Below are positions 1 to 64,000 of a stretch of DNA of 64,000 bases, piece after piece. The notes below the pieces were generated by a model. It had not been told where the DNA came from and searched no databases. It was given only the letters and a program-made list of their open reading frames with translations. The first letter of the stretch is position 1. Each line of letters begins with the position of its first letter. Position numbers and translations under genes: made by a program. Origin of the DNA: Hymenobacter sp. PAMC 26628 (GTDB lineage: Bacteria; Bacteroidota; Bacteroidia; Cytophagales; Hymenobacteraceae). The stretch spans positions 434,001 to 498,000 of the forward strand of contig NZ_CP014304.1 in NCBI RefSeq assembly GCF_001562275.1, in the 5' to 3' direction.

Positions 1-2
1 AC

Positions 3-290
3 CGTTTGCAATTGAAATTCGCCCTCACCCGGCCCAAAATCGAGCCCGGGGCCCTGTACGCGCTGGCTTCGGACGAAATCTTCGTCAGCTACGGCCACAA
101 CGCGCCCGGCTTTTTCAACCAAAACCGCCTCTACGGCGGCCTGGGCTACCAGTTCACCAAGGCCCTGGCCGTGGAGGCCAGCTACCTCAACCAAGTGGTG
201 GCGCACGACGACAACATCGTGTACGAAGACAACCGCACGGTGCAGGTGAGCCTGGCCTTCAACCCCGATTTCCGTTCGGCCCACAAGTAG
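3..290 (+). CDS. C-terminal part of a DUF2490-type outer-membrane protein (5' end outside window)
   Basis: The reading frame is open from the first bases of the window and ends at a TAG at 288-290, so only the last ~95 residues are present. The visible part has alternating hydrophobic/polar strands, LYGGLGYQFTKALAVEASYL near the middle and VSLAFNPDF close to the end, the pattern of the last strands of small Bacteroidota outer-membrane barrels annotated DUF2490. No enzymatic role is known for that family. The start, signal peptide and promoter lie upstream of the window. Family assignment is by recognition of the C-terminal pattern only. Confidence 0.6.
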   Translation, partial: RLQLKFALTRPKIEPGALYALASDEIFVSYGHNAPGFFNQNRLYGGLGYQFTKALAVEASYLNQVVAHDDNIVYEDNRTVQVSLAFNPDFRSAHK

Positions 291-431
291 CGTGGGTGCT
301 GCGCGTTGGCGAGTGAACCGGTGACTGCGCAACTCGCGGGTTCGCAGCGTCCACGCTACAGGCAACTCGCTTGGGAACCAAAAAAAACCGACTTTTGCGG
401 CTTCATTTTTAGCGGCCGCCGGCTGCGCGTT

Positions 432-1379
432 ATGCCTGTTTCTACTTCCTCCGCGCCGTCAAAAGCGGCGTTGTTCACGGCTTTTGCCCTGGTTTACATC
501 ATCTGGGGCTCCACGTACTTGGGCATCCGGTTCGCCATCGAAAGCCTGCCGCCGCTGCTGATGGCGGGCACCCGCTACGCCCTGGCGGGGGCCCTGCTCT
601 ACGGCGCCATGCGGCTGCGCGGGGCCCCGGCGCCGTCGGGGGCCAGCTGGGGGCGGGCCCTGCTGATCGGTATTTGCCTGCTCACCTTCGGCAACGGCGG
701 CGTGACGCTGGGCGAGCAGTACATCCCGTCGGGGCTGGCGGCGCTGCTGGTGGCCACCGTGCCCATGCTGCTGGCGCTGCTGGGCTGGGCCAGCGGGGTG
801 TCGGCGCGGCCCACGCCGGTGGCGGCGCTCGGTTTGGGGCTGGGCCTGGCGGGCGTGTACTTGCTGGCGCGGGCCTCGGGCGGGAGTAGTGCCGTAGCGC
901 AGCCCGGCCACGAGGGCCTCGGCATGGCCTGCGTGCTGGTGGCGGCGCTGGTCTGGGCCATCGGCTCGCTGTACGGCAAGCGGCGGCCGGCGGCGGCCTC
1001 GCCCTTTGTGGCCGGCGGCATGCAAATGCTGTGCGGCGGCCTGGTGATGGTGGTGCTGGGCTTGGCCCGCGGCGAAGCCCAGCAGCTGCACCTGGCGGCG
1101 GTCAGCGCCAAGTCGTGGTGGGCGTATGCGTACCTGGTCACGTTCGGCTCGCTGGTGGCCTTCACGGCCTACGTGTGGCTGCTGCAAGCCGTGGCCCCGG
1201 CCCTGGCCGGCACCTACGCCTTCGTGAACCCGGTGGTGGCCGTGGGCCTGGGCTGGGCCTTCGGCGGCGAGCAGCTGAGCTGGCCGATGCTCGGCGGCGG
1301 GGCCCTGGTGGTGGTGGCCGTGGGCCTGTTGCTGCTGGGCAGCAGGGCCCCGGCGGTGGAAAAGGAATTGGGTGAGTAA
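432..1379 (+). CDS. EamA/DMT-superfamily permease
   Basis: A 315-residue protein with about ten hydrophobic helices arranged as two EamA repeats (roughly residues 8-145 and 165-300). The first helix carries the family's typical YIIWGSTYLGIRFAIESLPP pattern. Members are inner-membrane exporters or importers of amino acids and other small metabolites; the substrate cannot be read from the sequence. ATG at 432 is chosen because the upstream in-frame extension to 306 is polar and does not look like the family, and MPVSTSS directly precedes helix 1. It stands alone, with no co-directional partner close by. Confidence 0.85.
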   Translation: MPVSTSSAPSKAALFTAFALVYIIWGSTYLGIRFAIESLPPLLMAGTRYALAGALLYGAMRLRGAPAPSGASWGRALLIGICLLTFGNGGVTLGEQYIPSGLAALLVATVPMLLALLGWASGVSARPTPVAALGLGLGLAGVYLLARASGGSSAVAQPGHEGLGMACVLVAALVWAIGSLYGKRRPAAASPFVAGGMQMLCGGLVMVVLGLARGEAQQLHLAAVSAKSWWAYAYLVTFGSLVAFTAYVWLLQAVAPALAGTYAFVNPVVAVGLGWAFGGEQLSWPMLGGGALVVVAVGLLLLGSRAPAVEKELGE

Positions 1380-1504
1380 ACGCGAACTGCTGGAAATCAA
1401 GCCACTCCGTTAACCATTAGGTCATACCATTTCTGTTTAGCTAAATCAATTTTAACATTGAAAAGACAGTTTCCACCGTTATGCCAAAACGCAATTTCGT
1501 GGTG

Positions 1505-1957
1505 TCAGTCCATTTTATAAACTTCGTGGCTAAAGCAATTAACCCATACTTCTTTTTCGCCCTTTGCATTAAGTACGGCAACTAATTGGCGCTTGTATTT
1601 GGGTAGGTTAATGATGAAATCATCCGCTTTAAACTCACTTTGGGGTTGTGCCTTTCGCAGCTTTTGAAGCTCAACTGCTTGCGGTCGGTTGTATTCGTCA
1701 ATAGAGGCCCTGAGCAAGGTTTCAACCTGGGCCAATTCCGCTGGAGAAAGCGAAGCAGCTTTCACTTGCCCAGCGTTTTGGAAAATATATTGGTCCCGCT
1801 TCTCGTCATAAGGAAGAACTGCCACGCGGCTCGTGTCCACCACCGGCTGCGGCGCAACTGCTGGGGGCCCTAGTTTCGCTGCTGCTGGTGCTGCTTCGCG
1901 CGCCTGGCAGCTGGTCATCAGGGCGATGAGGGCGGCCAGGGTTCGGAGGAGGAGCAT
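1505..1957 (-). CDS. Small predicted lipoprotein of unknown function
   Basis: A 150-residue protein from ATG at 1957. The N-terminus MLLLRTLAALIALMTSCQA is a lipoprotein signal with a lipobox-like MTSC, so the mature protein should be lipid-anchored at Cys17. The rest is soluble, ends near KEVWVNCFSHEVYKMD and matches no family I recognise. The gene and its 3' flank (about 1390-1800) are visibly richer in A/T than the surroundings, with few GGGGCCC strings, which may indicate acquisition from outside or weak GC selection. A longer in-frame start at 1987 is possible but would put polar residues before the signal. Confidence 0.6.
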   Translation of the reverse strand: MLLLRTLAALIALMTSCQAREAAPAAAKLGPPAVAPQPVVDTSRVAVLPYDEKRDQYIFQNAGQVKAASLSPAELAQVETLLRASIDEYNRPQAVELQKLRKAQPQSEFKADDFIINLPKYKRQLVAVLNAKGEKEVWVNCFSHEVYKMD

Positions 1958-2156
1958 AGGGGCAGTTCGGGCGGTGCGTTGCGGCAAGGTAGTGCCGGTA
2001 GCCCGGGCCGGGGCCCCCGTGTGGGCCGCAGATAGTTACTACATGCGTTGCCAGCGCCTCGCCTGAAGCGCAGATTAGACGCGCTTTCCCAACAAACTGC
2101 TCCGGAAACTGTACCCTGTTCATCCAACAACACCCTTGTTACCCGTTCCAGCCCGC

Positions 2157-2801
2157 ATGCCTGCGCCCACCGAAATTGATAAAGCCCGCCTGTATTTATT
2201 GTACTTACTTAGCCCCTTCGCGCGGAAAGCGCAAGTAGTGGCAACGCCGCCGGTGCTGCGGGTTGTAATCATCCGGCACGGCGAAAAACTGGCTACTGGC
2301 GACAACCTCTCGTGCGCCGGCCTGAACCGGGCCCTGGCCCTGCCCGCCGTGCTCAATAAGCTGATGCCGACCCCGCCCGACTTTACCTACGTGCCGCTTA
2401 TCGGCACTGATGGCAAGGACACGACCAGCATCCGGATGCTGCAAACCGTGATGCCCTACGCGGTGCGCCACAACCTCACCATCAACAGCGACTTCGCCGC
2501 CGAAAATGCCAAGGGCCTCACCAAAATGCTGCGGCGCCACCGTGGCACGGTGCTGCTGATCTGGGAGCACGTCAACATCCTCAAAATCGCTAAAGAGCTG
2601 GGCATCAAAACCCCGCTGGCCTGGCCCGACGCCGATTTTGACAGCATCTGGACCATCAGCTTCAGCGGTGGGGGCCCCAAAGGCAAGGCTAAGTGTCCCA
2701 CGCTGGCGCGGAGCAAAGAGCACATCCGGCCGTCGGTTATCTGCCCGGATTACCGCGGCTTTCGAAGGCGCAAGGTGTTCAGAATCAAAAAAACTATTTG
2801 A
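2157..2801 (+). CDS. Histidine phosphatase superfamily protein
   Basis: A 214-residue protein with the signature VVIIRHGEK about 35 residues from the N-terminus, the phospho-accepting His motif (RHG) of the phosphoglycerate mutase-like branch. LIWEHVNILKIAKEL further on is where the second catalytic His is normally found. Substrate is unknown: the superfamily includes phosphoglycerate mutases, SixA-type phosphohistidine phosphatases and many uncharacterised phosphatases. ATG at 2157 is preferred over an in-frame TTG at 2136. The C-terminus is basic. A palindromic repeat (2813-2914) follows directly. Confidence 0.75.
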   Translation: MPAPTEIDKARLYLLYLLSPFARKAQVVATPPVLRVVIIRHGEKLATGDNLSCAGLNRALALPAVLNKLMPTPPDFTYVPLIGTDGKDTTSIRMLQTVMPYAVRHNLTINSDFAAENAKGLTKMLRRHRGTVLLIWEHVNILKIAKELGIKTPLAWPDADFDSIWTISFSGGGPKGKAKCPTLARSKEHIRPSVICPDYRGFRRRKVFRIKKTI

Positions 2802-2812
2802 ATTAATAAAAC

Positions 2813-2914
2813 GGCCATGCAGAGCGCAGCGAAGCATCTTTCCCGCGTAACTAATCCAATCGATTAAGATTACTGCCGCTAAAAAGATGCTTCGCTGCGC
2901 GCTGCATGACGGCC
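2813..2914. repeat. Dispersed palindromic element, copy 1
   Basis: An imperfect inverted repeat of about 100 bp. The left arm contains GCGCAGCGAAGCATCTTTCC, the right arm AAAAGATGCTTCGCTGCGCG, and the centre has CCAATCGATT. A related copy with the same layout and the same CCAATCGATT centre lies at 41118-41227. It sits between the convergent histidine phosphatase and TonB-dependent receptor genes. It could act as a transcription stop or be a MITE/REP-like element; no coding capacity. Confidence 0.8.
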
Positions 2915-2951
2915 TGATATTGCGCAATTTCTATTTGGGAGTAACGCCTGG

Positions 2952-5597
2952 CTACTGCACGCTGTACGTCACGGCCAGGTAGTAGAGGCCGCCCACGCTG
3001 GGGCCCCCGAGGTAGGTCACGTAGTAGTGGTTCAGCACGTTGCTGGCGCCGAGTTTGAAGCGCAGGTTGGGGGCGGGCACGGCGTAGGTGAGTTGCGCGT
3101 CGAGCGAGTGGTAGGCCGGCACGTCGCCGTTCACCAGGAAGGTTTGCGAGTAGTAGTGCTGCTGCCAGCGGAAGTTGAGGTCGAAGCCGAAGTTGCCGAC
3201 GGCTTTCTCGTTGCCCAGGCTCAGGTTGTAGGCCCAGCGCGGGGTGTTGAAGCCGTCTTCGAGGCCATCGCCGTTCTCGGTGCGGTCGAGGCGGGTGTAG
3301 GTGGTGTTGGCGCCCACGAGGTAGCCGCCGGCCACGTCGTAGCGCAGGCCCAGCGAGCCGCCGTAGTTGTACACCTGGCTCTGCGAGTTCGTCCAGAGGC
3401 GGTAGCGGGCCTGGCCGGTGCGGGCGTTGAGGGCCGTGGCGATGGTGTTCAGGTCGGTGCCGGTGTTCAGGGCTACGCCGGCGCTGGTTTGGGGCACGTA
3501 GGCCTCCACCTGGGCAATGAAGTCGCGGTACGAGTTGTAGTAGAAATCCACGTCGGCCTGCAGGCGGCCGCCGGGGCCCAGCGCGGCCTTGTAGCCCAGC
3601 TCGAGCGAGCGTATGTACTCGGGCTTGAGGTAGGTGTAGGGCGTTTTGACGAGCGTGCCCTGGTTGGCCAAAATGGCAGCAGCGCGCTTCTGAGCCGCGG
3701 TTTGGGCCGAGGTATTGGCGTTGATGTTGGCCGTCACGGCCGCGTTGAAGGCGTCGATGCTCGTGCGCAGGTAGCTGTTCTCAAACACGCCGTCCGACAT
3801 CACCCGCAGCCCGCCGATGCGCTTCACCTGGCCGCTGTTCACGTTGCTGAAGCCCTCGAACAAGCTCGGGAAGCGGTAGCCGCTTTGGTAGCTGAGGCGG
3901 AAGTTGTGGCGCTGCGTGGGCGAGTACACGGCCGTGAGCCGGGGGTTAAATTTGGCGTTGAAGTAGTCGTTTTTGTCAACCCGCAGCGTGGCCGTCAGGC
4001 GCAGCTTGTCGGCCAGCAAGTGGGCCCCGGCCTGCACGAAGCCGCCGGTTTTGCTGTACACCAGGTCGTCGGTCGGGGCGTGTTCCTTCTCCGGGTTGAT
4101 GAAGTAGTTGCCGTCGGGCACCACAATGTAGCTGCGGTGGTCGGCCCCGGCCAGCAGGTCGAGGCCCGCGGGCAGGGCCGTGCCGCCGCGCCGCAGGGCT
4201 TCGGCAATGTTCACCTGGGCCTCGGCGTGGGCCAGGTTGGCGCGCACGCGCAGGGCCGCGCCCACGTCCCAGTTGTTGATGTTCTCCAGGTCCTTCAGCT
4301 TCTGGGCGAAGGCGGCGGTGCCGGGCTGGTAGCGGCCGGCGTCGGCGGCGGTGCGGGCGGTGGCCAGGGCCTGGGCCACGGGCTGGCCGCCGGCGGTGGC
4401 CGTGTTCCAGGCATTGGTGAAGTCCTGGTTCCAGGTGGCGTCGGGCTTGTAGCTGCGGTCGATGTTCTCGGCCGCCGAGCGCAGGTTATAGCTCTGGCCC
4501 GTCGTCTCTTGCGTGAAGTAGGCGCGGGCCTGCACCACGGGGCCCGTGAGCTGCAAGGCGTGCTGCTGCAAGAGGTAGCCTTGCAGCCGGAAGCGGTTCG
4601 AGCGCTGGTACACGTTGTCGAAGCTGGCCACCCGGTAGGTGTAGCTCAGCTCCGATCCGGCGCCCAGCTTGCGGTGCACGGCCAGGTCGCCCTTCAGCGT
4701 GCGCAGGTCGTAGCTGGTCACGTCCTTTTCGTCGTAGCCGGTGCGGGCCACCGAGTAGCTTTTGCCGCCCAGCGTCAGGTTGGTGCGGTCCGACGACTCG
4801 TTGCCGTAGCGGTTCACCTGGTCCTGGGCCGGGTTTTGGGCCCCGAACAGGCCGGTGGTGGCGTTGCCGTTGGGGTTCAGCTCGGTCTGGTCGTTGGCCA
4901 CCCAGTCGTAGCCGCGCAGGTAGGTGCCGTTGATTTTGAAGGCCCACCGGTCCGACAGCGCCTTAGCAAACCGCACGCTGGTTTCGGAGTACGCCTTGGC
5001 CCCCACGTCGGGGTCGTTTACGTGGTTGACGCCCGTTTTCTGCAGCACGCTCAGCCCCTCGAAGCGGAACGGGTTGCGGGTGGCGAAGTTGGCCAGCCCG
5101 TTGATGGCGTTCAGCCCGTACAGGGCCGAGGCCGTACCCGGCACTACCTCCACCGATAAAATATCCAGGTCGCTGGGCCCCAGTACGTTGCCGATGGCAC
5201 CCCCAATGTGCGGCGCCTGGTTGTCGATGCCGTCCACGAGCTGGGCGAAGCGCACGTTGGTAGTGTTGGTGAAGCCCCGGGCGTTGATGACCTTGAAGCC
5301 CAGGCTGGGCGTAATTACCTGCACGCCCTTGAGGTACTCGATGGCGTCGAAGAACGACGGGGCCGGCGTGAGCCGCAGGGCCCGCGGGTTGATTTTCTCC
5401 ACCGTCACCGGCGACTGCAAGATGCTTTCCTCCACCCGTGAGGCGGCCACCACCACCTCGCCCAGGTCTACTTTTGAAGTGTCGCGCTGGGCGGCGCGGC
5501 GCGGGGCCCCCTGGGCGGTGGCGGCGTGTTGGAGAAGAAGTTCGAGGGCCACGGCCGCCGCCGCTGCACCCCGCAAAGAGCGTAATTTATGCGCCAT
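2952..5597 (-). CDS. TonB-dependent outer-membrane receptor, probably ModE-regulated
   Basis: An 881-residue receptor: signal peptide to about residue 28, a TonB-box-like VDLGEVVVAASR (43-54), plug domain about 60-175 (VDGIDNQAPHIGG, VVPGTASALYGLNAINGLAN) and a 22-strand-type barrel to the C-terminus, which ends in YSVQ rather than an aromatic residue. There is no N-terminal carboxypeptidase-like domain and no SusD partner, unlike glycan receptors. It would move a bound ligand through the outer membrane using TonB/ExbBD energy. A ModE-like operator lies 28 bp before the start and a ModE-type gene lies just upstream, so molybdate, tungstate or a chelate of them is the inferred substrate; the sequence of the barrel itself does not prove it. 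Confidence 0.93.
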   Translation of the reverse strand: MAHKLRSLRGAAAAAVALELLLQHAATAQGAPRRAAQRDTSKVDLGEVVVAASRVEESILQSPVTVEKINPRALRLTPAPSFFDAIEYLKGVQVITPSLGFKVINARGFTNTTNVRFAQLVDGIDNQAPHIGGAIGNVLGPSDLDILSVEVVPGTASALYGLNAINGLANFATRNPFRFEGLSVLQKTGVNHVNDPDVGAKAYSETSVRFAKALSDRWAFKINGTYLRGYDWVANDQTELNPNGNATTGLFGAQNPAQDQVNRYGNESSDRTNLTLGGKSYSVARTGYDEKDVTSYDLRTLKGDLAVHRKLGAGSELSYTYRVASFDNVYQRSNRFRLQGYLLQQHALQLTGPVVQARAYFTQETTGQSYNLRSAAENIDRSYKPDATWNQDFTNAWNTATAGGQPVAQALATARTAADAGRYQPGTAAFAQKLKDLENINNWDVGAALRVRANLAHAEAQVNIAEALRRGGTALPAGLDLLAGADHRSYIVVPDGNYFINPEKEHAPTDDLVYSKTGGFVQAGAHLLADKLRLTATLRVDKNDYFNAKFNPRLTAVYSPTQRHNFRLSYQSGYRFPSLFEGFSNVNSGQVKRIGGLRVMSDGVFENSYLRTSIDAFNAAVTANINANTSAQTAAQKRAAAILANQGTLVKTPYTYLKPEYIRSLELGYKAALGPGGRLQADVDFYYNSYRDFIAQVEAYVPQTSAGVALNTGTDLNTIATALNARTGQARYRLWTNSQSQVYNYGGSLGLRYDVAGGYLVGANTTYTRLDRTENGDGLEDGFNTPRWAYNLSLGNEKAVGNFGFDLNFRWQQHYYSQTFLVNGDVPAYHSLDAQLTYAVPAPNLRFKLGASNVLNHYYVTYLGGPSVGGLYYLAVTYSVQ

Positions 5598-5624
5598 GCG
5601 AATTGGTAAAGGCTAATCCCAAAA

Positions 5625-5648
5625 GGTTATATTTTCACAAACATAACG
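5625..5648 (-). promoter_or_regulatory. Putative ModE operator overlapping the receptor promoter
   Basis: Inverted repeat on the + strand: GGTTATATT (5625-5633), 6 bp, AACATAACG (5640-5648); the halves match 7 of 9 as inverted copies. As I recall it, the E. coli modA operator has halves CGTTATATT and TACATAACG with the same 6-bp spacing, so 16 of 18 half-site positions agree. On the minus strand the site contains TATGTTTG (5645-5638), a Bacteroidota -7 element, so a bound regulator would block transcription of the receptor. No good -33 TTG is seen at the usual spacing. Confidence 0.7.
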
Positions 5649-5785
5649 CTTGGTAGCAGCAAAGGTTTGGCCCCCGCGTTAGGGCCCCGGGCTTTCGTCC
5701 CCGTGGTTTTATGGCACAACGGCCGGCCGGCAGCCGGCAAATGCGGGCTGCCCGGGCTGCAAAGCGCGCCGCAGTCCGGGCAGTT

Positions 5786-6145
5786 TTATTCGGCCAAGCG
5801 GCGGGTTTCTTCGGCCAGGAAGGCGTGGAAGCGGGTTTGTACGGCCTGGAAGTCGGCCACAGCCTGGGCCCCGGCGGGAGTGAGCAGGGCCCCACCGCCG
5901 CTTTTGCCGCCGGTTTGGGTGGCCACCAGCGGCGCCAGGGCCTGGGTGTTCATGGAGTGCACCAGGTCCCAGGCACGCTTGTACGACATGCCCATGGCCG
6001 CCGCTGCCCGCGAAATGGAGCCCGTGGCCTGAATTTGGGCCAGCAATTCGAGCCGGCCAATGCCGAGGAACCGGTCGTGGGGCCCCTGCACCCACACGCG
6101 GCCTTCGAGGCGGTAGTCGGCGGGGGCGGGCAGCAGGTCTTTCAT
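5786..6145 (-). CDS. ModE-type winged-helix regulator without molybdate-binding domain
   Basis: A 119-residue protein covering only the DNA-binding half of ModE. The diagnostic strings are GSISRAAAAMGMSYKRAWD (42-60) and TGGKSGGGALLT (78-89), which match the N-terminal helix-turn-helix and wing of ModE/LysR-type molybdenum regulators. E. coli ModE is about 262 residues with two C-terminal Mop domains; these are missing here. It lies between an RsbQ-like hydrolase (90 bp upstream) and the receptor gene (188 bp downstream), all on the minus strand. It probably binds the operator at 5625-5648. How it senses metal without Mop domains is open. Confidence 0.85.
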   Translation of the reverse strand: MKDLLPAPADYRLEGRVWVQGPHDRFLGIGRLELLAQIQATGSISRAAAAMGMSYKRAWDLVHSMNTQALAPLVATQTGGKSGGGALLTPAGAQAVADFQAVQTRFHAFLAEETRRLAE

Positions 6146-6163
6146 AAGCGCAATTTTACGCAG

Positions 6164-6205
6164 AAACGCCGCCGACCGATTCGCACGAATCGGGCCGCGG
6201 CGTTT
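6164..6205 (-). terminator. Large hairpin between hydrolase and ModE-type genes
   Basis: Stem AAACGCCGC (6164-6172) with GCGGCGTTT (6197-6205), and an inner perfect 8-2-8 inverted repeat CCGATTCG-CA-CGAATCGG (6176-6193). It lies just after the stop of the minus-strand hydrolase gene and 19 bp before the ModE-type start. The T tract after the stem on the minus strand is short, so it may be a weak terminator or a regulatory structure for the regulator gene. Confidence 0.55.
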
Positions 6206-6235
6206 TGGCAGGTCCCATTTTTTGCCTGGGCGGCG

Positions 6236-7066
6236 CTACGCAGCCACGGCCTCGGCGTGCAGGAAGCGGTGTATCGCCGCCAGGGTTTCGGCGGGGGCCG
6301 TGAGGTGGGCGCAGTGACCGGGCGTGTCGATGATGCGCAACTGGCTGTTGGGCAGTTGCTCGTGGAGGTAGCGGCCCACGGCTAGGGGTGCAATCACGTC
6401 GTGCGCGCACTGCAATATCAGGGCTGGCGTAGTGAGGTACGGCAGGTCGAGGCGGTGGTCGGAGAGGAACGTGACGCGGGCAAAGTGCTGGGCCAGCGCG
6501 GGGTTGGTTTGGAAAAAGCTGTTAGTCATTTCCGTAATTAGCTCGGGCTGATCGCGGCCCATCATCACGGGGGCCATCGAGCCGACCCAGCTGTGATAGT
6601 TGTTGTCCATGGCCGCCAGCAGCTCGTCGATGTCGGTTTGGGCGAAGCCCCCGGCGTACCCATTAGTGTTGATGAAGCGCGGCGAGGGGGCCAGCAGCAC
6701 CAGCCGCGCAAACCGCCCCGGCTCCTTGATGGCCGCTAGCACCCCAATCATTGAGCTGACCGAGTGACCCACGAACACGACGTCGTGCAAATCCAGCGCG
6801 CGCAGCACGTCGAGCAGGTCGTCGGCGTGGCCTTGCAGCGAGCCGTGGCGCACCCGGTCGTAGGCGGCGCAATCCGACTGCCCGGCGCCCACCAGGTCGA
6901 GGCGCACCACTTGGTAGCGGTCCTCAAAAGCGGGGGCCACCAGCCGCCAGGTGCTTTGGTCGGCGCCTAGACCGTGCAGAAAAACAATGGCCGGGGCCTG
7001 CCCGCCCGCGCCGGTAACCGTAACATTACTGCGCTGCGCCGCCGGGGTGCGTGGGGTATTATTCAT
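6236..7066 (-). CDS. Alpha/beta hydrolase, RsbQ-like
   Basis: A 276-residue alpha/beta hydrolase. FLHGLGADQSTW (29-40) gives the oxyanion region, GHSVSS (100-105) the nucleophile Ser102, CAHDVIAP the acid Asp223 and PGHCAH the His251. The spacing and the GHSVSSMIG/LAPSPRFIN pattern match RsbQ and the related strigolactone-receptor-like hydrolases. In Bacillus RsbQ works with the phosphatase RsbP; no RsbP-like gene is in this window. Start ATG at 7066. A perfect 12-bp palindrome CACAAATTTGTG lies 30 bp upstream (7096-7107) and may be an operator. Confidence 0.85.
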   Translation of the reverse strand: MNNTPRTPAAQRSNVTVTGAGGQAPAIVFLHGLGADQSTWRLVAPAFEDRYQVVRLDLVGAGQSDCAAYDRVRHGSLQGHADDLLDVLRALDLHDVVFVGHSVSSMIGVLAAIKEPGRFARLVLLAPSPRFINTNGYAGGFAQTDIDELLAAMDNNYHSWVGSMAPVMMGRDQPELITEMTNSFFQTNPALAQHFARVTFLSDHRLDLPYLTTPALILQCAHDVIAPLAVGRYLHEQLPNSQLRIIDTPGHCAHLTAPAETLAAIHRFLHAEAVAA

Positions 7067-7224
7067 GATTTGTTTTAATCTGTAGAAAGGAATAACACAA
7101 ATTTGTGACGGGGAATGACGGGGCCAATGGGGACCGTTTGGCCCTTGGCTGAACGGCGTGTGCCAGCCGGCGAAAGCACGCTATTTCTCGGTGAATGTCG
7201 GCACCCCCACTCGACTTCGGCGCC

Positions 7225-8562
7225 TCATACAATGGCCTTGTCTGCGGGCGTGTCGGCGCTGCTGCCCAGCAAGGGCTTGATGCGCCCGATGATGTAGCGC
7301 AGGCCCTTGTCCTGGCTCCAGTAGTTCCAGGCCCAGGTGAAGGCCACGGCGATGCGGCTGCGGTAGTTCACCAGGGCCAGCACGTGCACCAGGCTCCAGG
7401 CCAGCCACGCCAAAAAGCCGCTCAGGTGAAACTCGCGGCCGAAAAACTTGATGTCGGCCACGGCGCGGTTGCGGCCAATGGTGGCCATGCTGCCCTTGTC
7501 GTCGTAGCGGAAGGGCTGCATGAGGTCGCCGGCCAGCAGGCGGCCCAGGTTGCGGCCCAGCAGGCGGCCCTGCTGCAGGGCGGGCTGCGCCACCTGGGGG
7601 TGGCCGTCGGGCGCGGCGGCGGTTTTCATCAGGGCAATGTCGCCGAGGGCAAACACGTTGTCATAGCCCACCACGCGGTTGTGCTCGTCCACCAGGTAGC
7701 GGTTGCCGGGGCCCAGGCACTCGGCACTCAGGCCGGCCACGGGGGCCCCGGTCACGCCCGCCGCCCAAATGAGCGTGCGCGTGACCAGCTTTTTTCCGGT
7801 GCTGAGGGTGGCTGTGTAGCCGTCGTACGACTTTACCCGCGCATCCAGCCACACCTCCACGCCCAGGGCCCGCAGGTCGGCCAGCGACTGCGCCGAGGCC
7901 TCGGCCGACATGCCCTTGAGCAGCACCGGCCCGCTCTGCACCAGGTGAATGTCCATCTGCTTGAAGTCCAGCTCGCGGTAGTCCTGCGGAAACACGTGGG
8001 CCCGCAGCTCGCTCAGGGCCCCGGCCATTTCCACGCCCGTGGGGCCCCCGCCCACTATCACGAAGTCGAGCAGGCTGTTGAGCTGCTCCTGGTCGCCGAG
8101 CTGCAGGGCTTGCTCGAAGTTGGCCAGCAGCGTGTTGCGCAGCTCCAGGGCGTCGCTCACGCTCTTTAGCGTCACGGCGTGCTCCTGCATCAGCTTGTCG
8201 CCGAAGAAGTTGCTGGTGGCCCCGGTGGCCAGCACCAGGTAATCGTAGCGCAGCAGGCCGATGGTGGTTTCCACCACCTGGGCCGTGGCGTCGATGGACT
8301 GCACCTCGGCCAGCCGGAAGTAAAAGTTCTTCTGCTTGCCCAACGCCTTGCGGAACGGGGCCACGATGTTGTCGGCCGCTAGCCCGGCCGTGGCCACCTG
8401 GTACAGCAGCGGCTGGAAGGCGTGGTAGTTGTGCTTGTCGATGAGGACCACTTGCACCGGCACTTTGGCCAAGGACTGCGCCAGCGCCAGCCCCCCAAAG
8501 CCGCCCCCCACAATGACCACCCGCGGCTGGCCCAAATCGTCAATTTTTGTCAGTCCATCCAT
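7225..8562 (-). CDS. ndh: Type II NADH dehydrogenase (FAD/NAD(P)-dependent oxidoreductase)
   Basis: A 445-residue flavoprotein. RVVIVGGGFGGLALAQSLAK (14-33) is the FAD-binding GxGxxG fold and FVIVGGGPTGVEMAG the NADH-binding one. A hydrophobic/amphipathic tail (FLAWLAWSLVHVLALVNYRS) is typical of the membrane-associated non-proton-pumping NADH:quinone oxidoreductase NDH-2. It passes electrons from NADH to menaquinone at the inner face of the cytoplasmic membrane. ATG at 8562 is chosen; a longer in-frame extension to 8793 would overlap the divergent gene and lacks family character. It is divergent from the DUF2141 gene with a 103-bp gap. Confidence 0.9.
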   Translation of the reverse strand: MDGLTKIDDLGQPRVVIVGGGFGGLALAQSLAKVPVQVVLIDKHNYHAFQPLLYQVATAGLAADNIVAPFRKALGKQKNFYFRLAEVQSIDATAQVVETTIGLLRYDYLVLATGATSNFFGDKLMQEHAVTLKSVSDALELRNTLLANFEQALQLGDQEQLNSLLDFVIVGGGPTGVEMAGALSELRAHVFPQDYRELDFKQMDIHLVQSGPVLLKGMSAEASAQSLADLRALGVEVWLDARVKSYDGYTATLSTGKKLVTRTLIWAAGVTGAPVAGLSAECLGPGNRYLVDEHNRVVGYDNVFALGDIALMKTAAAPDGHPQVAQPALQQGRLLGRNLGRLLAGDLMQPFRYDDKGSMATIGRNRAVADIKFFGREFHLSGFLAWLAWSLVHVLALVNYRSRIAVAFTWAWNYWSQDKGLRYIIGRIKPLLGSSADTPADKAIV

Positions 8563-8665
8563 GCCGTAAAGATTGCCAAAGGATGCGGCCTGGAACCCCC
8601 AGGCCCGAACTCTTTCGGCCCCGGGCGGCGTTACAGCCGCACCGTGCTGATTAGTTGTGCTTGCT

Positions 8666-9118
8666 ATGAAGGCTTTACTGTTTTTCTCGCTTTTGGTTGG
8701 CAGCAATTGCGTGGCCAGCGCCGCCGGCCCTGTGGCTGCTCCGGGCCCCGACACCGCGTCCGTCACGGTGGTGGTTACCGGGCTGGCCTCCACCGAGTCG
8801 GTGGTGCGGCTGAACTTCTACCACAGCCCCGAAACCTTCCTTAAGCACGGCCAGCAGGCGTTTCGGCTGGAGGTGAAGCCCAACGGCCAGCACGAAGTAT
8901 CGGTGCCCGTGGACCTGGCCAAGGGCGAGTGGGCCGTGGCCCTCACCCAGGACGTGAACAACAACGACAAGCTCGACAAAAACCTGCTGGGCATCCCCAC
9001 CGAGCCCTACGCGTTTTCCAACAACGTGCGCCCCAAGCTGTCGGCCCCCAACTTCGAGGAGTGCAAGTTCACGGCCGACGCCGATGGCAAAGTGGTGACC
9101 ATCAATCTGGTGGATTAG
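8666..9118 (+). CDS. Exported DUF2141 protein
   Basis: A 150-residue protein with a cleavable signal MKALLFFSLLVGSNCVASAA and the DUF2141 pattern: a beta-rich body with WAVALTQDVNNNDKLDKNLL and GIPTEPYAFSNN. The NNNDKLD loop resembles a calcium-binding loop, as in most members. Function is unknown; it is expected in the periplasm or at the outer membrane. ATG at 8666 is preferred to the in-frame GTG at 8657 because it gives a clean signal peptide. It ends only 4 bp before the convergent DUF6624 gene. Confidence 0.85.
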   Translation: MKALLFFSLLVGSNCVASAAGPVAAPGPDTASVTVVVTGLASTESVVRLNFYHSPETFLKHGQQAFRLEVKPNGQHEVSVPVDLAKGEWAVALTQDVNNNDKLDKNLLGIPTEPYAFSNNVRPKLSAPNFEECKFTADADGKVVTINLVD

Positions 9119-9122
9119 CGGC

Positions 9123-9815
9123 TTAACGTCCTTGGGCCCGCCGCTGCACCTGCTTGGCGTAGTCGAGCGTAACCGGCTGGTAGGGAATGCCGATGGCTGC
9201 CCCGTTTTCCTCCACGGTGGTGGGGAAGCCGGCCTGCTTGCGGCGCTCGTTCACGCGGGCCGCTTCCTTGATGGGCCAAATGAACCGGATGTTTTCTGGG
9301 GCCCCGGTGGCCGGGTTGGGCACGGTGTAGCCCTTGCCCTGCGTGCCGTACAGCTGCTCCTGTCCGTCGTTCATCAGCTGGCGGTCCAGCATTTGGGCGT
9401 AACGATAGAAGGGCAGCTCGCCCGTTTCCGCCGCGGCTTTGAGCAGCGGCAGGTACTGCGGAATTTTATTGGAGTGCTGAATCACCCACCACACCGCCTC
9501 GTTCGTGGGCGTGCCCACCAGCGACTTGCCCGGGTAGCCGTAGCGCCGCACGATGGCCGCCACCCGGCGCATATCAGACGAGTCAGTGCGGATCATGTTG
9601 GTGGATAAATAATTGCCTAGCTCGCCTTTGGCCAGGTGCAGGGCCGCTTCGGTGGCCTCGGCTTTGCCGGGGCCCATGCCCGTCATCATCATTTCGCGGT
9701 ACCGCTGGTCCTGCACGTAAATGCTGTCCAGCTCCCGCTTGAGCGGCAGGTTCAGCTTCGTTTGGGCGAAGGCGGGCGGGGCCAGCAGCAGGGCCAGCGG
9801 CAAAAGGTGCTTCAT
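9123..9815 (-). CDS. Exported DUF6624 protein
   Basis: A 230-residue protein with signal peptide MKHLLPLALLLAPPAFA and a helical body. It shows the DUF6624 features QDQRYR near the start, GYPGKSLVGTPTNEAVWWVIQHS in the middle (positions about 93-115) and WPIKEAARVNERRKQAGFP near the end. No function is known for this family. It faces the DUF2141 gene tail to tail with a 4-bp gap and no room for a separate terminator. Confidence 0.8.
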   Translation of the reverse strand: MKHLLPLALLLAPPAFAQTKLNLPLKRELDSIYVQDQRYREMMMTGMGPGKAEATEAALHLAKGELGNYLSTNMIRTDSSDMRRVAAIVRRYGYPGKSLVGTPTNEAVWWVIQHSNKIPQYLPLLKAAAETGELPFYRYAQMLDRQLMNDGQEQLYGTQGKGYTVPNPATGAPENIRFIWPIKEAARVNERRKQAGFPTTVEENGAAIGIPYQPVTLDYAKQVQRRAQGR

Positions 9816-9855
9816 GCCAACAAGATAGCGCGGCGGCCCAGGAGGGTTGCACGCA

Positions 9856-11121
9856 TCAACCCAGCCGCACTTGCCCGTCGCCGCGCACCAGCCACTTGTA
9901 GCTGGTCAGCTCCTCCAGGCCCATGGGGCCCCGGGCGTGCAGCTTCTGGGTACTGATGCCGATTTCGGCCCCCAGCCCAAATTGGGCCCCGTCGGTGAAG
10001 GCCGTGGAGGCGTTGGCGTACACCGCGGCCGCGTCCACGCGCTGCAAAAAGGTGTCGATGTGGGCCGGCGTTTCCGAAATAATGGCTTCGCTGTGGCGCG
10101 AGCCGTGCCGGGCAATGTGGGCCAGGGCCCCCGCCAGGTCGGGCACCGTTTTGATGGCCATGCGCAGCGCCAAAAACTCGGTGCCGAAGTGCGCCTCGTT
10201 GGCCGGGGCCAGCAGGGCGGCGGGGTAGTGGCCGGCCAGGGCCCCCAGGGCCGGCGCGTCGGCAAAAATCTCCACCCCGGCCGCGGCCAGCGGCGCCGCC
10301 AGCGCCGGCAAGTCGGCCAAACGGCTCGCGTGGATGAGCAGACAGTCGAGCGAGTTGCACACGCTCACGCGGCGGGTTTTGGCGTTGGCGATGATGGCTG
10401 CGCCCTTGGCCAGGTCGCCGCTCGCGTCGAAGTAGGTGTGCACCACGCCCGCCCCGGTTTCGATGACGGGCACCTTGGCGTGCTGGCGCACGTAGTCAAT
10501 CATCCCCTGGCTGCCCCGCGGAATCACCACGTCCACGAAGCCCACGGCCCCGAGCAGGGCCTCGGTGGCGGCGCGGTCGGGCGGGAGCAGCGTGGCCACG
10601 GCACGCGGCAGGCCGTGGCGCTCCAGCACGGGCCCCGCCACGGCCAGCGCCGCCGCGTTGGAGTAAGCTGCGTCGGAGCCGCCCTTCAGCAAGCAGGCGT
10701 TGCCGGTTTTCAGGCACAGCGCCAGGCTGTCGAAGGTCACGTTGGGCCGCGCTTCGTAGATGATGCCGACCACGCCCAGCGGTACCCGTATTTTGCTCAA
10801 ATGCAAGCCGTTGGGCAAGGTCTCGTCGCTAAGCGTCTGGCCGAGCGGCGAGGGCAGGGCGGCCACGTTTTCCAAATCGGCGGCGATGCCGGCCAGGCGC
10901 TCGGCGGTGAGGCGCAGGCGGTCGTGGCGCGGGTCGGCCGCGGGCATGCGGGCCAGGTCGCGGGCATTCTCGGCCAGCAAAAACGGCGTTTCGGCGCGCA
11001 CAGTAGCGGCCAGCTCGCGCAACAGCGCATCGGTGGCGGCGGGCGCCAGGGCCCCCAGCGCGTAGCTGGCCTGCTGGGTAGCAGAGAAAAGGGCGGCGTA
11101 GTGGGTGGCGGTGGCAGTCAT
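9856..11121 (-). CDS. proA: Glutamate-5-semialdehyde dehydrogenase (gamma-glutamyl phosphate reductase)
   Basis: A 421-residue cytosolic enzyme that reduces gamma-glutamyl phosphate to glutamate-5-semialdehyde with NADPH, the second step of proline synthesis. [11 protein letters not shown] (119-129) and the catalytic region [13 protein letters not shown] with Cys255 are diagnostic; [14 protein letters not shown] and the C-terminal [13 protein letters not shown] also fit. ATG at 11121 gives the normal family length; the in-frame extension to 11523 runs through the divergent AraC gene. Its usual partner proB is on the same strand but about 3 kb upstream, separated by AraC, SDR and an IS630 element. 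Confidence 0.95.
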
Positions 11122-11247
11122 GGGCAGCGGAGCAAAAGCTCTGCAAAGAACGGCTTGGGCTGCTGGCTTTTCGCCGGCGGCCCGGTGTCTACCGGGGCCC
11201 GGCCGGTGGGCCCCGCGGCGGGGGCTAGCGGAGTAGTTTGAATGGCA

Positions 11248-11255
11248 TAGCTTTG
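11248..11255 (+). promoter_or_regulatory. Candidate -7 promoter element TAGCTTTG before the AraC-family gene
   Basis: TAGCTTTG fits TAnnTTTG, the Bacteroidota -7 element. It ends only 4 bases before the ATG at 11260, so a start of transcription at the usual distance would fall on or next to the start codon and give a leaderless message. No TTG at the -33 distance is seen. Confidence 0.4.
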
Positions 11256-11259
11256 CGGC

Positions 11260-12159
11260 ATGGAAACGCGGCTGACCCTTGCGGACGTTCACCAGCAGCA
11301 CGGTCGGAACTCGGCCGCTGGGCAGGTTTTGGTGTACCGTTTGGAGGATGTGGCGCGACCCGTCTCGTTCCCGCACCAGCGGCGGGACTTCTATAAAATA
11401 AAGCTGCTGTGCAGCGTGCAGGGCATCCTGGGCTACGCCGACCAGCAAGTGGCGGTGCAGGATTGCGCCCTGATTCTGGCTAACCCCTTGGTTGCCTTTT
11501 CCTGGGAGCGGCTGGCCGGCCACGAAACGGGCTTCGCCTGCTTGTTCACGGAGGAGTTTTTACCGCCGGCGCTGCGCCCCGATGGTGTGGCCGGCTCGCC
11601 GCTGTTCCGGGTGGGGGGCAGCCCGGTGCTGTTCCCCGCGCCGGCAGAAGTACACCGGCTCAGCAACCTCTTTGCGCAACTGCTGGCGGAAGCGCAGTCG
11701 TCGTACGTCAACAAGAACGAGCTGCTGCGCAACTACTTGCAAATCATTTTGCACGAGTTGCTCAAACTAGAGCCGGCCGCGCCCTTCCACCGGCCGGGCA
11801 CGTCCGCCGCTCGCCTCAGCGCGGCGTTTTTGGAGCTGCTGGACCGGCAGTTTCCCATTGCTTCGCCGCAGCACACGCTGCCGCTTAAGAATGCGAACGA
11901 GTTTGCCCAGCATCTGGCTGTGCACACCAACCACCTCAACAAAGCGCTGAAAGACGTGACGGGCAAAACCACCACGGCGCACATCGCCGAAAAGGTAGCC
12001 GCCGAAGCCAAGGCGCTGCTACGCCACAGCGACTGGACCCTGGCGGAAATAGGCTATTGCCTAGGCTTCGGGCACGCCCCCAATTTTAACAGCTTCTTCA
12101 AAAAGCGGACTGGGCAAGCGCCCAATCAGTACCGCCGGCAGCCGGTGGTGGTTTCATAA
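11260..12159 (+). CDS. AraC-family transcriptional regulator
   Basis: A 299-residue regulator. The N-terminal ~170 residues look like the cupin-type ligand domain of AraC proteins ([19 protein letters not shown]). The C-terminal part (about 195-295) has the two helix-turn-helix motifs, including [18 protein letters not shown] and [20 protein letters not shown] followed by [14 protein letters not shown]. It probably controls the short-chain dehydrogenase gene that starts 84 bp downstream in the same direction. This pair lies between proA and proB. Confidence 0.9.
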
Positions 12160-12243
12160 GTTTTGGATTGATTCGCATAACATTGCCCCGCTGCCCGCCG
12201 CGACCTTTGCCTTCCTCAACCACCCAGGTAAAAAGGCAATACC

Positions 12244-12984
12244 ATGGAAAACGGAATAACGGGCAAGGTCGTCGCCATTACGGGGGCGAGCAGCGGCATT
12301 GGCGAAGCCACGGCGCTGCTACTCGCCGCGCAAGGGGCGAAAGTGGTGCTTGGCGCCCGGGGCCCCGAACGCCTGGCGGCGCTGGCGGCCCGCATTGCGG
12401 CGGCGGGCGGCGAGGTAGCCTACGCCCCCACCGACGTGCGGCAGCGCGCCGATGTGGACAAACTAATCCAGCTGGCCACGAGCCGGTACGGCCAGCTAGA
12501 CGTGCTCATCAGCAACGCCGGCGTGATGCCGATTTCGCCCCTCGACGACCTGCGCGTGGCAGATTGGGAGGACATGGTGGACGTCAACCTTAAGGGCGTG
12601 CTGTACGGCATTGCCGCCGCGCTGCCCCTTTTTCGCCAGCAAGGGTTTGGGCACTTCGTCAACACGGCTTCCACCGCGGCGCACAAAACGGTGCCGAACC
12701 AGGCGGTTTATTCCGCCACGAAATTTGCCGTGCGGGCCCTGTCCGAGGGCCTGCGCCAGGAGGCCGGCGCGCACCTGCGCGTCACCGTTATTTCTCCCGG
12801 CTTCGTGCACACAAATTTCGCGGACGGCGTGACCAACCCGGAAGTGAAGGCGCAACTCGAAGCCGCCCGCGACGCCATGGCGCTGCCGCCCGCGGCCATT
12901 GCCCGCGCCATTGCGTTCGCCATTGCGCAACCGGCCAGCGTAGACGTAGGCGAAATCATCGTTCGCCCCACGGCGCAGGGCTAG
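12244..12984 (+). CDS. Short-chain dehydrogenase/reductase (SDR)
   Basis: A 246-residue classical SDR: cofactor motif TGASSGIG (13-20), SNAG (90-93), catalytic Ser143 and Tyr156-x-x-x-Lys160 in VYSATKFAV. It would oxidise or reduce an alcohol/carbonyl with NAD(P)H; substrate unknown. The SISP-type SNAGVMPISPL region is typical of the SDR group often paired with AraC regulators. ATG at 12244. The gene ends 21 bp before the IS630 element. Confidence 0.92.
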   Translation: MENGITGKVVAITGASSGIGEATALLLAAQGAKVVLGARGPERLAALAARIAAAGGEVAYAPTDVRQRADVDKLIQLATSRYGQLDVLISNAGVMPISPLDDLRVADWEDMVDVNLKGVLYGIAAALPLFRQQGFGHFVNTASTAAHKTVPNQAVYSATKFAVRALSEGLRQEAGAHLRVTVISPGFVHTNFADGVTNPEVKAQLEAARDAMALPPAAIARAIAFAIAQPASVDVGEIIVRPTAQG

Positions 12985-13016
12985 CGGCGGGGCCCCGGGG
13001 CCCTAGTAGGTCAAAT

Positions 13017-13682
13017 CTAGCCGGTTGTCGGGTACAACCGTTTGAGTTTGATGCGGGCCTTCTCGGTTGTAAACTGCCAGTTGGTGGGTGCCCCCAGTTG
13101 GTTGCGCGCTAGTTGCCAAGCGTAGCAGTGCGCTTCCAGCGTCGGCCGGTCGGGCACGCGCTGCGGCAGGCCGTGGGTGAGCAGGGCGGCAAACTCGATT
13201 TCAGCCATGTTGAGCCACGAGCCATGCTTGGGGGTGAACACAAATTCCACGCGCTGCAACAGGGCGTGCGCCCGTACCGGGTCAAAAATCTCGTAAAAAG
13301 CGGCGGGCTGGTGCGCCGACAAATTGTCGAGCACCAGCGTCACGCGCGTCGCTTGGGCGTAGTCCTCCTCCAGCAGGCGGGCTACCGCCCGGGCAAACGT
13401 GAGTCGGTCATGGCGGTCTTCGACCTGCACCCGGCGGCGACCGGCCAGCGGCTCGTGCAGCATATACACCTGGGCCACGCCCTGGCGGTGGTACTCGCAG
13501 TCGTAGCGGGTGCTGCCATCGGGCAGCGGGAGTGGCACGCGGCTTTCGCGTAGTAATTGCTTGGGCGACTCATCCAGGCACACGACTGGCTGGGCTGGGT
13601 CGTACGGGCGTTGGTAGACGTCAAGCACCCGTTCCATGGCGCAGACGAAGGCCGCGTTCTGAGCGGGTGGAATCACCCACAT
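13017..13682 (-). CDS. IS630 transposase, C-terminal DDE catalytic part
   Basis: This frame carries the catalytic core: VVCLDESPKQLL (first Asp), VTLVLDNLSAHQP (second Asp) and TPKHGSWLNMAEIEFAALL (Glu), the DDE triad of IS630/Tc1-type transposases. The frame stays open upstream of its first ATG (13682); there LQPWKRQMWVIPPAQNAAFV reads as the normal linker between DNA-binding and catalytic parts. It is therefore most likely expressed as a fusion with the upstream frame by -1 frameshifting at 13708-13715. The stop codon lies inside the left terminal repeat. Confidence 0.88.
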   Translation of the reverse strand: MWVIPPAQNAAFVCAMERVLDVYQRPYDPAQPVVCLDESPKQLLRESRVPLPLPDGSTRYDCEYHRQGVAQVYMLHEPLAGRRRVQVEDRHDRLTFARAVARLLEEDYAQATRVTLVLDNLSAHQPAAFYEIFDPVRAHALLQRVEFVFTPKHGSWLNMAEIEFAALLTHGLPQRVPDRPTLEAHCYAWQLARNQLGAPTNWQFTTEKARIKLKRLYPTTG

Positions 13683-14140
13683 CTGTCGCTTCCAGGGCTG
13701 TAACGCATTTTTTTTAGTACCCGCCCCACCATCGCCGGGCTGGCCTCGGGCAGCACCTGCAGCGTGACCAGGTGAGCGGCCAACAAGCGCAATGTCCAGT
13801 GGGCGTACCCTTCGGGCGGGGTGGAGCAGGCCGCCGCGGCCAGGTGCGCCTCCACCTCCCCGGTGTACTTACTGGCCGGCCACTGCTGGCGGGGCTGCCC
13901 CAGCAGGGCGGCCTCCACGCCCGCCTCGCAGGCGCGTTGGCGCAGGCGCTCCAGGGTGCGCGTACTCACGCCGTAGGCTTGGCTAGTCTGGGTGTCGCTC
14001 CAGTTCAAGCCGTTTGTAGCTACGGCCAACAGGCACTGAGCCCGCACAAGCCGGGCGCTGGCCACGCGCCGCTGCTGCACGAGTTCCGTTAGCGAGGCCT
14101 GTTCTTCGGCCCTCAGCGCTAAGACATAATACTTCGCCAT
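13673..14140 (-). CDS. IS630 transposase, N-terminal DNA-binding part
   Basis: A 155-residue frame from ATG at 14140. It holds the helix-turn-helix region of IS630 transposases (NWSDTQTSQAYGVSTRTLER) and a second helical part (WTLRLLAAHLV ... ASPAMVGRVLKKM). It overlaps the catalytic frame by 10 bp. The terminal ~15 residues (RYSPGSDRCG) after the A-run do not fit the family, whereas the other frame does, which supports frameshifting rather than a finished protein. Confidence 0.85.
   Translation of the reverse strand: MAKYYVLALRAEEQASLTELVQQRRVASARLVRAQCLLAVATNGLNWSDTQTSQAYGVSTRTLERLRQRACEAGVEAALLGQPRQQWPASKYTGEVEAHLAAAACSTPPEGYAHWTLRLLAAHLVTLQVLPEASPAMVGRVLKKMRYSPGSDRCG
13708..13715 (-). 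other. A8 slippery run, probable -1 frameshift site in the transposase
   Basis: On the minus strand the reading is CTA AAA AAA ATG CGT in the first frame; slipping back one base gives AAA AAT GCG TTA CAG and continues as NALQPWKRQMW, the family's normal linker. A-AAA-AAA is a classic heptamer for programmed -1 frameshifting, and eight A residues could also allow polymerase slippage. A simple inactivating mutation is the alternative. Confidence 0.65.
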
Positions 14141-14182
14141 TTGTCAGGTCATTTTACCCGACAAGATACTAGATTTATCCTA

Positions 14183-15274
14183 CTAGGCGTCGGGGTTCAA
14201 AAACAGGTAGTCGTAGTGCACCAGGGCGCGCTGGTGCTGCTGGCCCAGCCACTCCAGGGCCCTATCGGCGCCGTATTCGGCGATGCCCAGGGCGAAGGGC
14301 TGGCCCGTGGCGTCGTCGGTCAGCCGCACGATGTCGCCCTTCTGGAAGGTGCCCTCGATGGCTACCACGCCCACCGGCAGCAGGCTGCTGGCGTGGCCGG
14401 CGGCCGTAAGGGCGGCCCGGGCCCCAGCGTTCACGCGCACCACAGCCTGGGCCGCGGCCTGGGCGTGGGCCAGCCATTTCTTCTTGCTCGACGCCGTTTT
14501 GCCCGGCTGGAACCAGGTGTTGACGGCGGTTTCGGCCAGTACGGCGGGCAAGATGCCAGCGGTTTTGCCATTAGCAATGTGCACGCTGATGCCCAGCTTG
14601 GCCACCTTGTGCGCCATGTGGCACTTCGTCAGCATGCCGCCGCGCCCAAACTGCGAGCGTTGCGTGGTCACAAAATCGGCGAACCCCGTGGCCCCCGGCG
14701 CAATCTCGCGGATGACCTGCGAGCCAGCGGCCGCCGGGTCGCCGTCAAAAATACCGTCCACGTTGCTGAGGATAATGAGCGCGTCGGCGTTGAGCTGCGC
14801 GGCAATCAGGCCGGCCAGCTCGTCGTTGTCGGTAAACATCAACTCCGTGACGGCCACCACGTCGTTCTCGTTCACGATGGGCACTACCTGCTGCTGGAGC
14901 AGCTCCAGGAAGCAGTTTTGCATGTTCTGGTAGTGCTGGCGGTCGCGGAAATCCTCCTTCGTCACCAGCACCTGGGCCCCCAGCAGGCCGTGGGTAGCCA
15001 GGCGCTCGGCGTAGAGGCCCAGCAGCTTCACCTGGCCCAGGGCGGCCAGCACCTGGCGGCTGCGCACGGCGTCGGTTTTGGGCGGCAGGGTGAGCAGGCT
15101 GCGCCCCGCGGCCACGGCCCCCGACGATACCACGATGATTTCCAGGCCCTGGGCGTGCAGCGCGGCCACCTGCGCCACCAGCTCGGTGAGGCGGGCCAGG
15201 TCAGGCAGGCCGTTGGGCTGGGTGAGGACGTTGGAACCGATTTTGACGACGAGGCGGCGGTAGGGCAGGGGCAT
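14183..15274 (-). CDS. proB: Glutamate 5-kinase
   Basis: A 363-residue kinase that phosphorylates glutamate, the first and usually feedback-controlled step of proline synthesis. RLVVKIGSNVLT (7-18), VSSGAVAAG, VNENDVVAV, NVDGIF and RSQFGRGGMLTK mark the amino-acid-kinase domain (about 1-250); a C-terminal PUA domain (about 275-360) has SLLPVGVVAIEGTFQKGD. ATG at 15274. The TAG stop is formed by the TA target duplication plus the first base of the IS630 element; joining the two flanks without the element also gives TAG, so the protein is unchanged. It follows the carbonic anhydrase gene by 54 bp. Confidence 0.95.
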   Translation of the reverse strand: MPLPYRRLVVKIGSNVLTQPNGLPDLARLTELVAQVAALHAQGLEIIVVSSGAVAAGRSLLTLPPKTDAVRSRQVLAALGQVKLLGLYAERLATHGLLGAQVLVTKEDFRDRQHYQNMQNCFLELLQQQVVPIVNENDVVAVTELMFTDNDELAGLIAAQLNADALIILSNVDGIFDGDPAAAGSQVIREIAPGATGFADFVTTQRSQFGRGGMLTKCHMAHKVAKLGISVHIANGKTAGILPAVLAETAVNTWFQPGKTASSKKKWLAHAQAAAQAVVRVNAGARAALTAAGHASSLLPVGVVAIEGTFQKGDIVRLTDDATGQPFALGIAEYGADRALEWLGQQHQRALVHYDYLFLNPDA

Positions 15275-15328
15275 GGGGGCAAAAATACCGGGCCGGCGCT
15301 GCGCTACGGTCCCGGCCGGCGCGAAATC

Positions 15329-16027
15329 TCAGGTAAGAAACTCGGACGCGCCCGTGTCGAGCTGGTAATAAGCCCCGACGATCAGCAACTGCTGGCTGGC
15401 CACGGCCTGCGACAGGATTTTGGAGTTTTGTAGGCGGTCGATGGTTATCTGCACGTTGGCCTTCACCACGTTGGCGTACCGAACGTCGCCGTCGCCCTTG
15501 GCCAGCACCACGGCCGGCCGGATGGCATCGACGAGGGTTTCCATGTCGCCGGGCGCCAATTGGCCCGAATTGATGGAGTCGAGCGTGGCCTTGATGGCCC
15601 CGCAGCGCTGGTGCCCCATCACCACCAGCAAGGGCACGTGCAACTCGGCCACCGCAAACTCTAAGGTGCCAATCACCGCGTCGTCCAGGGCGTGGCCGGC
15701 GGTGCGCACCACGAACAGGTCGCCTAGGCCCATGTCAAAAATAAGCTCGGGCGACTCCCGCGAGTCGGAACAGGCCAGTACCGTGGCTATTGGGGTTTGC
15801 TTCAAAGCCACTTCGCGGCGGCGTTGCAGGGTTTCGTTGGGGTGCTGCAACTGGCCTTTCTGGAAGCGCAGATTGCCGGCCTGGAGCTTGCGCAACGCCT
15901 CGGCCGCCGGTGGGACGGGCGCCGCGCCAGCGCCCCGAACGAAGGAGACGGGTAGGGCGGCGGCCAGCAGGCCCAGCCCAGCGCGCTGCAAAAAGGTGCG
16001 GCGCGGCGTGTTTTCAGAGAATGACAT
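15329..16027 (-). CDS. Beta-type carbonic anhydrase with twin-arginine signal
   Basis: A 232-residue beta-carbonic anhydrase. Zinc ligands are visible as Cys86 and Asp88 in ACSDSR, His139 and Cys142 in GHQRCG. The N-terminus has PRRTFLQRAGLGLLAAALPV, a twin-arginine signal, so the folded zinc enzyme would be exported to the periplasm and interconvert CO2 and bicarbonate there. ATG at 16027 is chosen because it places the Arg pair at 9-10; an in-frame extension to 16117 would push it inward. It starts 23 bp after the end of the aldo/keto reductase gene, so the two are probably co-transcribed. Confidence 0.92.
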   Translation of the reverse strand: MSFSENTPRRTFLQRAGLGLLAAALPVSFVRGAGAAPVPPAAEALRKLQAGNLRFQKGQLQHPNETLQRRREVALKQTPIATVLACSDSRESPELIFDMGLGDLFVVRTAGHALDDAVIGTLEFAVAELHVPLLVVMGHQRCGAIKATLDSINSGQLAPGDMETLVDAIRPAVVLAKGDGDVRYANVVKANVQITIDRLQNSKILSQAVASQQLLIVGAYYQLDTGASEFLT

Positions 16028-16050
16028 GGTACTGAACGCTAAACGAATGT

Positions 16051-17055
16051 TTACGCTAAAGTAGCAGCGGCCCCCAAGGTTCGCAGCTGCTTGTTGATGA
16101 AGTCGATTTCCTCGCACGAGAGCGGCACGTCGATGGCCTTGGCGTTTTGCACGGCCTGCTCGGGGTTGCGGGCCCCCACCAGCGCCACCGTGATGCCGGG
16201 CTGCGCCAGCGTCCAGCGCAGCACGAGCTGGCCCAGGGTGGCGCCCTTGGTTTCGGCCAGGGGCCGGATCTTGTTTAAGAACTCGTTGACGCGGGTCACG
16301 CTTTCGGGCTGGAACAGCTTGTTAGTGCTGCGCAAGTCGCTGGCGTCGAAGTGCTGGCCGGGCTTCATTTTGCCCGTCAGCAAGCCCAGCTGCAGCGGGC
16401 TGTACACCAGAATACCTTTGTTATTCGCCTGGCAATACGGCACTAAGTCCTTCTCAATATTACGCCGCAACATGCTGTACGGCATTTGGTTGGAAGCCAG
16501 CTTAATGGTTTTTTCGGCTTCTTCCATCTGCGCCACCGAGTAGTTGCTCACGCCCGCGGCGCGCACCTTGCCCTGCTCGATGAGGCGCTGCACGGCCTCC
16601 ATCGTCTCGTCAATCGGCGTGGTGGTGTCGGGCCAGTGCTGCTGGTAAAGGTCAATGTAGTCCGTGCCCAAGCGCTTGAGGCTGTCCTCGCACTCCTTAA
16701 TGATGCTGTCGCGGCTGGCGTACTTGTACACGTCGAGGTCGTGGCCTTCGTTGTCCTTGGTTTTCATGGCGAAGTCGCCCTTGGCCAGGTCCCAGCGCAT
16801 GCCGAACTTGGTGAGCAACTGCACTTTGTCGCGCGGCAGGCTCTTGATGGCCTCGCCCACAATCTGCTCGCTTAGGCCCTGCCCATAGATGGGGGCCGTG
16901 TCGATGCTGGTCACGCCCAGCTCGTAGCTGGCGTGGATGGCACCCACGGCGTCGTTCTGCTCGGTGCCGCCCCACATCCAGCCGCCGGCCGCCCAGCTGC
17001 CAAACGTAATGCGCGAAACCTTGACGCCCGAGGCACCCAATTCTTGAAATTCCAT
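16051..17055 (-). CDS. Aldo/keto reductase
   Basis: A 334-residue TIM-barrel NADPH-dependent oxidoreductase. The catalytic tetrad is visible: Asp52 and Tyr57 in SIDTAPIYGQG, Lys83 in LLTKFG and His140 in YQQHWPD. The C-terminal TVALVGARNPEQAVQNAKA is the NADP phosphate-binding loop. The closest group is the YajO/IolS-like reductases; the physiological aldehyde or ketone is unknown. ATG at 17055 directly precedes the standard MEFQELGASGVKVSRITFG start. First gene of a leftward run with carbonic anhydrase and proB. Confidence 0.93.
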   Translation of the reverse strand: MEFQELGASGVKVSRITFGSWAAGGWMWGGTEQNDAVGAIHASYELGVTSIDTAPIYGQGLSEQIVGEAIKSLPRDKVQLLTKFGMRWDLAKGDFAMKTKDNEGHDLDVYKYASRDSIIKECEDSLKRLGTDYIDLYQQHWPDTTTPIDETMEAVQRLIEQGKVRAAGVSNYSVAQMEEAEKTIKLASNQMPYSMLRRNIEKDLVPYCQANNKGILVYSPLQLGLLTGKMKPGQHFDASDLRSTNKLFQPESVTRVNEFLNKIRPLAETKGATLGQLVLRWTLAQPGITVALVGARNPEQAVQNAKAIDVPLSCEEIDFINKQLRTLGAAATLA

Positions 17056-17266
17056 GATAAAAGGAGTTGACGGACGAAAGAGAAGGCTTTGAAGCCCAAG
17101 CTCGTTTTACCCGCCGCCGGTCTAAAATGTTGCCTTATAGGTTCTTTGCCCGTAGTGCGGGAAAGCCAACGTGAACATTCGGGGGCCCCTGGCTTGTTAC
17201 CGGTCAGCGGACCGCTGCGGGGCCCCGCGCCGCCTGTTTTTTCCAACCCTGCAAATACTCTTCTAA

Positions 17267-17977
17267 ATGAAAGTTGAAATCTGGTCCGATGTGGTGTGCC
17301 CGTTCTGCTACATCGGCAAGCGCCGGTTTGAGGACGGCCTCCGGCAATTTGGCCACCCCGAGGCGGTGGAGGTGGTGTGGCGCAGCTTCGAGCTGACGCC
17401 CGATTTTCAGCCCGTACCCGGCCAAAACATCCATGAGTCGCTGGCCGCCAAAAAAGGCGTGTCGCCCGCCGAAGGCCGCCGCATGAGCGACCACATGGCG
17501 GGCATCGCCCAGGAGGTGGGCCTGGCCTACGACTTCGAGCACACCGTGCCGGCCAACACGTTTTTGGCCCACCAGCTCGTGCACCTGGGGGCCCACCACG
17601 GCCGGCAAGACGCCACCAAGGAGCGCCTCATGGCCGCCTACTACACGGAGGGCCGCGACCTGAACGCCGTGGAAACCCTGGCCGCACTGGGCACCGAAGT
17701 GGGCCTCGACGCCGATGAAATCCGCCAAGCGCTGGCCGCCGGCACCTACGCCGAAGCCGTGCGCTACGACGAGTACCAGGCCCAGCAAATTGGGGTGCGC
17801 GGCGTGCCGTTCTTCGTGTTCGAAGACAAATACGCCGTGTCGGGGGCCCAGCCCGCCGAGCTGTTTGCCGAGGTGCTGGGCAAGGTGTGGGACGAGGCCC
17901 AGGCCGCCAAGCCCCAGCTGGTGGCCGTGGCCGGCCAGGCCGACGGCCCCGCCTGTGGCCCCGACGGCTGCGACTAG
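17267..17977 (+). CDS. DsbA-family (FrnE-like) oxidoreductase
   Basis: A 236-residue thioredoxin-fold protein with active site CPFC (11-14) in SDVVCPFCYIGKRRFE, a helical insertion and a cis-Pro loop in IGVRGVPFFVFEDKYAVSGA. It lacks a signal peptide, so it is cytosolic like FrnE/2-hydroxychromene-isomerase-related DsbA proteins. The C-terminus has a second Cys pair, ACGPDGCD, as in many FrnE-like proteins. The role is likely disulphide exchange or isomerase activity; not certain. It is divergent from the aldo/keto reductase and followed by a strong terminator. Confidence 0.9.
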   Translation: MKVEIWSDVVCPFCYIGKRRFEDGLRQFGHPEAVEVVWRSFELTPDFQPVPGQNIHESLAAKKGVSPAEGRRMSDHMAGIAQEVGLAYDFEHTVPANTFLAHQLVHLGAHHGRQDATKERLMAAYYTEGRDLNAVETLAALGTEVGLDADEIRQALAAGTYAEAVRYDEYQAQQIGVRGVPFFVFEDKYAVSGAQPAELFAEVLGKVWDEAQAAKPQLVAVAGQADGPACGPDGCD

Positions 17978-18008
17978 CGCCGTCGCCCCGGCTTGCGAGC
18001 TGCTCATA

Positions 18009-18042
18009 AAACGGGCCCCGCCACTACTGGCGGGGCCCGTTT
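18009..18042 (+). terminator. Rho-independent terminator after the DsbA-like gene
   Basis: Stem AAACGGGCCCCGCC, loop ACTACT, stem GGCGGGGCCCGTTT; 14 perfectly paired bases, 31 bp after the stop codon at 17977. The T tract is short. Confidence 0.8.
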
Positions 18043-18145
18043 GGCGCTGGGGGCCCTGGGGGCGGGGCTGCGGCTTCACCTCGCCATCACTTGGCTGGGG
18101 CCCCCGCGCGGGGCCAACGGCCCATTTCCTTGGTAGCTTTCCCGC

Positions 18146-20674
18146 ATGAACGCACATTTTTCCCGGAATTGGGCCCTGGCGCTGCTCGCGGGTGGTGGCC
18201 TGCTGGCGCTGGGGGCCGCCCGGCCCCGCCCGGTCGACGAGAGCATCCTCCAGCGGCTGGCCCGCCAGGTGAGCGAATACTACGCCACCGTGCTGCCCGA
18301 AAAAGCCTACCTCCACCTCGACAAACCCGTGTACGCCACCGGCGAAACCATCTGGTTCAGCGCCTACGTGGTGGACGGCCTGCGCCACCAGGCCGACTCG
18401 CTGAGCAAGGTGCTGTACGTCGATTTGGTGTCGCCCGAGCAAAAAATTGTGGCCCGGCGCACCCTGCGCCTGCAAGGCGGCCGCGCCTACGGCGACCTCG
18501 ATGTGGCCGACACGCTGGCCGCTGGCACCTACCAGCTGCGCGCCTACACCAACTGGATGCGCAACGCCGGCGACGACTTCGTGTACAGCCGCCGCTTGCA
18601 GGTGTGGGCCGCCTCGCCCTACACCGCTAACGCCCCGCCGCCCCCCGCCGTGCGCCGGCCCGCCGCCGGGGCCCCCGCCGTGCCCGCGGGCCGGCCCGAC
18701 GTGCAGTTCTTCCCCGAGGGCGGGGCCCTGGTGGCCGGCCTGCCCACCGTGGTGGCCTGCAAGGCGGTAGACGCCAACGGCCGCGGCGTGGACATCAAGG
18801 CCCAGATAGTGGACGACCGCAACGCGGCCGTGGTGCCCAATTTCGCCACCACCCACCTGGGCATGGGGCACTTCACTTTCACGCCCGCCGCTGGCCAGCA
18901 CTACCGCGCCCGTGTGGCCTTACCCGGCGGCACCACTGCCGACTACGCCCTGCCCGCCGTGCAGGCCAGCGGCTACGCCCTGCGCGTGACCGATGCCGGC
19001 GCCGACTACGCGGTGGAAGCCCACTACCAAGGCCCCGCCGGGGCCCCCGTGCCCGGCCCGGTAATGCTGCTGACGGAGGTGCGCGGCTTCCTGGTGTACA
19101 TGGCCCCGCGCCCCATCGGCGCGGCTCCTGCCACCTGGAAGGTATCGAAGGCGCGCTACCCGAATGGCATCCTGCACCTGACGCTGGTGGATGCCCAGGG
19201 CACGCCGCAGGCCGAGCGCCTGGCCTTCGTGCAAAACGGCCCGGCCGCGCTGCCCGCCGCCCTCACCCCCGATAAAACCAGCCCCTACGGCCTGCGGGCC
19301 CCGGTGCAGATGAAGGTGCGCGTGGCCGACGCCGCCGGCCAGCCCCTGGCCGCCACGCGGTTGTCGGTGTCGGTGGTCGAAACGGCCCTGGCCAACCTCG
19401 ACCCCACCGCCGAAACCATTGCCTCGAACCTGCTGCTGACCTCCGACCTGGCGGGCTACGTGGAGGGCCCCGGCTACTACTTTCAAAACCCCACCGCCGA
19501 AACCGCCCGCGCCCTCGACGACCTGCTGCTGACGCAGGGCTGGCGGCGCTTCGTGTGGAAAAATGTGGTGAGCGGCCAGGCCGTCTCCCTCGAATACCCC
19601 GCCGACCAGGCCCTGGCCCTGGGCGGGCAGGTGCTGAGCGAGCACGGCTACCGCCCCATCCCCAACAGCCAGCTCACGTTCGTCGAAACCCGGCCCATTC
19701 GGCAGGTCACCACCGGCGTCACCAACGCCGCCGGCCGCTTCCGCTTCGTGGGCTTCGATGGGCGCGATACGGCCATTGTGACCTTGCAGGCCCGGCGCGC
19801 GCAGGGCGGCTCCAACGTGGTTATTCGGCCCGATACGGGGCCCTCGGTGGAAAACCTGCGGCTGCCGCCGCTGCCCACGCCGCCGGCCCCGGTCGCGGAT
19901 TTTGTGAAGCGCAGCCGCCAGCAGCAGGCCGACGAGCACGAGATGGACCCCTCGCGGCACCCCGCCGGCATGGTGGCCCGCAACATCCTGCTCGACAACG
20001 TGGCCGTAACGGCCAAGCGCGTGGCCGTGCCCCCCGACGACCCCCGCCGCCTCTACGGGGCCACGGGCGGCACCGTGGTTGATTTTGCCAACACGCCCGC
20101 GGCGCAGTCGGGCCTGAGCGTTTTCCAGGTGCTGCAAGGGCGCGTGGCCGGCCTCACCATCAGCGGCTCCCCGCCGAATATGCAAATCCAAATCCGCAAC
20201 CAAGGCACGCCGCAGTTCATCCTCGACGGCATGCGGGTAGACGCCGACGTCATCAACACCCTCGTGTCGAGCGACATTCAGTCGGTGGAAGTCTTCAAGG
20301 GCAACGAGGGCGCCATCTTTGGTGGCAGTGGCGGCGTCATCGCCATCTACACCAAGCGCGCCGATCCCAAGTACAAGGGCGCCGACAAGGGCCCCGCCCC
20401 GGGCATCGCCACCGTGAAGCTGCCCGGCTACTACCAGGCCCGCGAGTTCTACGCGCCGCGTTACGGGGCCCCCACGCTCACGGCCCCGGGCCCCGACCCG
20501 CGCCGCACGTCCCTCTACTGGAACCCCACGGTGCGCACCGACGCCGCCGGCGAGGCCACGCTTACCTTCTTCACCGCCGACGTCAGCGGTACCTTCCGCG
20601 CTACCGTCGAGGGCATCACGGCCACCGGCCAGCCCGTGCGCGGCACCGCCACCGTGACGGTGCAGGGCAAGTAG
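18146..20674 (+). CDS. Large exported MG2-like / TonB-plug protein without a beta-barrel
   Basis: An 842-residue protein with a signal peptide (about 1-25). EKAYLHLDKPVYATGETIWF (51-70) and the following Ig-like segments are the MG2-type domains of alpha-2-macroglobulin-like proteins. A TonB-receptor plug-like domain lies at about residues 630-740 (GLSVFQVLQGRVAGLTISG, FILDGMRVDADVINTLVSSD, VEVFKGNEGAIFGGSGGVIA). The end (SLYWNPTVRTDAAGEATLTF) is again macroglobulin-like. No barrel strands follow. Such proteins are common in Bacteroidota and their function is unsettled; surface or periplasmic location is likely. Ends before a 40-bp perfect palindromic terminator. Confidence 0.85.
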   Translation: MNAHFSRNWALALLAGGGLLALGAARPRPVDESILQRLARQVSEYYATVLPEKAYLHLDKPVYATGETIWFSAYVVDGLRHQADSLSKVLYVDLVSPEQKIVARRTLRLQGGRAYGDLDVADTLAAGTYQLRAYTNWMRNAGDDFVYSRRLQVWAASPYTANAPPPPAVRRPAAGAPAVPAGRPDVQFFPEGGALVAGLPTVVACKAVDANGRGVDIKAQIVDDRNAAVVPNFATTHLGMGHFTFTPAAGQHYRARVALPGGTTADYALPAVQASGYALRVTDAGADYAVEAHYQGPAGAPVPGPVMLLTEVRGFLVYMAPRPIGAAPATWKVSKARYPNGILHLTLVDAQGTPQAERLAFVQNGPAALPAALTPDKTSPYGLRAPVQMKVRVADAAGQPLAATRLSVSVVETALANLDPTAETIASNLLLTSDLAGYVEGPGYYFQNPTAETARALDDLLLTQGWRRFVWKNVVSGQAVSLEYPADQALALGGQVLSEHGYRPIPNSQLTFVETRPIRQVTTGVTNAAGRFRFVGFDGRDTAIVTLQARRAQGGSNVVIRPDTGPSVENLRLPPLPTPPAPVADFVKRSRQQQADEHEMDPSRHPAGMVARNILLDNVAVTAKRVAVPPDDPRRLYGATGGTVVDFANTPAAQSGLSVFQVLQGRVAGLTISGSPPNMQIQIRNQGTPQFILDGMRVDADVINTLVSSDIQSVEVFKGNEGAIFGGSGGVIAIYTKRADPKYKGADKGPAPGIATVKLPGYYQAREFYAPRYGAPTLTAPGPDPRRTSLYWNPTVRTDAAGEATLTFFTADVSGTFRATVEGITATGQPVRGTATVTVQGK

Positions 20675-20690
20675 CGCCGAACGACAGGCA

Positions 20691-20730
20691 AAAAGAGAGG
20701 CCCTGCGCACGTGCGCAGGGCCTCTCTTTT
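20691..20730. terminator. Bidirectional terminator, perfect 40-bp palindrome
   Basis: AAAAGAGAGGCCCTGCGCAC (20691-20710) followed by its exact inverted copy GTGCGCAGGGCCTCTCTTTT. It lies between the convergent MG2/plug gene and the small secreted protein gene, with T tracts on both strands, so it can stop transcription from both sides. Confidence 0.9.
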
Positions 20731-20748
20731 TTAGGGGCCTGGTGAAAA

Positions 20749-21072
20749 TTATTTCTTCGCGCCGGGCTTCACGGCGGCGTTTTTGCCCATGGCTTGGGGC
20801 AGGCTGCTGGCCGTAGCCGTGCCCTGGTTGGCTGCCTTGAGAGTCGAACTGGAGCGCGAAGCGCGGTTGGCGCCCGTGGCGGGGGCCGTGTTCACTTTCT
20901 GGCCGGGCTTCACGCCGGCGTTTACCGGGCCGTTGGGAGCCGCCGTCACGGGGTCGCCCGTCACGGGCTTATGGTTGGTGGGCCCCGCTTTGCCCTGGGC
21001 CGAGCCCGGCGCTTGCGCCGAAGCGGTGGTGATGCCGGCCGCCAGCGCGGCCAGAAAAAGGAGCTTTTTCAT
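20749..21072 (-). CDS. Small secreted low-complexity protein
   Basis: A 107-residue protein with a clear signal peptide (MKKLLFLAALAAGITTASAQ) and a mature part rich in Ala, Pro, Gly, Asn and Thr, positively charged and probably disordered (ends KNAAVKPGAKK). I do not recognise a family. It is a lone gene on the minus strand; the shared terminator at 20691-20730 closes it. Confidence 0.65.
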   Translation of the reverse strand: MKKLLFLAALAAGITTASAQAPGSAQGKAGPTNHKPVTGDPVTAAPNGPVNAGVKPGQKVNTAPATGANRASRSSSTLKAANQGTATASSLPQAMGKNAAVKPGAKK

Positions 21073-21215
21073 AAAACAGGAAGGAGAGAGAGCGTGGAAA
21101 AGAACAACACTTTTCGCGGCATTTTGGCCCGCCCCGCGCCGGGTTTTTTGTACGCCTACGCCCCCATTGTTCAGCTTCGGTTGGCGGTGAGCCGCAGGGG
21201 CGGATACGCCAATAA

Positions 21216-21249
21216 AAATCCCGGCTTGGTAAGCACCAAGCCGGGATTT
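21216..21249 (-). terminator. Terminator of the coiled-coil protein gene
   Basis: Stem AAATCCCGGCTTGGT, loop AAGC, stem ACCAAGCCGGGATTT, perfectly paired over 15 bp, followed on the minus strand by a T run. It lies 25 bp after the stop of the gene at 21274-21636. Confidence 0.88.
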
Positions 21250-21273
21250 AGTAAGCTCTCAAGCGCTGGAAGC

Positions 21274-21636
21274 CTAGCTGGCCTTGTTGAAAACGGCCGC
21301 TTCCAGCCGTTGAAAACGCGCTTCGTAGGCGGTGAGGATTGGGAATTTGCGCTCCAGCTCATCTGTGCGGTTCGCGTTGTAGCTCATCATTTCCAGCATC
21401 TTCATCTGGGTTTGCAGCAGCTTATCCAGCCGCTCGCCTTGTTGCTCTATTCTAACTAACATTGCGTCCTGCCGCTCTTCCACCCGGGTTTGACGAGCAT
21501 CAGATATTTTCAGAATGCCAATGATGTCGTCAATCTGGCCGCTCTGCCGGTCCATTTGTTCGGCCTGCCGATCCATGCGGCGCAGCAGGTCGGCCAGCAG
21601 GGCCTCAATCTGTCCAAAACGCTCGTTGTAATCCAT
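21274..21636 (-). CDS. Small coiled-coil protein of unknown function
   Basis: A 120-residue, highly charged, all-helical protein. Heptad-like repeats run through most of it (RMDRQAEQMDRQSGQIDDI, VRIEQQGERLDKLLQTQMKM), so a coiled coil is likely. No signal peptide or membrane segment. I do not recognise a family. Its own terminator lies behind it, and it is 37 bp downstream of the mfd stop codon, so it may be expressed with mfd or alone. Confidence 0.65.
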   Translation of the reverse strand: MDYNERFGQIEALLADLLRRMDRQAEQMDRQSGQIDDIIGILKISDARQTRVEERQDAMLVRIEQQGERLDKLLQTQMKMLEMMSYNANRTDELERKFPILTAYEARFQRLEAAVFNKAS

Positions 21637-21673
21637 GGGTTAATTATTTTACACAAGGTAGCAAAATCTGGCT

Positions 21674-24600
21674 TTACGCCTCCACCAATTCGGCACTGCC
21701 GAGCTCGGCCAGCACCTTTTTGGCCTGCGGAATAGACTTCACTTCCTCGAACGTAATCACCAGCTGCTCTTTGCGTTCCTTCATGCTCGCGCTTCGGGCG
21801 TGGGTCTGCACGTAGTTGAGAATGTCGCCAAACTGGTCGCCCTGGAAGTACGCCTGGTGGTCGGGGCCCGCGGGCAGGTAGCCCTTCAGCGTGTCGCGCT
21901 TCAGCGTGAGCTTGGCGAAGCCCAGGCGGCCGGCCTGCCAGCGCAGGCGCACGAGGTCGGCGAGCTGCTCCACTTCGGCCGGCAGGGGCCCGAAGCGGTC
22001 CACCATGCTGGCCAGCAACTTGCGCAAAGCCTCAGGCTTTTCGGCCCTATCCAGCTTGGCGTAGAGCTGCAAGCGCTCCGACACGTTACTTACGTAGCGG
22101 TCCGGTATCAGCACCTGGCGGTCGGTTTCCACGCTGCACTCGTGGTTGCGGGCGGCCCCGGCGGCGGCTTGCAGGCGCTGGTTCGAGTCGCCCATGAACA
22201 GGTCTTTGAACTCGGTTTCCTTCAATTCACGCACCGCCTCGTCCAGGATCTGGTGGTAGGTTTCGTAGCCCAGGTCGTTGATGAAGCCGCTCTGCTCGCC
22301 GCCCAGCAGGTTGCCGGCCCCGCGAATGTCGAGGTCGCGCATGGCCACGTTGAAGCCCGCGCCCAAGTCCGAAAACTCCTCCAGCGTGCTCAGGCGCTTG
22401 CGGGCGTCGGCGGGCAGGTTGGCCACGGGCGGCGTCAGCAAGTAGCAGTAGGCCTTGCGGTTGGAGCGGCCCACGCGGCCCCGCATCTGGTGCAGGTCGC
22501 TCAGGCCGGCCAGGTGGGCCCGGTTGATGATGATGGTGTTGGCGTTCGGAATGTCGAGCCCGCTCTCGATGATGCTTGTGCTCACCAACACGTCGTATTC
22601 GCCCTCCACGAACTTCATCATGCGCTTTTCCAGCAGGTCACCTTCCATCTGGCCGTGGGCGTAGGTAATCTTGGCGTCCGGTACGAGGCGCAGAATCATG
22701 CCCGCCACTTCCTCGATGTCCTTGATGCGGTTGTGCACGAAAAACACCTGCCCGCCGCGCTTCAGCTCCCGCGCCACCGCGTCGCGAATCAGGATTTCAT
22801 CATACACGTGCAGCTCGGTTTGCACCGGCTGGCGGTTGGGCGGCGGCGTGGCAATCACGCTCAAATCCCGGGCCCCCATCAGCGAAAAGTGCAGCGTCCG
22901 CGGAATCGGCGTGGCCGAGAGCGTGAGCGTGTCCACGTTCACCTTCAGCTCCTTCAGCTTGTCCTTGGTCTTTACACCGAACTTCTGCTCCTCGTCAATA
23001 ATCAGCAGCCCGAGGTCTTTAAAAACGATGTCCTTATTAGTAAGTCGGTGCGTGCCGATGAGGATGTCGGTTTTGCCCTCCGCCACGCGCTGCAAGGTTT
23101 CCTTGATCTGCTTCGTGGTTTTGAAGCGGTTCACGTACTCCACCGTCACGGGCAGCGTGGCCAGCCGGTCGCGGAACGTCTTGTAGTGTTGCATCGCTAG
23201 GATGGTCGTCGGCACCAGCACCGCCGCCTGTTTGCCGTCGGCCACGGCCTTGAACGCCGCCCGAATCGCTACCTCCGTCTTGCCGAAGCCCACATCGCCG
23301 CACACCAAGCGGTCCATCGGGTGGGGCTGCTGCATGTCGTACTTCACGTCCTCGGTGGCCTTGGCCTGGTCGGGCGTATCCTCGTAAATGAAGCTCGATT
23401 CCAGCTCCGCTTGCATAAAGCCGTCGGCCGAAAAGGCGAAGCCCGGGGCCGTCTTGCGCTTGGCGTACAGCCGGATGAGGTCGGCCGCGATGTCCTTCAC
23501 TTTCTTCTTGACGGCCTTCTTCTTGTTCTCCCACTCCGGCGAGCCCAGCTTGCTCATGCTGGGTGGGGACCCTTCGGCGCCGCTGTACTTGGCAATCTTG
23601 TGCAGCGCGTGGATGCTCACCGTCAGTACGTCGTCGTCGCGGTACACCAGCCGAATAGCTTCCTGAATCTGCCCGTTGATGTCCACCTGGGTCAGGCCCG
23701 CAAACCGGGCAATGCCATAGTCCTGATGCGTCACATAGTCACCGGGTTGCAAGGTCTTTAGCTCGCGCAGCGTCAGCGCCTTCTTCTTTGAGAACTTCTT
23801 GGTTTCCTGGGCCCTATAGTAGCGCTCAAACAGCTGGTGGTCCGTGTACACGGCCAGGCCCATCTGCTCGTCCACGTAGCCCTCGCGCAGGGCCAGCAGC
23901 AGGTGCTGGAACTGCACGTTGTTGTCAATCTCGTCGAAAATCGTGCGCAGCCGGTCGGCCTGCCGCACCGTGTCGGCGGCGATAATTGTGGTGAAGTCGC
24001 GCACCTGGTTCTCGCGCAGGTTCTTCGCCATCCGCGGAAATTCCTTGTTGAAGCTCGGCTGCGGCTTGGCCGCGAACTGAAACGCGTCGGCGTTCTTGAA
24101 GTGGAACCGCTTACCGAATTCCACCACCGCGAACCCGTCGAGCGACTTCTTGAAGTTCTTGCCCGACTCGAACAAGTCAGCCGGCTTGCTCACGATTTGC
24201 ATCCCGCCGCCCTCGCCCAGCATCGCCTGGAAATTGGCTTCCGCGCGCTCGAATAAGTCCGTCACCACGTCCAGCGTCTGGCGCACGTCCTTCAGCCACA
24301 GGCAGGCCGTGGGGGGCAAGAACTCAAAAAACGCCTCCCGCTTTTCCTGCAACAGCTTGGTCTGCACGTTGGGAATGATGCTCACCTGCGGCCGCGGCTC
24401 CACCGATAGCTGCGTTTCGGGGTTAAACGTGCGGATGCTCTCAATCTCGTCGCCAAATAACTCCAGCCGAAACGGCAGCTCGTTGGCGTAGCTGAACACG
24501 TCCACGATGCCGCCGCGCACGGCGTACTGCCCGGCCTCGTACACAAAATCCGTCTTCTCAAAGTCGTACTCGCCCAGCAGCTCGCCCAGGAAATTCACGT

Positions 24601-25087
24601 CCAGCTTGTCGCCCGTTTTGGCCGTGAACGTGTTCTTCACCAGGCTCTGGCGGTTGATAACCTTCTCCGTGAGGGCCTCGGGATACGTGGCGATGAACAC
24701 GCCCTGGCCCGCCGCCCCGCCGCGCACCGTGTTGAGGCGGTTCAGGGCCTCGGCGCGCATCAGCACGTTGGCGTTCTCGGTTTCGTCGAACTGGTAGGGC
24801 CGCTTGTACGAGCTGGGGAACAGCAGCGCCTCGCTGCCCTCGGGCAGCAAGTGCTGCAAATCGGCCAGGAAATACGCGGCTTCCTCCTTGTCGTGCAGCA
24901 CGAATACGTGGGCGTGCTGTGGGTTGGCGGCCGCGGCGGCCACTACCGCATCCTGGCTGCCCACGAGGCCACGCAGGTGCAGGCGCACGCCGCCGGGGCC
25001 CGGCTTGGCGGCCTCGCGCAGGCGGGCCGCCAGGGTCTGAATTTCGGGCGAAAGGCGGTATAGACGCAGAAAATCAACTACTTGCAC
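21674..25087 (-). CDS. mfd: Transcription-repair coupling factor
   Basis: A 1137-residue ATPase that removes stalled RNA polymerase from damaged DNA and recruits UvrA. The order is the UvrB-like N-terminal module, the RNA-polymerase-interacting domain, the RecG-like helicase with Walker A GDVGFGKTEVAIRAA (about 596) and IIDEEQKFG (about 697), then the TRCF C-terminal domain. FQIIVDE-type strings such as TLTLSATPIPRTLHFSLMGARDLS are diagnostic. A GTG at 25087 (then QVVDFLRLYRLSPE) gives normal family length; the further open frame to 25240 contains intergenic-looking sequence and overlaps the divergent promoter region. Confidence 0.95.
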   Translation of the reverse strand: MQVVDFLRLYRLSPEIQTLAARLREAAKPGPGGVRLHLRGLVGSQDAVVAAAAANPQHAHVFVLHDKEEAAYFLADLQHLLPEGSEALLFPSSYKRPYQFDETENANVLMRAEALNRLNTVRGGAAGQGVFIATYPEALTEKVINRQSLVKNTFTAKTGDKLDVNFLGELLGEYDFEKTDFVYEAGQYAVRGGIVDVFSYANELPFRLELFGDEIESIRTFNPETQLSVEPRPQVSIIPNVQTKLLQEKREAFFEFLPPTACLWLKDVRQTLDVVTDLFERAEANFQAMLGEGGGMQIVSKPADLFESGKNFKKSLDGFAVVEFGKRFHFKNADAFQFAAKPQPSFNKEFPRMAKNLRENQVRDFTTIIAADTVRQADRLRTIFDEIDNNVQFQHLLLALREGYVDEQMGLAVYTDHQLFERYYRAQETKKFSKKKALTLRELKTLQPGDYVTHQDYGIARFAGLTQVDINGQIQEAIRLVYRDDDVLTVSIHALHKIAKYSGAEGSPPSMSKLGSPEWENKKKAVKKKVKDIAADLIRLYAKRKTAPGFAFSADGFMQAELESSFIYEDTPDQAKATEDVKYDMQQPHPMDRLVCGDVGFGKTEVAIRAAFKAVADGKQAAVLVPTTILAMQHYKTFRDRLATLPVTVEYVNRFKTTKQIKETLQRVAEGKTDILIGTHRLTNKDIVFKDLGLLIIDEEQKFGVKTKDKLKELKVNVDTLTLSATPIPRTLHFSLMGARDLSVIATPPPNRQPVQTELHVYDEILIRDAVARELKRGGQVFFVHNRIKDIEEVAGMILRLVPDAKITYAHGQMEGDLLEKRMMKFVEGEYDVLVSTSIIESGLDIPNANTIIINRAHLAGLSDLHQMRGRVGRSNRKAYCYLLTPPVANLPADARKRLSTLEEFSDLGAGFNVAMRDLDIRGAGNLLGGEQSGFINDLGYETYHQILDEAVRELKETEFKDLFMGDSNQRLQAAAGAARNHECSVETDRQVLIPDRYVSNVSERLQLYAKLDRAEKPEALRKLLASMVDRFGPLPAEVEQLADLVRLRWQAGRLGFAKLTLKRDTLKGYLPAGPDHQAYFQGDQFGDILNYVQTHARSASMKERKEQLVITFEEVKSIPQAKKVLAELGSAELVEA

Positions 25088-25210
25088 AACGATTGGGGCT
25101 AGGCAGAAACACGTAAAGCAGCCCGACCGGAACGCGTTCCGGCCGGGCTGGCCCCTGCAATACACCCGGGGGCCAGCGAAGGTTTCCGGGGCCCCCGCGG
25201 GCGGGCCGCG

Positions 25211-25218
25211 TAGCTTTG
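25211..25218 (+). promoter_or_regulatory. Candidate -7 element TAGCTTTG before the YdjM-like gene
   Basis: TAGCTTTG matches TAnnTTTG and lies 28 bases before the GTG start at 25247. No -33 TTG at the usual spacing is seen, so this is a moderate call. Confidence 0.45.
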
Positions 25219-25246
25219 CGGCCCTTTTATCGTTAGTCAATTTTTA

Positions 25247-25987
25247 GTGCGCGGATCTTCTCACCTGGTCATCGGCCTCATCACGGGCGTGGCCATTGCG
25301 GGCCTGGCCCCGGGCGTGCCGGCGTCGCTGCCCGGCATTGCCCTGGCCGGCTTCTCGGCCCTGGCCCCCGACCTTGACCACCCCGAAAGCCGCCTGAGCC
25401 AGCGCCTGGGCTTCGCGCAGCACTACGTGCGCTGGGCCTTCGTGGCGGCGGCGCTGGTTATCGGGGCCTACAGCTACCTGCACCTGCACGTGGGCGGCGG
25501 GCAGCGGCTTTATTACCTCATTGCCTTGGGCTTTGGCTTGCTGGGGGCCGGCTTGCAGGGCGGCTCCACGCGGCGGCTGGCGCTGCTGTTCACGGGGCTG
25601 GGCACGGGCGTGGCGGGCCTCTACGCCGGGCAGGTGTGGCTGAGCCTGCTGGGGGCCTTCATCGCCCTGGCGCCCTTCACCAGCCACCGCTCCTGGACGC
25701 ACACGGTGTGGGCCACCGCCTTCTGGACCTACGTCGGCTACCTGGCCGAGCACCACCTGGGCTGGCGCGGCGTGGCCCTGTTTGCGGGCGCTGGCTACGC
25801 CTCGCACCTCGTGGCCGATACCCTCACCAAAGCCGGCGTGCGCTGGCTATTTCCGCTGCTGGGGTACTCCTTTAAAGTCCCGCTCATCCGCACCGGCTCG
25901 CCCTCAGGCAACGTGCTCGAGGTGAGTATTTGCGCGGGTTACGCGCTGTTAGTGCTGGGGCTAATAATGGGCAAAATAGGATTTTAG
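25247..25987 (+). CDS. YdjM/LexA-binding-like membrane-bound metal-dependent hydrolase
   Basis: A 246-residue inner-membrane protein starting at GTG 25247 with the family N-terminus MRGSSHLVIGLITG (the first His is conserved). ALAPDLDHPESRLSQR supplies the Asp/His cluster and FTSHRSWTHT and GYASHLVADTLTKAGVRWLFP the others; these are the presumed metal ligands of the YdjM/DUF457 family. Six or seven hydrophobic segments surround them. In E. coli YdjM is an SOS-induced gene of unknown function. It is divergent from mfd with a 159-bp spacer. Confidence 0.88.
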   Translation: MRGSSHLVIGLITGVAIAGLAPGVPASLPGIALAGFSALAPDLDHPESRLSQRLGFAQHYVRWAFVAAALVIGAYSYLHLHVGGGQRLYYLIALGFGLLGAGLQGGSTRRLALLFTGLGTGVAGLYAGQVWLSLLGAFIALAPFTSHRSWTHTVWATAFWTYVGYLAEHHLGWRGVALFAGAGYASHLVADTLTKAGVRWLFPLLGYSFKVPLIRTGSPSGNVLEVSICAGYALLVLGLIMGKIGF

Positions 25988-26347
25988 ATGTTATTTTCTG
26001 TGCTTCGGGTGTAAAAGAAACTGGCAATCGGTTGCATTAGTCGGCACGGGCTATTAGCTTCGCAGTGGATATGTGCAGAGAGGGCAGGAGTTAGGTGCCG
26101 ATTTATACGTTATTTCTTCGTTATTAATTGGTTCTACCGGCCGGGGTTACGCTTAATTAGTCACTATAATTATTAATTAACGGCCCGCTGGGGCCCCAGT
26201 CGGCCCGGTTCTCGGCCGCCGGCTTTCCCCACTTACTTCTGAACTGCCCCGTTCCGCGCTGCCGCTTTGGTGAAGCGCGGCAGGGTCCTGTCCGCACATC
26301 TCACTTAAAACGTCTCTCATTTACTACTATTTTACCCCACCATCCGC
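25988..26347 (+). other. 360-bp spacer; long AT-rich leader before the NYN/cold-shock gene
   Basis: No reading frame of interest. The block 26100-26180 is unusually A/T-rich for this genome (for example TTATTAATTAACGG at 26171-26184), and a hairpin CCGCGCT/AGCGCGG lies at 26254-26280. The spacer could hold a promoter and a long 5' untranslated leader for the downstream gene; no match to a known riboswitch was recognised. Confidence 0.5.
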
Positions 26348-27370
26348 ATGAACCAGATGAATAGCCCCCTGATTCGCGTCGGCGTGTTCTACGACGGCAA
26401 TTATTTTTTAAAAATCAGCGACTATTACTATTTCCAGCACGAGCGGAAGGCGCGGATCAGTCTCGAAGGGCTGCACGAATTTATTCGCCACCAAGTTGCG
26501 GAGGAAGAAGATGTAGATGTACGCTTGGCGCAAATCACCGATGCCCACTTTTTCCGGGGCCGCCTCTCCGCTACCGAGGCCCGCGACAAAGACCGCCTGT
26601 TCCACGACCGCCTGCTCGACGATATTTTGATGAACCTGGGCGTGAGCACCCACTACATGCCCCTGAAAACCCGCGACGGCCGCCTGCAGGAAAAAGGCAT
26701 CGACGTGTGGCTCTCGCTGGAGGCCCTGGAGCTGGCCCTGCACAAAACCCTCGATGTGGTGGTGCTCATCGCCGGTGATTCGGACTACGTGCCCCTGATC
26801 CGCAAGCTCAACACCGTGGGCACCCGCGTGATGCTGCTGAACTGGGACTTCAAGTACGAGGACTTCAAGGGCGAAACCCGCGTGACGCGCGCCTCGCAGC
26901 AGCTGCTGGAGCAAGTGACCTACCCCGTGGCCATGCACGCCGTAATTGACCGCGGCCTGACCGCCCAGGACGAAGTGGTGGAGGCCCTGTTCGTGAGCCA
27001 GTCGGAGCCGGCCGCGTTTGCGCCCAGCACCATGGCCACCGCTTCTGCCGCGCCCAAGCCCGCCCGCCCCAACGGCCCCACCGCCGCGGGCCCCGTGGGC
27101 ACCACCGGCATGAGCACCATTAAGAACCTGAAAAATGGCTTTGGCTTCGTGGTGATGCCGCCCAACAACTTGTTCTTCAGCTACGCCGACCTCACCGAAG
27201 GCGACTTCAACGACCTGCGCGAGGGCGACTGGGTGGAGTTCACGGTGGGCCGCAACCACCGCGACGAGGATTGCGCCCGCAATGTGCGCAAAGTGACTGC
27301 CCCCCAGCTGTCGGAAACCGACGACTACGAGCCCGAGCCCGACCTGCAAACGGTGCCCGTCGAGCTGTAA
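26348..27370 (+). CDS. NYN (LabA/DUF88-like) domain fused to a cold-shock-like domain
   Basis: A 340-residue protein. The NYN/PIN-like nuclease fold occupies about 8-200, with acidic residues in VGVFYDGNYF (Asp16), EKGIDVWLSLEAL (about Asp119) and LIAGDSDYVPLIRKLN (about 143-145), the expected metal-binding set. After an Ala/Pro linker (about 215-250) comes a cold-shock/OB-type domain (254-318) with TIKNLKNGFGFVVMPPNNLF and LREGDWVEFTVG. An RNA-targeted nuclease or RNA-binding role is inferred. ATG at 26348 preceded by a long AT-rich leader. Confidence 0.85.
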   Translation: MNQMNSPLIRVGVFYDGNYFLKISDYYYFQHERKARISLEGLHEFIRHQVAEEEDVDVRLAQITDAHFFRGRLSATEARDKDRLFHDRLLDDILMNLGVSTHYMPLKTRDGRLQEKGIDVWLSLEALELALHKTLDVVVLIAGDSDYVPLIRKLNTVGTRVMLLNWDFKYEDFKGETRVTRASQQLLEQVTYPVAMHAVIDRGLTAQDEVVEALFVSQSEPAAFAPSTMATASAAPKPARPNGPTAAGPVGTTGMSTIKNLKNGFGFVVMPPNNLFFSYADLTEGDFNDLREGDWVEFTVGRNHRDEDCARNVRKVTAPQLSETDDYEPEPDLQTVPVEL

Positions 27371-27390
27371 GGCCCGCCGATTGCAAAAAG

Positions 27391-27425
27391 AAAAAGCGCC
27401 GCGGGGCCCCCGCGGCGCTTTTTTT
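27391..27425. terminator. Bidirectional terminator
   Basis: Near-perfect palindrome: AAAAAGCGCCGCGGGG (27391-27406), then CCCCGCGGCGCTTTTT one base later. It separates the convergent NYN and thioesterase genes and carries A/T tracts on both sides. Confidence 0.88.
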
Positions 27426-27446
27426 GGGCCCCGGCGCGGGTGCAGG

Positions 27447-27935
27447 CTAGCGAATGTGGTCGGACTGGGGCCCCCGCAGCAAGTGCGCGAAGTCGCGCTT
27501 ATCGGCCGGGTAGCGGTTAAAGGTGCCCAGGCCGCGGGCCACGGCCACGTCGGGGGCCCCGGCCACCACGCGGTACACCACGCAACTGCTCACCAGCAGG
27601 CGCTGGCCGGTGTGCTCCACGCGGCCCTCGGCGCGCAGCTCGTCGTGCAGGTGCACGGCGTGCAGGTAGTTCATCTTGAACTCGACGGTTGAAACCAGTT
27701 CCTGGGCGGTGAAGGCCAGCGTGAGGGCCGCCGCCCCGAGGGCGGCGTCCATGAGGCCGGCCAGCACGCCGCCGTGGCAAGTGTTGGGCGACGATAAATG
27801 CTCGGAGCGCACGCGCATCCGGTAGTCGGCTTGGCCGGGGCCCGGCACGTCCAGCGCCATGCCGTTGGCGCGGCCGTAGTGGTTGATTTGGTTGTAGACG
27901 GCCACCATGGCGGCGAGGTCGGGGAGGGGGGGCAT
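27447..27935 (-). CDS. PaaI-family hotdog thioesterase
   Basis: A 162-residue hotdog-fold protein. NTCHGGVLAGLMDAALGAAAL is the substrate-binding helix region (HGG motif with the catalytic Asp in the helix), preceded by RSEHLSSPNTC; STVEFKMNYLHAV and the GLGTFNRYPA end also fit. It would hydrolyse acyl- or aryl-CoA thioesters; specificity unknown. ATG at 27935 is preferred over a TTG at 27956. Confidence 0.88.
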   Translation of the reverse strand: MPPLPDLAAMVAVYNQINHYGRANGMALDVPGPGQADYRMRVRSEHLSSPNTCHGGVLAGLMDAALGAAALTLAFTAQELVSTVEFKMNYLHAVHLHDELRAEGRVEHTGQRLLVSSCVVYRVVAGAPDVAVARGLGTFNRYPADKRDFAHLLRGPQSDHIR

Positions 27936-28122
27936 GGCGGGAAAGCGGAAAAACAAACGCTACGGCTCCAGCAGCCCGGGCAACGCCCAGCGGCCCGCCG
28001 CGTACTACAAGGCCGTTTTGGCTGGCCGGGGCCCCGGGGCGGGGCGCAAAGATGCACCCGGGCCCCGGCTATCTTCGCACCGGCGGTGGCACCTTCACCT
28101 GTACTTCAATTAACCTTCCGAC

Positions 28123-28614
28123 ATGGCATCCTTCGATATCGTGAGCAAAGTGGACCCGCAAACCCTCGAAAACGCGGTGAACACGGCCCAAAAAGAACTC
28201 CTGACCCGCTACGACCTGCGCGACACCAAGGGCGGCATCGAGCTCAACAAGAAAGAAAACACCATCCTGCTTTCCTCGGAAAACTCGATGCGCGTGAAGG
28301 CCCTCGAAGACATTTTGCTGGGCCGCGTGGTGAAGCAGGGCATCGACGGCACCAGCCTCGACTTCACGGCCGACGAGCAGCCCAGCGGCCAGCTCATCAA
28401 AAAAACCATCAAGGTGCGCGCCGGCGTGGACAAGGATTTTGGCCGCAAAATCATCAAGGCCATCAAAGACGCCAAGGTGAAGGTGGAGGCCCAGATGCAG
28501 GACGACCAAGTGCGCGTGACGGCCAAGAAAATCGACGACTTGCAGGCCGCCATTGCCGTGCTGCGCCGCGCCGACATTGGCCTGCCGCTGCAGTTCGTGA
28601 ACATGAAGAGCTAA
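28123..28614 (+). CDS. YajQ-family nucleotide-binding protein
   Basis: A 163-residue protein matching YajQ along its whole length: MASFDIVSKVDPQTLENAVN at the start, LTRYDLRDTKGGIELNKKEN and VKVEAQMQDDQVRVTAKKID later. Two ferredoxin-like repeats are expected. Members bind nucleotides, and some have been shown to bind cyclic di-GMP and work with transcription factors; role here unknown. Free-standing cytosolic gene. Confidence 0.95.
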   Translation: MASFDIVSKVDPQTLENAVNTAQKELLTRYDLRDTKGGIELNKKENTILLSSENSMRVKALEDILLGRVVKQGIDGTSLDFTADEQPSGQLIKKTIKVRAGVDKDFGRKIIKAIKDAKVKVEAQMQDDQVRVTAKKIDDLQAAIAVLRRADIGLPLQFVNMKS

Positions 28615-28618
28615 GAAA

Positions 28619-28712
28619 GGTGAAAATGAGGTGATGTGGGAATGTGAAAAATAGCCCATCTGCTTAATTTTTTATTTCTCACGTTTTCCCGTTCTTCCAT
28701 CTTCGCATTTAA
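28619..28712. repeat. Imperfect inverted purine/pyrimidine repeat in the YajQ-TerC spacer
   Basis: The left half is made of G/A-rich words such as GGTGAAAATGAGGTGATGTG and the right half of their rough inverted copies (TTTCTCACGTTTTCCCG, CATCTTCGCATTT). A similar layout is found at 41824-41963. No coding sequence. Confidence 0.5.
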
Positions 28713-28715
28713 TTT

Positions 28716-29483
28716 ATGTACGATTTTTCCGCCTTTGGGCAACTACAAACCTGGATTAGCCTGCTGACCCTCACGTTCATGGAAATCGTGCTGGGCATCG
28801 ACAACATCATCTTCATTTCCATCGTCGTGAACCTGCTGCCCCGCGAGCAGCAGCCCCGGGGGCGCACCATCGGCCTGTTGCTGGCTTTGGTGTTCCGCAT
28901 CGCCCTGCTCACCAGCATCTCGTGGCTCGTGAGCCTACGGGCCCCGCTTTTCACGCTACCCATCCAGACGGCCGAGGGCCCCTTCGGCGTCACGGGCCGC
29001 GACCTGATTTTGATGACCGGGGGCCTGTTCTTGCTTTATAAAAGCATTGTGGAGATTTACGAAAAGCTGCAAGGCCACGACGAAGACAGCTCCGGCATGG
29101 GCAAGGCCGGTACCACCATGGCGGGCGTCATCGTGCAAATCGTCATCATCGACATCGTGTTCAGCTTCGACTCTATCCTCACGGCTGTGGGTTTGGTGAG
29201 CAACGTGCTGGTGATGATTGCGGCCGTGGTTTGCGCCATGGGCATCATGCTGGCCTTTTCAGGCGTAGTGGCCGATTTTGTGAACCGCAACCCCAGCATT
29301 AAAGTGCTGGCCCTTTCGTTCCTGGTCATGATCGGGGCCATGCTGGTGCTCGAAGCCGCGCACCAGGAAATCCCCAAGGGCTACGTCTACTTCGCCATGT
29401 TCTTTTCGCTGGTAGTGGAGCTGCTGAACATGCGCATGCGCAAGAAAATGGACGCCGTGCAACTGCGCAACTCAGAGTACTAG
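28716..29483 (+). CDS. TerC-family integral membrane protein
   Basis: A 255-residue protein with about seven transmembrane helices. LTFMEIVLGIDNIIFISIVV (18-37) and VQIVIIDIVFSFDSILTAVG carry the conserved intramembrane Asp residues of the TerC family. Members are linked to tellurite resistance and, in better-studied cases, manganese export. The metal is not evident from the sequence. ATG at 28716, followed by a terminator. Confidence 0.92.
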   Translation: MYDFSAFGQLQTWISLLTLTFMEIVLGIDNIIFISIVVNLLPREQQPRGRTIGLLLALVFRIALLTSISWLVSLRAPLFTLPIQTAEGPFGVTGRDLILMTGGLFLLYKSIVEIYEKLQGHDEDSSGMGKAGTTMAGVIVQIVIIDIVFSFDSILTAVGLVSNVLVMIAAVVCAMGIMLAFSGVVADFVNRNPSIKVLALSFLVMIGAMLVLEAAHQEIPKGYVYFAMFFSLVVELLNMRMRKKMDAVQLRNSEY

Positions 29484-29508
29484 TAACTAATTACCTGCGC
29501 AACGCGCG

Positions 29509-29547
29509 AAAGCGGTGGGGCCCCGGGCGGGCGCCACCGCTTTTTTT
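29509..29547 (+). terminator. Terminator after terC-like gene
   Basis: Stem AAAGCGGTGG (29509-29518) pairs with CCACCGCTTT (29534-29543) across a GC-rich loop and is followed by further T residues. Confidence 0.8.
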
Positions 29548-29965
29548 AGGCGATGGCTAAGGCTCCCACGGCGGCCGTTTGGCCCAGCACGCGCTGCTGG
29601 GCCAGGGCCAGCAGGCGGCGGTTCAGCTCGGGGCGTTGGGTGCGGTAATAGGCGTATTCGGCGGCCGTGAACAGGGCCGTAACGAGGCCGATGACGGTAG
29701 CGCGCAGCTTGGTGTTGCGGCTCAGTAGCTCGGTGAGTAGGCGCTGCTGGGTGGTGGCATCGGCGGTGTCCAGGGCAATGTGGTGGTCGCGCACGAAGTC
29801 GGCCACGGCGGCCAGCAGCAGCTCGTTTTGCAGCTTCAGCACGGGGCGCAGCGTGGCGTGGAGGAAGTCGCCCACGGTGTCGGTGGCGGCGTCGGCGGGC
29901 GTTTCGGTGGGCACCAGGGGGCGCAGGGCGCGGAGTTGGTCGTCGGGGCGAAGGAAATCGGGCAT
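29546..29965 (-). CDS. Small helical protein of unknown function
   Basis: A 139-residue, mostly helical, soluble protein from ATG at 29965. It contains FLHATLRPVLKLQNELLLAA and a C-terminal part with repeated Arg/Leu helices (RRLLALAQQRVLGQTAAVG). No signal peptide, no membrane segment strong enough to call. I do not recognise a family. It is convergent with the TerC gene; the two share the terminator region. Confidence 0.6.
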   Translation of the reverse strand: MPDFLRPDDQLRALRPLVPTETPADAATDTVGDFLHATLRPVLKLQNELLLAAVADFVRDHHIALDTADATTQQRLLTELLSRNTKLRATVIGLVTALFTAAEYAYYRTQRPELNRRLLALAQQRVLGQTAAVGALAIA

Positions 29966-29966
29966 G

Positions 29967-30065
29967 GGGTTTAGTTGCTTGTTGCTAGTTGTCTGTTGTC
30001 AGGCCGTTCACTAGCTAACAGTAAACCGCTAACAACTGATAACGCACAACGGCCAACTAAAACCC
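29967..30065. repeat. Imperfect inverted repeat in intergenic spacer
   Basis: GGGTTTAGTTG (29967-29977) pairs with CAACTAAAACCC (30054-30065), and GGCCGTT (30002-30008) with AACGGCC (30048-30054). Between them are word-like GTTGTT/AACAAC repeats. No coding sequence; it separates two minus-strand genes. Confidence 0.6.
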
Positions 30066-30071
30066 AATAGG

Positions 30072-30605
30072 CTACACCACGCCCAGCTTCACCAGTACGT
30101 CCCAAAGCACCACGCCGGCCGCCACGCCCACGTTCAGCGAGTGCTTGGTGCCGAACTGCGGGATTTCTACGGCCACGTCGCACAGGGCCAGCACCGCGTC
30201 GTCTACACCGAATACTTCGTTGCCCAGCACCAGCGCCAGCGGCCGGCCCGGCGCGGGCTGGAACTGCGGCAGCGGCACGCTGCCCGTGGTTTGCTCCACG
30301 GCCACCACCTGGTAGCCGGCTGCTTTTAGGGCCCCCACGGCGTCGGTCGTTTCGGCGGCGTATTCCCAGGCCACGGCGGCCTCGCTACCCAAGGCCGTTT
30401 TGGTGATTTCGCGGTGCGGCGGCCGCCCAGTGATGCCGCAGAGCCAGATTTTTTCGAGCGCAAACGCATCCGCGGTGCGGAATACGGCGCCCACGTTATG
30501 CAGGCTGCGCACGTTGTCCATCACCAAAACCACGGGGCTTTTGGGCGTACTTTTGAAGTCGGCCACCGCCACGCGGTTCAGCTCGGCCATGGTAAGTTTT
30601 CGCAT
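30072..30605 (-). CDS. TrmH/SpoU-family RNA 2'-O-methyltransferase
   Basis: A 177-residue SPOUT methyltransferase. NVRSLHNVGAVFRTADAF (motif 1), LALVLGNEVFGVDD (motif 2) and IPQFGTKHSLNVGVAAGVVL (motif 3) form the knotted SAM-binding site. It would methylate a ribose in tRNA or rRNA; the exact site is unknown. ATG at 30605 chosen over an in-frame TTG at 30611. It is divergent from mutS. Confidence 0.92.
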   Translation of the reverse strand: MRKLTMAELNRVAVADFKSTPKSPVVLVMDNVRSLHNVGAVFRTADAFALEKIWLCGITGRPPHREITKTALGSEAAVAWEYAAETTDAVGALKAAGYQVVAVEQTTGSVPLPQFQPAPGRPLALVLGNEVFGVDDAVLALCDVAVEIPQFGTKHSLNVGVAAGVVLWDVLVKLGVV

Positions 30606-30751
30606 GGCCAAAGGTAGGAACGTGCCGCGGCGCGTTTCGCGTTGGGGCCCTGGTGCCCCACCTTGTTGGGGCCCTGCGCCCCGTGCCGCGCCCGTAATTG
30701 CCGTTTCCCCACCGCCCGAAGCCCCGGCTTCGCGCCCCAGGTCTTTTCGCC

Positions 30752-33499
30752 TTGTCCGCTCCCAAAAAAGAATTCGTCATCAAGTCCGTGGGCCCCGACC
30801 ACTTCACCGCCGCGCCGGTGATTGACACGCCCCTGATGAAGCAGTACTACCAGCTCAAAACCCAGTACCCGGGCGCGGTGCTGCTGTTTCGGGTGGGCGA
30901 CTTCTACGAAACCTTTGGCGAAGACGCCGTTACGGCCAGCCGCATCCTCGACATCACGCTCACCAAGCGCGGGGGCGGCACGCCCAGCGAAGTGCCGCTG
31001 GCCGGTTTCCCGCACCACTCGCTCGACACGTACCTGCCCAAGCTGGTGCGCGCCGGCCAGCGCGTGGCCATCTGCGACCAGCTCGAAGACCCCAAGCAGG
31101 CCAAAGGCTTGGTGAAAAGAGGCATCACCGAGTTGGTGACGCCCGGCGTGAGCCTGCACGACAACGTACTGGAGCGCCGCGCCAACAACTACTTGGCGGC
31201 CATTCACTTCGGCAAAGCTGAGGCCGGAATTTCCTTCCTCGACATCAGCACCGGCGAGTTTCTGGTGGCCCAGGGCGACGTGGGCTACCTCGGCAAGCTG
31301 CTGCAAAACTTCGGGCCCGCCGAGGTGCTGTTTTGCAAGCAAAGCCGCGGCGATTTTGAGCGGCATTTTGGCCCCGATTTCTGCACGTATGCCCTCGACG
31401 AGTGGGTGTTTGGGCCCGACTACGCCCACGACACGCTCACGCGCCACTTCCGCACCACCTCGCTCAAGGGTTTTGGGGTCGATAACCTGAAGGAGGGCGT
31501 CATCGCCGCCGGCTGCATCCTGCACTACCTGGCCGAAACCAAGCACGCCAACCTCAGCCACATTGCCAGCCTGGGCCGCCTGGAGGAGGACAAGTACGTG
31601 TGGCTCGACCGCTTCACGGTGCGCAACCTGGAACTGATCCAGGCCCAGCACCCCGGCGGCGTGCCCCTCATTGACATTTTGGACCAAACGCTGACGCCGA
31701 TGGGGGCCCGGCTGTTGCGCAAATGGGTGGTGCTGCCGCTGAAGGAAGTAGGCCAGATCCAGCGCCGCCTCGACACCGTGGGAGCCCTGGTGGCCGACGA
31801 AGACCTGCTGGCCGACCTCACCCAGCACCTGCGCCAAATCAACGACCTGGAGCGCCTCATCAGCAAAGTGGCCGTACGCCGCGTGAACCCCCGCGAGCTG
31901 CTGCAGCTGGCCAGGGCCCTGGAAGCCGTGGAGCCCATGCGCGCCCGGCTGGCCGCGTCCGGCGTGCGAGCCCTGGAGAAACTGGCCGACCAGCTCAACC
32001 CCTGCCTGGCCCTGCGCAAGGAAATCCAGGCCAAAATCAAGCCCGACGCGCCCTTGCTCACCAACCAGGGCGGCGTGCTGAACGACGGCGTGGACGCCGA
32101 GCTGGACGAACTGCGCGGCCTGGCCTTTTCGGGCAAGGATTACCTTTTGCAGCTGCAAGCCCGCGAGCAGCGCAACACCGGCATCTCGTCGCTGAAAGTG
32201 GCTTATAACAAGGTGTTTGGCTATTATCTGGAGGTTACGAACGCCCACAAAGACAAGGTGCCCGCCGCCTGGATTCGCAAGCAGACGCTGGTGAACGCCG
32301 AGCGCTACGTGACCGAGGAGCTGAAAACCTACGAGGAGAAAATCCTTCACGCCGAAGAACAGTTATTTGTCATCGAGCAGCGCATCTACACCGATTTGGT
32401 GCTGAGCGCGCTCGATTTCGTGCCCCAGATTCAGCAGAACGCCCGGGCCATTGGCGTGATGGACTGCCTGGCCAGCTTCGCCCTTACGGCCCGCCAGCAC
32501 CGCTACGTGCGGCCCGTGGTGAACGACGGCACGGTGCTCGACATCAAGCAGGGCCGCCACCCGGTGATTGAGCGCCAGCTGCCGCCCGGCGAAAGCTACA
32601 TCCCCAACGACATCTGCCTCGACCAGACCGACCAGCAGATTGTGGTGATTACGGGCCCCAACATGGCCGGCAAATCGGCCCTGCTGCGCCAAACGGCCCT
32701 CATCGTGCTGCTGGCCCAAATCGGTTCCTTCGTGCCCGCCGAAAGTGCCACGGTGGGCATCATCGACAAGATTTTCACCCGCGTGGGGGCTTCCGATAAC
32801 CTGAGCAAGGGCGAAAGCACCTTCATGGTGGAGATGACTGAAACCGCTTCCATCCTCAACAACCTCTCCGACCGCAGCCTCGTGCTGATGGATGAAATTG
32901 GCAGAGGGACAAGTACTTACGACGGCATCAGCATCGCCTGGGCCATCGTGGAGCACCTGCACAACAACCCCAAAGCCAAGGCCAAAACCCTCTTCGCCAC
33001 CCACTACCACGAGCTGAACCAGCTGGCCGACGACTGCCCCCGGGTGCGCAACTACAACGTGGCCGTGAAGGAAGCCGACGGCCGCATCCTGTTCCTGCGC
33101 AAGCTGCAGGCCGGCGGCTCTGAGCACAGCTTCGGCATTCACGTGGCGCGGCTGGCCGGCATGCCCACCGCCGTGGTGCTGCGGGCCAACGAAATCATGC
33201 ACCACCTCGAAGTGGAGCGCACCAGCGCCGGCGCGGACGAGACAGGGGCCCCCACCGCATTCGACGCCGTGCTGGCGGGGCTCGACGAGGGCCCCCAGTC
33301 GGCCCAGCCCCGGCCCCGTGCCACCTCGGCCGTGGCCACCGCCCCGCGCGCCCAGCTTCAGCTGAGCATGTTCGAGCCCGGCGACCCGGCCCTGGAACGC
33401 CTGCGCGAGCTGCTCCAAAACCTCGACGTGAACACCCTCACGCCTATCGAAGCGCTGCTAAAACTGAACGAATTGAAGCTGACGCTGGGCCCCGCGTAA
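30752..33499 (+). CDS. mutS: DNA mismatch repair protein MutS
   Basis: About 915 residues. Mismatch-reading domain with [14 protein letters not shown] (Phe-x-Glu), connector, lever/clamp, then the ATPase with Walker [10 protein letters not shown] (about 634), Walker [17 protein letters not shown] (about 709) and FATHYHEL. It recognises mispairs and starts strand-specific repair with MutL. No ATG exists before Met at 30836, which is too far in; TTG at 30752 (then SAPKKEF) is the likeliest start, with TTG 30698 or GTG 30788 as alternatives. The tail before the C-terminal helices is low complexity. Confidence 0.95.
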
Positions 33500-33560
33500 A
33501 TTTTTCAGGCTGAAAATGAGCCCCAAAGCTGTGCCAGGGGCAAGTTTTTGGGCCCTGGGC

Positions 33561-33590
33561 TTGCCTCCAGCCCAAATCCCCTTACCTTTG
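33561..33590 (+). promoter_or_regulatory. Bacteroidota consensus promoter of the tRNA-Gly gene
   Basis: TTG (33561-33563), 19 bases, then TACCTTTG (33583-33590). This is an exact match to the TTG-N19-TAnnTTTG promoter of Bacteroidota and the best one in the window. Transcription should start a few bases later, about 33 bases before the tRNA. Confidence 0.85.
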
Positions 33591-33628
33591 TGAAACCATT
33601 AGCCGCTACGCCAGTCGCGGTTATCATT

Positions 33629-33701
33629 GCGAGAGTAGCTCAGTTGGTAGAGCGCGACCTTGCCAAGGTCGAGGTCGCGAGTTCGAACCTCGTCTCCCGC
33701 T
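33629..33701 (+). tRNA. tRNA-Gly (anticodon GCC)
   Basis: A 73-base cloverleaf: D-arm with AGCTCAGTTGGTAGAGC, anticodon stem-loop CGACC-TTGCCAA-GGTCG with anticodon GCC, T-loop GTTCGAACC, discriminator T. The acceptor stem GCGAGAG/CTCCCGC has one unpaired position (A4 opposite C69). CCA is not encoded. It has a consensus promoter and a terminator just behind it. Confidence 0.95.
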
Positions 33702-33710
33702 CTAAGTTCG

Positions 33711-33744
33711 AAAAAAGACGTTGCCCACCGGCAACGTCTTTTTT
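33711..33744 (+). terminator. Terminator after tRNA-Gly
   Basis: Stem AAAAAAGACGTTGCC, loop CACC, stem GGCAACGTCTTTTTT: 15 paired bases ending in a T run, starting 10 bases after the tRNA. Confidence 0.92.
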
Positions 33745-33759
33745 GTTTTACTCCTCCCC

Positions 33760-34248
33760 ATGGCCGCCACGCGCAAATGCCTCAGCACCGATGACGAGTT
33801 CCGGCAGGCGGTGGCCGAAAGTTTGTCCATCCGGCAAGTGCTGGGCCGCATCGGGCTGGTGCCCGCAGGCGGCAACTACAAAACGGTGCACGCCCGGATT
33901 CAGCAACTGGGGTTAGACATGAGCCACTTCACCGGGGCGGGCTGGAATACTGGACTGCGCTATCGGAGCTTTGGTCGCAAGGCCACGCTGGAAGAAATTA
34001 TGGTGGAAAATTCGCCATACAATTTCACGCATGGTTTGAGAAAGCAGTTATTGGCAGAAGGCATCAAATCTGATAATTGCGAAGTCTGTGGCTTGAATAC
34101 TTGGCAGGGCCAACCGATGCCATTGGAGCTACACCACGCCAATGGTGTAAATAACGACCACCGTTTGGCAAATTTGCAGTTACTTTGTCCCAATTGCCAC
34201 GCCCTGACCAATAACTACCGCGGTAAGAATCAAAAAAATAAAATATAA
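33760..34248 (+). CDS. HNH endonuclease with phage-type N-terminal domain
   Basis: A 162-residue protein from ATG at 33760. The N-terminal half (SIRQVLGRIGLVPAGGNYKT, HFTGAGWNTG) is the helix-turn-helix-like module found in phage and integrated HNH proteins. The C-terminal half is an HNH nuclease with zinc Cys pairs CEVC (107-110) and CPNC (144-147) and the catalytic LELHHANG (about 122-129) plus an Asn/His in NLQLLCPNCH. The second half of the gene is A/T-rich compared with its surroundings. It lies in the 550 bp between two tRNA genes, which suggests a mobile or homing origin. Confidence 0.88.
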   Translation: MAATRKCLSTDDEFRQAVAESLSIRQVLGRIGLVPAGGNYKTVHARIQQLGLDMSHFTGAGWNTGLRYRSFGRKATLEEIMVENSPYNFTHGLRKQLLAEGIKSDNCEVCGLNTWQGQPMPLELHHANGVNNDHRLANLQLLCPNCHALTNNYRGKNQKNKI

Positions 34249-34249
34249 C

Positions 34250-34332
34250 GCCGGAGTGGTGGAATGGTATACACGAGGGACTTAAAATCCCTTGCCTTCA
34301 CGGGCTTACGGGTTCGAGCCCCGTCTCCGGTA
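34250..34332 (+). tRNA. tRNA-Leu (anticodon TAA)
   Basis: An 83-base type II tRNA with a long variable arm. Anticodon stem-loop AGGGA-CTTAAAA-TCCCT gives TAA; T-loop GTTCGAGCC; acceptor GCCGGAG/CTCCGGT starts with a G-T pair; discriminator A. It starts 1 base after the stop codon of the HNH gene, so processing must separate them if co-transcribed. CCA is not encoded. Confidence 0.93.
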
Positions 34333-34337
34333 CAACG

Positions 34338-34372
34338 CAAAGCCCCGCTTCCCGCCCGGAAGTGAGGCTTTG
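34338..34372 (+). terminator. Hairpin after tRNA-Leu
   Basis: Outer stem CAAAGCC/GGCTTTG and inner stem GCTTCC/GGAAGT; only a short T tract. Probably the terminator of the tRNA-Leu transcript. Confidence 0.6.
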
Positions 34373-34450
34373 TCGTTAGAATATAGGGCCCCGGAGAGCA
34401 GGCGTTCTTATTATTTGACTATAGGGGCGGGTGCGCAGGGTGAGGGGTTG

Positions 34451-34458
34451 TATCTTTG
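34451..34458 (+). promoter_or_regulatory. Candidate -7 element TATCTTTG before the GAF gene
   Basis: TATCTTTG matches TAnnTTTG and lies 35 bases before the ATG at 34494. No clear -33 TTG. Confidence 0.45.
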
Positions 34459-34493
34459 GGTACCAGCCTAGTGTTTTAACGGGAAATAATTGT

Positions 34494-35210
34494 ATGGCCA
34501 CCGCTCCGCTTGCCCCGTTGCCCCTCGCCGAAGAGCAGCGCTTGCAAGCGCTGCGGCCGTACCAGTTGCTGAATACGATGCGGGACGAGACGTTTTCGGA
34601 GTTGGTACGCCTGGCGGCCAAGCTCTTCAACGTGCCCATCGGTATTGTGGCGTTTGTGGACGAAGAGGAAGTGAGCCTGGGCCTCAACTACGGGCTGGAG
34701 CCGGGCGTAGACCTAGTGAACCGGGGCGAAACCCTGTGCTCGGTGGCCCTGCTGAGGGAGGAAACCACCATTTTTGAAAACCTGTACGAGCACCCCTGTG
34801 ACCTAATTAGCCCCTTCTTGGTGAATCGGTTGCACCTGGGCTTCTACGCCGGCCACACGCTGCGCACCGCGGCTGGCTACCCCATCGGCGTGCTCTGCGT
34901 GATTGGCAACGAGCCCCGCACGTTCAGCGCGGCCGAGTCGGAGCTGCTGGCGCGCCTGGCCACCGTGGTGATGGGCCTGCTTGACCTGCGCCTGCACCTG
35001 CTGCAACAGCCCGCTTGGAACCAGCAGCTGTGGGAGGCCATCTACGCCCGCATCGAGAGTTCGGTGACGCGCCTGGAAACCCTGGGGGCCCTGGCCGGCT
35101 GGGAGGAGGCCGACGGGCCCAACGCCCAGGCCTACCAGGCCTCCGCCCGCGAGGAAAGCCTGCGGATAATTACGGTGCTGACGGAGCAAATGCAGGCCTT
35201 GCGCACCTGA
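34494..35210 (+). CDS. GAF-domain protein
   Basis: A 238-residue soluble protein with one GAF domain at about residues 22-160: TFSELVRLAAKLFNVPIGIV, FVDEEEVSLGLNYGLEPG, and HTLRTAAGYPIGVLCVIG are the typical strands. No kinase, HTH or PAS domain is attached, so it may bind a small ligand and act through a partner. The last ~70 residues are helical. It is followed 57 bp later by the MoxR ATPase. Confidence 0.85.
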   Translation: MATAPLAPLPLAEEQRLQALRPYQLLNTMRDETFSELVRLAAKLFNVPIGIVAFVDEEEVSLGLNYGLEPGVDLVNRGETLCSVALLREETTIFENLYEHPCDLISPFLVNRLHLGFYAGHTLRTAAGYPIGVLCVIGNEPRTFSAAESELLARLATVVMGLLDLRLHLLQQPAWNQQLWEAIYARIESSVTRLETLGALAGWEEADGPNAQAYQASAREESLRIITVLTEQMQALRT

Positions 35211-35267
35211 CGCGGCTGGGGCCCCGGGCCGCTGGTGTAATTTGCGGCCCTACTCACGCCCTTGCCT

Positions 35268-36263
35268 ATGTTGCCCACGCCTCCCGCTGCTGCCCCCACG
35301 CCACCCGATTACCCCGCCCTCATCCAGCGGGTGTTCACCGAAATGGGCAAGGTGGTGATTGGCCAGCAGGTGCTGGTGGGGCGGCTGCTAATTGGGCTGT
35401 TCACGGGCGGGCACATCCTGCTCGAAGGCGTGCCGGGGCTAGCCAAGACATTGGCCGTGTCCACATTGGCCAAGGTGCTGAACCTGCACTTCCAGCGGGT
35501 GCAATTCACGCCCGACCTGCTGCCGTCCGACCTCGTGGGCACCATGATTTATAACCAGGGGCAGTCGGTGTTCGAGGTGAAGAAGGGTCCCATCTTCGCC
35601 AACTTGGTGCTGGCCGACGAAATCAACCGCTCGCCGGCCAAGGTGCAGAGTGCCCTGCTCGAAGCCATGCAGGAGGGCCAGGTCACCATCGGCGAAATTA
35701 CTTACCGCCTCGACCGGCCGTTTCTGGTGCTGGCCACCCAAAACCCGGTGGAGCAGGAGGGCACCTACCCGCTCCCCGAGGCCCAGGTCGACCGCTTCAT
35801 GCTGAAGGTGCACGTCGATTACCTCAAGAAGGCCGACGAGCTGGAAGTGATGCGCCGCATGGCCAACCTGAGCTTCCAGGAAGACGTGCAGCCGGTGCTG
35901 ACGGCCGCTGACATCCAAGGCATTCGCCAGCAAATCAACCAGGTGCAGATTTCCGAAACGCTCGAGAAGTACATCATCGAGCTGGTGTTTGCCACCCGCC
36001 GCCCGGCCGACTACGACCTGCCCGACTTCGCGCAGGCCGTGCAGTTTGGGGCCAGCCCGCGGGCCAGCATTGCCCTGCACCGCGCCGCCAAGGCCGTGGC
36101 CTACCTGGCCGGCCGCGACTACGTGCTGCCCGAAGACATCAAGGACGTGGCCGCCGACGTGCTCAACCACCGCATCCTGCTAACTTATGAGGCGGAGGCC
36201 GACGGCATCCGCACTCAGGATTTAATCGAGGCCATCTTGGGTAAAGTGCCCATCAGCAGCTAG
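35268..36263 (+). CDS. MoxR-family AAA+ ATPase
   Basis: A 331-residue ATPase. Walker A GVPGLAKT (about 54-61), Walker B region LVLADEINRSPAKVQSALLEAMQEG, and LATQNPVEQEGTYPLPEAQVDRF are diagnostic of the MoxR branch. Members act as chaperones for assembly or activation of protein complexes, usually with a von Willebrand factor A protein encoded nearby; no such partner follows here, the next gene being on the opposite strand. ATG at 35268 chosen over TTG at 35262. Confidence 0.93.
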   Translation: MLPTPPAAAPTPPDYPALIQRVFTEMGKVVIGQQVLVGRLLIGLFTGGHILLEGVPGLAKTLAVSTLAKVLNLHFQRVQFTPDLLPSDLVGTMIYNQGQSVFEVKKGPIFANLVLADEINRSPAKVQSALLEAMQEGQVTIGEITYRLDRPFLVLATQNPVEQEGTYPLPEAQVDRFMLKVHVDYLKKADELEVMRRMANLSFQEDVQPVLTAADIQGIRQQINQVQISETLEKYIIELVFATRRPADYDLPDFAQAVQFGASPRASIALHRAAKAVAYLAGRDYVLPEDIKDVAADVLNHRILLTYEAEADGIRTQDLIEAILGKVPISS

Positions 36264-36290
36264 CGTTAGTCAACCAAAAGTGAAAAAATA

Positions 36291-36320
36291 AAAGCCCCGC
36301 CAAGTACTTGGCGGGGCTTT
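36291..36320. terminator. Bidirectional terminator, perfect 30-bp palindrome
   Basis: AAAGCCCCGCCAAGT followed at once by ACTTGGCGGGGCTTT. It separates the MoxR gene and the convergent secreted-protein gene. Confidence 0.88.
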
Positions 36321-36346
36321 CTAGTGCTGGGCAGGGCCCCAGGGCC

Positions 36347-38515
36347 CTATTGCAGTGTAATGGGTAAACTGGCCGATTGGCTGCCGGCCTGCACGCGCAC
36401 CGTGTAGATACCGGGGGCGAGGCTGCCCACGTCGAGCAAGGCCTGGGTGCCAGCGGGGGCCAGGGCAACGGTGCGGGCCTGCACCTGCTGGCCGAGGGCG
36501 TTGTACAGGACCACGGCGGCGGTGCGGGCCCCGGCCACGGCGGGCAGGCTGAGGGTGAAGGCCCGGCTGGCCGGGTTCGGGAACGCGGCCAGCACGCCGG
36601 CGCCTAGGGCGTTGCGCGTGGCCGTGGGCACCCCGGTGGTGAAGGTGGTGGAGGCCGCCGTGGCCGTGCCGCCGCCGCAGTTGCCCACCACCGATACGGT
36701 GTAGGCCGTGCCGCCGGTGAGGCCGGTGAGCAGCACCGGCGAGGCCGTGGGTGCTGGCGCCACGGTGCGGGCCGTGCCCCCGGTGGGCGTGTAGGTCACG
36801 GTGTAGCTGGTGTTACCGCTGCCGGCCGTGAAGGCCACCGTGGCCGTGGTGGCCCCGGTGGGCATGGCGCTGAGGGCCGTCACGGGTGCGCAGGGGGCCC
36901 CAGGGCCCAGCGTTACATCAATGGCCAGGCGTGAGCTGATGCTCCCCAGGCTGCTGATGTCGGCCCAAGTGGTGCCATCGGTGGTGAGGTAAAACGTGGC
37001 GGGGCGCAGCAGCGGCACCTCGTTCTGGTAGCCCAGCCCAATGTTGTCGGCGCCGATGGTGCGCACGCCCACGAAGAACTTCCCGCTGACCGGCGTGCTG
37101 GGAATGGCCACTGCATCGGGGCCCCCAGCGGCGGGCCGGGGCCGGGTGGGCGACGTATACAGCGCCGCCCCGGGCTGGCCTGCGGCCGTGGCTCCGTACA
37201 CCACTACCTGGTACGTAGAGCCAGTTGCGCCCGTGCCCACAAAAGTGGGCGTGACGGTGGTGAGCACGGCCGAACCAACCTGGTAGCCCACGGCCAGCAC
37301 GCTGCCCGCCGTGGTCAGGCCCGCGCCCAAAGTTGGGTCGGCCGTGAGGAAGCTTAGGTCAGAGGCCGACAGCGTTTGGGTAACGGCCTGCGACAGGACC
37401 GGGGTGGTGGCCGTGGCCGGCACCGTTATCGTCAGGGTGTTGGTGCCGCTGGTGGCCGTAATGGGAAAGGCCGGGAACGTGACTAGCACCGCCGCACCGG
37501 GCGCCAGCGAGGCCACGGTCTGCGTGTTGATGAACGAGGTGGTGCCGCTCACGGTCAGCGTTACCGGCAGGTTGGTGAGGGTGGTGTTCGAGTAGTTAAC
37601 CACGCCCGCCTGCGTGGCCAGGGGCGAGGCGTAGGTTGCGGCCTTGCCCAGCGTGTACACGGCTACGGCCAGGAGCGTGGCCGTGAAGCGGTAGGTACGG
37701 CCCAGGTCGGGGGGCACGTCGGCGCGGTAGTTGTGCGTGTAGAGGATGTTGGTGCCGTCGTTGGCGTAGTAGCCGGTGCGGAACGTGGCGGTTGACCAGG
37801 CGTTGTTCGAGTTTATTTTCTCTGCCAGCACCGTTTGGCCATCGTTCCGCCCCGAACCCTTGATGCCTACTACCAAAAAGCGGGCAGTAGCGGTACCCGT
37901 GCTCGCCACCGTGGGCCCATATACGAACTCAATGTTGTTGGTGCCTTCGTAGAGCTTGAGTTGGAAGCTGAGGCTGGCGTACTGGGTGGGGTAGGTAGCG
38001 GCTTTGTCCTGCACGTTTTTCCACTGCACGGTGCACACGCGGTTGGGCTGCGTACCTGTGGTAACTACCCGGTATTCGGTACCGCCAGCGGCCGCACCGG
38101 GGGCCAAGTCAACGTTAAACGGGGCCAGTATGTTGACGTCGGCCGGGTTCTGGCTGAGGATGGGGTCGGCGATGTTGGCCGTCTCGCTCAGGAACAGGGC
38201 CGCCGCCGAGGGTGCGTTGGCCCCCAGCCGCACGAAGCCGTTGGTGTTCAGTACGAATTGTGTGAACGCCGTGCCGTTAAAATTAAACGTGAACCCAATG
38301 TTCTGGGCTGCCGAGTTGGCGTCGTCGGTGTTGGCCGTGGCAATGGCCGTGCCCGCCGTGCCCAGGTCGGCGTAGGTGCCGGCCACGTTGGCGGCTGAGG
38401 CCGGGGTATAAGCAATGGACTGGGCCCGGGCCCCTAGGGCTGGCAGCAGGGCCAGCGCCAGTAGCCCCCGCCGGAACCAAGCGGGCGCGGCGGCAAAGAG
38501 TAGCGGTTTCAGCAT
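36347..38515 (-). CDS. Secreted protein with fibronectin type III domain and T9SS sorting tail
   Basis: A 722-residue protein: signal peptide (about 1-31, ending GARA-QS), a large beta-rich Ser/Thr/Ala/Gly-rich body, a fibronectin type III domain (about 540-630, VTALSAMPTGATTATVAFT) and a type A type-IX-secretion tail (about 642-722) with LAAFPNPASRAFTLSLP, VVLYNALGQQVQ and LAPGIYTVRVQAG. It should cross the outer membrane by the type IX system and be attached to or released from the surface. The body matches no enzyme I recognise; an adhesin or structural surface role is a guess. Confidence 0.88.
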   Translation of the reverse strand: MLKPLLFAAAPAWFRRGLLALALLPALGARAQSIAYTPASAANVAGTYADLGTAGTAIATANTDDANSAAQNIGFTFNFNGTAFTQFVLNTNGFVRLGANAPSAAALFLSETANIADPILSQNPADVNILAPFNVDLAPGAAAGGTEYRVVTTGTQPNRVCTVQWKNVQDKAATYPTQYASLSFQLKLYEGTNNIEFVYGPTVASTGTATARFLVVGIKGSGRNDGQTVLAEKINSNNAWSTATFRTGYYANDGTNILYTHNYRADVPPDLGRTYRFTATLLAVAVYTLGKAATYASPLATQAGVVNYSNTTLTNLPVTLTVSGTTSFINTQTVASLAPGAAVLVTFPAFPITATSGTNTLTITVPATATTPVLSQAVTQTLSASDLSFLTADPTLGAGLTTAGSVLAVGYQVGSAVLTTVTPTFVGTGATGSTYQVVVYGATAAGQPGAALYTSPTRPRPAAGGPDAVAIPSTPVSGKFFVGVRTIGADNIGLGYQNEVPLLRPATFYLTTDGTTWADISSLGSISSRLAIDVTLGPGAPCAPVTALSAMPTGATTATVAFTAGSGNTSYTVTYTPTGGTARTVAPAPTASPVLLTGLTGGTAYTVSVVGNCGGGTATAASTTFTTGVPTATRNALGAGVLAAFPNPASRAFTLSLPAVAGARTAAVVLYNALGQQVQARTVALAPAGTQALLDVGSLAPGIYTVRVQAGSQSASLPITLQ

Positions 38516-38669
38516 AAGAAATGATAGGAAAAATGTGAAAATTACGCCTCTGGCTAAAGGTAAGCGAAACGTACGTCCCGCTATGCTAAGCCCCAGATAA
38601 TTGACTGCGAGCCGCTAACGCCATCGGGCCTCGGCGCCCGGGGCCCAGTTGACGGCAGTGGGCCCCTGA

Positions 38670-39386
38670 CTAGCGCAGCTGCCGCTTGTAGAGCTGTACG
38701 GTGTTTTCCAAGCCAAGGTACAGCGCGTCGGCCACCAGCGCGTGCCCAATGCTCACCTCATCCAGCTCCGGCAGCTGCTGGTGCAGGTAAGCCAGGTTGT
38801 CGAGGTCGAGGTCGTGGCCGGCGTTCACGCCCAGGCCCAGGTGGCCGGCGTGGGCGGCGGCGGCGCGGTAGGGCCCCACGGCGGCCTCGCGGCCGGCGGC
38901 GTACTGCCGGGCGTAGGCCTCGGTGTAGAGCTCGATGCGGTCGGTGCCAGTGGCGGCGGCCGCGTCTACGAGGGTCAGGTCGGTGTCGAGGAAAATGCTG
39001 ACGCGGCTGCCGTGGGCGTGCAGCTCGGCCACCACGTCGCGCAAAAATGCTTGGTACAAAATCGTGTCCCAGCCCGCGTTGGACGTCACGGCGTCGGGCG
39101 CGTCGGGCACCAGCGTCACCTGGGCGGGGCGCACCGCGCGCACCAGGGCCAGGAAATCGGGCGTGGGGTTGCCCTCCACGTTCAGCTCGGTGGTCACGGT
39201 GGTGCGCAGGTCGTGCACGTCCTGGTAGCGGATGTGGCGCTCGTCGGGCCGCGGGTGCACCGTGATGCCCTCGGCTCCGAAACGCTCGATGTCGCGGGCG
39301 GCTTGCAGCAAGTCGGGGCGGGCGCGCGGTCCCCGGGCGTTGCGCAGGGTGGCAATTTTGTTGATGTTGACGCTGAGCTTAGTCAT
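38670..39386 (-). CDS. pdxJ: Pyridoxine 5'-phosphate synthase
   Basis: A 238-residue TIM-barrel enzyme that condenses deoxyxylulose-5-phosphate with 3-amino-2-oxopropyl phosphate in vitamin B6 synthesis. [18 protein letters not shown] at the start, [18 protein letters not shown] and [12 protein letters not shown] match PdxJ along the whole length, as does [15 protein letters not shown] near the end. ATG at 39386 gives the family's standard N-terminus; the open frame to 39605 is shadow. It is divergent from the membrane protein gene. Confidence 0.95.
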
Positions 39387-39498
39387 AAGGAGGCAAGGTA
39401 TATTGCTGGCAAAAGACTCGGCCGCGAAGGTCGGGTAGTTCTTTCTCCCAACACAACCGGCGGCCGGCCCCGGCGTTTGCCGCTTTGCCCATTTTTTC

Positions 39499-40521
39499 AT
39501 GACCGTAGCTTTCCCCATTACCCCGCGCCTGCGCCCGCTGCTGCTATTTGCCGGGTTGGCGCTGGCCATTGTGGCCACCGAGCACGCCATCACCACGCGG
39601 GCCATTTTCTACCAGCACCCCGCGCTGCCGGTGGCCGTGGTGTTCGACTTGCTAGTGGTGGTGCCGGCGCTGTTCTACTGGCTGGTGGTGCGGCGCTACG
39701 GCTTACCCCTCAGTACCGTAGGGGCCGCGGTGGGGGCGTGCTTGGCGCTGGCTTTTTGGCTGCTGCCCGCCAGCCGGCAGCAGCCCCTGCGGGCCCTGGC
39801 CTTCCTGCCCGCGCTGCTGGAAGGCGCGGCGCTGCTGGCTGCCGCGGCCCGCGCCCGGCGCCTATGGCGGGCCTACCACGCTGCCCGGGAGCAGCTGAGC
39901 TGGGGCCCCAGCCTGGGCCTGGCTTTGGAGCAGGTGCTGGGCTTGCCGGGCGTCGTACTAGTGGCCGAAGCTACCATGCTGCGCTACGCCGTGCTGGGCT
40001 GGTGGGCCCCGGTGGAGGCGCGCCCGGCCCACGCCGCCTTCAGCGGCCACTGTGAGTCGGGCTTCGTGGCGCTGATGGCGACGGCCGGCTTCCTCACGCT
40101 CATCGAAACCGCCGCGGCGCACCTGGTGGTGGGCCACTGGCACCCCGTGGCGGCCAACTGGCTCACGTTTTTAAGCCTGTACACCGTGTTGCTGCTGGTG
40201 GCCCATACCCACGCCGTGCGGCTGTGCCCGCTGCTGCTGGGGCCCCAGGCGCTGGTGGTGCGCGTGGGTTTTGCCTGGCAAGTGGCGGTGCCCCGTGCCG
40301 CGGTGGTGGCCGCGGCCATCAGCGAAGCCCCGGCGCCCGCGGCCGATACCCTGAACGCGGCCAAGGTGCTGCTGGCCAGCCCCAACGTGCTGCTCACGTT
40401 TGCCGCGCCCGTGGTGGTGGCGGGGCCCTACGGCACGCGCCGCACCGTGCGCCGGCTGGCGCTGTACCTCGACCAGCCCCAGGAGTTTATAGGGGCCCTG
40501 GCGGGCAGCGCCAGCGCCTAA
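39499..40521 (+). CDS. Integral membrane protein of unknown function
   Basis: A 340-residue protein with about seven hydrophobic segments in the first 240 residues ([55 protein letters not shown]) and a soluble C-terminal part (about 245-340, [20 protein letters not shown]) resembling a small PH-like beta domain. I do not recognise a named family. It is a lone gene between pdxJ and the YqeY gene; GGGGCCC strings and codon use are normal for the window. Confidence 0.7.
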
Positions 40522-40545
40522 AGTAGCTGCCGGCCCGCTACGGCG

Positions 40546-40553
40546 TAATTTTG
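40546..40553 (+). promoter_or_regulatory. Candidate -7 element TAATTTTG before the YqeY gene
   Basis: TAATTTTG fits TAnnTTTG, 57 bases before the ATG at 40611. No matching -33 element is apparent. Confidence 0.4.
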
Positions 40554-40610
40554 CGCCAGCACGTGGGGCCCCGGGCCCCGTTCGCCCACCCTCATCCCAA
40601 TTCCCTGGCC

Positions 40611-41075
40611 ATGCCCCTCAAAGAAACCCTCGACGCCGCCATCAAGCAAGCCATGCTGGCCAAAGACAAGGTGCGCCTCACCGCGCTCCGCTCCCTCAAG
40701 TCGCAAATCATGCTGGCCGAAACCGCCGAAGGGGCTCAAGGCGCCGCCCTCACGCCCGATGCCGAGCTGAAGCTCCTCAACAAAGCCGCCAAGCAGCGCC
40801 GCGATGCCGCCGCCATCTACAAAGAGCAGTTCCGCTCCGACCTCGAAGGCAACGAGCTGGCCGAGCTGGCCGTCATCGAAGAATACCTGCCCCAGCAGCT
40901 CACCGAGGCTGATTTGGTCGAGCGCCTCGTGCACATTATCCAGCGCGTAGGGGCCCAGGGGCCGTCTGATTTGGGCAAGGTAATGGGCGTGGCCGCCCGC
41001 GAGCTAAGCGGCCAGGCCGACGGCAAAATGATTTCGCAAGTCGTGAGCAATCTGCTGAATAATACCAATCAGTAG
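40611..41075 (+). CDS. GatB/YqeY-domain protein
   Basis: A 154-residue helical protein with the YqeY pattern: LKETLDAAIKQAMLAKDKVR at the start, KQRRDAAAIYKEQFRSDL and ELAVIEEYLPQQLTEADL in the middle. The fold equals the C-terminal helical domain of the GatB subunit of tRNA amidotransferase, which binds tRNA, but the free-standing protein's function is not established. ATG at 40611 gives the usual start. A palindromic repeat follows. Confidence 0.92.
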   Translation: MPLKETLDAAIKQAMLAKDKVRLTALRSLKSQIMLAETAEGAQGAALTPDAELKLLNKAAKQRRDAAAIYKEQFRSDLEGNELAELAVIEEYLPQQLTEADLVERLVHIIQRVGAQGPSDLGKVMGVAARELSGQADGKMISQVVSNLLNNTNQ

Positions 41076-41117
41076 GTAAATTAGTAGTTTGTGGATGAGT
41101 GAGTTAGTAAATGAAAT

Positions 41118-41227
41118 CGTCATGCTGAGCGCAGCCCAAGCATCTCTCCCGCAGCAGCAAACCAATCGATTGGACTAGTTGGGCAGTAGAGATGCTTCGA
41201 CTCCGCTCCGCTGCGCTCAGCATGACG
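41118..41227. repeat. Dispersed palindromic element, copy 2
   Basis: Arms CGTCATGCTGAGCGCAG (41118-41134) and CTGCGCTCAGCATGACG (41211-41227) are exact inverted copies; inner arms AGCATCTCTCCCGC and GCAGTAGAGATGCTTCG also pair. The centre CCAATCGATT is shared with the copy at 2813-2914. It is framed by GAGTGA-type words on both sides. No coding capacity; lies between yqeY and cvpA-like genes. Confidence 0.85.
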
Positions 41228-41292
41228 GCCCCATTTACTCACTCGCCACCTCATTCACCCATTCATCGACTCACCGAATCACTCCTTAAAAA

Positions 41293-41823
41293 ATGACGGC
41301 CCTCGACTTGCTCCTGCTACTTGTGCTTGGCGTGGGGGCCGTGAAAGGGTTCCGGCGCGGGCTGGTGCTGGAGGTGGCCTCGCTGCTGGCCTTCGTGCTG
41401 GCCGTGGTGGGGGGTATTAGCCTGCTTACGGCCACAGTACCGGTGGTGCGGCACTACGTGGGCGAAGCCTACGGACTGCTGCCGATTGTCTCGTTTGCGC
41501 TGGTGTTTGGGCTGATACTGTGGGGCGTGCACTGGCTGGGCGGTTTGCTGAAGACTGCCTTGCACCTCACCCCGCTGGGCTTCCTGGATAGCCTGCTGGG
41601 CGGAGCCGCGGGCCTGCTGAAGTGGCTGCTCGGCTTGAGCCTGCTGCTGCACGGCACTGGCCTGGCCGGGCTGCCGCTGCTGGGGCCCCAAGTGGTGGCC
41701 GGCTCGCAGGTGCTGCCCGTGGTGCGGCAGGCCACGCCGCTGGCCCTGCGCACCACGGCCTACGTGCTGCCCGTGGCCAAGGGCCTGCTCACGCGCATGA
41801 AAACCGCGTTTACAAAGAATTGA
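41293..41823 (+). CDS. CvpA-family membrane protein
   Basis: A 176-residue protein with four transmembrane helices and the CvpA start TALDLLLLLVLGVGAVKGFRRG, where the Lys-Gly-Phe-Arg-Arg-Gly loop is characteristic. In E. coli CvpA is needed for colicin V production and envelope stress resistance; in Bacteroidota the role is unknown. It opens the rightward run towards bamA. ATG at 41293. Confidence 0.9.
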   Translation: MTALDLLLLLVLGVGAVKGFRRGLVLEVASLLAFVLAVVGGISLLTATVPVVRHYVGEAYGLLPIVSFALVFGLILWGVHWLGGLLKTALHLTPLGFLDSLLGGAAGLLKWLLGLSLLLHGTGLAGLPLLGPQVVAGSQVLPVVRQATPLALRTTAYVLPVAKGLLTRMKTAFTKN

Positions 41824-41963
41824 AAAATGTGGGGATGTGAAGATGTGGAAATTGAAAAAGCGGCGGTTTGAAAGTGCAGAAAGCACAGCGGTTAGAGCTA
41901 AATTCGGACACCTGCCGCATCGCACACATTTTCACATTTTGCATATCTTTTAATTCATCACAT
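41824..41963. repeat. Imperfect inverted repeat of ATGTGAAAATGTG-like words
   Basis: Left half AAAATGTGGGGATGTGAAGA and following words; right half CACACATTTTCACATTTTG and TTCATCACATTT, roughly their inverted copies. The middle holds a small hairpin-rich stretch. It forms the leader of the pabA/trpG-type gene, which starts with TTG at 41964. A similar spacer is at 28619-28712. Confidence 0.5.
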
Positions 41964-42578
41964 TTGAAAAAGCTACTGCTGCTCGACAACTTCGATTCCT
42001 TCACCCACACCCTGGCCGACTACCTGCGCCAGCTGGGGGCTGAGGTGGTGGTACGCCGCAACGACGTGCCCCTGGCCGAGCTGCAACAAACGGCCTGGGA
42101 CGGCATCGTACTCTCGCCGGGGCCCGGCGTGCCGGCGGCGGCAGGCGTCATGCCGGCCGTCATTGCCCACTACCACGCGCGGGTGCCCATGCTGGGCGTG
42201 TGCCTGGGCCACCAGGCGCTGGGCGAGTTTTTCGGGGCCGAGCTGGGGCGGGCTGCCCGGCCCATGCACGGCAAGGTGTCGGACGTGGCCTGGGCCCCGG
42301 GGGCGGCGCTGGCGGCGGGCCTGCCGGCCGTCACGCCCGCCACGCGCTACCACTCGCTGGTGCTGCGCGAGCCGCTACCCCCGGCGCTAGTGGCACTGGC
42401 CCGCACCACCGGGGCCCCCGGCCCGCCCGAGCTGATGGCCCTGCGCCACGCCACGTGGCCGCTGTTTGGGGTGCAGTTTCACCCCGAAGCCCTGCTGACG
42501 CCCGACGGCCGGGCGATGTTGGCCAATTGGCTGCGGTTTTGTAACATTGCGAAACCCGTACCCCCCGCGGCCGGTTAG
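41964..42578 (+). CDS. Anthranilate/aminodeoxychorismate synthase glutaminase subunit
   Basis: A 204-residue class I glutamine amidotransferase. LLLLDNFDSFTHTLADYLRQ is the family start, MLGVCLGHQALGEFFGAEL has the nucleophile Cys (about residue 80), and GVQFHPEALLTPDG has the His-x-Glu pair. It supplies ammonia to a TrpE or PabB partner, not in this window, for tryptophan or folate synthesis; trpG and pabA cannot be separated here. TTG at 41964 (then KKLLLLD) is the likely start because the frame further upstream is repetitive spacer. The next gene begins 10 bp later. Confidence 0.9.
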   Translation: MKKLLLLDNFDSFTHTLADYLRQLGAEVVVRRNDVPLAELQQTAWDGIVLSPGPGVPAAAGVMPAVIAHYHARVPMLGVCLGHQALGEFFGAELGRAARPMHGKVSDVAWAPGAALAAGLPAVTPATRYHSLVLREPLPPALVALARTTGAPGPPELMALRHATWPLFGVQFHPEALLTPDGRAMLANWLRFCNIAKPVPPAAG

Positions 42579-42587
42579 TATATTTCC

Positions 42588-43370
42588 ATGGAACTGCAGA
42601 CCCACCACCGCCAAGGCTACGAGTACGTCGACGAAGGCGAGGGTCCCGTGCTGCTCCTGCTGCACGGCTTGTTTGGGGCTCTCAGCAACTGGGCCGACGT
42701 AGTGGACGCCTTTCGGCCAGGCTACCGGGTGCTCATTCCGCTGCTGCCCATCTACGACATGCCGCTGGCGCAGGCTGGCGTGCCGGGCCTGGCGCGCTAC
42801 GTCGAAGGCTTCGTGGCGGCGCTGGAGTTGCCGCCGGCCTTCGCGGTGCTTGGCAACTCGCTGGGCGGGCACGTAGCCTTGGTATACACCCTCGACAACC
42901 CGGCCCGGGTGAGCCGGCTGGTGCTCACGGGTAGCAGCGGCTTGTTTGAGGACGGTATGGGCGGCTCGTTTCCCAAGCGCGGCAACTACGGCTTCGTGCA
43001 AGAGCGGGTGGCCTACACCTTTTATAATCCCGCGGTAGCTACCAAGGAGCTCGTTGATGAGATTTTTCGCATCACCAACTCCAATTCTAAGTGCCTGCGC
43101 ATCATTGCCATTGCGCGTTCGGCCCAGCGCCACAACCTCACCAAGGAGCTGCACCGCATCCAGGTGCCGGTGCTGCTGGTGTGGGGCCTGAACGATACCA
43201 TCACCCCGCCGCCGGTGGCCCACGATTTTGCCCGCCTGCTGCCCGCGGCCGAGCTGGCCTTCCTCGACCACTGCGGCCACGCCCCGATGATGGAGCGCCC
43301 CGCCGGTTTCAATGCCTACTTGCGCCGGTTCTTGCGAAAGACTGAGCCGCATCCCGCCGTTTTGGCCTGA
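42588..43370 (+). CDS. Alpha/beta hydrolase
   Basis: A 260-residue alpha/beta hydrolase: LLLLHGLFGALSNW (oxyanion), LGNSLGGHVAL with the nucleophile Ser, LLVWGLNDTITPP with the acid Asp, and LDHCGHAPMMERP with the His. In many Bacteroidota a hydrolase of this type stands in the same conserved run near pdxJ, CBS and nadK genes; its substrate is unknown. ATG at 42588, 10 bp after the previous gene, so co-transcription is likely. Confidence 0.9.
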   Translation: MELQTHHRQGYEYVDEGEGPVLLLLHGLFGALSNWADVVDAFRPGYRVLIPLLPIYDMPLAQAGVPGLARYVEGFVAALELPPAFAVLGNSLGGHVALVYTLDNPARVSRLVLTGSSGLFEDGMGGSFPKRGNYGFVQERVAYTFYNPAVATKELVDEIFRITNSNSKCLRIIAIARSAQRHNLTKELHRIQVPVLLVWGLNDTITPPPVAHDFARLLPAAELAFLDHCGHAPMMERPAGFNAYLRRFLRKTEPHPAVLA

Positions 43371-43554
43371 CGCGCCGGCCCGGCGCAATTTTTGCCGGTG
43401 GGGTCCTCAGGGCCCCGTGGCCCGGGCCTCCACTGACTTTCCCGCTTACCACTTCCCCAACTATCGCTACCGACTGAATACAGGTTGCCCTATTCCCGTT
43501 TTCTCATCTTACGTGCGTCCGCCCCGGCGCCGCGTTTTTTCGCCCCGCCCGCCC

Positions 43555-44232
43555 ATGCAAGCCATGCTCGCTGAAGATTTACTCAACGAAATGATTCCGC
43601 CCCTCAAGGGCACCGACTCGCTGGGCAAAGCCGCCCGGTGGCTCGACGAATTTCGGGTGGGCCAGTTGCCGGTGCTGGCCGAGCGCCAGTACTGCGGCCT
43701 GGTAACGGAGGCCGATCTGGCCGACTTTGAAGACCCCAACACGCTACTTTCCGAACTTACGCTGGGTTTTCGTGAAACATTCGTGCGGCCCGACCAGCAC
43801 TTTTTTCGGGTGGTGGAGCTAGCTATTGAAAACAAGCTCCAGCTGGTACCGGTGGTGGACGACGACGACACCTACGTGGGCGTGGTGACGGTAGCCGACG
43901 CGCTGGCCGCCTTCGGGCCCCAAACGTCGGCCCCCGGCCAGGGCGGCATCATTGTGCTCAGCATGGCCGAGCGCGATTACTCACTCTCGCAAATCAGCCG
44001 CTACGTGGAGGAAAACAAGGCCAAGATTGTCAACGCCCATACCATGCCCGACGAGCAGGACCCGTACCGCATCCGCCTCACCCTGAAGCTGAACACCGAC
44101 AACCTGGCCCGCATCGTGGCCACGCTCGAGCGATTTGGCTACGTGGTGACGGCCCAGTTCAGCGGCGCCGGCGAGGTGAGTGAGGACGAGCAGGAGCGCT
44201 ACGACGGCCTGCTGCGCTACCTGAGCGTGTAG
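43555..44232 (+). CDS. CBS-domain protein
   Basis: A 225-residue soluble protein. Two CBS motifs fill about residues 1-125 (LNEMIPPLKGTDSLGKAARW, QLPVLAERQYCGLVTEADL, LQLVPVVDDDDTYVGVVTVA). The last ~90 residues (GGIIVLSMAERDYSLSQISR onward) look like an ACT-like regulatory module. CBS pairs bind adenine nucleotides; the target is unknown. ATG at 43555 is preferred to the open frame to 43312, which overlaps the preceding gene. It is 10 bp from the next start. Confidence 0.88.
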   Translation: MQAMLAEDLLNEMIPPLKGTDSLGKAARWLDEFRVGQLPVLAERQYCGLVTEADLADFEDPNTLLSELTLGFRETFVRPDQHFFRVVELAIENKLQLVPVVDDDDTYVGVVTVADALAAFGPQTSAPGQGGIIVLSMAERDYSLSQISRYVEENKAKIVNAHTMPDEQDPYRIRLTLKLNTDNLARIVATLERFGYVVTAQFSGAGEVSEDEQERYDGLLRYLSV

Positions 44233-44242
44233 CGAGAAACGG

Positions 44243-45712
44243 GTGCTGGGCGTTCTATTGTTTTTGCTGGGGTGGCTGGCCAGTCCGGGGCCCGCCCTGG
44301 CCGACACGTTGCCCCTACGTGCTACCCGCGCCCTGCCCCCCGTGGTGGCTCCCACCGATACGCTGGTGCGCATTTTGCCCTGCGAGGGGGCCCCGGCCCG
44401 GGCGCGGGTGGCAGTGGTGCTGCTAGTGGGCAACCGCGTGACGCGCGAACGCACCTTAAGGGCCGAGCTAAACATCCGCGAGGGCGATACCCTCAACCTG
44501 GCCGACCTGCCTGCCCGCCTCGAAGCCAACCGCCGCCGGTTGTTTAACCTCCAGCTTTTCCACACGGTGCTGGTGCAGGCCAGTTGCCAGGGCAACGGCC
44601 AGCTAGTGCTGCTGTTTGTGGTGCAGGAGCGGCTATATACGTTTCCGGTGCCCATCTTTTCCATCGCCGACCGCAACTTCCGCGCTTGGCTCGACCGGCC
44701 CGACCGCTGGCGGCGGCTCGACTACGGCATCCATTTGGTACGCAACAATTTCCGGGGCCGCAACGAGCAGCTAACGGCCAACTTGCAATTGGGGTTTAAC
44801 CCCAAGTACGAAGTGTTTTACGAAGCCCCCGGCCTGGGCCGCACCCGCCGCGTGGGCGTGGGCGGCGGCTTTTCTTTTTCCCAGAGCCGCTCCGTCGATT
44901 TCCGCACCCTTGGCGACCGCCTGCAAGCCTACCGCGCCGACGACGCCTACCCCATCCAGCGGCTCTATGCCTCAGGGGGCCTGCGCTTGCGCCACACGGT
45001 GCAGTTCCTCACCGCCCTCGACGCCTCGTACCACCGCGAGCAGATTCTGGATTCGGTGAACTTCGACAACCCCAACTATTTCCTGGGCCGCACCGCGCGC
45101 GAGTTCCTCGATTTTAGCCTCGTCAGCACACTCAACCAGCGCAATACCTTCGCCTATCCGCTCACCGGGCAATTTGCCCAGGGCTTGCTAGCGCACCGCG
45201 TCTTTCTAAACCCCGACCTGCCGGCCCTTACCACTCTGCGCTTGGTCTACGACCATTATTTTTCGCTCGGCCACCGCTTTTATTACGCGTTCGAGCTGAA
45301 CGGACAAGTGCGCCTCACCAGGGCCCTGGCCTACGCCGATGCGCGCGCCCTGGGCAACGACGCCCTGGTGCGCGGCTACGACGCGTACGTCGTCGATGGC
45401 CGCCACTACGGCCTTGTGCAGCAGGGGCTGAGCTACCGGCTTTTCAACGCCAGCGAAATTCACTTGGCTGGCATCAATAATCCTAAAATCAACACCATTC
45501 CGCTGGTAGCCTACCTCAACCTGTTCGCCGACGCGGGCTACGTAGTGGCCCCCGGGGCCCCACCCGGCAACCAGCTGCCCAACCGCTTGCTGCGCTCAGC
45601 GGGCCTCGGTTTGCACTTGGTCACGTACTACGACCGGGTGTTCACCCTCGAATACACCCGAAACGGCCTGGGCCAAGCTGGGTATTTTTTTCGCAGCACC
45701 TTCCCCATCTGA
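44243..45712 (+). CDS. BamA/TamA-family outer-membrane protein with a short POTRA region
   Basis: A 489-residue protein with a signal peptide, one POTRA-like domain (about 52-125: VVLLVGNRVTRERTLRAELNI, LEANRRRLFNLQLFHTV) and a C-terminal surface-antigen barrel that has the loop motif VRGYDAYVVDG and ends RSTFPI. It is much shorter than the true BamA at 49462-51984 (five POTRA). A role in inserting or moving outer-membrane proteins or lipids is inferred. The start is GTG at 44243, 10 bp after the CBS gene, so the two are coupled. Confidence 0.85.
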   Translation: MLGVLLFLLGWLASPGPALADTLPLRATRALPPVVAPTDTLVRILPCEGAPARARVAVVLLVGNRVTRERTLRAELNIREGDTLNLADLPARLEANRRRLFNLQLFHTVLVQASCQGNGQLVLLFVVQERLYTFPVPIFSIADRNFRAWLDRPDRWRRLDYGIHLVRNNFRGRNEQLTANLQLGFNPKYEVFYEAPGLGRTRRVGVGGGFSFSQSRSVDFRTLGDRLQAYRADDAYPIQRLYASGGLRLRHTVQFLTALDASYHREQILDSVNFDNPNYFLGRTAREFLDFSLVSTLNQRNTFAYPLTGQFAQGLLAHRVFLNPDLPALTTLRLVYDHYFSLGHRFYYAFELNGQVRLTRALAYADARALGNDALVRGYDAYVVDGRHYGLVQQGLSYRLFNASEIHLAGINNPKINTIPLVAYLNLFADAGYVVAPGAPPGNQLPNRLLRSAGLGLHLVTYYDRVFTLEYTRNGLGQAGYFFRSTFPI

Positions 45713-45787
45713 AGCCGCCGCCGAGGCCCTGCGCCCCGCGAAGCAGCTCCAGGTGCGTTATTCGCATCACTTACCGTTTCCGACCAC

Positions 45788-46681
45788 ATGAAATTCGCCA
45801 TCCTTGGCAAGCCCTTCGCAGAGGATGCCGCCCCGGCCATCCAAGCCCTTCTCGACGATTTGGCTGCCCGCCAGGCCGAAGTGCGCATCGTGGAGTCCTT
45901 TCGCACCTACCTGGACAACACCCTGCGCTTGCCCGCCAACACCACCAGTTTCCGGCGCGGCGACTCGCTGCGGGGCACCAATTTCGTGCTCAGCATCGGC
46001 GGCGACGGCACCTTGCTCGACACCGTGACCTACGTGGGGGCCCTGCAAATTCCTATTCTGGGCATCCACACCGGCCGGCTGGGTTTCTTGGCTACCGTCA
46101 CCCCTGAGGGCATTGGCCAGGCCATCGACGCCCTATATAAAGGCCATTTCGTGTTTGATGACCGCAGCCTCATTCGCGTTGATACCGACCCGGACGTATT
46201 TGGCGGGCTGAACTTTGGGTTGAATGAATTTAGTATTTTAAAAGGAGACTCGGCTTCGATGATTGCCGTGCACACTTACATTGATGGTGAATATTTGAAT
46301 TCCTACTGGGCTGATGGCCTTGTGGTAGCCACGCCCACCGGCTCCACGGGCTATTCGCTGAGTTGCGGGGGCCCTGTATTGGTTCCCCAAACCAACAATT
46401 TTATCATTGCGCCCGTATGCCCCCACAATCTGAACGTGCGGCCCCTCGTTGTGTCTAACCAAAGCGTGCTTTCCTTTGAAATTGAGGGTCGTAGCTCCAA
46501 TTATATGCTTTCGCTCGACTCCCGCTCCATCTCTGTTGATGCGAATGTGCAGATGGCTGTGCGCCGCGAAAGCTTCTGCGCACGACTGGTCAAGCTAAAT
46601 CACGTCAATTTTTTGAGTACGCTCCGCAGCAAACTGAATTGGGGACTCGACCGTCGCAACCCCAGTTCGGTGCTGGGTTAA
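45788..46681 (+). CDS. nadK: NAD kinase
   Basis: A 297-residue enzyme that phosphorylates NAD to NADP. SIGGDGTLLDTV (about 70-81) is the hallmark GGDGT motif, IPILGIHTGRLGFLA, and ADGLVVATPTGSTGYSLSCGGP the second conserved motif. ATG at 45788. The first half of the gene is GC-rich, with GGGGCCC-type strings, while from about 46200 on A/T-ending codons become common, as in the genes that follow. Confidence 0.95.
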   Translation: MKFAILGKPFAEDAAPAIQALLDDLAARQAEVRIVESFRTYLDNTLRLPANTTSFRRGDSLRGTNFVLSIGGDGTLLDTVTYVGALQIPILGIHTGRLGFLATVTPEGIGQAIDALYKGHFVFDDRSLIRVDTDPDVFGGLNFGLNEFSILKGDSASMIAVHTYIDGEYLNSYWADGLVVATPTGSTGYSLSCGGPVLVPQTNNFIIAPVCPHNLNVRPLVVSNQSVLSFEIEGRSSNYMLSLDSRSISVDANVQMAVRRESFCARLVKLNHVNFLSTLRSKLNWGLDRRNPSSVLG

Positions 46682-46738
46682 TAAGTTGCCGTAAGTCTAA
46701 AAATTGTCCATAAATTTTTTTAAGTTCCAAACAGTCTC

Positions 46739-46746
46739 TACTTTTG
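46739..46746 (+). promoter_or_regulatory. Candidate -7 element TACTTTTG before the first PorG-like gene
   Basis: TACTTTTG matches TAnnTTTG in an A/T-rich spacer, 73 bases before the ATG at 46820. No -33 TTG at 19-21 bases. Confidence 0.45.
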
Positions 46747-46819
46747 TAAATACCTGAGAGTCCGCTATTGGTACTTTTCCGCTTCGCCTTCGATCTACGC
46801 TATTCACTTTTGATGCCTT

Positions 46820-47719
46820 ATGAAACATATCTTCACATATCCCACTGCTTTATTAGTGGGACTGGCGTTGCTCGGTTCTTCGCGGGCTGATGCGCAACAG
46901 TTCAACAAGCGCAAACAGTATAATTCGGTTGGCTTTAATATTAACGCCATGAATTATTTCGGTGACTTGGCTCCCCAGACAGGCTTTGCCAGTTTCCGAT
47001 TTAACAACACCCGCCCCAACGTGGGTGTGACCTTGACCCGGCGCTTCTACCCGCGGGTGTCGGGCCGTTTGGGCCTGTCGTACGGCCGCATCAACGGCGA
47101 CGACGCCACGGCGGCTAATGCCACTGATCAGAACGCCCGGTACCGCTACAATCGCAACGCCAACTTCCAAAACGACATTGTGGAGCTTTCCGGCGTAGTC
47201 ATCATCGACCTCATTCAAAACCGCAACAACTTTTTGAAGCGCCCCGACTTCGTGCCGTACGTTTTCGCTGGTTTGGCGGGCTTTCATCACAACCCCAAAG
47301 GCCGCGACGCCAACGGCAACTACGTTCCTTTGCAACCGCTGGCCACGGAGGGTACGGATTACAGCCGCTTTCAGGTCGCTATTCCGTTCGGTGGTGGCGT
47401 GCGTTACCGCATCAACCGCAACTTTGACGCTAGCTTGGAGTTTGGTATTCGCAAAACCTTCACGGGTTTTTTGGATGACGTTAACGGCAATTATTTAGGA
47501 GCCACTGCCTTAGGTATTGCCCCTGGTACCCCAACGAGTGCCCTTACTGAAAAGCAGTACTTTGGCTACGGTGTTACCCGAAGCCATACAGGAGATTTTT
47601 CTAGCTTTGATAACGAAGGCAGTAAGCGCGGTCAAAATAAATCCGACTGGTACACCGTAACCGGCTTGTCGTTAAACTATATCTTGACGCCTCGTATCAA
47701 AAACCCAAAATTCCGCTAA
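46820..47719 (+). CDS. DUF6089 (PorG-like) outer-membrane protein 1
   Basis: A 299-residue beta-barrel protein with signal peptide (about 1-25, ending RADA-QQ). Family features are NSVGFNINAMNYFGDLAPQ, RRFYPRVSGRLGLSYGRINGDD, FVPYVFAGLAGFHHNPKG and the Tyr/Gly pattern of the last strands. In Porphyromonas the DUF6089 protein PorG is a type IX secretion component encoded just before uppS-bamA-ompH-ompH, the same position as here. Start ATG 46820. A second paralogue follows 6-51 bp later depending on its start. Confidence 0.85.
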   Translation: MKHIFTYPTALLVGLALLGSSRADAQQFNKRKQYNSVGFNINAMNYFGDLAPQTGFASFRFNNTRPNVGVTLTRRFYPRVSGRLGLSYGRINGDDATAANATDQNARYRYNRNANFQNDIVELSGVVIIDLIQNRNNFLKRPDFVPYVFAGLAGFHHNPKGRDANGNYVPLQPLATEGTDYSRFQVAIPFGGGVRYRINRNFDASLEFGIRKTFTGFLDDVNGNYLGATALGIAPGTPTSALTEKQYFGYGVTRSHTGDFSSFDNEGSKRGQNKSDWYTVTGLSLNYILTPRIKNPKFR

Positions 47720-47770
47720 GCAATCATGGCCCGCCATTGTTGGCCAGCGCTTAGTGCCTTATTCAGTTTA

Positions 47771-48538
47771 ATGATAGTTAATGCATTTCGTTGCGCACTC
47801 CTCGTTTGCTTAGTGCAAGCAGGGAGTGCGTTTTTTTGCGCCTCGGCCCAAGCTCAGATTGAAACCCAACGTACCAGTGAATTGGGATTGGGCCTGGGTG
47901 TAACCAACTACCGGGGAGAAATCTCGCCGCAATACCAGTTTGGCAATAATCGCCCAGCTATCACTGCGTTTTACCGGCGCGACGTGTCGGCGCCGGTAAC
48001 GTTGCGGGGAAGTTTCTTGGCGGGCTTGCTTCGGGCCAACGATGCCAACGTAACCGGCGAAGGAGGCGGTACGCCTCCCTTGCAGTCTTACCGGGACTCC
48101 AACATGAAAGGGAGCATATTGGAAGCGGCCGTGGCGATGGAATACAATTTCATTGATTACCGTTCCCGCAAGCAAAAAATCCATTTTACGCCTTACCTAT
48201 TCGTGGGCGTGGGCGGCTATTACGCCAATACCCGCACCCAAACGGCTAACCCAATTCTAGGCCCGGACTATAACCGCTCAGGCGGACATTTTGGAGTTGC
48301 CATTCCAGCCGGAGCCGGACTGAAATATGCTTTGTCGCAACACATCAACCTAGGCCTGGAAGTAGGGGTGCGCAAAACTTTTAGCGACCAACTCGACAAC
48401 TTGGGCGACCAAGACCCCTTGCTGGTTAACCCGTACGACAACGACTGGTATTATTACAGTGGCCTTAGCATTTCGTATACCTTTTATAAGGTGCGCTGCC
48501 CGCCACAATACAAAAACAATAAACAGTTGTTGAGGTAG
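47771..48538 (+). CDS. DUF6089 (PorG-like) outer-membrane protein 2
   Basis: A 255-residue paralogue of the preceding protein: SELGLGLGVTNYRGEISPQY, RGSFLAGLLRANDANVTGE, FTPYLFVGVGGYYANTRTQT and VGVRKTFSDQLDNLGDQDPL correspond to the same barrel positions. ATG at 47771 gives a normal signal peptide ending CASAQA; the in-frame ATG at 47726 would add 15 residues before it and remains possible. Role inferred as type IX secretion outer-membrane component. A terminator follows. Confidence 0.85.
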   Translation: MIVNAFRCALLVCLVQAGSAFFCASAQAQIETQRTSELGLGLGVTNYRGEISPQYQFGNNRPAITAFYRRDVSAPVTLRGSFLAGLLRANDANVTGEGGGTPPLQSYRDSNMKGSILEAAVAMEYNFIDYRSRKQKIHFTPYLFVGVGGYYANTRTQTANPILGPDYNRSGGHFGVAIPAGAGLKYALSQHINLGLEVGVRKTFSDQLDNLGDQDPLLVNPYDNDWYYYSGLSISYTFYKVRCPPQYKNNKQLLR

Positions 48539-48552
48539 TTTGATAACCACTG

Positions 48553-48597
48553 AAAAGCCCGCCACCGTGCCAAATATTAGCACAGTGGCGGGCTTTT
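48553..48597 (+). terminator. Terminator after the PorG-like pair
   Basis: Stem AAAAGCCCGCCAC-CGTGC and GCAC-AGTGGCGGGCTTTT with an AT-rich loop. It separates the PorG-like genes from uppS, which should have its own promoter. Confidence 0.85.
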
Positions 48598-48699
48598 ATT
48601 GTGTGGAAGCAAGGGCCCCGGGGCCCCACATTGGTCCACCATCGCTGGCAGATGCAACCGTCTTCGTAACTTGCGGCCTCTTATATCAAAACCGCAACG

Positions 48700-49446
48700 A
48701 TGACCGGCCGGGCCGAAATCGACTCTCTTAATATTCCCGCGCACGTGGCCGTCATTATGGACGGAAATGGCCGCTGGGCCAAGCAACGAGGTGGCCTTCG
48801 GGTGTTTGGGCACCAGAGTGCCATTACGGCTGTACGTGAAACCGTGGAAGAAGCCGCACAACTTGGGGTAAAATACTTGACACTGTACGCTTTCTCCACT
48901 GAGAATTGGAATCGCCCGGCGCTAGAAGTAATGGCCTTGATGCAGCTACTGGTGCATACCATTCGCCAAGAGACTCCGATTTTACTCAAGAACAGCATCC
49001 GCTTGCAGTCTATTGGCGACACGGGTAGTCTGCCGGCTGGTTGCCAGCGCGAGTTAGCTGAGGCCCAGGAGTTAACCAAAGGCGGTACCCGCATGACCTT
49101 GGTGCTGGCCCTGAGCTACAGTGGTCGTTGGGACTTGGCCCAGGCGGCGCGCCGCTTAGCGGTTGACGTAGCAGCCGGCCGGGTGCAACCCGCTGACGTG
49201 AGCGAAGCCAGTATCACGGGCTACCTCGCCACGGCGGGTATTCCTGACCCAGAACTACTTATCCGAACCAGCGGTGAGCAGCGCATCAGCAATTTCATGC
49301 TGTGGCAGTTGGCTTATACTGAGCTTTACATTACTGATTTGCTGTGGCCCGATTTTCGGCGTGAGCATTTGCAAGATGCCATTCGGGCGTACCAACGGCG
49401 CGAGCGCCGTTTTGGCAAAACCAGCGAGCAAATCGCTGTTTCCTAG
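48700..49446 (+). CDS. uppS: Isoprenyl transferase (undecaprenyl diphosphate synthase)
   Basis: A 248-residue cis-prenyltransferase. HVAVIMDGNGRWAKQR has the catalytic Asp21, FGHQSAI-type string at VFGHQSAITAV, TLYAFSTENWNRP and ELLIRTSGEQRISNFMLWQLAYTELY complete the signature. It makes the C55 lipid carrier for peptidoglycan and surface polysaccharides. ATG at 48700. bamA begins 15 bp after its stop, so the two are co-transcribed. Confidence 0.95.
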   Translation: MTGRAEIDSLNIPAHVAVIMDGNGRWAKQRGGLRVFGHQSAITAVRETVEEAAQLGVKYLTLYAFSTENWNRPALEVMALMQLLVHTIRQETPILLKNSIRLQSIGDTGSLPAGCQRELAEAQELTKGGTRMTLVLALSYSGRWDLAQAARRLAVDVAAGRVQPADVSEASITGYLATAGIPDPELLIRTSGEQRISNFMLWQLAYTELYITDLLWPDFRREHLQDAIRAYQRRERRFGKTSEQIAVS

Positions 49447-49461
49447 TATTTTATTCAATTC

Positions 49462-51984
49462 ATGATTTCAGTGCGTAATTTTTCTTGGTTTCTGCTGCTA
49501 GGGTGGTTGGTGATGGGAAGTTTGGGCGTGGCCCAGGCCCAGAGCCCGGGCGTGCGCCCGGCAGGGGGCGCTGATGAACCCAAAAAATACGTACTGGGCG
49601 GCATCACCGTGAGCGGCACCCGCTACCTCGACCCCAATACCCTCGTTGGCTTGTCGGGGTTGCGGATAGGCGATAACATTACCATTCCAGGTGAAGAAAT
49701 TGGTAAAGCCATCCGTAAGCTTTGGGCCCAAGGCATTTTGGGTGACGTAAATGTGACCATCGCCCGGATCGAAGGCGACAAGATTTTCCTGGATTTTACT
49801 CTGAAAGAGCGGCCGCGCTTATCGAAATTCACATTCGATGGCATGAGCAAAGGCAAGACGGAGGAACTTACTAAAAAAATTGCCTTGATTCGGGGCAAGG
49901 TGGTTACCGACGCGTTATTGAATAACACCCGCGCTCAGGTGCGCAAATTCTTCGTTAATAAAGGCTACCTAGACACTAAGGTTAATATCCTACAAGTGCC
50001 GGACTCTTCGCTGTCCAATAGCGTGGCTTTGCGCATCAATGTGGATAAAGGCAACAAGGTCCGTATCCACGACATTACGTTTGAGGGCAACAAAGCCTTC
50101 TCGGACTATAAGCTGAAAGGCAAGCTGAAGAAAACTAAGGAGCGGAAGCCATATAAGTTCTTGACTTCTGGCAAATTCCAGCGGACGGAATATGAGGAGG
50201 ATAAGAAGAAGCTGGTCGAGTTCTACAATGCCGAGGGTTACCGCGATGCCATTGTCGTGAGCGATACCTTGGTCCGTGACGACAAAGGATTGGCTTTGAC
50301 TATCAAAGTGGATGAGGGCCCCAAGTACTACTTCCGCCACATCACTTGGAATGGCAACTATCTCTACGACGATAAAACGCTGTCGGGGGTATTGGGCATT
50401 AAATCAGGTAGCCCGTACAGCAAGGAAACGTTGGACAAGCGCCTGAATTACAATCCAACAGGCCAGGACGTTACGTCGCTTTACATGAACGACGGCTACC
50501 TGTTTTTTCAAATTGAACCGGTGGAGAAAAAGGTGGAGGGCGACTCAATTGATATCGAGATGCGCCTGACCGAAGGAGTGCAGGCTCACGTTAAGGAAAT
50601 CAACATATCGGGCAATACCAAAACCAGCGACCACGTGGTGCGCCGGGCCATTCGGACGTTGCCCGGTGATAAATTCAACCGCGAGCTACTCATCCGCTCT
50701 AACCGCGAACTGGCCACATTAGGTTACTTTGATCCCGAAAAAGTAGGTATCAACCCTATCCCAAACCAGGCCGATGGCACGGTAGACATCAATTACACAG
50801 TGGTGGAGAAGCCTTCGGACCAAGTGACACTCTCGGGCGGCTGGGGCGGCTATGCTGGCTTCATCGGTACGGTGGGCTTGGTGTTCAACAACTTCTCGAT
50901 GCGTAAAGCCAGCACGCTACGCAACTGGACGCCGGTACCCGCCGGCGATGGCCAGCGCTTGGCCCTGAACGTGCAAGCCAACGGCTTCCAGTACCAGGCT
51001 TACTCGCTCTCCTTCACGGAGCCGTGGTTGGGTGGCCGTCGTCCAAACTCGCTATCCTTCAGTCTGAACCGTAGCATTAGTCGCCTCGGCACTACGTTCG
51101 ATGCCAATACGGGTAGCTTCATCAAAGTGAATAGCGCCACTGTGGGCTTGGGCCGCCAACTGCGGGTGCCGGATGACTATTTCACGCTGAGTAACTCGCT
51201 GTCGTACAGCCATTACCAGACACAGAACTATTCGCTGCTGACCACGGGCGCGGCCACTGGCACGTTCAACAACATTACCCTCAACACAACGCTTTCACGC
51301 AACAGCATCGACAACCCGACCTTCACGCGCCGGGGATCGTCGCTGAGCTTGAGCTTAAGCCTGACGCCGCCTTACTCCATCTTCCCGGGGGCCCACCCCG
51401 ACGCCAACCAGTGGCTGGAATTCCATAAGTGGATGTTCGATGCTTCGTGGTTCACCCCCATCGTGGGCAAGCTGGTGCTGAACACCCGGGCTCACTTTGG
51501 TTTTCTGGGTTCGTACGGCACGCGTGACATTGGCCCATTTGAACGCTTCAAAATGGGTGGTGCCGGCCTGGGCTACAACGGCGGCGGCAACTTCATCGTG
51601 GGCACCGATTACATCGGCCTACGCGGTTACGACGACCCGAACGCTTCCTACGCCATTCCAACGGCGCAATCACAGCAGAACGGGGGCATCATCTACAATA
51701 AGTATGTGCTAGAGATGCGCTATCCCGTTAGCCTGAACCCCGCCGCGACGGTGTACGTGCTGGGCTTTGCCGAAGCCGGCAACTCGTTCGATACCTACAA
51801 TAATTACAACCCTTACAAGTTGTACCGCTCGGTAGGCGTCGGGGCCCGCATTTTCATGTCGGCATTTGGTTTGCTAGGGTTTGACTTTGGCCACGGCTTC
51901 GACGCAGTGGTGCCGCTGCCCGGCGTGAATACCAAGCAAGACTTTAACCACTTCCACTTCATCATTGGCCAGCAGATCCGCTAG
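49462..51984 (+). CDS. bamA: Outer-membrane protein assembly factor BamA
   Basis: An 840-residue protein: signal peptide (about 1-25), five POTRA domains (about 45-435, beginning YVLGGITVSGTRYLDPNTLV) and a 16-strand Omp85 barrel with the loop-6 motif YIGLRGYDD and a C-terminal HFHFIIGQQIR. It is the essential insertase for outer-membrane proteins, including the receptors of this window. Following genes encode two OmpH/Skp-type chaperones, the usual Bacteroidota arrangement. Confidence 0.96.
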   Translation: MISVRNFSWFLLLGWLVMGSLGVAQAQSPGVRPAGGADEPKKYVLGGITVSGTRYLDPNTLVGLSGLRIGDNITIPGEEIGKAIRKLWAQGILGDVNVTIARIEGDKIFLDFTLKERPRLSKFTFDGMSKGKTEELTKKIALIRGKVVTDALLNNTRAQVRKFFVNKGYLDTKVNILQVPDSSLSNSVALRINVDKGNKVRIHDITFEGNKAFSDYKLKGKLKKTKERKPYKFLTSGKFQRTEYEEDKKKLVEFYNAEGYRDAIVVSDTLVRDDKGLALTIKVDEGPKYYFRHITWNGNYLYDDKTLSGVLGIKSGSPYSKETLDKRLNYNPTGQDVTSLYMNDGYLFFQIEPVEKKVEGDSIDIEMRLTEGVQAHVKEINISGNTKTSDHVVRRAIRTLPGDKFNRELLIRSNRELATLGYFDPEKVGINPIPNQADGTVDINYTVVEKPSDQVTLSGGWGGYAGFIGTVGLVFNNFSMRKASTLRNWTPVPAGDGQRLALNVQANGFQYQAYSLSFTEPWLGGRRPNSLSFSLNRSISRLGTTFDANTGSFIKVNSATVGLGRQLRVPDDYFTLSNSLSYSHYQTQNYSLLTTGAATGTFNNITLNTTLSRNSIDNPTFTRRGSSLSLSLSLTPPYSIFPGAHPDANQWLEFHKWMFDASWFTPIVGKLVLNTRAHFGFLGSYGTRDIGPFERFKMGGAGLGYNGGGNFIVGTDYIGLRGYDDPNASYAIPTAQSQQNGGIIYNKYVLEMRYPVSLNPAATVYVLGFAEAGNSFDTYNNYNPYKLYRSVGVGARIFMSAFGLLGFDFGHGFDAVVPLPGVNTKQDFNHFHFIIGQQIR

Positions 51985-52019
51985 TTTGGCGGGCACTTAG
52001 CGGCCGCTTCCTTTGTTCG

Positions 52020-52697
52020 ATGCGCATGAAAATAGGTTTTTGGGGCGTGTTGGTGGGGATGCTGCTGGCAGCCCCCGGGGCCCAGGCCCAGAAGTTCGGG
52101 TGGGTTGACTCGGAGTTCATCATGGCCAAAATGCCCGATTTTGCTAAGGCGCAGCAGGAACTGAATGCCTTGTCGACGACGTGGCAAAAGGAGATTGAAG
52201 CGCAGAAGAAGGACTTGGAACGCTTACAGCGTACCTACCACGACGAAGAAGTGGTGCTAACTGAGCAGATGAAGAAAAAGCGGCAGGACGAAATCTTGCT
52301 GAAAGAGCAAGAAGTAAAGGCCTACCAGAACAAGCAGTTTGGCTACGAAGGCCAACTTTTCAAGAAGCGCCAGGAATTGAATAAGCCAGTGCAGGATAAG
52401 GTATTCGAGGCGTGCGAAAAGGTGGCTAAGAAAAAACAGTTAGCCATGATCATCGATAAGGCTGGCGACTTGACTTTATTGTACACCAACCCGACCTACG
52501 ACTATACCGAGTTTGTACTGGAGGAACTGGGCTTGGCCGCTGAAGACCGCAATCAGCCCGGCGTTAAGGGCCCCGTAAAGACGGTGACGCCGCCTAAAAC
52601 CGCGGCGACCGACCCTACTTTCGAATCGGATTCGAGCACTCCTGACACGCCTGCCAAAGCTAAGCCGAGCCGTGCAGCTAGGAAGAGCCCAAAATAA
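52020..52697 (+). CDS. OmpH/Skp-family periplasmic chaperone 1
   Basis: A 225-residue protein with a signal peptide (to about residue 23, AQA-QKFGWVDSEF), long coiled-coil tentacles (WQKEIEAQKKDLERLQRTYH, QDEILLKEQEVKAYQNKQFG) and the family end ACEKVAKKKQLAMIIDKAGD. It holds unfolded outer-membrane proteins on their way to BamA. The C-terminal ~45 residues are a Pro/Thr/Lys-rich tail. 35 bp after bamA. Confidence 0.93.
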   Translation: MRMKIGFWGVLVGMLLAAPGAQAQKFGWVDSEFIMAKMPDFAKAQQELNALSTTWQKEIEAQKKDLERLQRTYHDEEVVLTEQMKKKRQDEILLKEQEVKAYQNKQFGYEGQLFKKRQELNKPVQDKVFEACEKVAKKKQLAMIIDKAGDLTLLYTNPTYDYTEFVLEELGLAAEDRNQPGVKGPVKTVTPPKTAATDPTFESDSSTPDTPAKAKPSRAARKSPK

Positions 52698-52698
52698 C

Positions 52699-52706
52699 TA
52701 CCTTTG
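52699..52706 (+). promoter_or_regulatory. Candidate -7 element TACCTTTG before the second ompH-type gene
   Basis: TACCTTTG (same octamer as the tRNA-Gly promoter) 31 bases before the ATG at 52738, partly at the end of the previous gene. A -33 TTG is not evident. It may give the second chaperone extra expression. Confidence 0.45.
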
Positions 52707-52737
52707 TATCTACACTTTCTCTGAAACTTTTCCCTTG

Positions 52738-53391
52738 ATGAATCCCGTGAAAACCCTCCGCTTGACGTTGGCCGCCGCTCTGCTGACCGCTGGCACCCTG
52801 GCCGCTAATTCTGCGCAAGCCCAGGCCCCGCTCAAAATTGGCTACACCAGCGTGCAGTATGTGCTAAGCCAAATGCCCGAGAGCAAGCAAATTGAATCAA
52901 GTCTGAAGACCTACAACGAACAGTTGGCGGCGCAGATGAAAAGCAAATACACCGAGTACCAGGGTAAGCTGGACGCTTACCAAAAGAGCGCCAACACGAT
53001 GACCGACGTGGTGAAGGCCGACAAAGAAAAAGAGTTAACCGGCTTGCAGCAGTCTATCCAGGAGTTTCAGCGTAGCGCTGAGCAGTCGTTGCAGCAGAAG
53101 CAGCAAAGCTTGTTGCGCCCGGCCCTTGATAAGCTGCAAAAGACAATTGATGACGTAGCCACCGAGAACGGTTATACTTACGTGTTGAACTCGGACGGTG
53201 ATACCCCGACGCTGCTGCACGGCCCCAAAGAAGGAGATATCTCTGAAATCGTGCTGAAGAAAATGGGTATCACGCCTACCGCTCCAGCCCCGCTGAAATC
53301 GGGCCCGACTACGGGCGCTGCGACCATGCCCGCCGCCCCTGCGGCCGCCACCCCTGGCGTGAACAAGACTAAAACCAAAAGCAAGAAGTAA
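52738..53391 (+). CDS. OmpH/Skp-family periplasmic chaperone 2
   Basis: A 217-residue paralogue of the preceding protein with a signal peptide (to ANSAQA), LKIGYTSVQYVLSQMPESKQ, a central coiled coil (QSIQEFQRSAEQSLQQKQQS) and GYTYVLNSDGDTPTLLHGP. The tail after about residue 185 is Ala/Pro/Lys-rich. ATG at 52738 begins the signal peptide; the frame upstream to 52672 overlaps the previous gene. It has its own terminator. Confidence 0.93.
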   Translation: MNPVKTLRLTLAAALLTAGTLAANSAQAQAPLKIGYTSVQYVLSQMPESKQIESSLKTYNEQLAAQMKSKYTEYQGKLDAYQKSANTMTDVVKADKEKELTGLQQSIQEFQRSAEQSLQQKQQSLLRPALDKLQKTIDDVATENGYTYVLNSDGDTPTLLHGPKEGDISEIVLKKMGITPTAPAPLKSGPTTGAATMPAAPAAATPGVNKTKTKSKK

Positions 53392-53413
53392 GCAACTCGT
53401 GCTTGCAAGTGCG

Positions 53414-53441
53414 AAAGGCCAGGGCGCAAGCCCTGGCCTTT
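53414..53441 (+). terminator. Terminator after the ompH pair
   Basis: Stem AAAGGCCAGGGC, loop GCAA, stem GCCCTGGCCTTT followed by more T residues; 12 perfect pairs, 22 bp after the stop. Confidence 0.9.
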
Positions 53442-53465
53442 TTGTTGGAATATTTTTCTGTTGCT

Positions 53466-54515
53466 ATGACTGAAGCTGAACAGGGCCCTGAGATTGACGC
53501 CAACGATTCTGAAAGCGGTGACGAATTATATGAGCACCACCGCATTGTGGTGGACCGCGGCCAGGAGTTGTTGCGCATCGATAAATTTTTGTTGCACCGG
53601 CTGGGTAATACTTCACGTAATAAAGTGCAGGAGGCCATTCGGGCCGAGGCCGTGCAGGTAAACGGCCAGGTGGTAAAACCTAGCTACCGAATTAAGCCGC
53701 TCGATACCATCACGGTGACTCTATCTGAGCCGCCGCGTACGGGCAAAGTTTTGCCCGAACCCATGGATTTGGACATTCCTTACGAAGATGCCGACTTGCT
53801 TATTGTAAACAAGCCAGCGGGAATGGTGGTACATCCAGCCTTTGGGCATTGGGAGGGCACGCTTGTCAACGGCTTGGCGTACCACTTGGCCAACCTCCCC
53901 ACGGGGCGCAACGGTGAGATTCGTCCGGGCCTGGTGCACCGCATCGATAAGGATACGTCCGGGCTGCTGGTGATTGGCAAGACGGAATTTGCCATGACGC
54001 ACCTTTCGTTGCAGTTCTTCCACCACACCATTCGGCGGCGTTATCTGGCCCTGGTATGGGGGGCCCCCAAAGAAGCCAAAGGAACCGTCCGGGGCCATAT
54101 TGGGCGGAGCGTGCGCGACCGCAAGGTGCAAGCGGTATACCCAGACGGTGAGCAAGGGAAATCGGCCGTAACGCACTACGAGGTGCTGCGCAGCTATGGG
54201 CCCGTATCGCTCATCAGCTGCGTGCTTGAAACCGGCCGTACCCACCAAATAAGGGCCCACATGCAGTATCTGGGCCACCCTTTATTCAACGACGCCACCT
54301 ACGGTGGCAATCGCATTCGGGTGGGCCCCAACACCGCCAGCTACCGCGCCTTTGTGGAAAATACGTTCCAGTTGCTCCCACGGCAGGCCTTGCACGCCCA
54401 ATCGTTGGGCTTTGTGCAACCCACTACGGGCCAGGAGGTGTTTTTTGAAGCAGAATTACCCCCTGATTTTGCTGCTGCATTGGCTAAATGGGAAACCTAC
54501 GCTGCCCAGCAGTAG
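53466..54515 (+). CDS. RluA/RluD-family pseudouridine synthase
   Basis: A 349-residue RNA-modifying enzyme. An N-terminal S4 RNA-binding domain (about 35-95, LRIDKFLLHRLGNTSRNKVQ) precedes the catalytic domain with LVHRIDKDTSGLLV, where Asp161 is the catalytic residue, and ETGRTHQIRAHMQYLGHPLF. The arrangement is that of RluD, which modifies helix 69 of 23S rRNA; RluC-type activity is also possible. ATG at 53466 is just after the terminator of the ompH pair. Confidence 0.93.
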   Translation: MTEAEQGPEIDANDSESGDELYEHHRIVVDRGQELLRIDKFLLHRLGNTSRNKVQEAIRAEAVQVNGQVVKPSYRIKPLDTITVTLSEPPRTGKVLPEPMDLDIPYEDADLLIVNKPAGMVVHPAFGHWEGTLVNGLAYHLANLPTGRNGEIRPGLVHRIDKDTSGLLVIGKTEFAMTHLSLQFFHHTIRRRYLALVWGAPKEAKGTVRGHIGRSVRDRKVQAVYPDGEQGKSAVTHYEVLRSYGPVSLISCVLETGRTHQIRAHMQYLGHPLFNDATYGGNRIRVGPNTASYRAFVENTFQLLPRQALHAQSLGFVQPTTGQEVFFEAELPPDFAAALAKWETYAAQQ

Positions 54516-54532
54516 CTAGGCATTACGCACAC

Positions 54533-54570
54533 AAAAGGGGCCCCGTCGCAGTATTGCAACGGGGCCTCTT
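54533..54570. terminator. Terminator between rluD-like and TPR genes
   Basis: AGGGGCCCCGT and ACGGGGCCTCT arms around a short loop, with A and T tracts outside. It lies between convergent genes and can serve both. Confidence 0.8.
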
Positions 54571-54592
54571 CATTTACTAGCTAATCGGAAAA

Positions 54593-56242
54593 CTACTTTT
54601 TCTTAACCGTAGTAGTGGTTTTCTTAGTAGTCGTAGTACGCGGCTTGGCATTGATGATATCTAGCGCATTCTTAGCCTCTTTGTTGGCCGGGTCGATTGC
54701 CATCACTTGCTGGAAGTAGGTGCTAGCACCGGCTTTGTCGTTCTTTACTTGCAAATCGTACACCCCGAGGTAGTAGTTCGATTCGATCAAGCCGTTGCGG
54801 AATTTAGCCGGGTCGGCACCTTCCGCCTTCGAGAGCTCAATGTAGCGCTCGTAGTACGGCTTGGCTAAGCCTTTCTTCGAATCCGGGTCTAGGTTGTTGT
54901 TTGTGCGAGCCCGGGCCAGCACGCCGGGGCCGTAAGTTGGCTTAGCCGTCAAAATAACGTTGTACACGCTGTCAGCCTGGGTATATTTCTTAGCGTTGTC
55001 GTACGCTGAGGCCAAGCGGAATACATCTACCAAATCACTCTTATCAGGGTTAGCGTTGATCTTTTTCTTAATCAGGCCAATTGCGCGGTTATAATCTTTC
55101 TTGGCAAGAAGGGCAGAGGCTAAATCACCCTCCAGTTCAGCCTTCTTGGCAGGATCGGGAGCGGAAGCAATAGCCTTCTGCAGAATAGCAATGCCCTCGT
55201 CGGGATGGCCACTCCGCGTCAATATGCGCGCCTGGTACACATAGTCTTCAGGAAGAATCTTGCCAGCCGGTACCAACTTCATGTACGAATCCATGGCCGT
55301 AGCTGCCCCAGCGTAATCGCTGGTTTCATACAGCAAGTATGGCTTCAGGCGGTTCATGGTGAGGTTGTTCGGGTCGCTTTGCAGCGCGCCGTTTACTGCC
55401 GTGAGAGCCTCTGGATACTTTTTCGTCAAGTATAGGAAAGAAGCATACTGCGCATCGGTACGGGGAGACTTCTCCGATAAGCCCACGTATTTCTGGAACG
55501 TGCTCAGTGCTTGGTCGTACTGGCCAGCGTAGTAGTACATGTCGGCCAACTCGCGGTAAGCAGGGGCGTAGCTCGGATCCAATTCAACGGCTTTGTTGAG
55601 GTTGGTGCGGGCCTCGTTGTAGTTACGGGCACGCACATTCAGCACGCCTTTTTCATAATAAGCCGGTGCGAAACTAGGGTTGGCCGCAATGGCTTGGTCG
55701 AAGCTGTTCATGGCTTCGCCTCCGCCTTGTTCGGTGTTCATATACATTTCGCCCCGGGCCAGCATCAGCGTAGGATCCACCTTGCCCTTGTTTGCGGTCT
55801 GAGCACTGTTGACAAAAGTCACGGCTTTGTCAACGGTCTTCACGCCATCTGCCTCGGCGTAAGCCTGGGCAATCATAGTCAATACCTTGGCGTCTTTGTT
55901 TTTGGTGGCTTTCGCCGCCGCATCAAACTGCGCATCGGCCGGCGCTATCTGGCCTTTAGCCAGTAAAGCACGGCCGGCGGCAACCTGGCCAAAGGGCGAA
56001 GAGCCGCTAGCTTTGTTAAAGTAAAACGCCGCTGAATCGGGCATGTCCCGGAACTGGTAGATGCGGCCTAATTCGAAAGCATTCTCCGGCGTGCTGCCTT
56101 GGCTCAACGCGGCCCTGGCCTCGTTGTAGCGTTCGTGCTGAATTAAGGTCTGCACATTGTTGGTTTGGGCGGTGGCCGCCGTAGTACCGGCTGCCAAAGC
56201 GGCGGCAGCGAGCAGGGGCTGTTTCCAGGGCTTGAAACTCAT
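54593..56242 (-). CDS. Exported tetratricopeptide-repeat protein of the TonB operon
   Basis: A 549-residue protein with a signal peptide (ending TTAATA-QT) and about ten TPR-type helix pairs, for example PSFAPAYYEKGVLNVRARNY and PSYAPAYRELADMYYYAGQY, ending in a Thr/Lys-rich tail (TTTTKKTTTTVKKK). TPR domains bind protein partners; location is periplasm. It is the last gene of the exbB-exbD-exbD-tonB operon, 54 bp after the PstS-like gene, so a structural link with the TonB complex or the lipoprotein is inferred. Confidence 0.88.
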   Translation of the reverse strand: MSFKPWKQPLLAAAALAAGTTAATAQTNNVQTLIQHERYNEARAALSQGSTPENAFELGRIYQFRDMPDSAAFYFNKASGSSPFGQVAAGRALLAKGQIAPADAQFDAAAKATKNKDAKVLTMIAQAYAEADGVKTVDKAVTFVNSAQTANKGKVDPTLMLARGEMYMNTEQGGGEAMNSFDQAIAANPSFAPAYYEKGVLNVRARNYNEARTNLNKAVELDPSYAPAYRELADMYYYAGQYDQALSTFQKYVGLSEKSPRTDAQYASFLYLTKKYPEALTAVNGALQSDPNNLTMNRLKPYLLYETSDYAGAATAMDSYMKLVPAGKILPEDYVYQARILTRSGHPDEGIAILQKAIASAPDPAKKAELEGDLASALLAKKDYNRAIGLIKKKINANPDKSDLVDVFRLASAYDNAKKYTQADSVYNVILTAKPTYGPGVLARARTNNNLDPDSKKGLAKPYYERYIELSKAEGADPAKFRNGLIESNYYLGVYDLQVKNDKAGASTYFQQVMAIDPANKEAKNALDIINAKPRTTTTKKTTTTVKKK

Positions 56243-56296
56243 TGGAGGAGGGCTGGTGAAAAAAGAGGATTTAATGAATTTTACGCAGAATAGCGA

Positions 56297-57280
56297 CTAA
56301 CGTTTGGGAGTAGTCACGACCCGTGCTTGCATTTGGGCTGGCAGCAGCCCAGATTTTTGAAAAATCAGCTGGCCGTTTTTGCCGGCCACAAATGAAGCAA
56401 ACCCACTGCCTAAACCGGTGCGAGCCTCCCGGTTGATGACGTATAGGTTGCGGCGCAAAGGATAATTCTGAAGTTCGGGGTACTTGGCTATTTGCTCCGG
56501 CGTCTTCTGGGCCAAGTTAACTTGGTAAGGCTGGATGTAATCGTCAGGCTTCGGATTGGGCCTGGCTGTGATGCTAGCCACGCGCACCTTTTGAAGAAAT
56601 TTCATGGCTGCCGGGTCATCGTGGTCAGAAATCCAATTCACCCCTACTACACCAATTGCGTTAGGATGATTCGCTACGTAGTCAAGCAAAGCCGGATTTG
56701 ACGAAGCTGCGAACACCCGCGTCGTAAGTGGGGCCCCCTTCGTCAGTGAGTCGCGCACGAAACGAGCGGTGCTGCTACGGTTGGCATCAAAGACAACATT
56801 AATATCACCCAGTTTCTTTTGGTTGCTGACCTGGCTCCAAGTCTTGCTCTTGCCAGTAAATATGTCGCACAATTGATTAATTGTCAACATCGAATCCGGG
56901 TTGGACGGATGCAAAACGATGGCCAAGCCGTCGATGCCAATGCGCGTGGTGCGGGGCACGATGGTTTGCTTGGCAAAGGAGGCAATCTCTTCCGCATTTA
57001 GCTCGCGAGCAACCACGGCCACCTTCACCTTATCGTTCAGAAGGTCTACCATCATGTTTTCCTCTGGCTCAAAATGCAGCTTGACGTGCGCTTCGGGGTA
57101 CAACTTACCAAACGTATCAACTTGCGCTTGCAGAATGGGCGCAAACGTCTCGTCAACTGCCACTGCCACGCTGCCACTGGTGGCGGTATCAGTGCCACCG
57201 GCTCCGCTGTTTGACTGGCAGCCAGCAAGCAATAGCCAGCCACCGGCCAGTGCGGTAAGGAAATGAGCAGGCTTAGCCAT
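56297..57280 (-). CDS. PstS-like substrate-binding lipoprotein
   Basis: A 327-residue periplasmic-binding-type protein. The signal MAKPAHFLTALAGGWLLLAG ends at lipobox Cys21. VAVDETFAPILQAQVDTFGK, IGIDGLAIVLHPSNPDSMLT, NRSSTARFVRDSL and GVVGVNWISD match the PstS phosphate-binding fold, with the Ser/Thr/Arg-rich phosphate loop. No PstC/PstA/PstB genes are present. ATG at 57280 overlaps the stop of the preceding gene (ATGGCTAA), a sign of coupled translation; a second ATG at 57292 is possible. Confidence 0.88.
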   Translation of the reverse strand: MAKPAHFLTALAGGWLLLAGCQSNSGAGGTDTATSGSVAVAVDETFAPILQAQVDTFGKLYPEAHVKLHFEPEENMMVDLLNDKVKVAVVARELNAEEIASFAKQTIVPRTTRIGIDGLAIVLHPSNPDSMLTINQLCDIFTGKSKTWSQVSNQKKLGDINVVFDANRSSTARFVRDSLTKGAPLTTRVFAASSNPALLDYVANHPNAIGVVGVNWISDHDDPAAMKFLQKVRVASITARPNPKPDDYIQPYQVNLAQKTPEQIAKYPELQNYPLRRNLYVINREARTGLGSGFASFVAGKNGQLIFQKSGLLPAQMQARVVTTPKR

Positions 57281-57572
57281 TGGAAAGGTCATCGGCGTCG
57301 GAGGGGGAAGAAGGGCGGAAGTTGGCGCGGTAGCTTCGTACAAAACGTACCAAGCCATATATGATGAAAACCAGCCCCAACAACCTCAAACGGTTACCAG
57401 TGAGGCCAATTTGAGCAAAGTGCATGGTCACGGGGCTAGCGGGCTGGCCAACCGTCCAAGCTAGCCAGGCCCCCATGCCCGCATATACCAGCGACATGAA
57501 AAGCAGGAAGTAGCGCACAAGGTGCCGCGGTGACCGGCCCAGGCGCTCTTCAGTGGTAGGTATGTTAAGCAT
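57273..57572 (-). CDS. Small two-helix membrane protein in the TonB operon
   Basis: A 99-residue protein with two transmembrane helices (YFLLFMSLVYAGMGAWLAW and LRLLGLVFIIYGLVRFV) joined by a short loop and a charged C-terminus (PSDADDLSNG). I know no function, but it overlaps the next gene by 8 bp and belongs to the same leftward unit. It starts 252 bp after the tonB stop, across a terminator-like hairpin. Confidence 0.8.
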   Translation of the reverse strand: MLNIPTTEERLGRSPRHLVRYFLLFMSLVYAGMGAWLAWTVGQPASPVTMHFAQIGLTGNRLRLLGLVFIIYGLVRFVRSYRANFRPSSPSDADDLSNG

Positions 57573-57755
57573 TAAGCAGATTGGAAACGGCCTAAAAAGC
57601 CGGTTGGGAATCAGCTAAAACCGTTCCATTACTTCAAATGGTTCGACTAGGGCCCCACGAGTTGATTAACCAACGTGCAAAGAAATCAAAAATTACTACC
57701 ATCGATCATTGCTTGGGCTCCAGAGAGCGCTCCGTCGCCTGCCATGATATGCAAA

Positions 57756-57788
57756 AACCCCGGCCGGGCCATGGCTCCGTCCGGGGTT
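57756..57788 (-). terminator. Terminator-like hairpin after tonB
   Basis: Arms AACCCCGG (57756-57763) and CCGGGGTT (57781-57788) with a GGCC-rich loop that can extend the pairing; followed on the minus strand by five T residues. It would end the exbB-tonB message or reduce read-through to the lipoprotein genes. Confidence 0.75.
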
Positions 57789-57823
57789 CTATAAAATGTT
57801 GCGAGTGCAAACTGCAACAAAAA

Positions 57824-58654
57824 CTATTGGATTTTGAAGGTAATCGGCACTGTAAAGGATACGCTCACGGCCCGGCCATTCTGCTTGCCAGGAATAAATT
57901 TGGGCAGGGTTTTCACCGCCCGAATCGTTTCCTCGTCCAAGCCAGAACCTAGGCCTTTTACCACTTTCACGTCCGAAACATCGCCTTCAGCGTTCACCGT
58001 GAAGCTCACAAAGATCCGGCCTTCAACCCCGTTGTTCTGCGCCATGCGCGGGTACTTGGTAGACTTCTGAATGGCGGCCACGATGGCAGCGTTGCCACCA
58101 CCGCCCGGAAGTTGCGGCATTTGCTCTACGTATTGGTACACCTTGGTGTCCACTACCTCTTCCACCACTTTGTTGCCTTCACCTGAGAGTTCAGACAGAT
58201 CCTGCGCATCGGTGTTGCCTTTTACGGTTACCGTTGCTACAGCTTTGTCTTTCAGCTCCTCTTGATCCGGCACGTCCTCCTGCTTCACCTCTTCGTCCTT
58301 CTTAATAACTGGAGGAGTGAATTTGATGGTCGTAAGCTTGGGCGGTGGGGGTGGGGGCGCCTCAGGGGGCGGGGGTGGGGGCGGGGGCTTGGTGTCGTCC
58401 AGTGGCGGAGCGTCCATCAACACGTTCTCGGTGAGGTTTTTCTTTAAGTCCTCTTTTGGCTGACGATCTCTAATGTATTGCGCGATAAGCGGGAAGGCTA
58501 CCAGCAGTATCAGTAGAGCCGTCGCAATGATCAGCGACCGAGTGACGTTGCGCTGGTAAAGCTGGCGCAGTACATAGGCACCGTAGTTTTTATTACGGCC
58601 CTCGAATACGATGTCGTCCAAGCTAGCTTGGGCGATTTGTGCAGAATTCATCAT
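57824..58654 (-). CDS. tonB: Energy transducer TonB
   Basis: A 276-residue protein: N-terminal cytoplasmic ~38 residues (VFEGRNKNYGAYVLRQLYQR, the Bacteroidota pattern), one membrane helix (about 41-60), a Pro-rich linker (about 88-107, KPPPPPPPPEAPPPPPPK) and the C-terminal TonB domain (about 195-276) with YPRMAQNNGVEGRIFVSFTV and KFIPGKQNGRAVSVSFTVPI. It passes inner-membrane energy to TonB-dependent receptors. Its ATG overlaps the preceding exbD stop (ATGA). A G-rich tract on the + strand covers the Pro linker. Confidence 0.95.
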   Translation of the reverse strand: MMNSAQIAQASLDDIVFEGRNKNYGAYVLRQLYQRNVTRSLIIATALLILLVAFPLIAQYIRDRQPKEDLKKNLTENVLMDAPPLDDTKPPPPPPPPEAPPPPPPKLTTIKFTPPVIKKDEEVKQEDVPDQEELKDKAVATVTVKGNTDAQDLSELSGEGNKVVEEVVDTKVYQYVEQMPQLPGGGGNAAIVAAIQKSTKYPRMAQNNGVEGRIFVSFTVNAEGDVSDVKVVKGLGSGLDEETIRAVKTLPKFIPGKQNGRAVSVSFTVPITFKIQ

Positions 58655-59175
58655 AGCCCGGATTTCTTAATAAGGTCTTGATCGGACTTGGCAACTTTTA
58701 CCAGCGCATATTTCCGCTGGTTGGTGATGTTCATCTCGTCGAGGATGTCCACCATGTTTTTATACACGGCCTTATCGTCGGGCTTGATGAGAATTACCGT
58801 TTTGGGCTGTACTCGCTGGCGATCCAGGATGACCTGACGGATGCCGTTGGGACCGTAGTTGGTAACTTTTAACTCAGCTGGGGCTTCGGCAGAGTTCATG
58901 CCGGCGTAGTAATACACCTTGTTTTTTTCGCCCATGATGATGGTGAAGGCCTCAGATTCTTTGAGCTTGGTTTGCTCATCCTCGTTTTTTTCCTTCACCG
59001 GCATGGTCAACTGCATCACGTTGGGCTTCGCGAACGTGGTGGTGAGCATGAAGAATGTAAGAAGCAAAAAGGCCAAGTCCACCATCGGTGTCATGTCGAT
59101 TTTGGTCGACATTTTCTTGGCCCGCTTCTTTCCACCTTTGCCACCGGAATCGGCTTTTGCTTGTACTTCCGACAT
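58651..59175 (-). CDS. exbD: ExbD-family biopolymer transporter, second copy
   Basis: A 174-residue protein with one N-terminal membrane helix preceded by KKMSTKIDMTPMVDLAFLLL (conserved Asp in the helix) and a periplasmic domain ending KKSGL. It forms the proton-conducting unit with ExbB and drives TonB. ATG at 59175, 45 bp after the end of the first exbD; the stop overlaps the tonB start by 4 bp (ATGA). Confidence 0.95.
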   Translation of the reverse strand: MSEVQAKADSGGKGGKKRAKKMSTKIDMTPMVDLAFLLLTFFMLTTTFAKPNVMQLTMPVKEKNEDEQTKLKESEAFTIIMGEKNKVYYYAGMNSAEAPAELKVTNYGPNGIRQVILDRQRVQPKTVILIKPDDKAVYKNMVDILDEMNITNQRKYALVKVAKSDQDLIKKSGL

Positions 59176-59220
59176 AGTTTCTAGTTAAGTACTAGTGGAT
59201 GGGTTACTAGATAAACCGCC

Positions 59221-59850
59221 TTACTTGGCCACCACGGGCTTGTTCTCCAAGTCAGTGATGAGGTTGAAGCGGTTGATGTCCTTCTCTTGCAATACCTTGA
59301 TTACTTGCTGTACCGTTGGTACGTCGGCGTTGCCATCACCTTTGATGGCAATAAATGTCTGCTTTTTGTACAGCGCTAAGTTGGCTTTGCGGGCTTCCAT
59401 AACCCAGTCGATGAGTTGGTTGTTGAGAGAATCCATGGGAATGCCGGGCTCAGTCTTGGCCACGGCCTTGCGCTGGTCGGCGTCCATGCTCAGCAACGAG
59501 CCGAGTTGGCCAACGGGCACTCCAAAGTTGGTCAGGTTTCCGAAAGCTTTGGTTTGCGATGGGTTAAAGGTGACACCGTACTTGGCCGCCACCTTTTGCA
59601 GCGTTGCTACCTTGGCTTTGTCGTCGTCTAGGCCGAAAAAAACGCGCTTGTTCTTATCTATGGTCAGCGTAATAACGTTGCTTTCAGGCAGTTTAATGTC
59701 CGATGTTGACGAAGGCGTGTCTACCACGACGGTTTCTTCCGGGGCAAACTTGGTCGTCAGCATGAAGAACGTCACCAACAGAAAAGCCAGGTCCACCATC
59801 GGCGTCATATCCAGCGACGGCGAGGTGCGGTGCGGTTTTACTTTAGGCAT
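59221..59850 (-). CDS. exbD: ExbD-family biopolymer transporter, first copy (longer)
   Basis: A 209-residue ExbD paralogue with the same N-terminal signature SLDMTPMVDLAFLLVTFFML and a longer periplasmic domain (insertion around TKAFGNLTNFGVPVGQLGSL). Two different ExbD proteins per operon are usual in Bacteroidota. Located 78 bp after exbB, behind a terminator-like hairpin (59869-59897). Confidence 0.93.
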   Translation of the reverse strand: MPKVKPHRTSPSLDMTPMVDLAFLLVTFFMLTTKFAPEETVVVDTPSSTSDIKLPESNVITLTIDKNKRVFFGLDDDKAKVATLQKVAAKYGVTFNPSQTKAFGNLTNFGVPVGQLGSLLSMDADQRKAVAKTEPGIPMDSLNNQLIDWVMEARKANLALYKKQTFIAIKGDGNADVPTVQQVIKVLQEKDINRFNLITDLENKPVVAK

Positions 59851-59868
59851 TGTGCGGTGGGGTTAAAA

Positions 59869-59897
59869 AGGGAATGCCGTAGTAAACGGCATTCCCT
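59869..59897 (-). terminator. Terminator-like hairpin between exbB and exbD
   Basis: Arms AGGGAATGCCGT and ACGGCATTCCCT (12 perfect pairs, 5-base loop) followed on the minus strand by TTTTT. It sits 31 bp after the exbB stop inside an otherwise continuous operon, so it probably lowers transcription of exbD-tonB relative to exbB. Confidence 0.8.
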
Positions 59898-59927
59898 GTG
59901 TTTTAGTGCGTCGGTGAAGACGGCAAC

Positions 59928-60812
59928 CTAGACGTTAGCCGTCTGCGTGGTGGTGTGCTGGCCAAAGGTCTGCACAATGCTGAAACCGGCTTCATCGATG
60001 CTGTAAGTCAGCTCGTCAATTTTGCTGGTGAAGTAGTTGTAGGCAATGATGGCCAGGGCCGAAGTACCAATACCAAAAGCCGTGTTGATCAGAGCTTCTG
60101 AGATACCAGCGGCCAGTTTCACGGCATCAGGCGAACCAGCTTGGGCCAGGGCCGAGAAGGCGCTAATCATACCGAACACCGTACCGAGCAGACCCGTCAG
60201 GGTAGCTACTGAGGCAATGGTGGAGATAATCACCAGGTTTTTCTCCAGCATCGGCAATTCGAGGGCGGTAGTTTCCTCAATTTCTTTCTGGATGGCCAAC
60301 ACCTTTTGGTCGTTGTTCATGCCACGCTCGGTCACCATTTCCTTGTATTTCAATAGGCCAGCTTTTACCACGTTGGCTACCGAACCTTTCTGTTGGTCGC
60401 AAGCAGTAAGGGCGCCGTTGATGTCGTTGGCGTTCAGCTTCTGGCGTACGGTGCGCACAAAACCTTCAATGCTCTGCGAACCTTTGGCTTTCGAGATGGT
60501 CAGCAAGCGCTCAATCGAGAAGGTGATAACGCACAGGAACATCGTAATCAGAATCGGCACAATGTTACCACCGCTGTATACCGTGCCCAACAGGTCACCA
60601 GGAAGCGGCGCGTTGGTGTTGACACCGCCTTGGAAATGGCTGCCGTTGCCGAGGACGAATTTGAAGATAACGTAGGCGACGACGAAGGCCAGAATAATTA
60701 CGATTACGGAGAACAGCGAGGCACCCCCGCTGCTTTTTTCGGCGGCCGCAGCCTTAGGAGCGGCCGGGGTGGTGGGCCGGGGGCTCGTGTTCAGGGCATT
60801 TTTCTGTTCCAT
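59928..60812 (-). CDS. exbB: MotA/TolQ/ExbB proton channel family protein
   Basis: A 294-residue protein with an N-terminal Ala/Pro-rich segment, helices at about 30-52 and 80-100, the cytoplasmic loop, and the paired C-terminal helices (NLVIISTIASVATLTGLLGT, AAGISEALINTAFGIGTSA) that line the proton path. It forms the channel with ExbD and powers TonB. First gene of the leftward operon; ATG at 60812. The 278-bp spacer before it is A/T-rich and must hold the promoter, though no clear -7/-33 pair was seen. Confidence 0.95.
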   Translation of the reverse strand: MEQKNALNTSPRPTTPAAPKAAAAEKSSGGASLFSVIVIILAFVVAYVIFKFVLGNGSHFQGGVNTNAPLPGDLLGTVYSGGNIVPILITMFLCVITFSIERLLTISKAKGSQSIEGFVRTVRQKLNANDINGALTACDQQKGSVANVVKAGLLKYKEMVTERGMNNDQKVLAIQKEIEETTALELPMLEKNLVIISTIASVATLTGLLGTVFGMISAFSALAQAGSPDAVKLAAGISEALINTAFGIGTSALAIIAYNYFTSKIDELTYSIDEAGFSIVQTFGQHTTTQTANV

Positions 60813-61090
60813 TATTCCGAAAGGTTTGGGTTGGGGGGTTGGGAAGAGGTAAAAATTAAAGGAAAAAAAAGGAAAAAGCTAAGGCATGCTAAACAAAAAA
60901 GAAAAGCGGCCTTGCTCGAGCCAGACTAGGGATTGGATACCCTGGAACGAAGTACGGAAGAGAAAGAGCTGACGCCAGAAGTAAGTCAAACGATAATTCA
61001 GCTAGACAAACCTAACCAAAATCTTTGGCGCAGCCAAAGAAAAAACCGTTTAAGCAACCTCGCGGCACTCGGTTGAGGTGTGCAAGAAAG

Positions 61091-61957
61091 CTATTTTTTT
61101 ATGGAAGAAGCAATAGATGATGCCGCTAGCTGGCGTTTCGCTCCTTCCCAATACTCGTTCATCTGGGTTAAAGACAAATCAGCTAAGCGATGGCCATCGG
61201 CTGCCGTAGCCCCTTCAAGGTGTTGAAAGCGACTGATAAACTTGCGGTTGGTGCGCTCCAGGGCCTCTTCGGGATTGATGCCGGCAAAGCGGGCAAAATT
61301 GACAAGTGAAAATAAGAGGTCGCCAAATTCATCTGCGGCTCGTTCGGCCTGCATTTTTTCAGGCTGACCGTGGCCGTACTCGTCTCCGAACTCGCCTAAC
61401 TCCTCTTGCACCTTATCCCATACCTGAGCTGGGTCGTCCCAATCAAAGCCGGCGCCGCGCGCTTTCTCTTGGATGCGCATTGCCTTGACGAGGGCGGGCA
61501 GCGAGACGGGCACACCGCTTAGCACGCCGACATTGCCCTTCTCTTGCAGCTTGAGCTGCTCCCAATTGCGCTTTACAGCCGCCTCATCGGCGGCCTGGGC
61601 GTCGCCGTAGATGTGCGGGTGGCGAAAAATAAGTTTTTCGCATTGGGCATTAAGAACATTGGCGATATCGAACGCTTCCCGTTCGGCGGCAATGCGAGCG
61701 TAGAACAGCAGGTGTAGCATCACGTCGCCCAGTTCTTTCTCTAAATCGGGCAGGTCGTCACGCAAAATGGCGTCGCTGATTTCGTACGTTTCCTCGATGG
61801 TGAGGTGGCGCAGGCTCTGCAACGTCTGTTTTTTATCCCAAGGGCATTCGGTGCGGAGGCGGTCAAGCACGTCGAGCAAGCGGCCGAAAGCGGCCAATTG
61901 GGCTGGGCGTCGGGTGGGCCCCAACAGGGCCCCGGAGGCAGGCGGGTGGTTTTCCAT
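61091..61957 (-). CDS. mazG: Nucleoside triphosphate pyrophosphohydrolase MazG
   Basis: A 288-residue protein with two MazG domains. RTECPWDKKQTLQSLRHLTI and EETYEISDAI with EKELGDVMLHLLFYARIA hold the metal-binding Glu/Asp set of the first domain; ERAADEFGDLLFSLVNFARF that of the second. It hydrolyses NTPs to NMP and pyrophosphate and removes aberrant nucleotides. ATG at 61957. Divergent from glmM with a 76-bp spacer. Confidence 0.94.
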   Translation of the reverse strand: MENHPPASGALLGPTRRPAQLAAFGRLLDVLDRLRTECPWDKKQTLQSLRHLTIEETYEISDAILRDDLPDLEKELGDVMLHLLFYARIAAEREAFDIANVLNAQCEKLIFRHPHIYGDAQAADEAAVKRNWEQLKLQEKGNVGVLSGVPVSLPALVKAMRIQEKARGAGFDWDDPAQVWDKVQEELGEFGDEYGHGQPEKMQAERAADEFGDLLFSLVNFARFAGINPEEALERTNRKFISRFQHLEGATAADGHRLADLSLTQMNEYWEGAKRQLAASSIASSIKK

Positions 61958-62002
61958 CGTTTCAAAGATAGACCGAACTGGGCCCAACCCGGTGCGGTTA
62001 CG

Positions 62003-62010
62003 TATTTTTG
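62003..62010 (+). promoter_or_regulatory. Candidate -7 element TATTTTTG before glmM
   Basis: TATTTTTG matches TAnnTTTG and ends 23 bases before the GTG start at 62034. No -33 TTG at the usual distance. Confidence 0.5.
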
Positions 62011-62033
62011 CCTCCCTTTACATTTCTAGTTCC

Positions 62034-63431
62034 GTGACCCTCATTAAATCTATCTCTGGCATTCGCGGCACCATCGGTGGGCCGGTCGGCCAAGGCCTTA
62101 CTCCCCTCGACGTGGTGAAATACGCCGCCGCCTACGGTACCTGGGTCATGGCGCAGTCCACGGCGGCGCGCATGGTTGTCATCGGCCGCGACGCCCGCAT
62201 TTCGGGCCCCGTGGTGAGCCAACTCGTGGCCGCTACTTTGCAAGGCCTCGGCCTCGACGTGGTGGACTTGGGCCTGAGCACCACGCCCACCGTGGAGATG
62301 GCGGTGACCGCCATGCAGGCAGCTGGCGGCATTATCCTCACCGCCTCGCACAACCCCAAGCAGTGGAATGCACTGAAGCTGCTCAACGCCGATGGCGAGT
62401 TTTTGTCCGACGCTGCCGGTCAGCAGGTGCTGGCCTTGGCCGAAAGCGAAGCCTTTGACTTTGCGCCCGTTGGTAAGCTAGGGCAGTACAGCACCGACGA
62501 TGATTTCCTAGCCCATCACATTGCGGCCGTGGTGGCGCTGCCACTAGTGGACGTGGAGGCCATACGGGCCCGTAATTTCCGGGTGGTGGTAGACGCCGTG
62601 AATTCATCGGGCGGCTTTGCGGTACCGCAGCTGCTGGCAGCCTTGGGCGTGATGACGGTAGAGAAGCTGCACTGCGAGCCCACGGGCAACTTTGCCCACA
62701 ACCCCGAGCCGCTACCCGAGCACCTGCGCGACATTGCCAAGATGCTAGAAAAAGGCTCGTTTGACCTCGGCATTGTGGTGGACCCCGATGTGGACCGCTT
62801 GGCCCTGGTGAGCGAAAACGGCGAGATGTTTGGCGAAGAATACACGCTGGTGGCCGTGGCCGATTACGTGCTGGGGGCCCTGGGTGGTGGCAATACCGTG
62901 AGCAACCTAAGTAGCACCCGGGCCCTGCGTGACGTAACCGAACGGCACGGGGGGCAGTACGCCGCCGCCGCCGTGGGCGAGGTGAACGTGGTGACCAAGA
63001 TGAAGGAAACCGGCGCCGTAATTGGGGGTGAGGGCAACGGCGGTATCATCTACCCCGAACTGCACTACGGTCGCGACGCGCTGGTTGGCATTGCCTTGTT
63101 CCTTACGCACTTGGCAAAATCGGGCCTTACTGCATCGCGGTTACGGGCGTCATACCCAGGTTATTTTATCTCCAAAAATAAGATTGAGTTAACTCCGGAA
63201 ATCGACACCGATGAGGTGCTGGCGCAAATGGAAAAGCGCTATGCTAAACAGCCGGTGAACACCATTGACGGCGTGAAAATTGAGTTTGATAAGGAGTGGG
63301 TGCACTTACGTAAATCCAATACCGAGCCCATTATTCGCATATATGCCGAGTCGGATTCGAACAGCACGGCCGACCATTTAGCGCAGAAAATCATCGCCGA
63401 TATTAAGGAAATTATTGCCGTGAAGGCATAA
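62034..63431 (+). CDS. glmM: Phosphoglucosamine mutase
   Basis: A 465-residue alpha-D-phosphohexomutase that converts glucosamine-6-phosphate to glucosamine-1-phosphate for peptidoglycan and lipopolysaccharide. TLIKSISGIRGTIGG is the start typical of Bacteroidota GlmM, TASHNPKQWN holds the phosphorylated Ser105, VVDPDVDRLALV the magnesium site, and RKSNTEPIIRIYAES the phosphate-binding end. The start is GTG at 62034; the open frame back to 61767 overlaps mazG. A phosphomannomutase role is less likely but possible. Confidence 0.92.
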   Translation: MTLIKSISGIRGTIGGPVGQGLTPLDVVKYAAAYGTWVMAQSTAARMVVIGRDARISGPVVSQLVAATLQGLGLDVVDLGLSTTPTVEMAVTAMQAAGGIILTASHNPKQWNALKLLNADGEFLSDAAGQQVLALAESEAFDFAPVGKLGQYSTDDDFLAHHIAAVVALPLVDVEAIRARNFRVVVDAVNSSGGFAVPQLLAALGVMTVEKLHCEPTGNFAHNPEPLPEHLRDIAKMLEKGSFDLGIVVDPDVDRLALVSENGEMFGEEYTLVAVADYVLGALGGGNTVSNLSSTRALRDVTERHGGQYAAAAVGEVNVVTKMKETGAVIGGEGNGGIIYPELHYGRDALVGIALFLTHLAKSGLTASRLRASYPGYFISKNKIELTPEIDTDEVLAQMEKRYAKQPVNTIDGVKIEFDKEWVHLRKSNTEPIIRIYAESDSNSTADHLAQKIIADIKEIIAVKA

Positions 63432-63440
63432 AATAATCAA

Positions 63441-63513
63441 TTAATAACGAGTGGGCGGCGGCCGGCAACGGGGCCCAAGGGCGGGTTGCTAGCTGCCGCT
63501 CACTTATTATTAA
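63441..63513. repeat. Imperfect hairpin in the glmM-cysteine desulfurase spacer
   Basis: TTAATAACGAGTGGGCGGC (63441-63459) pairs with GCCGCTCACTTATTATTAA (63495-63513) at 16 of 19 positions, with inner GCAAC/GTTGC. The loop contains GGGGCCC. No coding sequence; may end the glmM message. Confidence 0.6.
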
Positions 63514-63538
63514 CTGCTCATTATTAAAGGTTCAGCTC

Positions 63539-64000
63539 ATGCACGCTTATTTCGACAACGCTGCCACCACGCCCCTCGACCCCGAAGTGCTGGAGGCCAT
63601 GCTGCCTTTTCTGGGCCAGCACTATGGCAACCCCAGCAGCTTGCACGGGCCAGGGCGCCAAGTGCGCGCCGCCATCGAAAACGCGCGCAAAACGGTGGCC
63701 CACCTGATCGGCGCGGCTCCGGCCGAGATTTCCTTCACTAGCGGCGGCACCGAGGCCGACAACGCGGCTATTTTCGGTAGTGTGCGGGCCCTGGGTCTGC
63801 GCCACGCCGCCACCTCGCTACTGGAGCACCACGCCGTGTTGCACCCGCTGCAAGCCTTGGCCAAAGTTGGCGACATTGAGCTGAGTTACCTGCGCCACGA
63901 CGCCCAAGGCCGCCTCGACCTGGCCCACCTCTACGAACTGCTGGCTATGCACCCGCGCAGCTTGGTGAGCCTGATGCACGGCAATAACGAAATCGGCAAC
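63539..64000 (+). CDS. Cysteine desulfurase, N-terminal part (continues past window)
   Basis: The frame is open from ATG 63539 to the window end (154 residues). YFDNAATTPLDPEVLEAMLP, YGNPSSLHGPGRQVRAAIEN, FTSGGTEADNAAIFG and HGNNEIGN are the N-terminal signature of IscS/NifS-type PLP enzymes, including the cofactor-binding His region. The enzyme takes sulfur from cysteine for Fe-S clusters and tRNA thiolation. The PLP lysine and catalytic cysteine lie beyond the window, so IscS and NifS types cannot be separated. Confidence 0.92.
   Translation, partial: MHAYFDNAATTPLDPEVLEAMLPFLGQHYGNPSSLHGPGRQVRAAIENARKTVAHLIGAAPAEISFTSGGTEADNAAIFGSVRALGLRHAATSLLEHHAVLHPLQALAKVGDIELSYLRHDAQGRLDLAHLYELLAMHPRSLVSLMHGNNEIGN

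Follow-up and report, generated by a model that had tools for sequence, protein, structure and literature searches.

A ModE-type box upstream of a TonB-dependent receptor gene

In the window, the whole 64-kb stretch of DNA analysed here, a predicted ModE box lies between the gene of a ModE-type regulator and that of a TonB-dependent receptor, both on the same strand. The features are as follows.

2952..5597, minus strand: TonB-dependent receptor, 881 aa, plug and barrel (Pfam domains, fold matches, orthologues)
5625..5648, no strand: predicted ModE box, a 9-6-9 inverted repeat with its core at 5626-5647 (sequence match and conservation before orthologues)
5638..5645, minus strand: possible -7 promoter element TATGTTTG within the ModE box (sequence; uncertain)
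5786..6145, minus strand: ModE-type regulator of 119 aa with a winged helix as its single domain (profile matches)

The box at 5625-5648 reads GGTTATATT-TTCACA-AACATAACG, and 27 bp separate its end from the receptor ATG at 5597 (minus strand), which bears out an earlier note that had placed it 28 bp before the receptor start. It differs from CGTTATATT-N6-TACATAACG at 2 of the 18 half-site positions, leaving the 16 matching positions that the note had counted. At up to 3 mismatches it is the sole match in the window, and 100 shuffles gave none. Rfam families had no match in window positions 1-20000. The same note had seen a -7 element within the box; the minus strand does carry TATGTTTG, but the promoter overlap is doubtful because no more than 25 of the 65 orthologous boxes have TAnnTTTG at that place.

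The next gene upstream encodes, as had been proposed, a ModE-type DNA-binding domain. The 119-aa protein matches PF00126 above the Pfam cut-off and TIGR00637 at E=2.8e-22 with 78.6 bits, under the cut-off of 98.5, and by profile 2ijl (135 aa, E=3e-26) is its best solved relative, followed by E. coli ModE, 1b9m (E=1.3e-19). The receptor contains a plug (PF07715) and a barrel (PF00593), both above Pfam cut-offs. Recognised by eye only are a hydrophobic N-terminal stretch, as an apparent secretion signal, and an EVVVAA-type motif.

The box accompanies the receptor across the genus

A receptor orthologue was found at E<=1e-250 in 89 of 101 genus genomes, the window's own included. It is present in 82 of the 84 genomes with ModE versus 7 of the 17 without, and both ModE genomes lacking it carry a partial receptor gene at the box, apparently broken in G061 and cut by the contig end in G122. 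The earlier note had proposed looking for the repeat upstream of orthologous receptors, and there it is conserved, leaving the claim unrefuted: GTTATRTY-N6-RAYATAAC precedes the receptor gene or its two-gene operon with 0-1 mismatch at all but one of the 65 named ModE-receptor loci (64: 49 at 0, 15 at 1; the remaining locus at 3). The half-sites are near-invariant, the central N6 is variable, and the palindrome is flanked mostly by C and G. Only a 3-mismatch site precedes the receptor in G070, and only 2-mismatch sites in G109 and G012.

The position of the box tracks the receptor, not the regulator. The box is kept with the receptor in L095 and L096 although ModE is far away (3.2 Mb away; on another contig), in L108, where ModE is on another contig, and in L097, L104, L130, L141, L144, L147, L150 and L161, where ModE lies 1.1-2.5 kb off. 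Weighing against ModE control, 10 of 15 named ModE loci without a nearby receptor had no box at up to 2 mismatches in the locus DNA examined. Among the seven congeners that have the receptor without ModE, six show no box near it (L100-L103, L200, L201); G116 lacks ModE, yet has a 1-mismatch box before its receptor.

Within the 5.37-Mb genome of the window, a first pattern, GTTATATT-N7-ACATAAC, matches exactly only at the window box, with 2 mismatches at the next best sites. At up to 3 mismatches the forward pattern gave 17 matches versus 21 and 24 for the backwards control, so only the best few sites are meaningful. Of two further sites with 2 mismatches to the first pattern, L004 stands upstream of an ABC-type ATPase gene that has no apparent link with molybdenum, and L005 has no gene called nearby; the site at C2:3973150, with 3 mismatches to the first pattern, is the modA site. 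We also considered genome-wide box counts as the main argument and dropped them: boxes with at most 1 mismatch occur somewhere in 8 of the 10 genus genomes that lack both ModE and the receptor, and against 112 matches of the pattern the backwards control still had 40. Such counts alone therefore prove little; position is what is informative.

Further boxes precede molybdenum genes

The repeat was also expected near modABC genes, and it lies upstream of modA in all nine genus genomes with modABC, at 1-4 mismatches (3 or fewer in 8 of 9). In six of these nine, the same strand carries moaA 1.4-4.6 kb further downstream. Mo-hydroxylase operons have a box of their own in L091-L094 and L105; their 2Fe-2S/FAD/MoCoBD type has its Pfam basis in one subunit of L091 only. 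At L110, in the window's genome, boxes precede fdhD with a PF00384 (formate-dehydrogenase-type) gene and the gene of a secreted PF00174 protein. Against this pattern, no box lies at the two genus MOT1 loci that we read (L193, L194), MOT1 being taken as a molybdate permease from its family name.

Because the box is conserved before the receptor, is lost in six of the seven genomes that keep the receptor without ModE and has other copies before molybdenum genes, the receptor is, judged from sequence, a member of a molybdenum regulon. Control of the receptor by ModE, the central proposal of the earlier note, is strongly supported at this level by a conserved box that moves with the receptor, disappears with ModE in those six cases and recurs before molybdenum genes.

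A regulator without molybdate-binding domains

The consensus of E. coli ModE is given in PMC545781 as ATCGNTATATA-[N6]-TATATANCGAT. With the E. coli system, that of Hymenobacter shares a homologous DNA-binding domain, similar half-sites, the same 6-bp spacing and boxes before modA. Unlike E. coli ModE, the Hymenobacter regulator lacks the C-terminal Mop/TOBE molybdate-binding domains, consisting of the winged helix only. A TOBE search gave no match in any of 37 genus genomes and was positive in 12 of 14 controls; the search can miss weak or divergent domains, since the window genome's own ModC also gave nothing. With a regulator of this build and no TOBE match in the 37 genomes, the signal could be something other than molybdenum.

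The regulator resembles the single-domain ModE of Desulfovibrio, which, according to PMC545781, likewise has the DNA-binding domain alone and an unclear sensing mechanism. The site predicted there near modABC is CGGTCACG-N14-CGTGACCG, whereas the box described here is E. coli-like and precedes a TonB-dependent receptor gene. The system also departs from the E. coli ModE/modABC arrangement in that, of the targets found, the one conserved most widely is an outer-membrane TonB-dependent receptor, with modB in only 9 of 37 genus genomes.

The receptor and the inner-membrane route

The predicted receptor fold has the plug and barrel architecture of BtuB, OprC and PfeA, with just 10-14% identity in the fold matches. 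None of these three is known to be under ModE control. The receptor model is middling (pLDDT 64.7), and its plug is too weak for reading a binding pocket.

We considered a missing inner-membrane route, as modB is absent from most genomes, and dropped it on finding MOT1 (PF16983) in 27 of 37 genus genomes, none with modB. This count covers two-repeat matches of at least 94 bits (best repeat) and excludes weaker PF16983 matches of ~22-37 bits in longer frames, which in the modB genomes G014 and G033 are just over the cut-off. ModABC or MOT1 is found in 36 of the 37 genomes and both in none, so the receptor would have an inner-membrane route to supply.

A proposed model of repressible molybdenum uptake and its alternatives

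These observations suggest that Hymenobacter actively pulls molybdenum, or a molecule carrying it, through the outer membrane and does not depend on seepage via pores. We consider it probable that the single-domain ModE represses the receptor gene when molybdenum is sufficient and that, when it is short, the receptor imports molybdenum for ModABC or MOT1. ModE would bind CGTTATRTY-N6-RAYATAACG where the receptor gene begins, or where an operon of a PruR-like protein and the receptor begins. With enough molybdenum in the cell, it would block transcription of the receptor gene; we infer repression because the box is close to the receptor start codon. Under shortage the TonB-dependent receptor would be made and would pull molybdenum across the outer membrane, its likeliest form being a Mo(VI) chelate or a scavenged oxyanion. 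Molybdate would then be carried across the inner membrane by ModABC or, depending on the species, by MOT1. Overall, the cargo may be molybdate, tungstate, a chelate or Mo-pterin.

A different cargo, an organic compound destined for a molybdenum enzyme, such as the substrate of an adjacent Mo-hydroxylase, with ModE merely tying expression to molybdenum supply, is unlikely. The receptor does lie beside the boxed hydroxylase operons of L091-L094 and L105, and beside hydroxylase operons in the ModE-less loci L101 and L102. Its neighbours vary, however: moeB-moaA-moaD-moaE is found in L097 and L104, and nothing visibly related in the window. Moreover, in four of five loci ~250-340 bp separate the hydroxylase box from the first enzyme gene called (in L094 the start of this gene is poorly called), against a receptor box near the start codon, which suggests different regulation.

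It is quite unlikely that the ModE-controlled receptor and a PruR-like periplasmic pterin-binding protein form a dedicated outer-membrane route, as BtuB does for cobalamin, salvaging Mo-pterin, Moco itself or a pterin chelate of molybdate. The gap between box and receptor exceeds 400 bp in 15 of the 65 named loci, and in 13 of these it holds a PF00174-type secreted protein; such proteins also occur behind a box of their own at L110, in the window's genome, and at L184, in an Emticicia. Pfam assignments cover the proteins of L110, L133, L143, L157 and L184. The protein is a single SUOX-fold domain of ~170-180 aa with a secretion signal seen by eye, and the model of one such protein resembles the pterin-binding PruR 7kom (TM 0.78, target length) as well as sulfite-oxidase-type enzymes. 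PruR, as described in a 2026 review (PMC13259868), is likewise a secreted SUOX-fold protein of ~170-180 aa. Unlike PruR, the protein here goes with a ModE box and a TonB-dependent receptor; the neighbours read are ModE, receptor, FdhD or TauE-type genes, and inspection by eye showed no DcpA-type partner among them. On the other side, 50 of the 65 loci have no such protein between box and receptor, and the same review describes the PruR site as truncated and likely unable to hold Moco (PMC13259868). Each of the 37 genus genomes searched has moaA, so that salvage of Moco is not required, and we lowered it as a main explanation for this reason.

Very improbable, in our judgement, is a catecholate-type iron receptor that is under ModE control through crosstalk of molybdenum with iron chelators. 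The best fold matches are the catecholate receptors PfeA, Cir and FepA, and a PDB sequence search found Cir alone; catecholates also bind Mo(VI). This likeness is at the level of the fold, at 10-14% identity for the named receptors and from the middling model noted above, and the context shared by the loci is molybdenum, with no siderophore genes recognised by eye in those read.

Finally, that the palindrome is a 3'-end feature of modE or an RNA hairpin and not a ModE operator is extremely improbable: it does lie between modE and the receptor gene on one strand in the window, but it stays with receptors unlinked from modE, recurs before modA and Mo-hydroxylase genes, and has as its variable pair on the gene strand A.C in 9 and G.T in 21 of 65 boxes, of which A.C would weaken an RNA stem.

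Implications

Among the open-licence PMC papers listed in literature searches, none describes a ModE-controlled TonB-dependent receptor in its title or the beginning of its abstract; a subscription journal may already carry such a prediction. Molybdenum uptake through the receptor would raise a second question, namely how a ModE without sensor domains reads molybdenum. As the receptor is conserved across most of the genus and tied to a molybdenum regulator, it becomes directly testable whether molybdenum or tungsten is taken up through the outer membrane in an energised way. If true, molybdenum would join the metals imported by TonB-dependent receptors.

A conserved box between ModE and the receptor

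Three features of the window are central to the analysis:

2952-5597, minus strand: TonB-dependent receptor gene (881 aa)
5625-5648: 9-6-9 palindrome, the predicted ModE operator GTTATRTY-N6-RAYATAAC, mostly C/G-flanked (the box)
5786-6145, minus strand: gene for a 119-aa ModE-type winged-helix protein

The ModE gene precedes the palindrome, which ends 27 bp upstream of the receptor ATG. The palindrome claimed in the earlier note is real: its half-sites are identical at 16/18 positions to those given there, it is the sole window match at ≤3 mismatches, and 100 shuffles of the sequence yielded 0 such matches. Genome-wide (5.37 Mb), the core has no other exact match, the runners-up having 2 mismatches. 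Directly downstream of the receptor gene, a long inverted repeat (2816-2908; 41-nt arms, 83% complementary, 11-nt spacer) may be a terminator or a mobile-element remnant. Elsewhere in the window, a transposase in two frames with HTH_32 and DDE_3 halves (13017-14140), which we take to be IS630-like, separates an amino-acid-kinase/PUA gene (proB-like, 14183-15274) from an aldehyde-dehydrogenase-family gene (proA-like, 9856-11121); their counterparts adjoin in another locus, L106.

ModE loci were read in 31 of the 59 genomes of a relatives set, window genome included, and in a second set made up of the best 80 of 269 matches. In the relatives set, 24 of the 29 loci L012-L040 have a receptor orthologue next to ModE; within the 1.5-kb flanks of L016, L017, L021, L039 and L040 none was found. 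Among the best 80 of 269 matches, the receptor gene follows ModE in the same orientation in 65 loci (tblastn, at least 150 bits; L182 by tblastn alone, reading frame untraced). The earlier note had proposed looking for the repeat upstream of orthologous receptors, and it recurs there at 0-1 mismatches in 64/65 of these loci (0 in 49, 1 in 15, with 3 in L178). The outer C is kept in 64/65 boxes and the outer G in 60/65; across all 65, the half-sites are almost invariant and the central 6 bases variable, as is typical of operators bound by a protein. The arrangement of ModE, 1-mismatch box and receptor extends to Fibrella (L181; receptor identity 54%). The 15 of these 80 loci without a receptor come from Arcicella, a Cytophagales MAG, Emticicia, Fibrivirga, Spirosoma, Siphonobacter, Xanthocytophaga, Runella and one Hymenobacter (L176); five have a box at ≤2 mismatches (L153, L157, L164, L169, L184), and ten have none at that threshold in the locus DNA around ModE.

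The box travels with the receptor

In six loci (L130, L141, L144, L147, L150, L161), ModE and the box are >1 kb apart, yet just 2-113 nt separate the box from the start called for the receptor. ModE and the receptor are separated by 3.2 Mb of the same contig in genome G032 and lie on separate contigs in G008, and the receptor box is perfect in both (L095, L096). In G046, where ModE is also on a separate contig, a 1-mismatch box directly precedes a receptor of 58% identity; around the receptor of G040 (51% identical), no box at ≤3 mismatches was found in 16 kb (L109). On these sequence grounds, the box belongs to the receptor and not to the position of ModE.

Genomes with and without ModE

Among 101 Hymenobacter genomes, its own included, ModE is present in 84 and the receptor in 89 (E≤1e-250). 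The receptor occurs in 82/84 ModE genomes versus 7/17 without ModE, a co-occurrence for which statistical tests overstate independence because the genomes are akin. The two ModE genomes missed by the receptor search (G061, G122) have a partial receptor gene at a perfect box, truncated by the contig end in G122. The receptor gene appears broken in G061 (L202) and split in G112 (L207), both with ModE and a perfect box. Besides G112, the 82 genomes with both genes, in part of which the upstream box was examined, include G085, whose receptor has one in-frame stop, and G028, whose receptor is cut short.

Without ModE, no box was found near the receptor in 6/7 genomes (G004, G027, G030, G036, G089, G121; thresholds ≤3 mismatches for L100-L103, ≤4 for L200 and L201); the seventh, G116, has one with 1 mismatch. 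Only weaker sites were found in G070 (3 mismatches), G109 and G012 (2 each), though ModE and receptor are both present. A box at ≤1 mismatch occurs somewhere in 8/10 genomes lacking both genes, which cautions against an easy reading of genome-wide counts.

Other boxes precede molybdenum genes

Further boxes in the loci examined precede molybdenum genes. In the window genome, a 1-mismatch box (L110) has fdhD and then a molybdopterin oxidoreductase gene (PF00384) on one side and the gene of a secreted PF00174 protein on the other; a 2-mismatch box (L098) precedes the start called for modA by ~97 bp. The earlier note had also proposed looking for the repeat near modABC: all nine genus genomes with modB have a site upstream of modA with 1-4 mismatches (≤3 in 8/9). 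As a yardstick, 736 kb of locus DNA contain 7 sites at exactly 3 mismatches and 52 at exactly 4; the reversed sequence gives 4 and 69, respectively. The single 4-mismatch modA site of G014 would thus mean little alone. In 6/9 modABC genomes, moaA is found downstream within 4.6 kb, in the same orientation. Behind the receptor of G033 and that of G021 come moeB-rhodanese, moaA, moaD-like and moaE genes (Pfam on L097 genes).

In 8/9 modABC genomes (all but G026), an apparent second TonB-dependent receptor gene directly precedes modABC in the same orientation, and the box separates it from modA (Pfam on L098):

L098:7219-9675, apparent second receptor
L099:758-3196, apparent second receptor
L204:3378-5501, apparent second receptor
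L075, L076, L077, L079, L080: gene ends

In Arcicella and the Cytophagales MAG, a TauE/SafE-type permease gene (PF01925) comes next after ModE and its box. One Emticicia has a 2-mismatch box before such a permease (PF01925) and another box before a PF00174 protein. The permease is a candidate for carrying molybdate/tungstate across the inner membrane, and its family would be an unexpected one for this role. It directly follows ModE and box at:

L157:8465-9202 (Pfam)
L164:8471-9208 (by eye)
L169:2086-2823 (by eye)
L153:2247-2984 (Pfam)
L184:8426-9181 (Pfam)

A box also stands upstream of a 2Fe-2S/FAD/MoCoBD-type operon in G013, G076, G100, G119 and G077 (L091-L094, L105; Pfam on one L091 subunit). 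In 4/5 of these loci, ~250-340 bp separate the hydroxylase box from the first gene called, a distance that would fit activation by ModE. E. coli ModE can also activate.

Predicted control of the receptor

Altogether, these genomes point to a genuine and conserved ModE-type regulon with a TonB-dependent receptor among its members. The candidate control by ModE put forward in the earlier note has become a strong prediction, as the box is conserved, stays with the receptor, is gone in most ModE-less receptor genomes and also precedes molybdenum genes. The matches listed in the open-licence literature, which was the scope of the search, hold no earlier description of a ModE-controlled TonB-dependent receptor.

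Box end and start codon are 2-29 nt apart in 43/50 loci without an intervening gene (best 80 of 269 matches), distances biased short by taking the first ATG after the box. Such proximity fits repression, and ModE at this box would repress the receptor gene. A search of 37 genus genomes detected no TOBE domain, and the 119-aa regulator is without molybdate-binding domains, as is the single-domain ModE of Desulfovibrio (PMC545781).

Partner proteins and the transport chain

Between box and receptor, the gap exceeds 400 bp in 15/65 loci (best 80 of 269 matches). In 13 of these, the intervening ORF encodes a PF00174-type protein (161-188 aa); in the other two, the ORF was taken in the wrong frame (L139) or is a partial match (L165). 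Single-domain secreted PF00174 proteins with a PruR-like fold stand under ModE-type boxes at:

L110:6039-6551
L143:8450-8980

A subgroup carries two cysteines (e.g., L125, L133, L170, L178). Modelled in 3D (pLDDT 81.5), the L143 protein matches PruR (7kom, 7kos, 7kp2) and sulfite-oxidase-type enzymes; PruR is described in PMC13259868 as a periplasmic pterin-binding protein without the molybdenum-ligating cysteine. The receptor model (pLDDT 64.7) best matches catecholate receptors, at fold level only.

In the 37 genus genomes of the relatives set, moaA is above cut-off in all, and modB (above cut-off in 9) and the two-repeat molybdate permease MOT1 (27) are mutually exclusive, G028 (82% complete) being without both. 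Nearly every genome thus has a molybdate route through the inner membrane as well as cofactor synthesis. What the receptor would add is the outer-membrane step of molybdenum uptake, molybdenum as its cargo being a founded guess.
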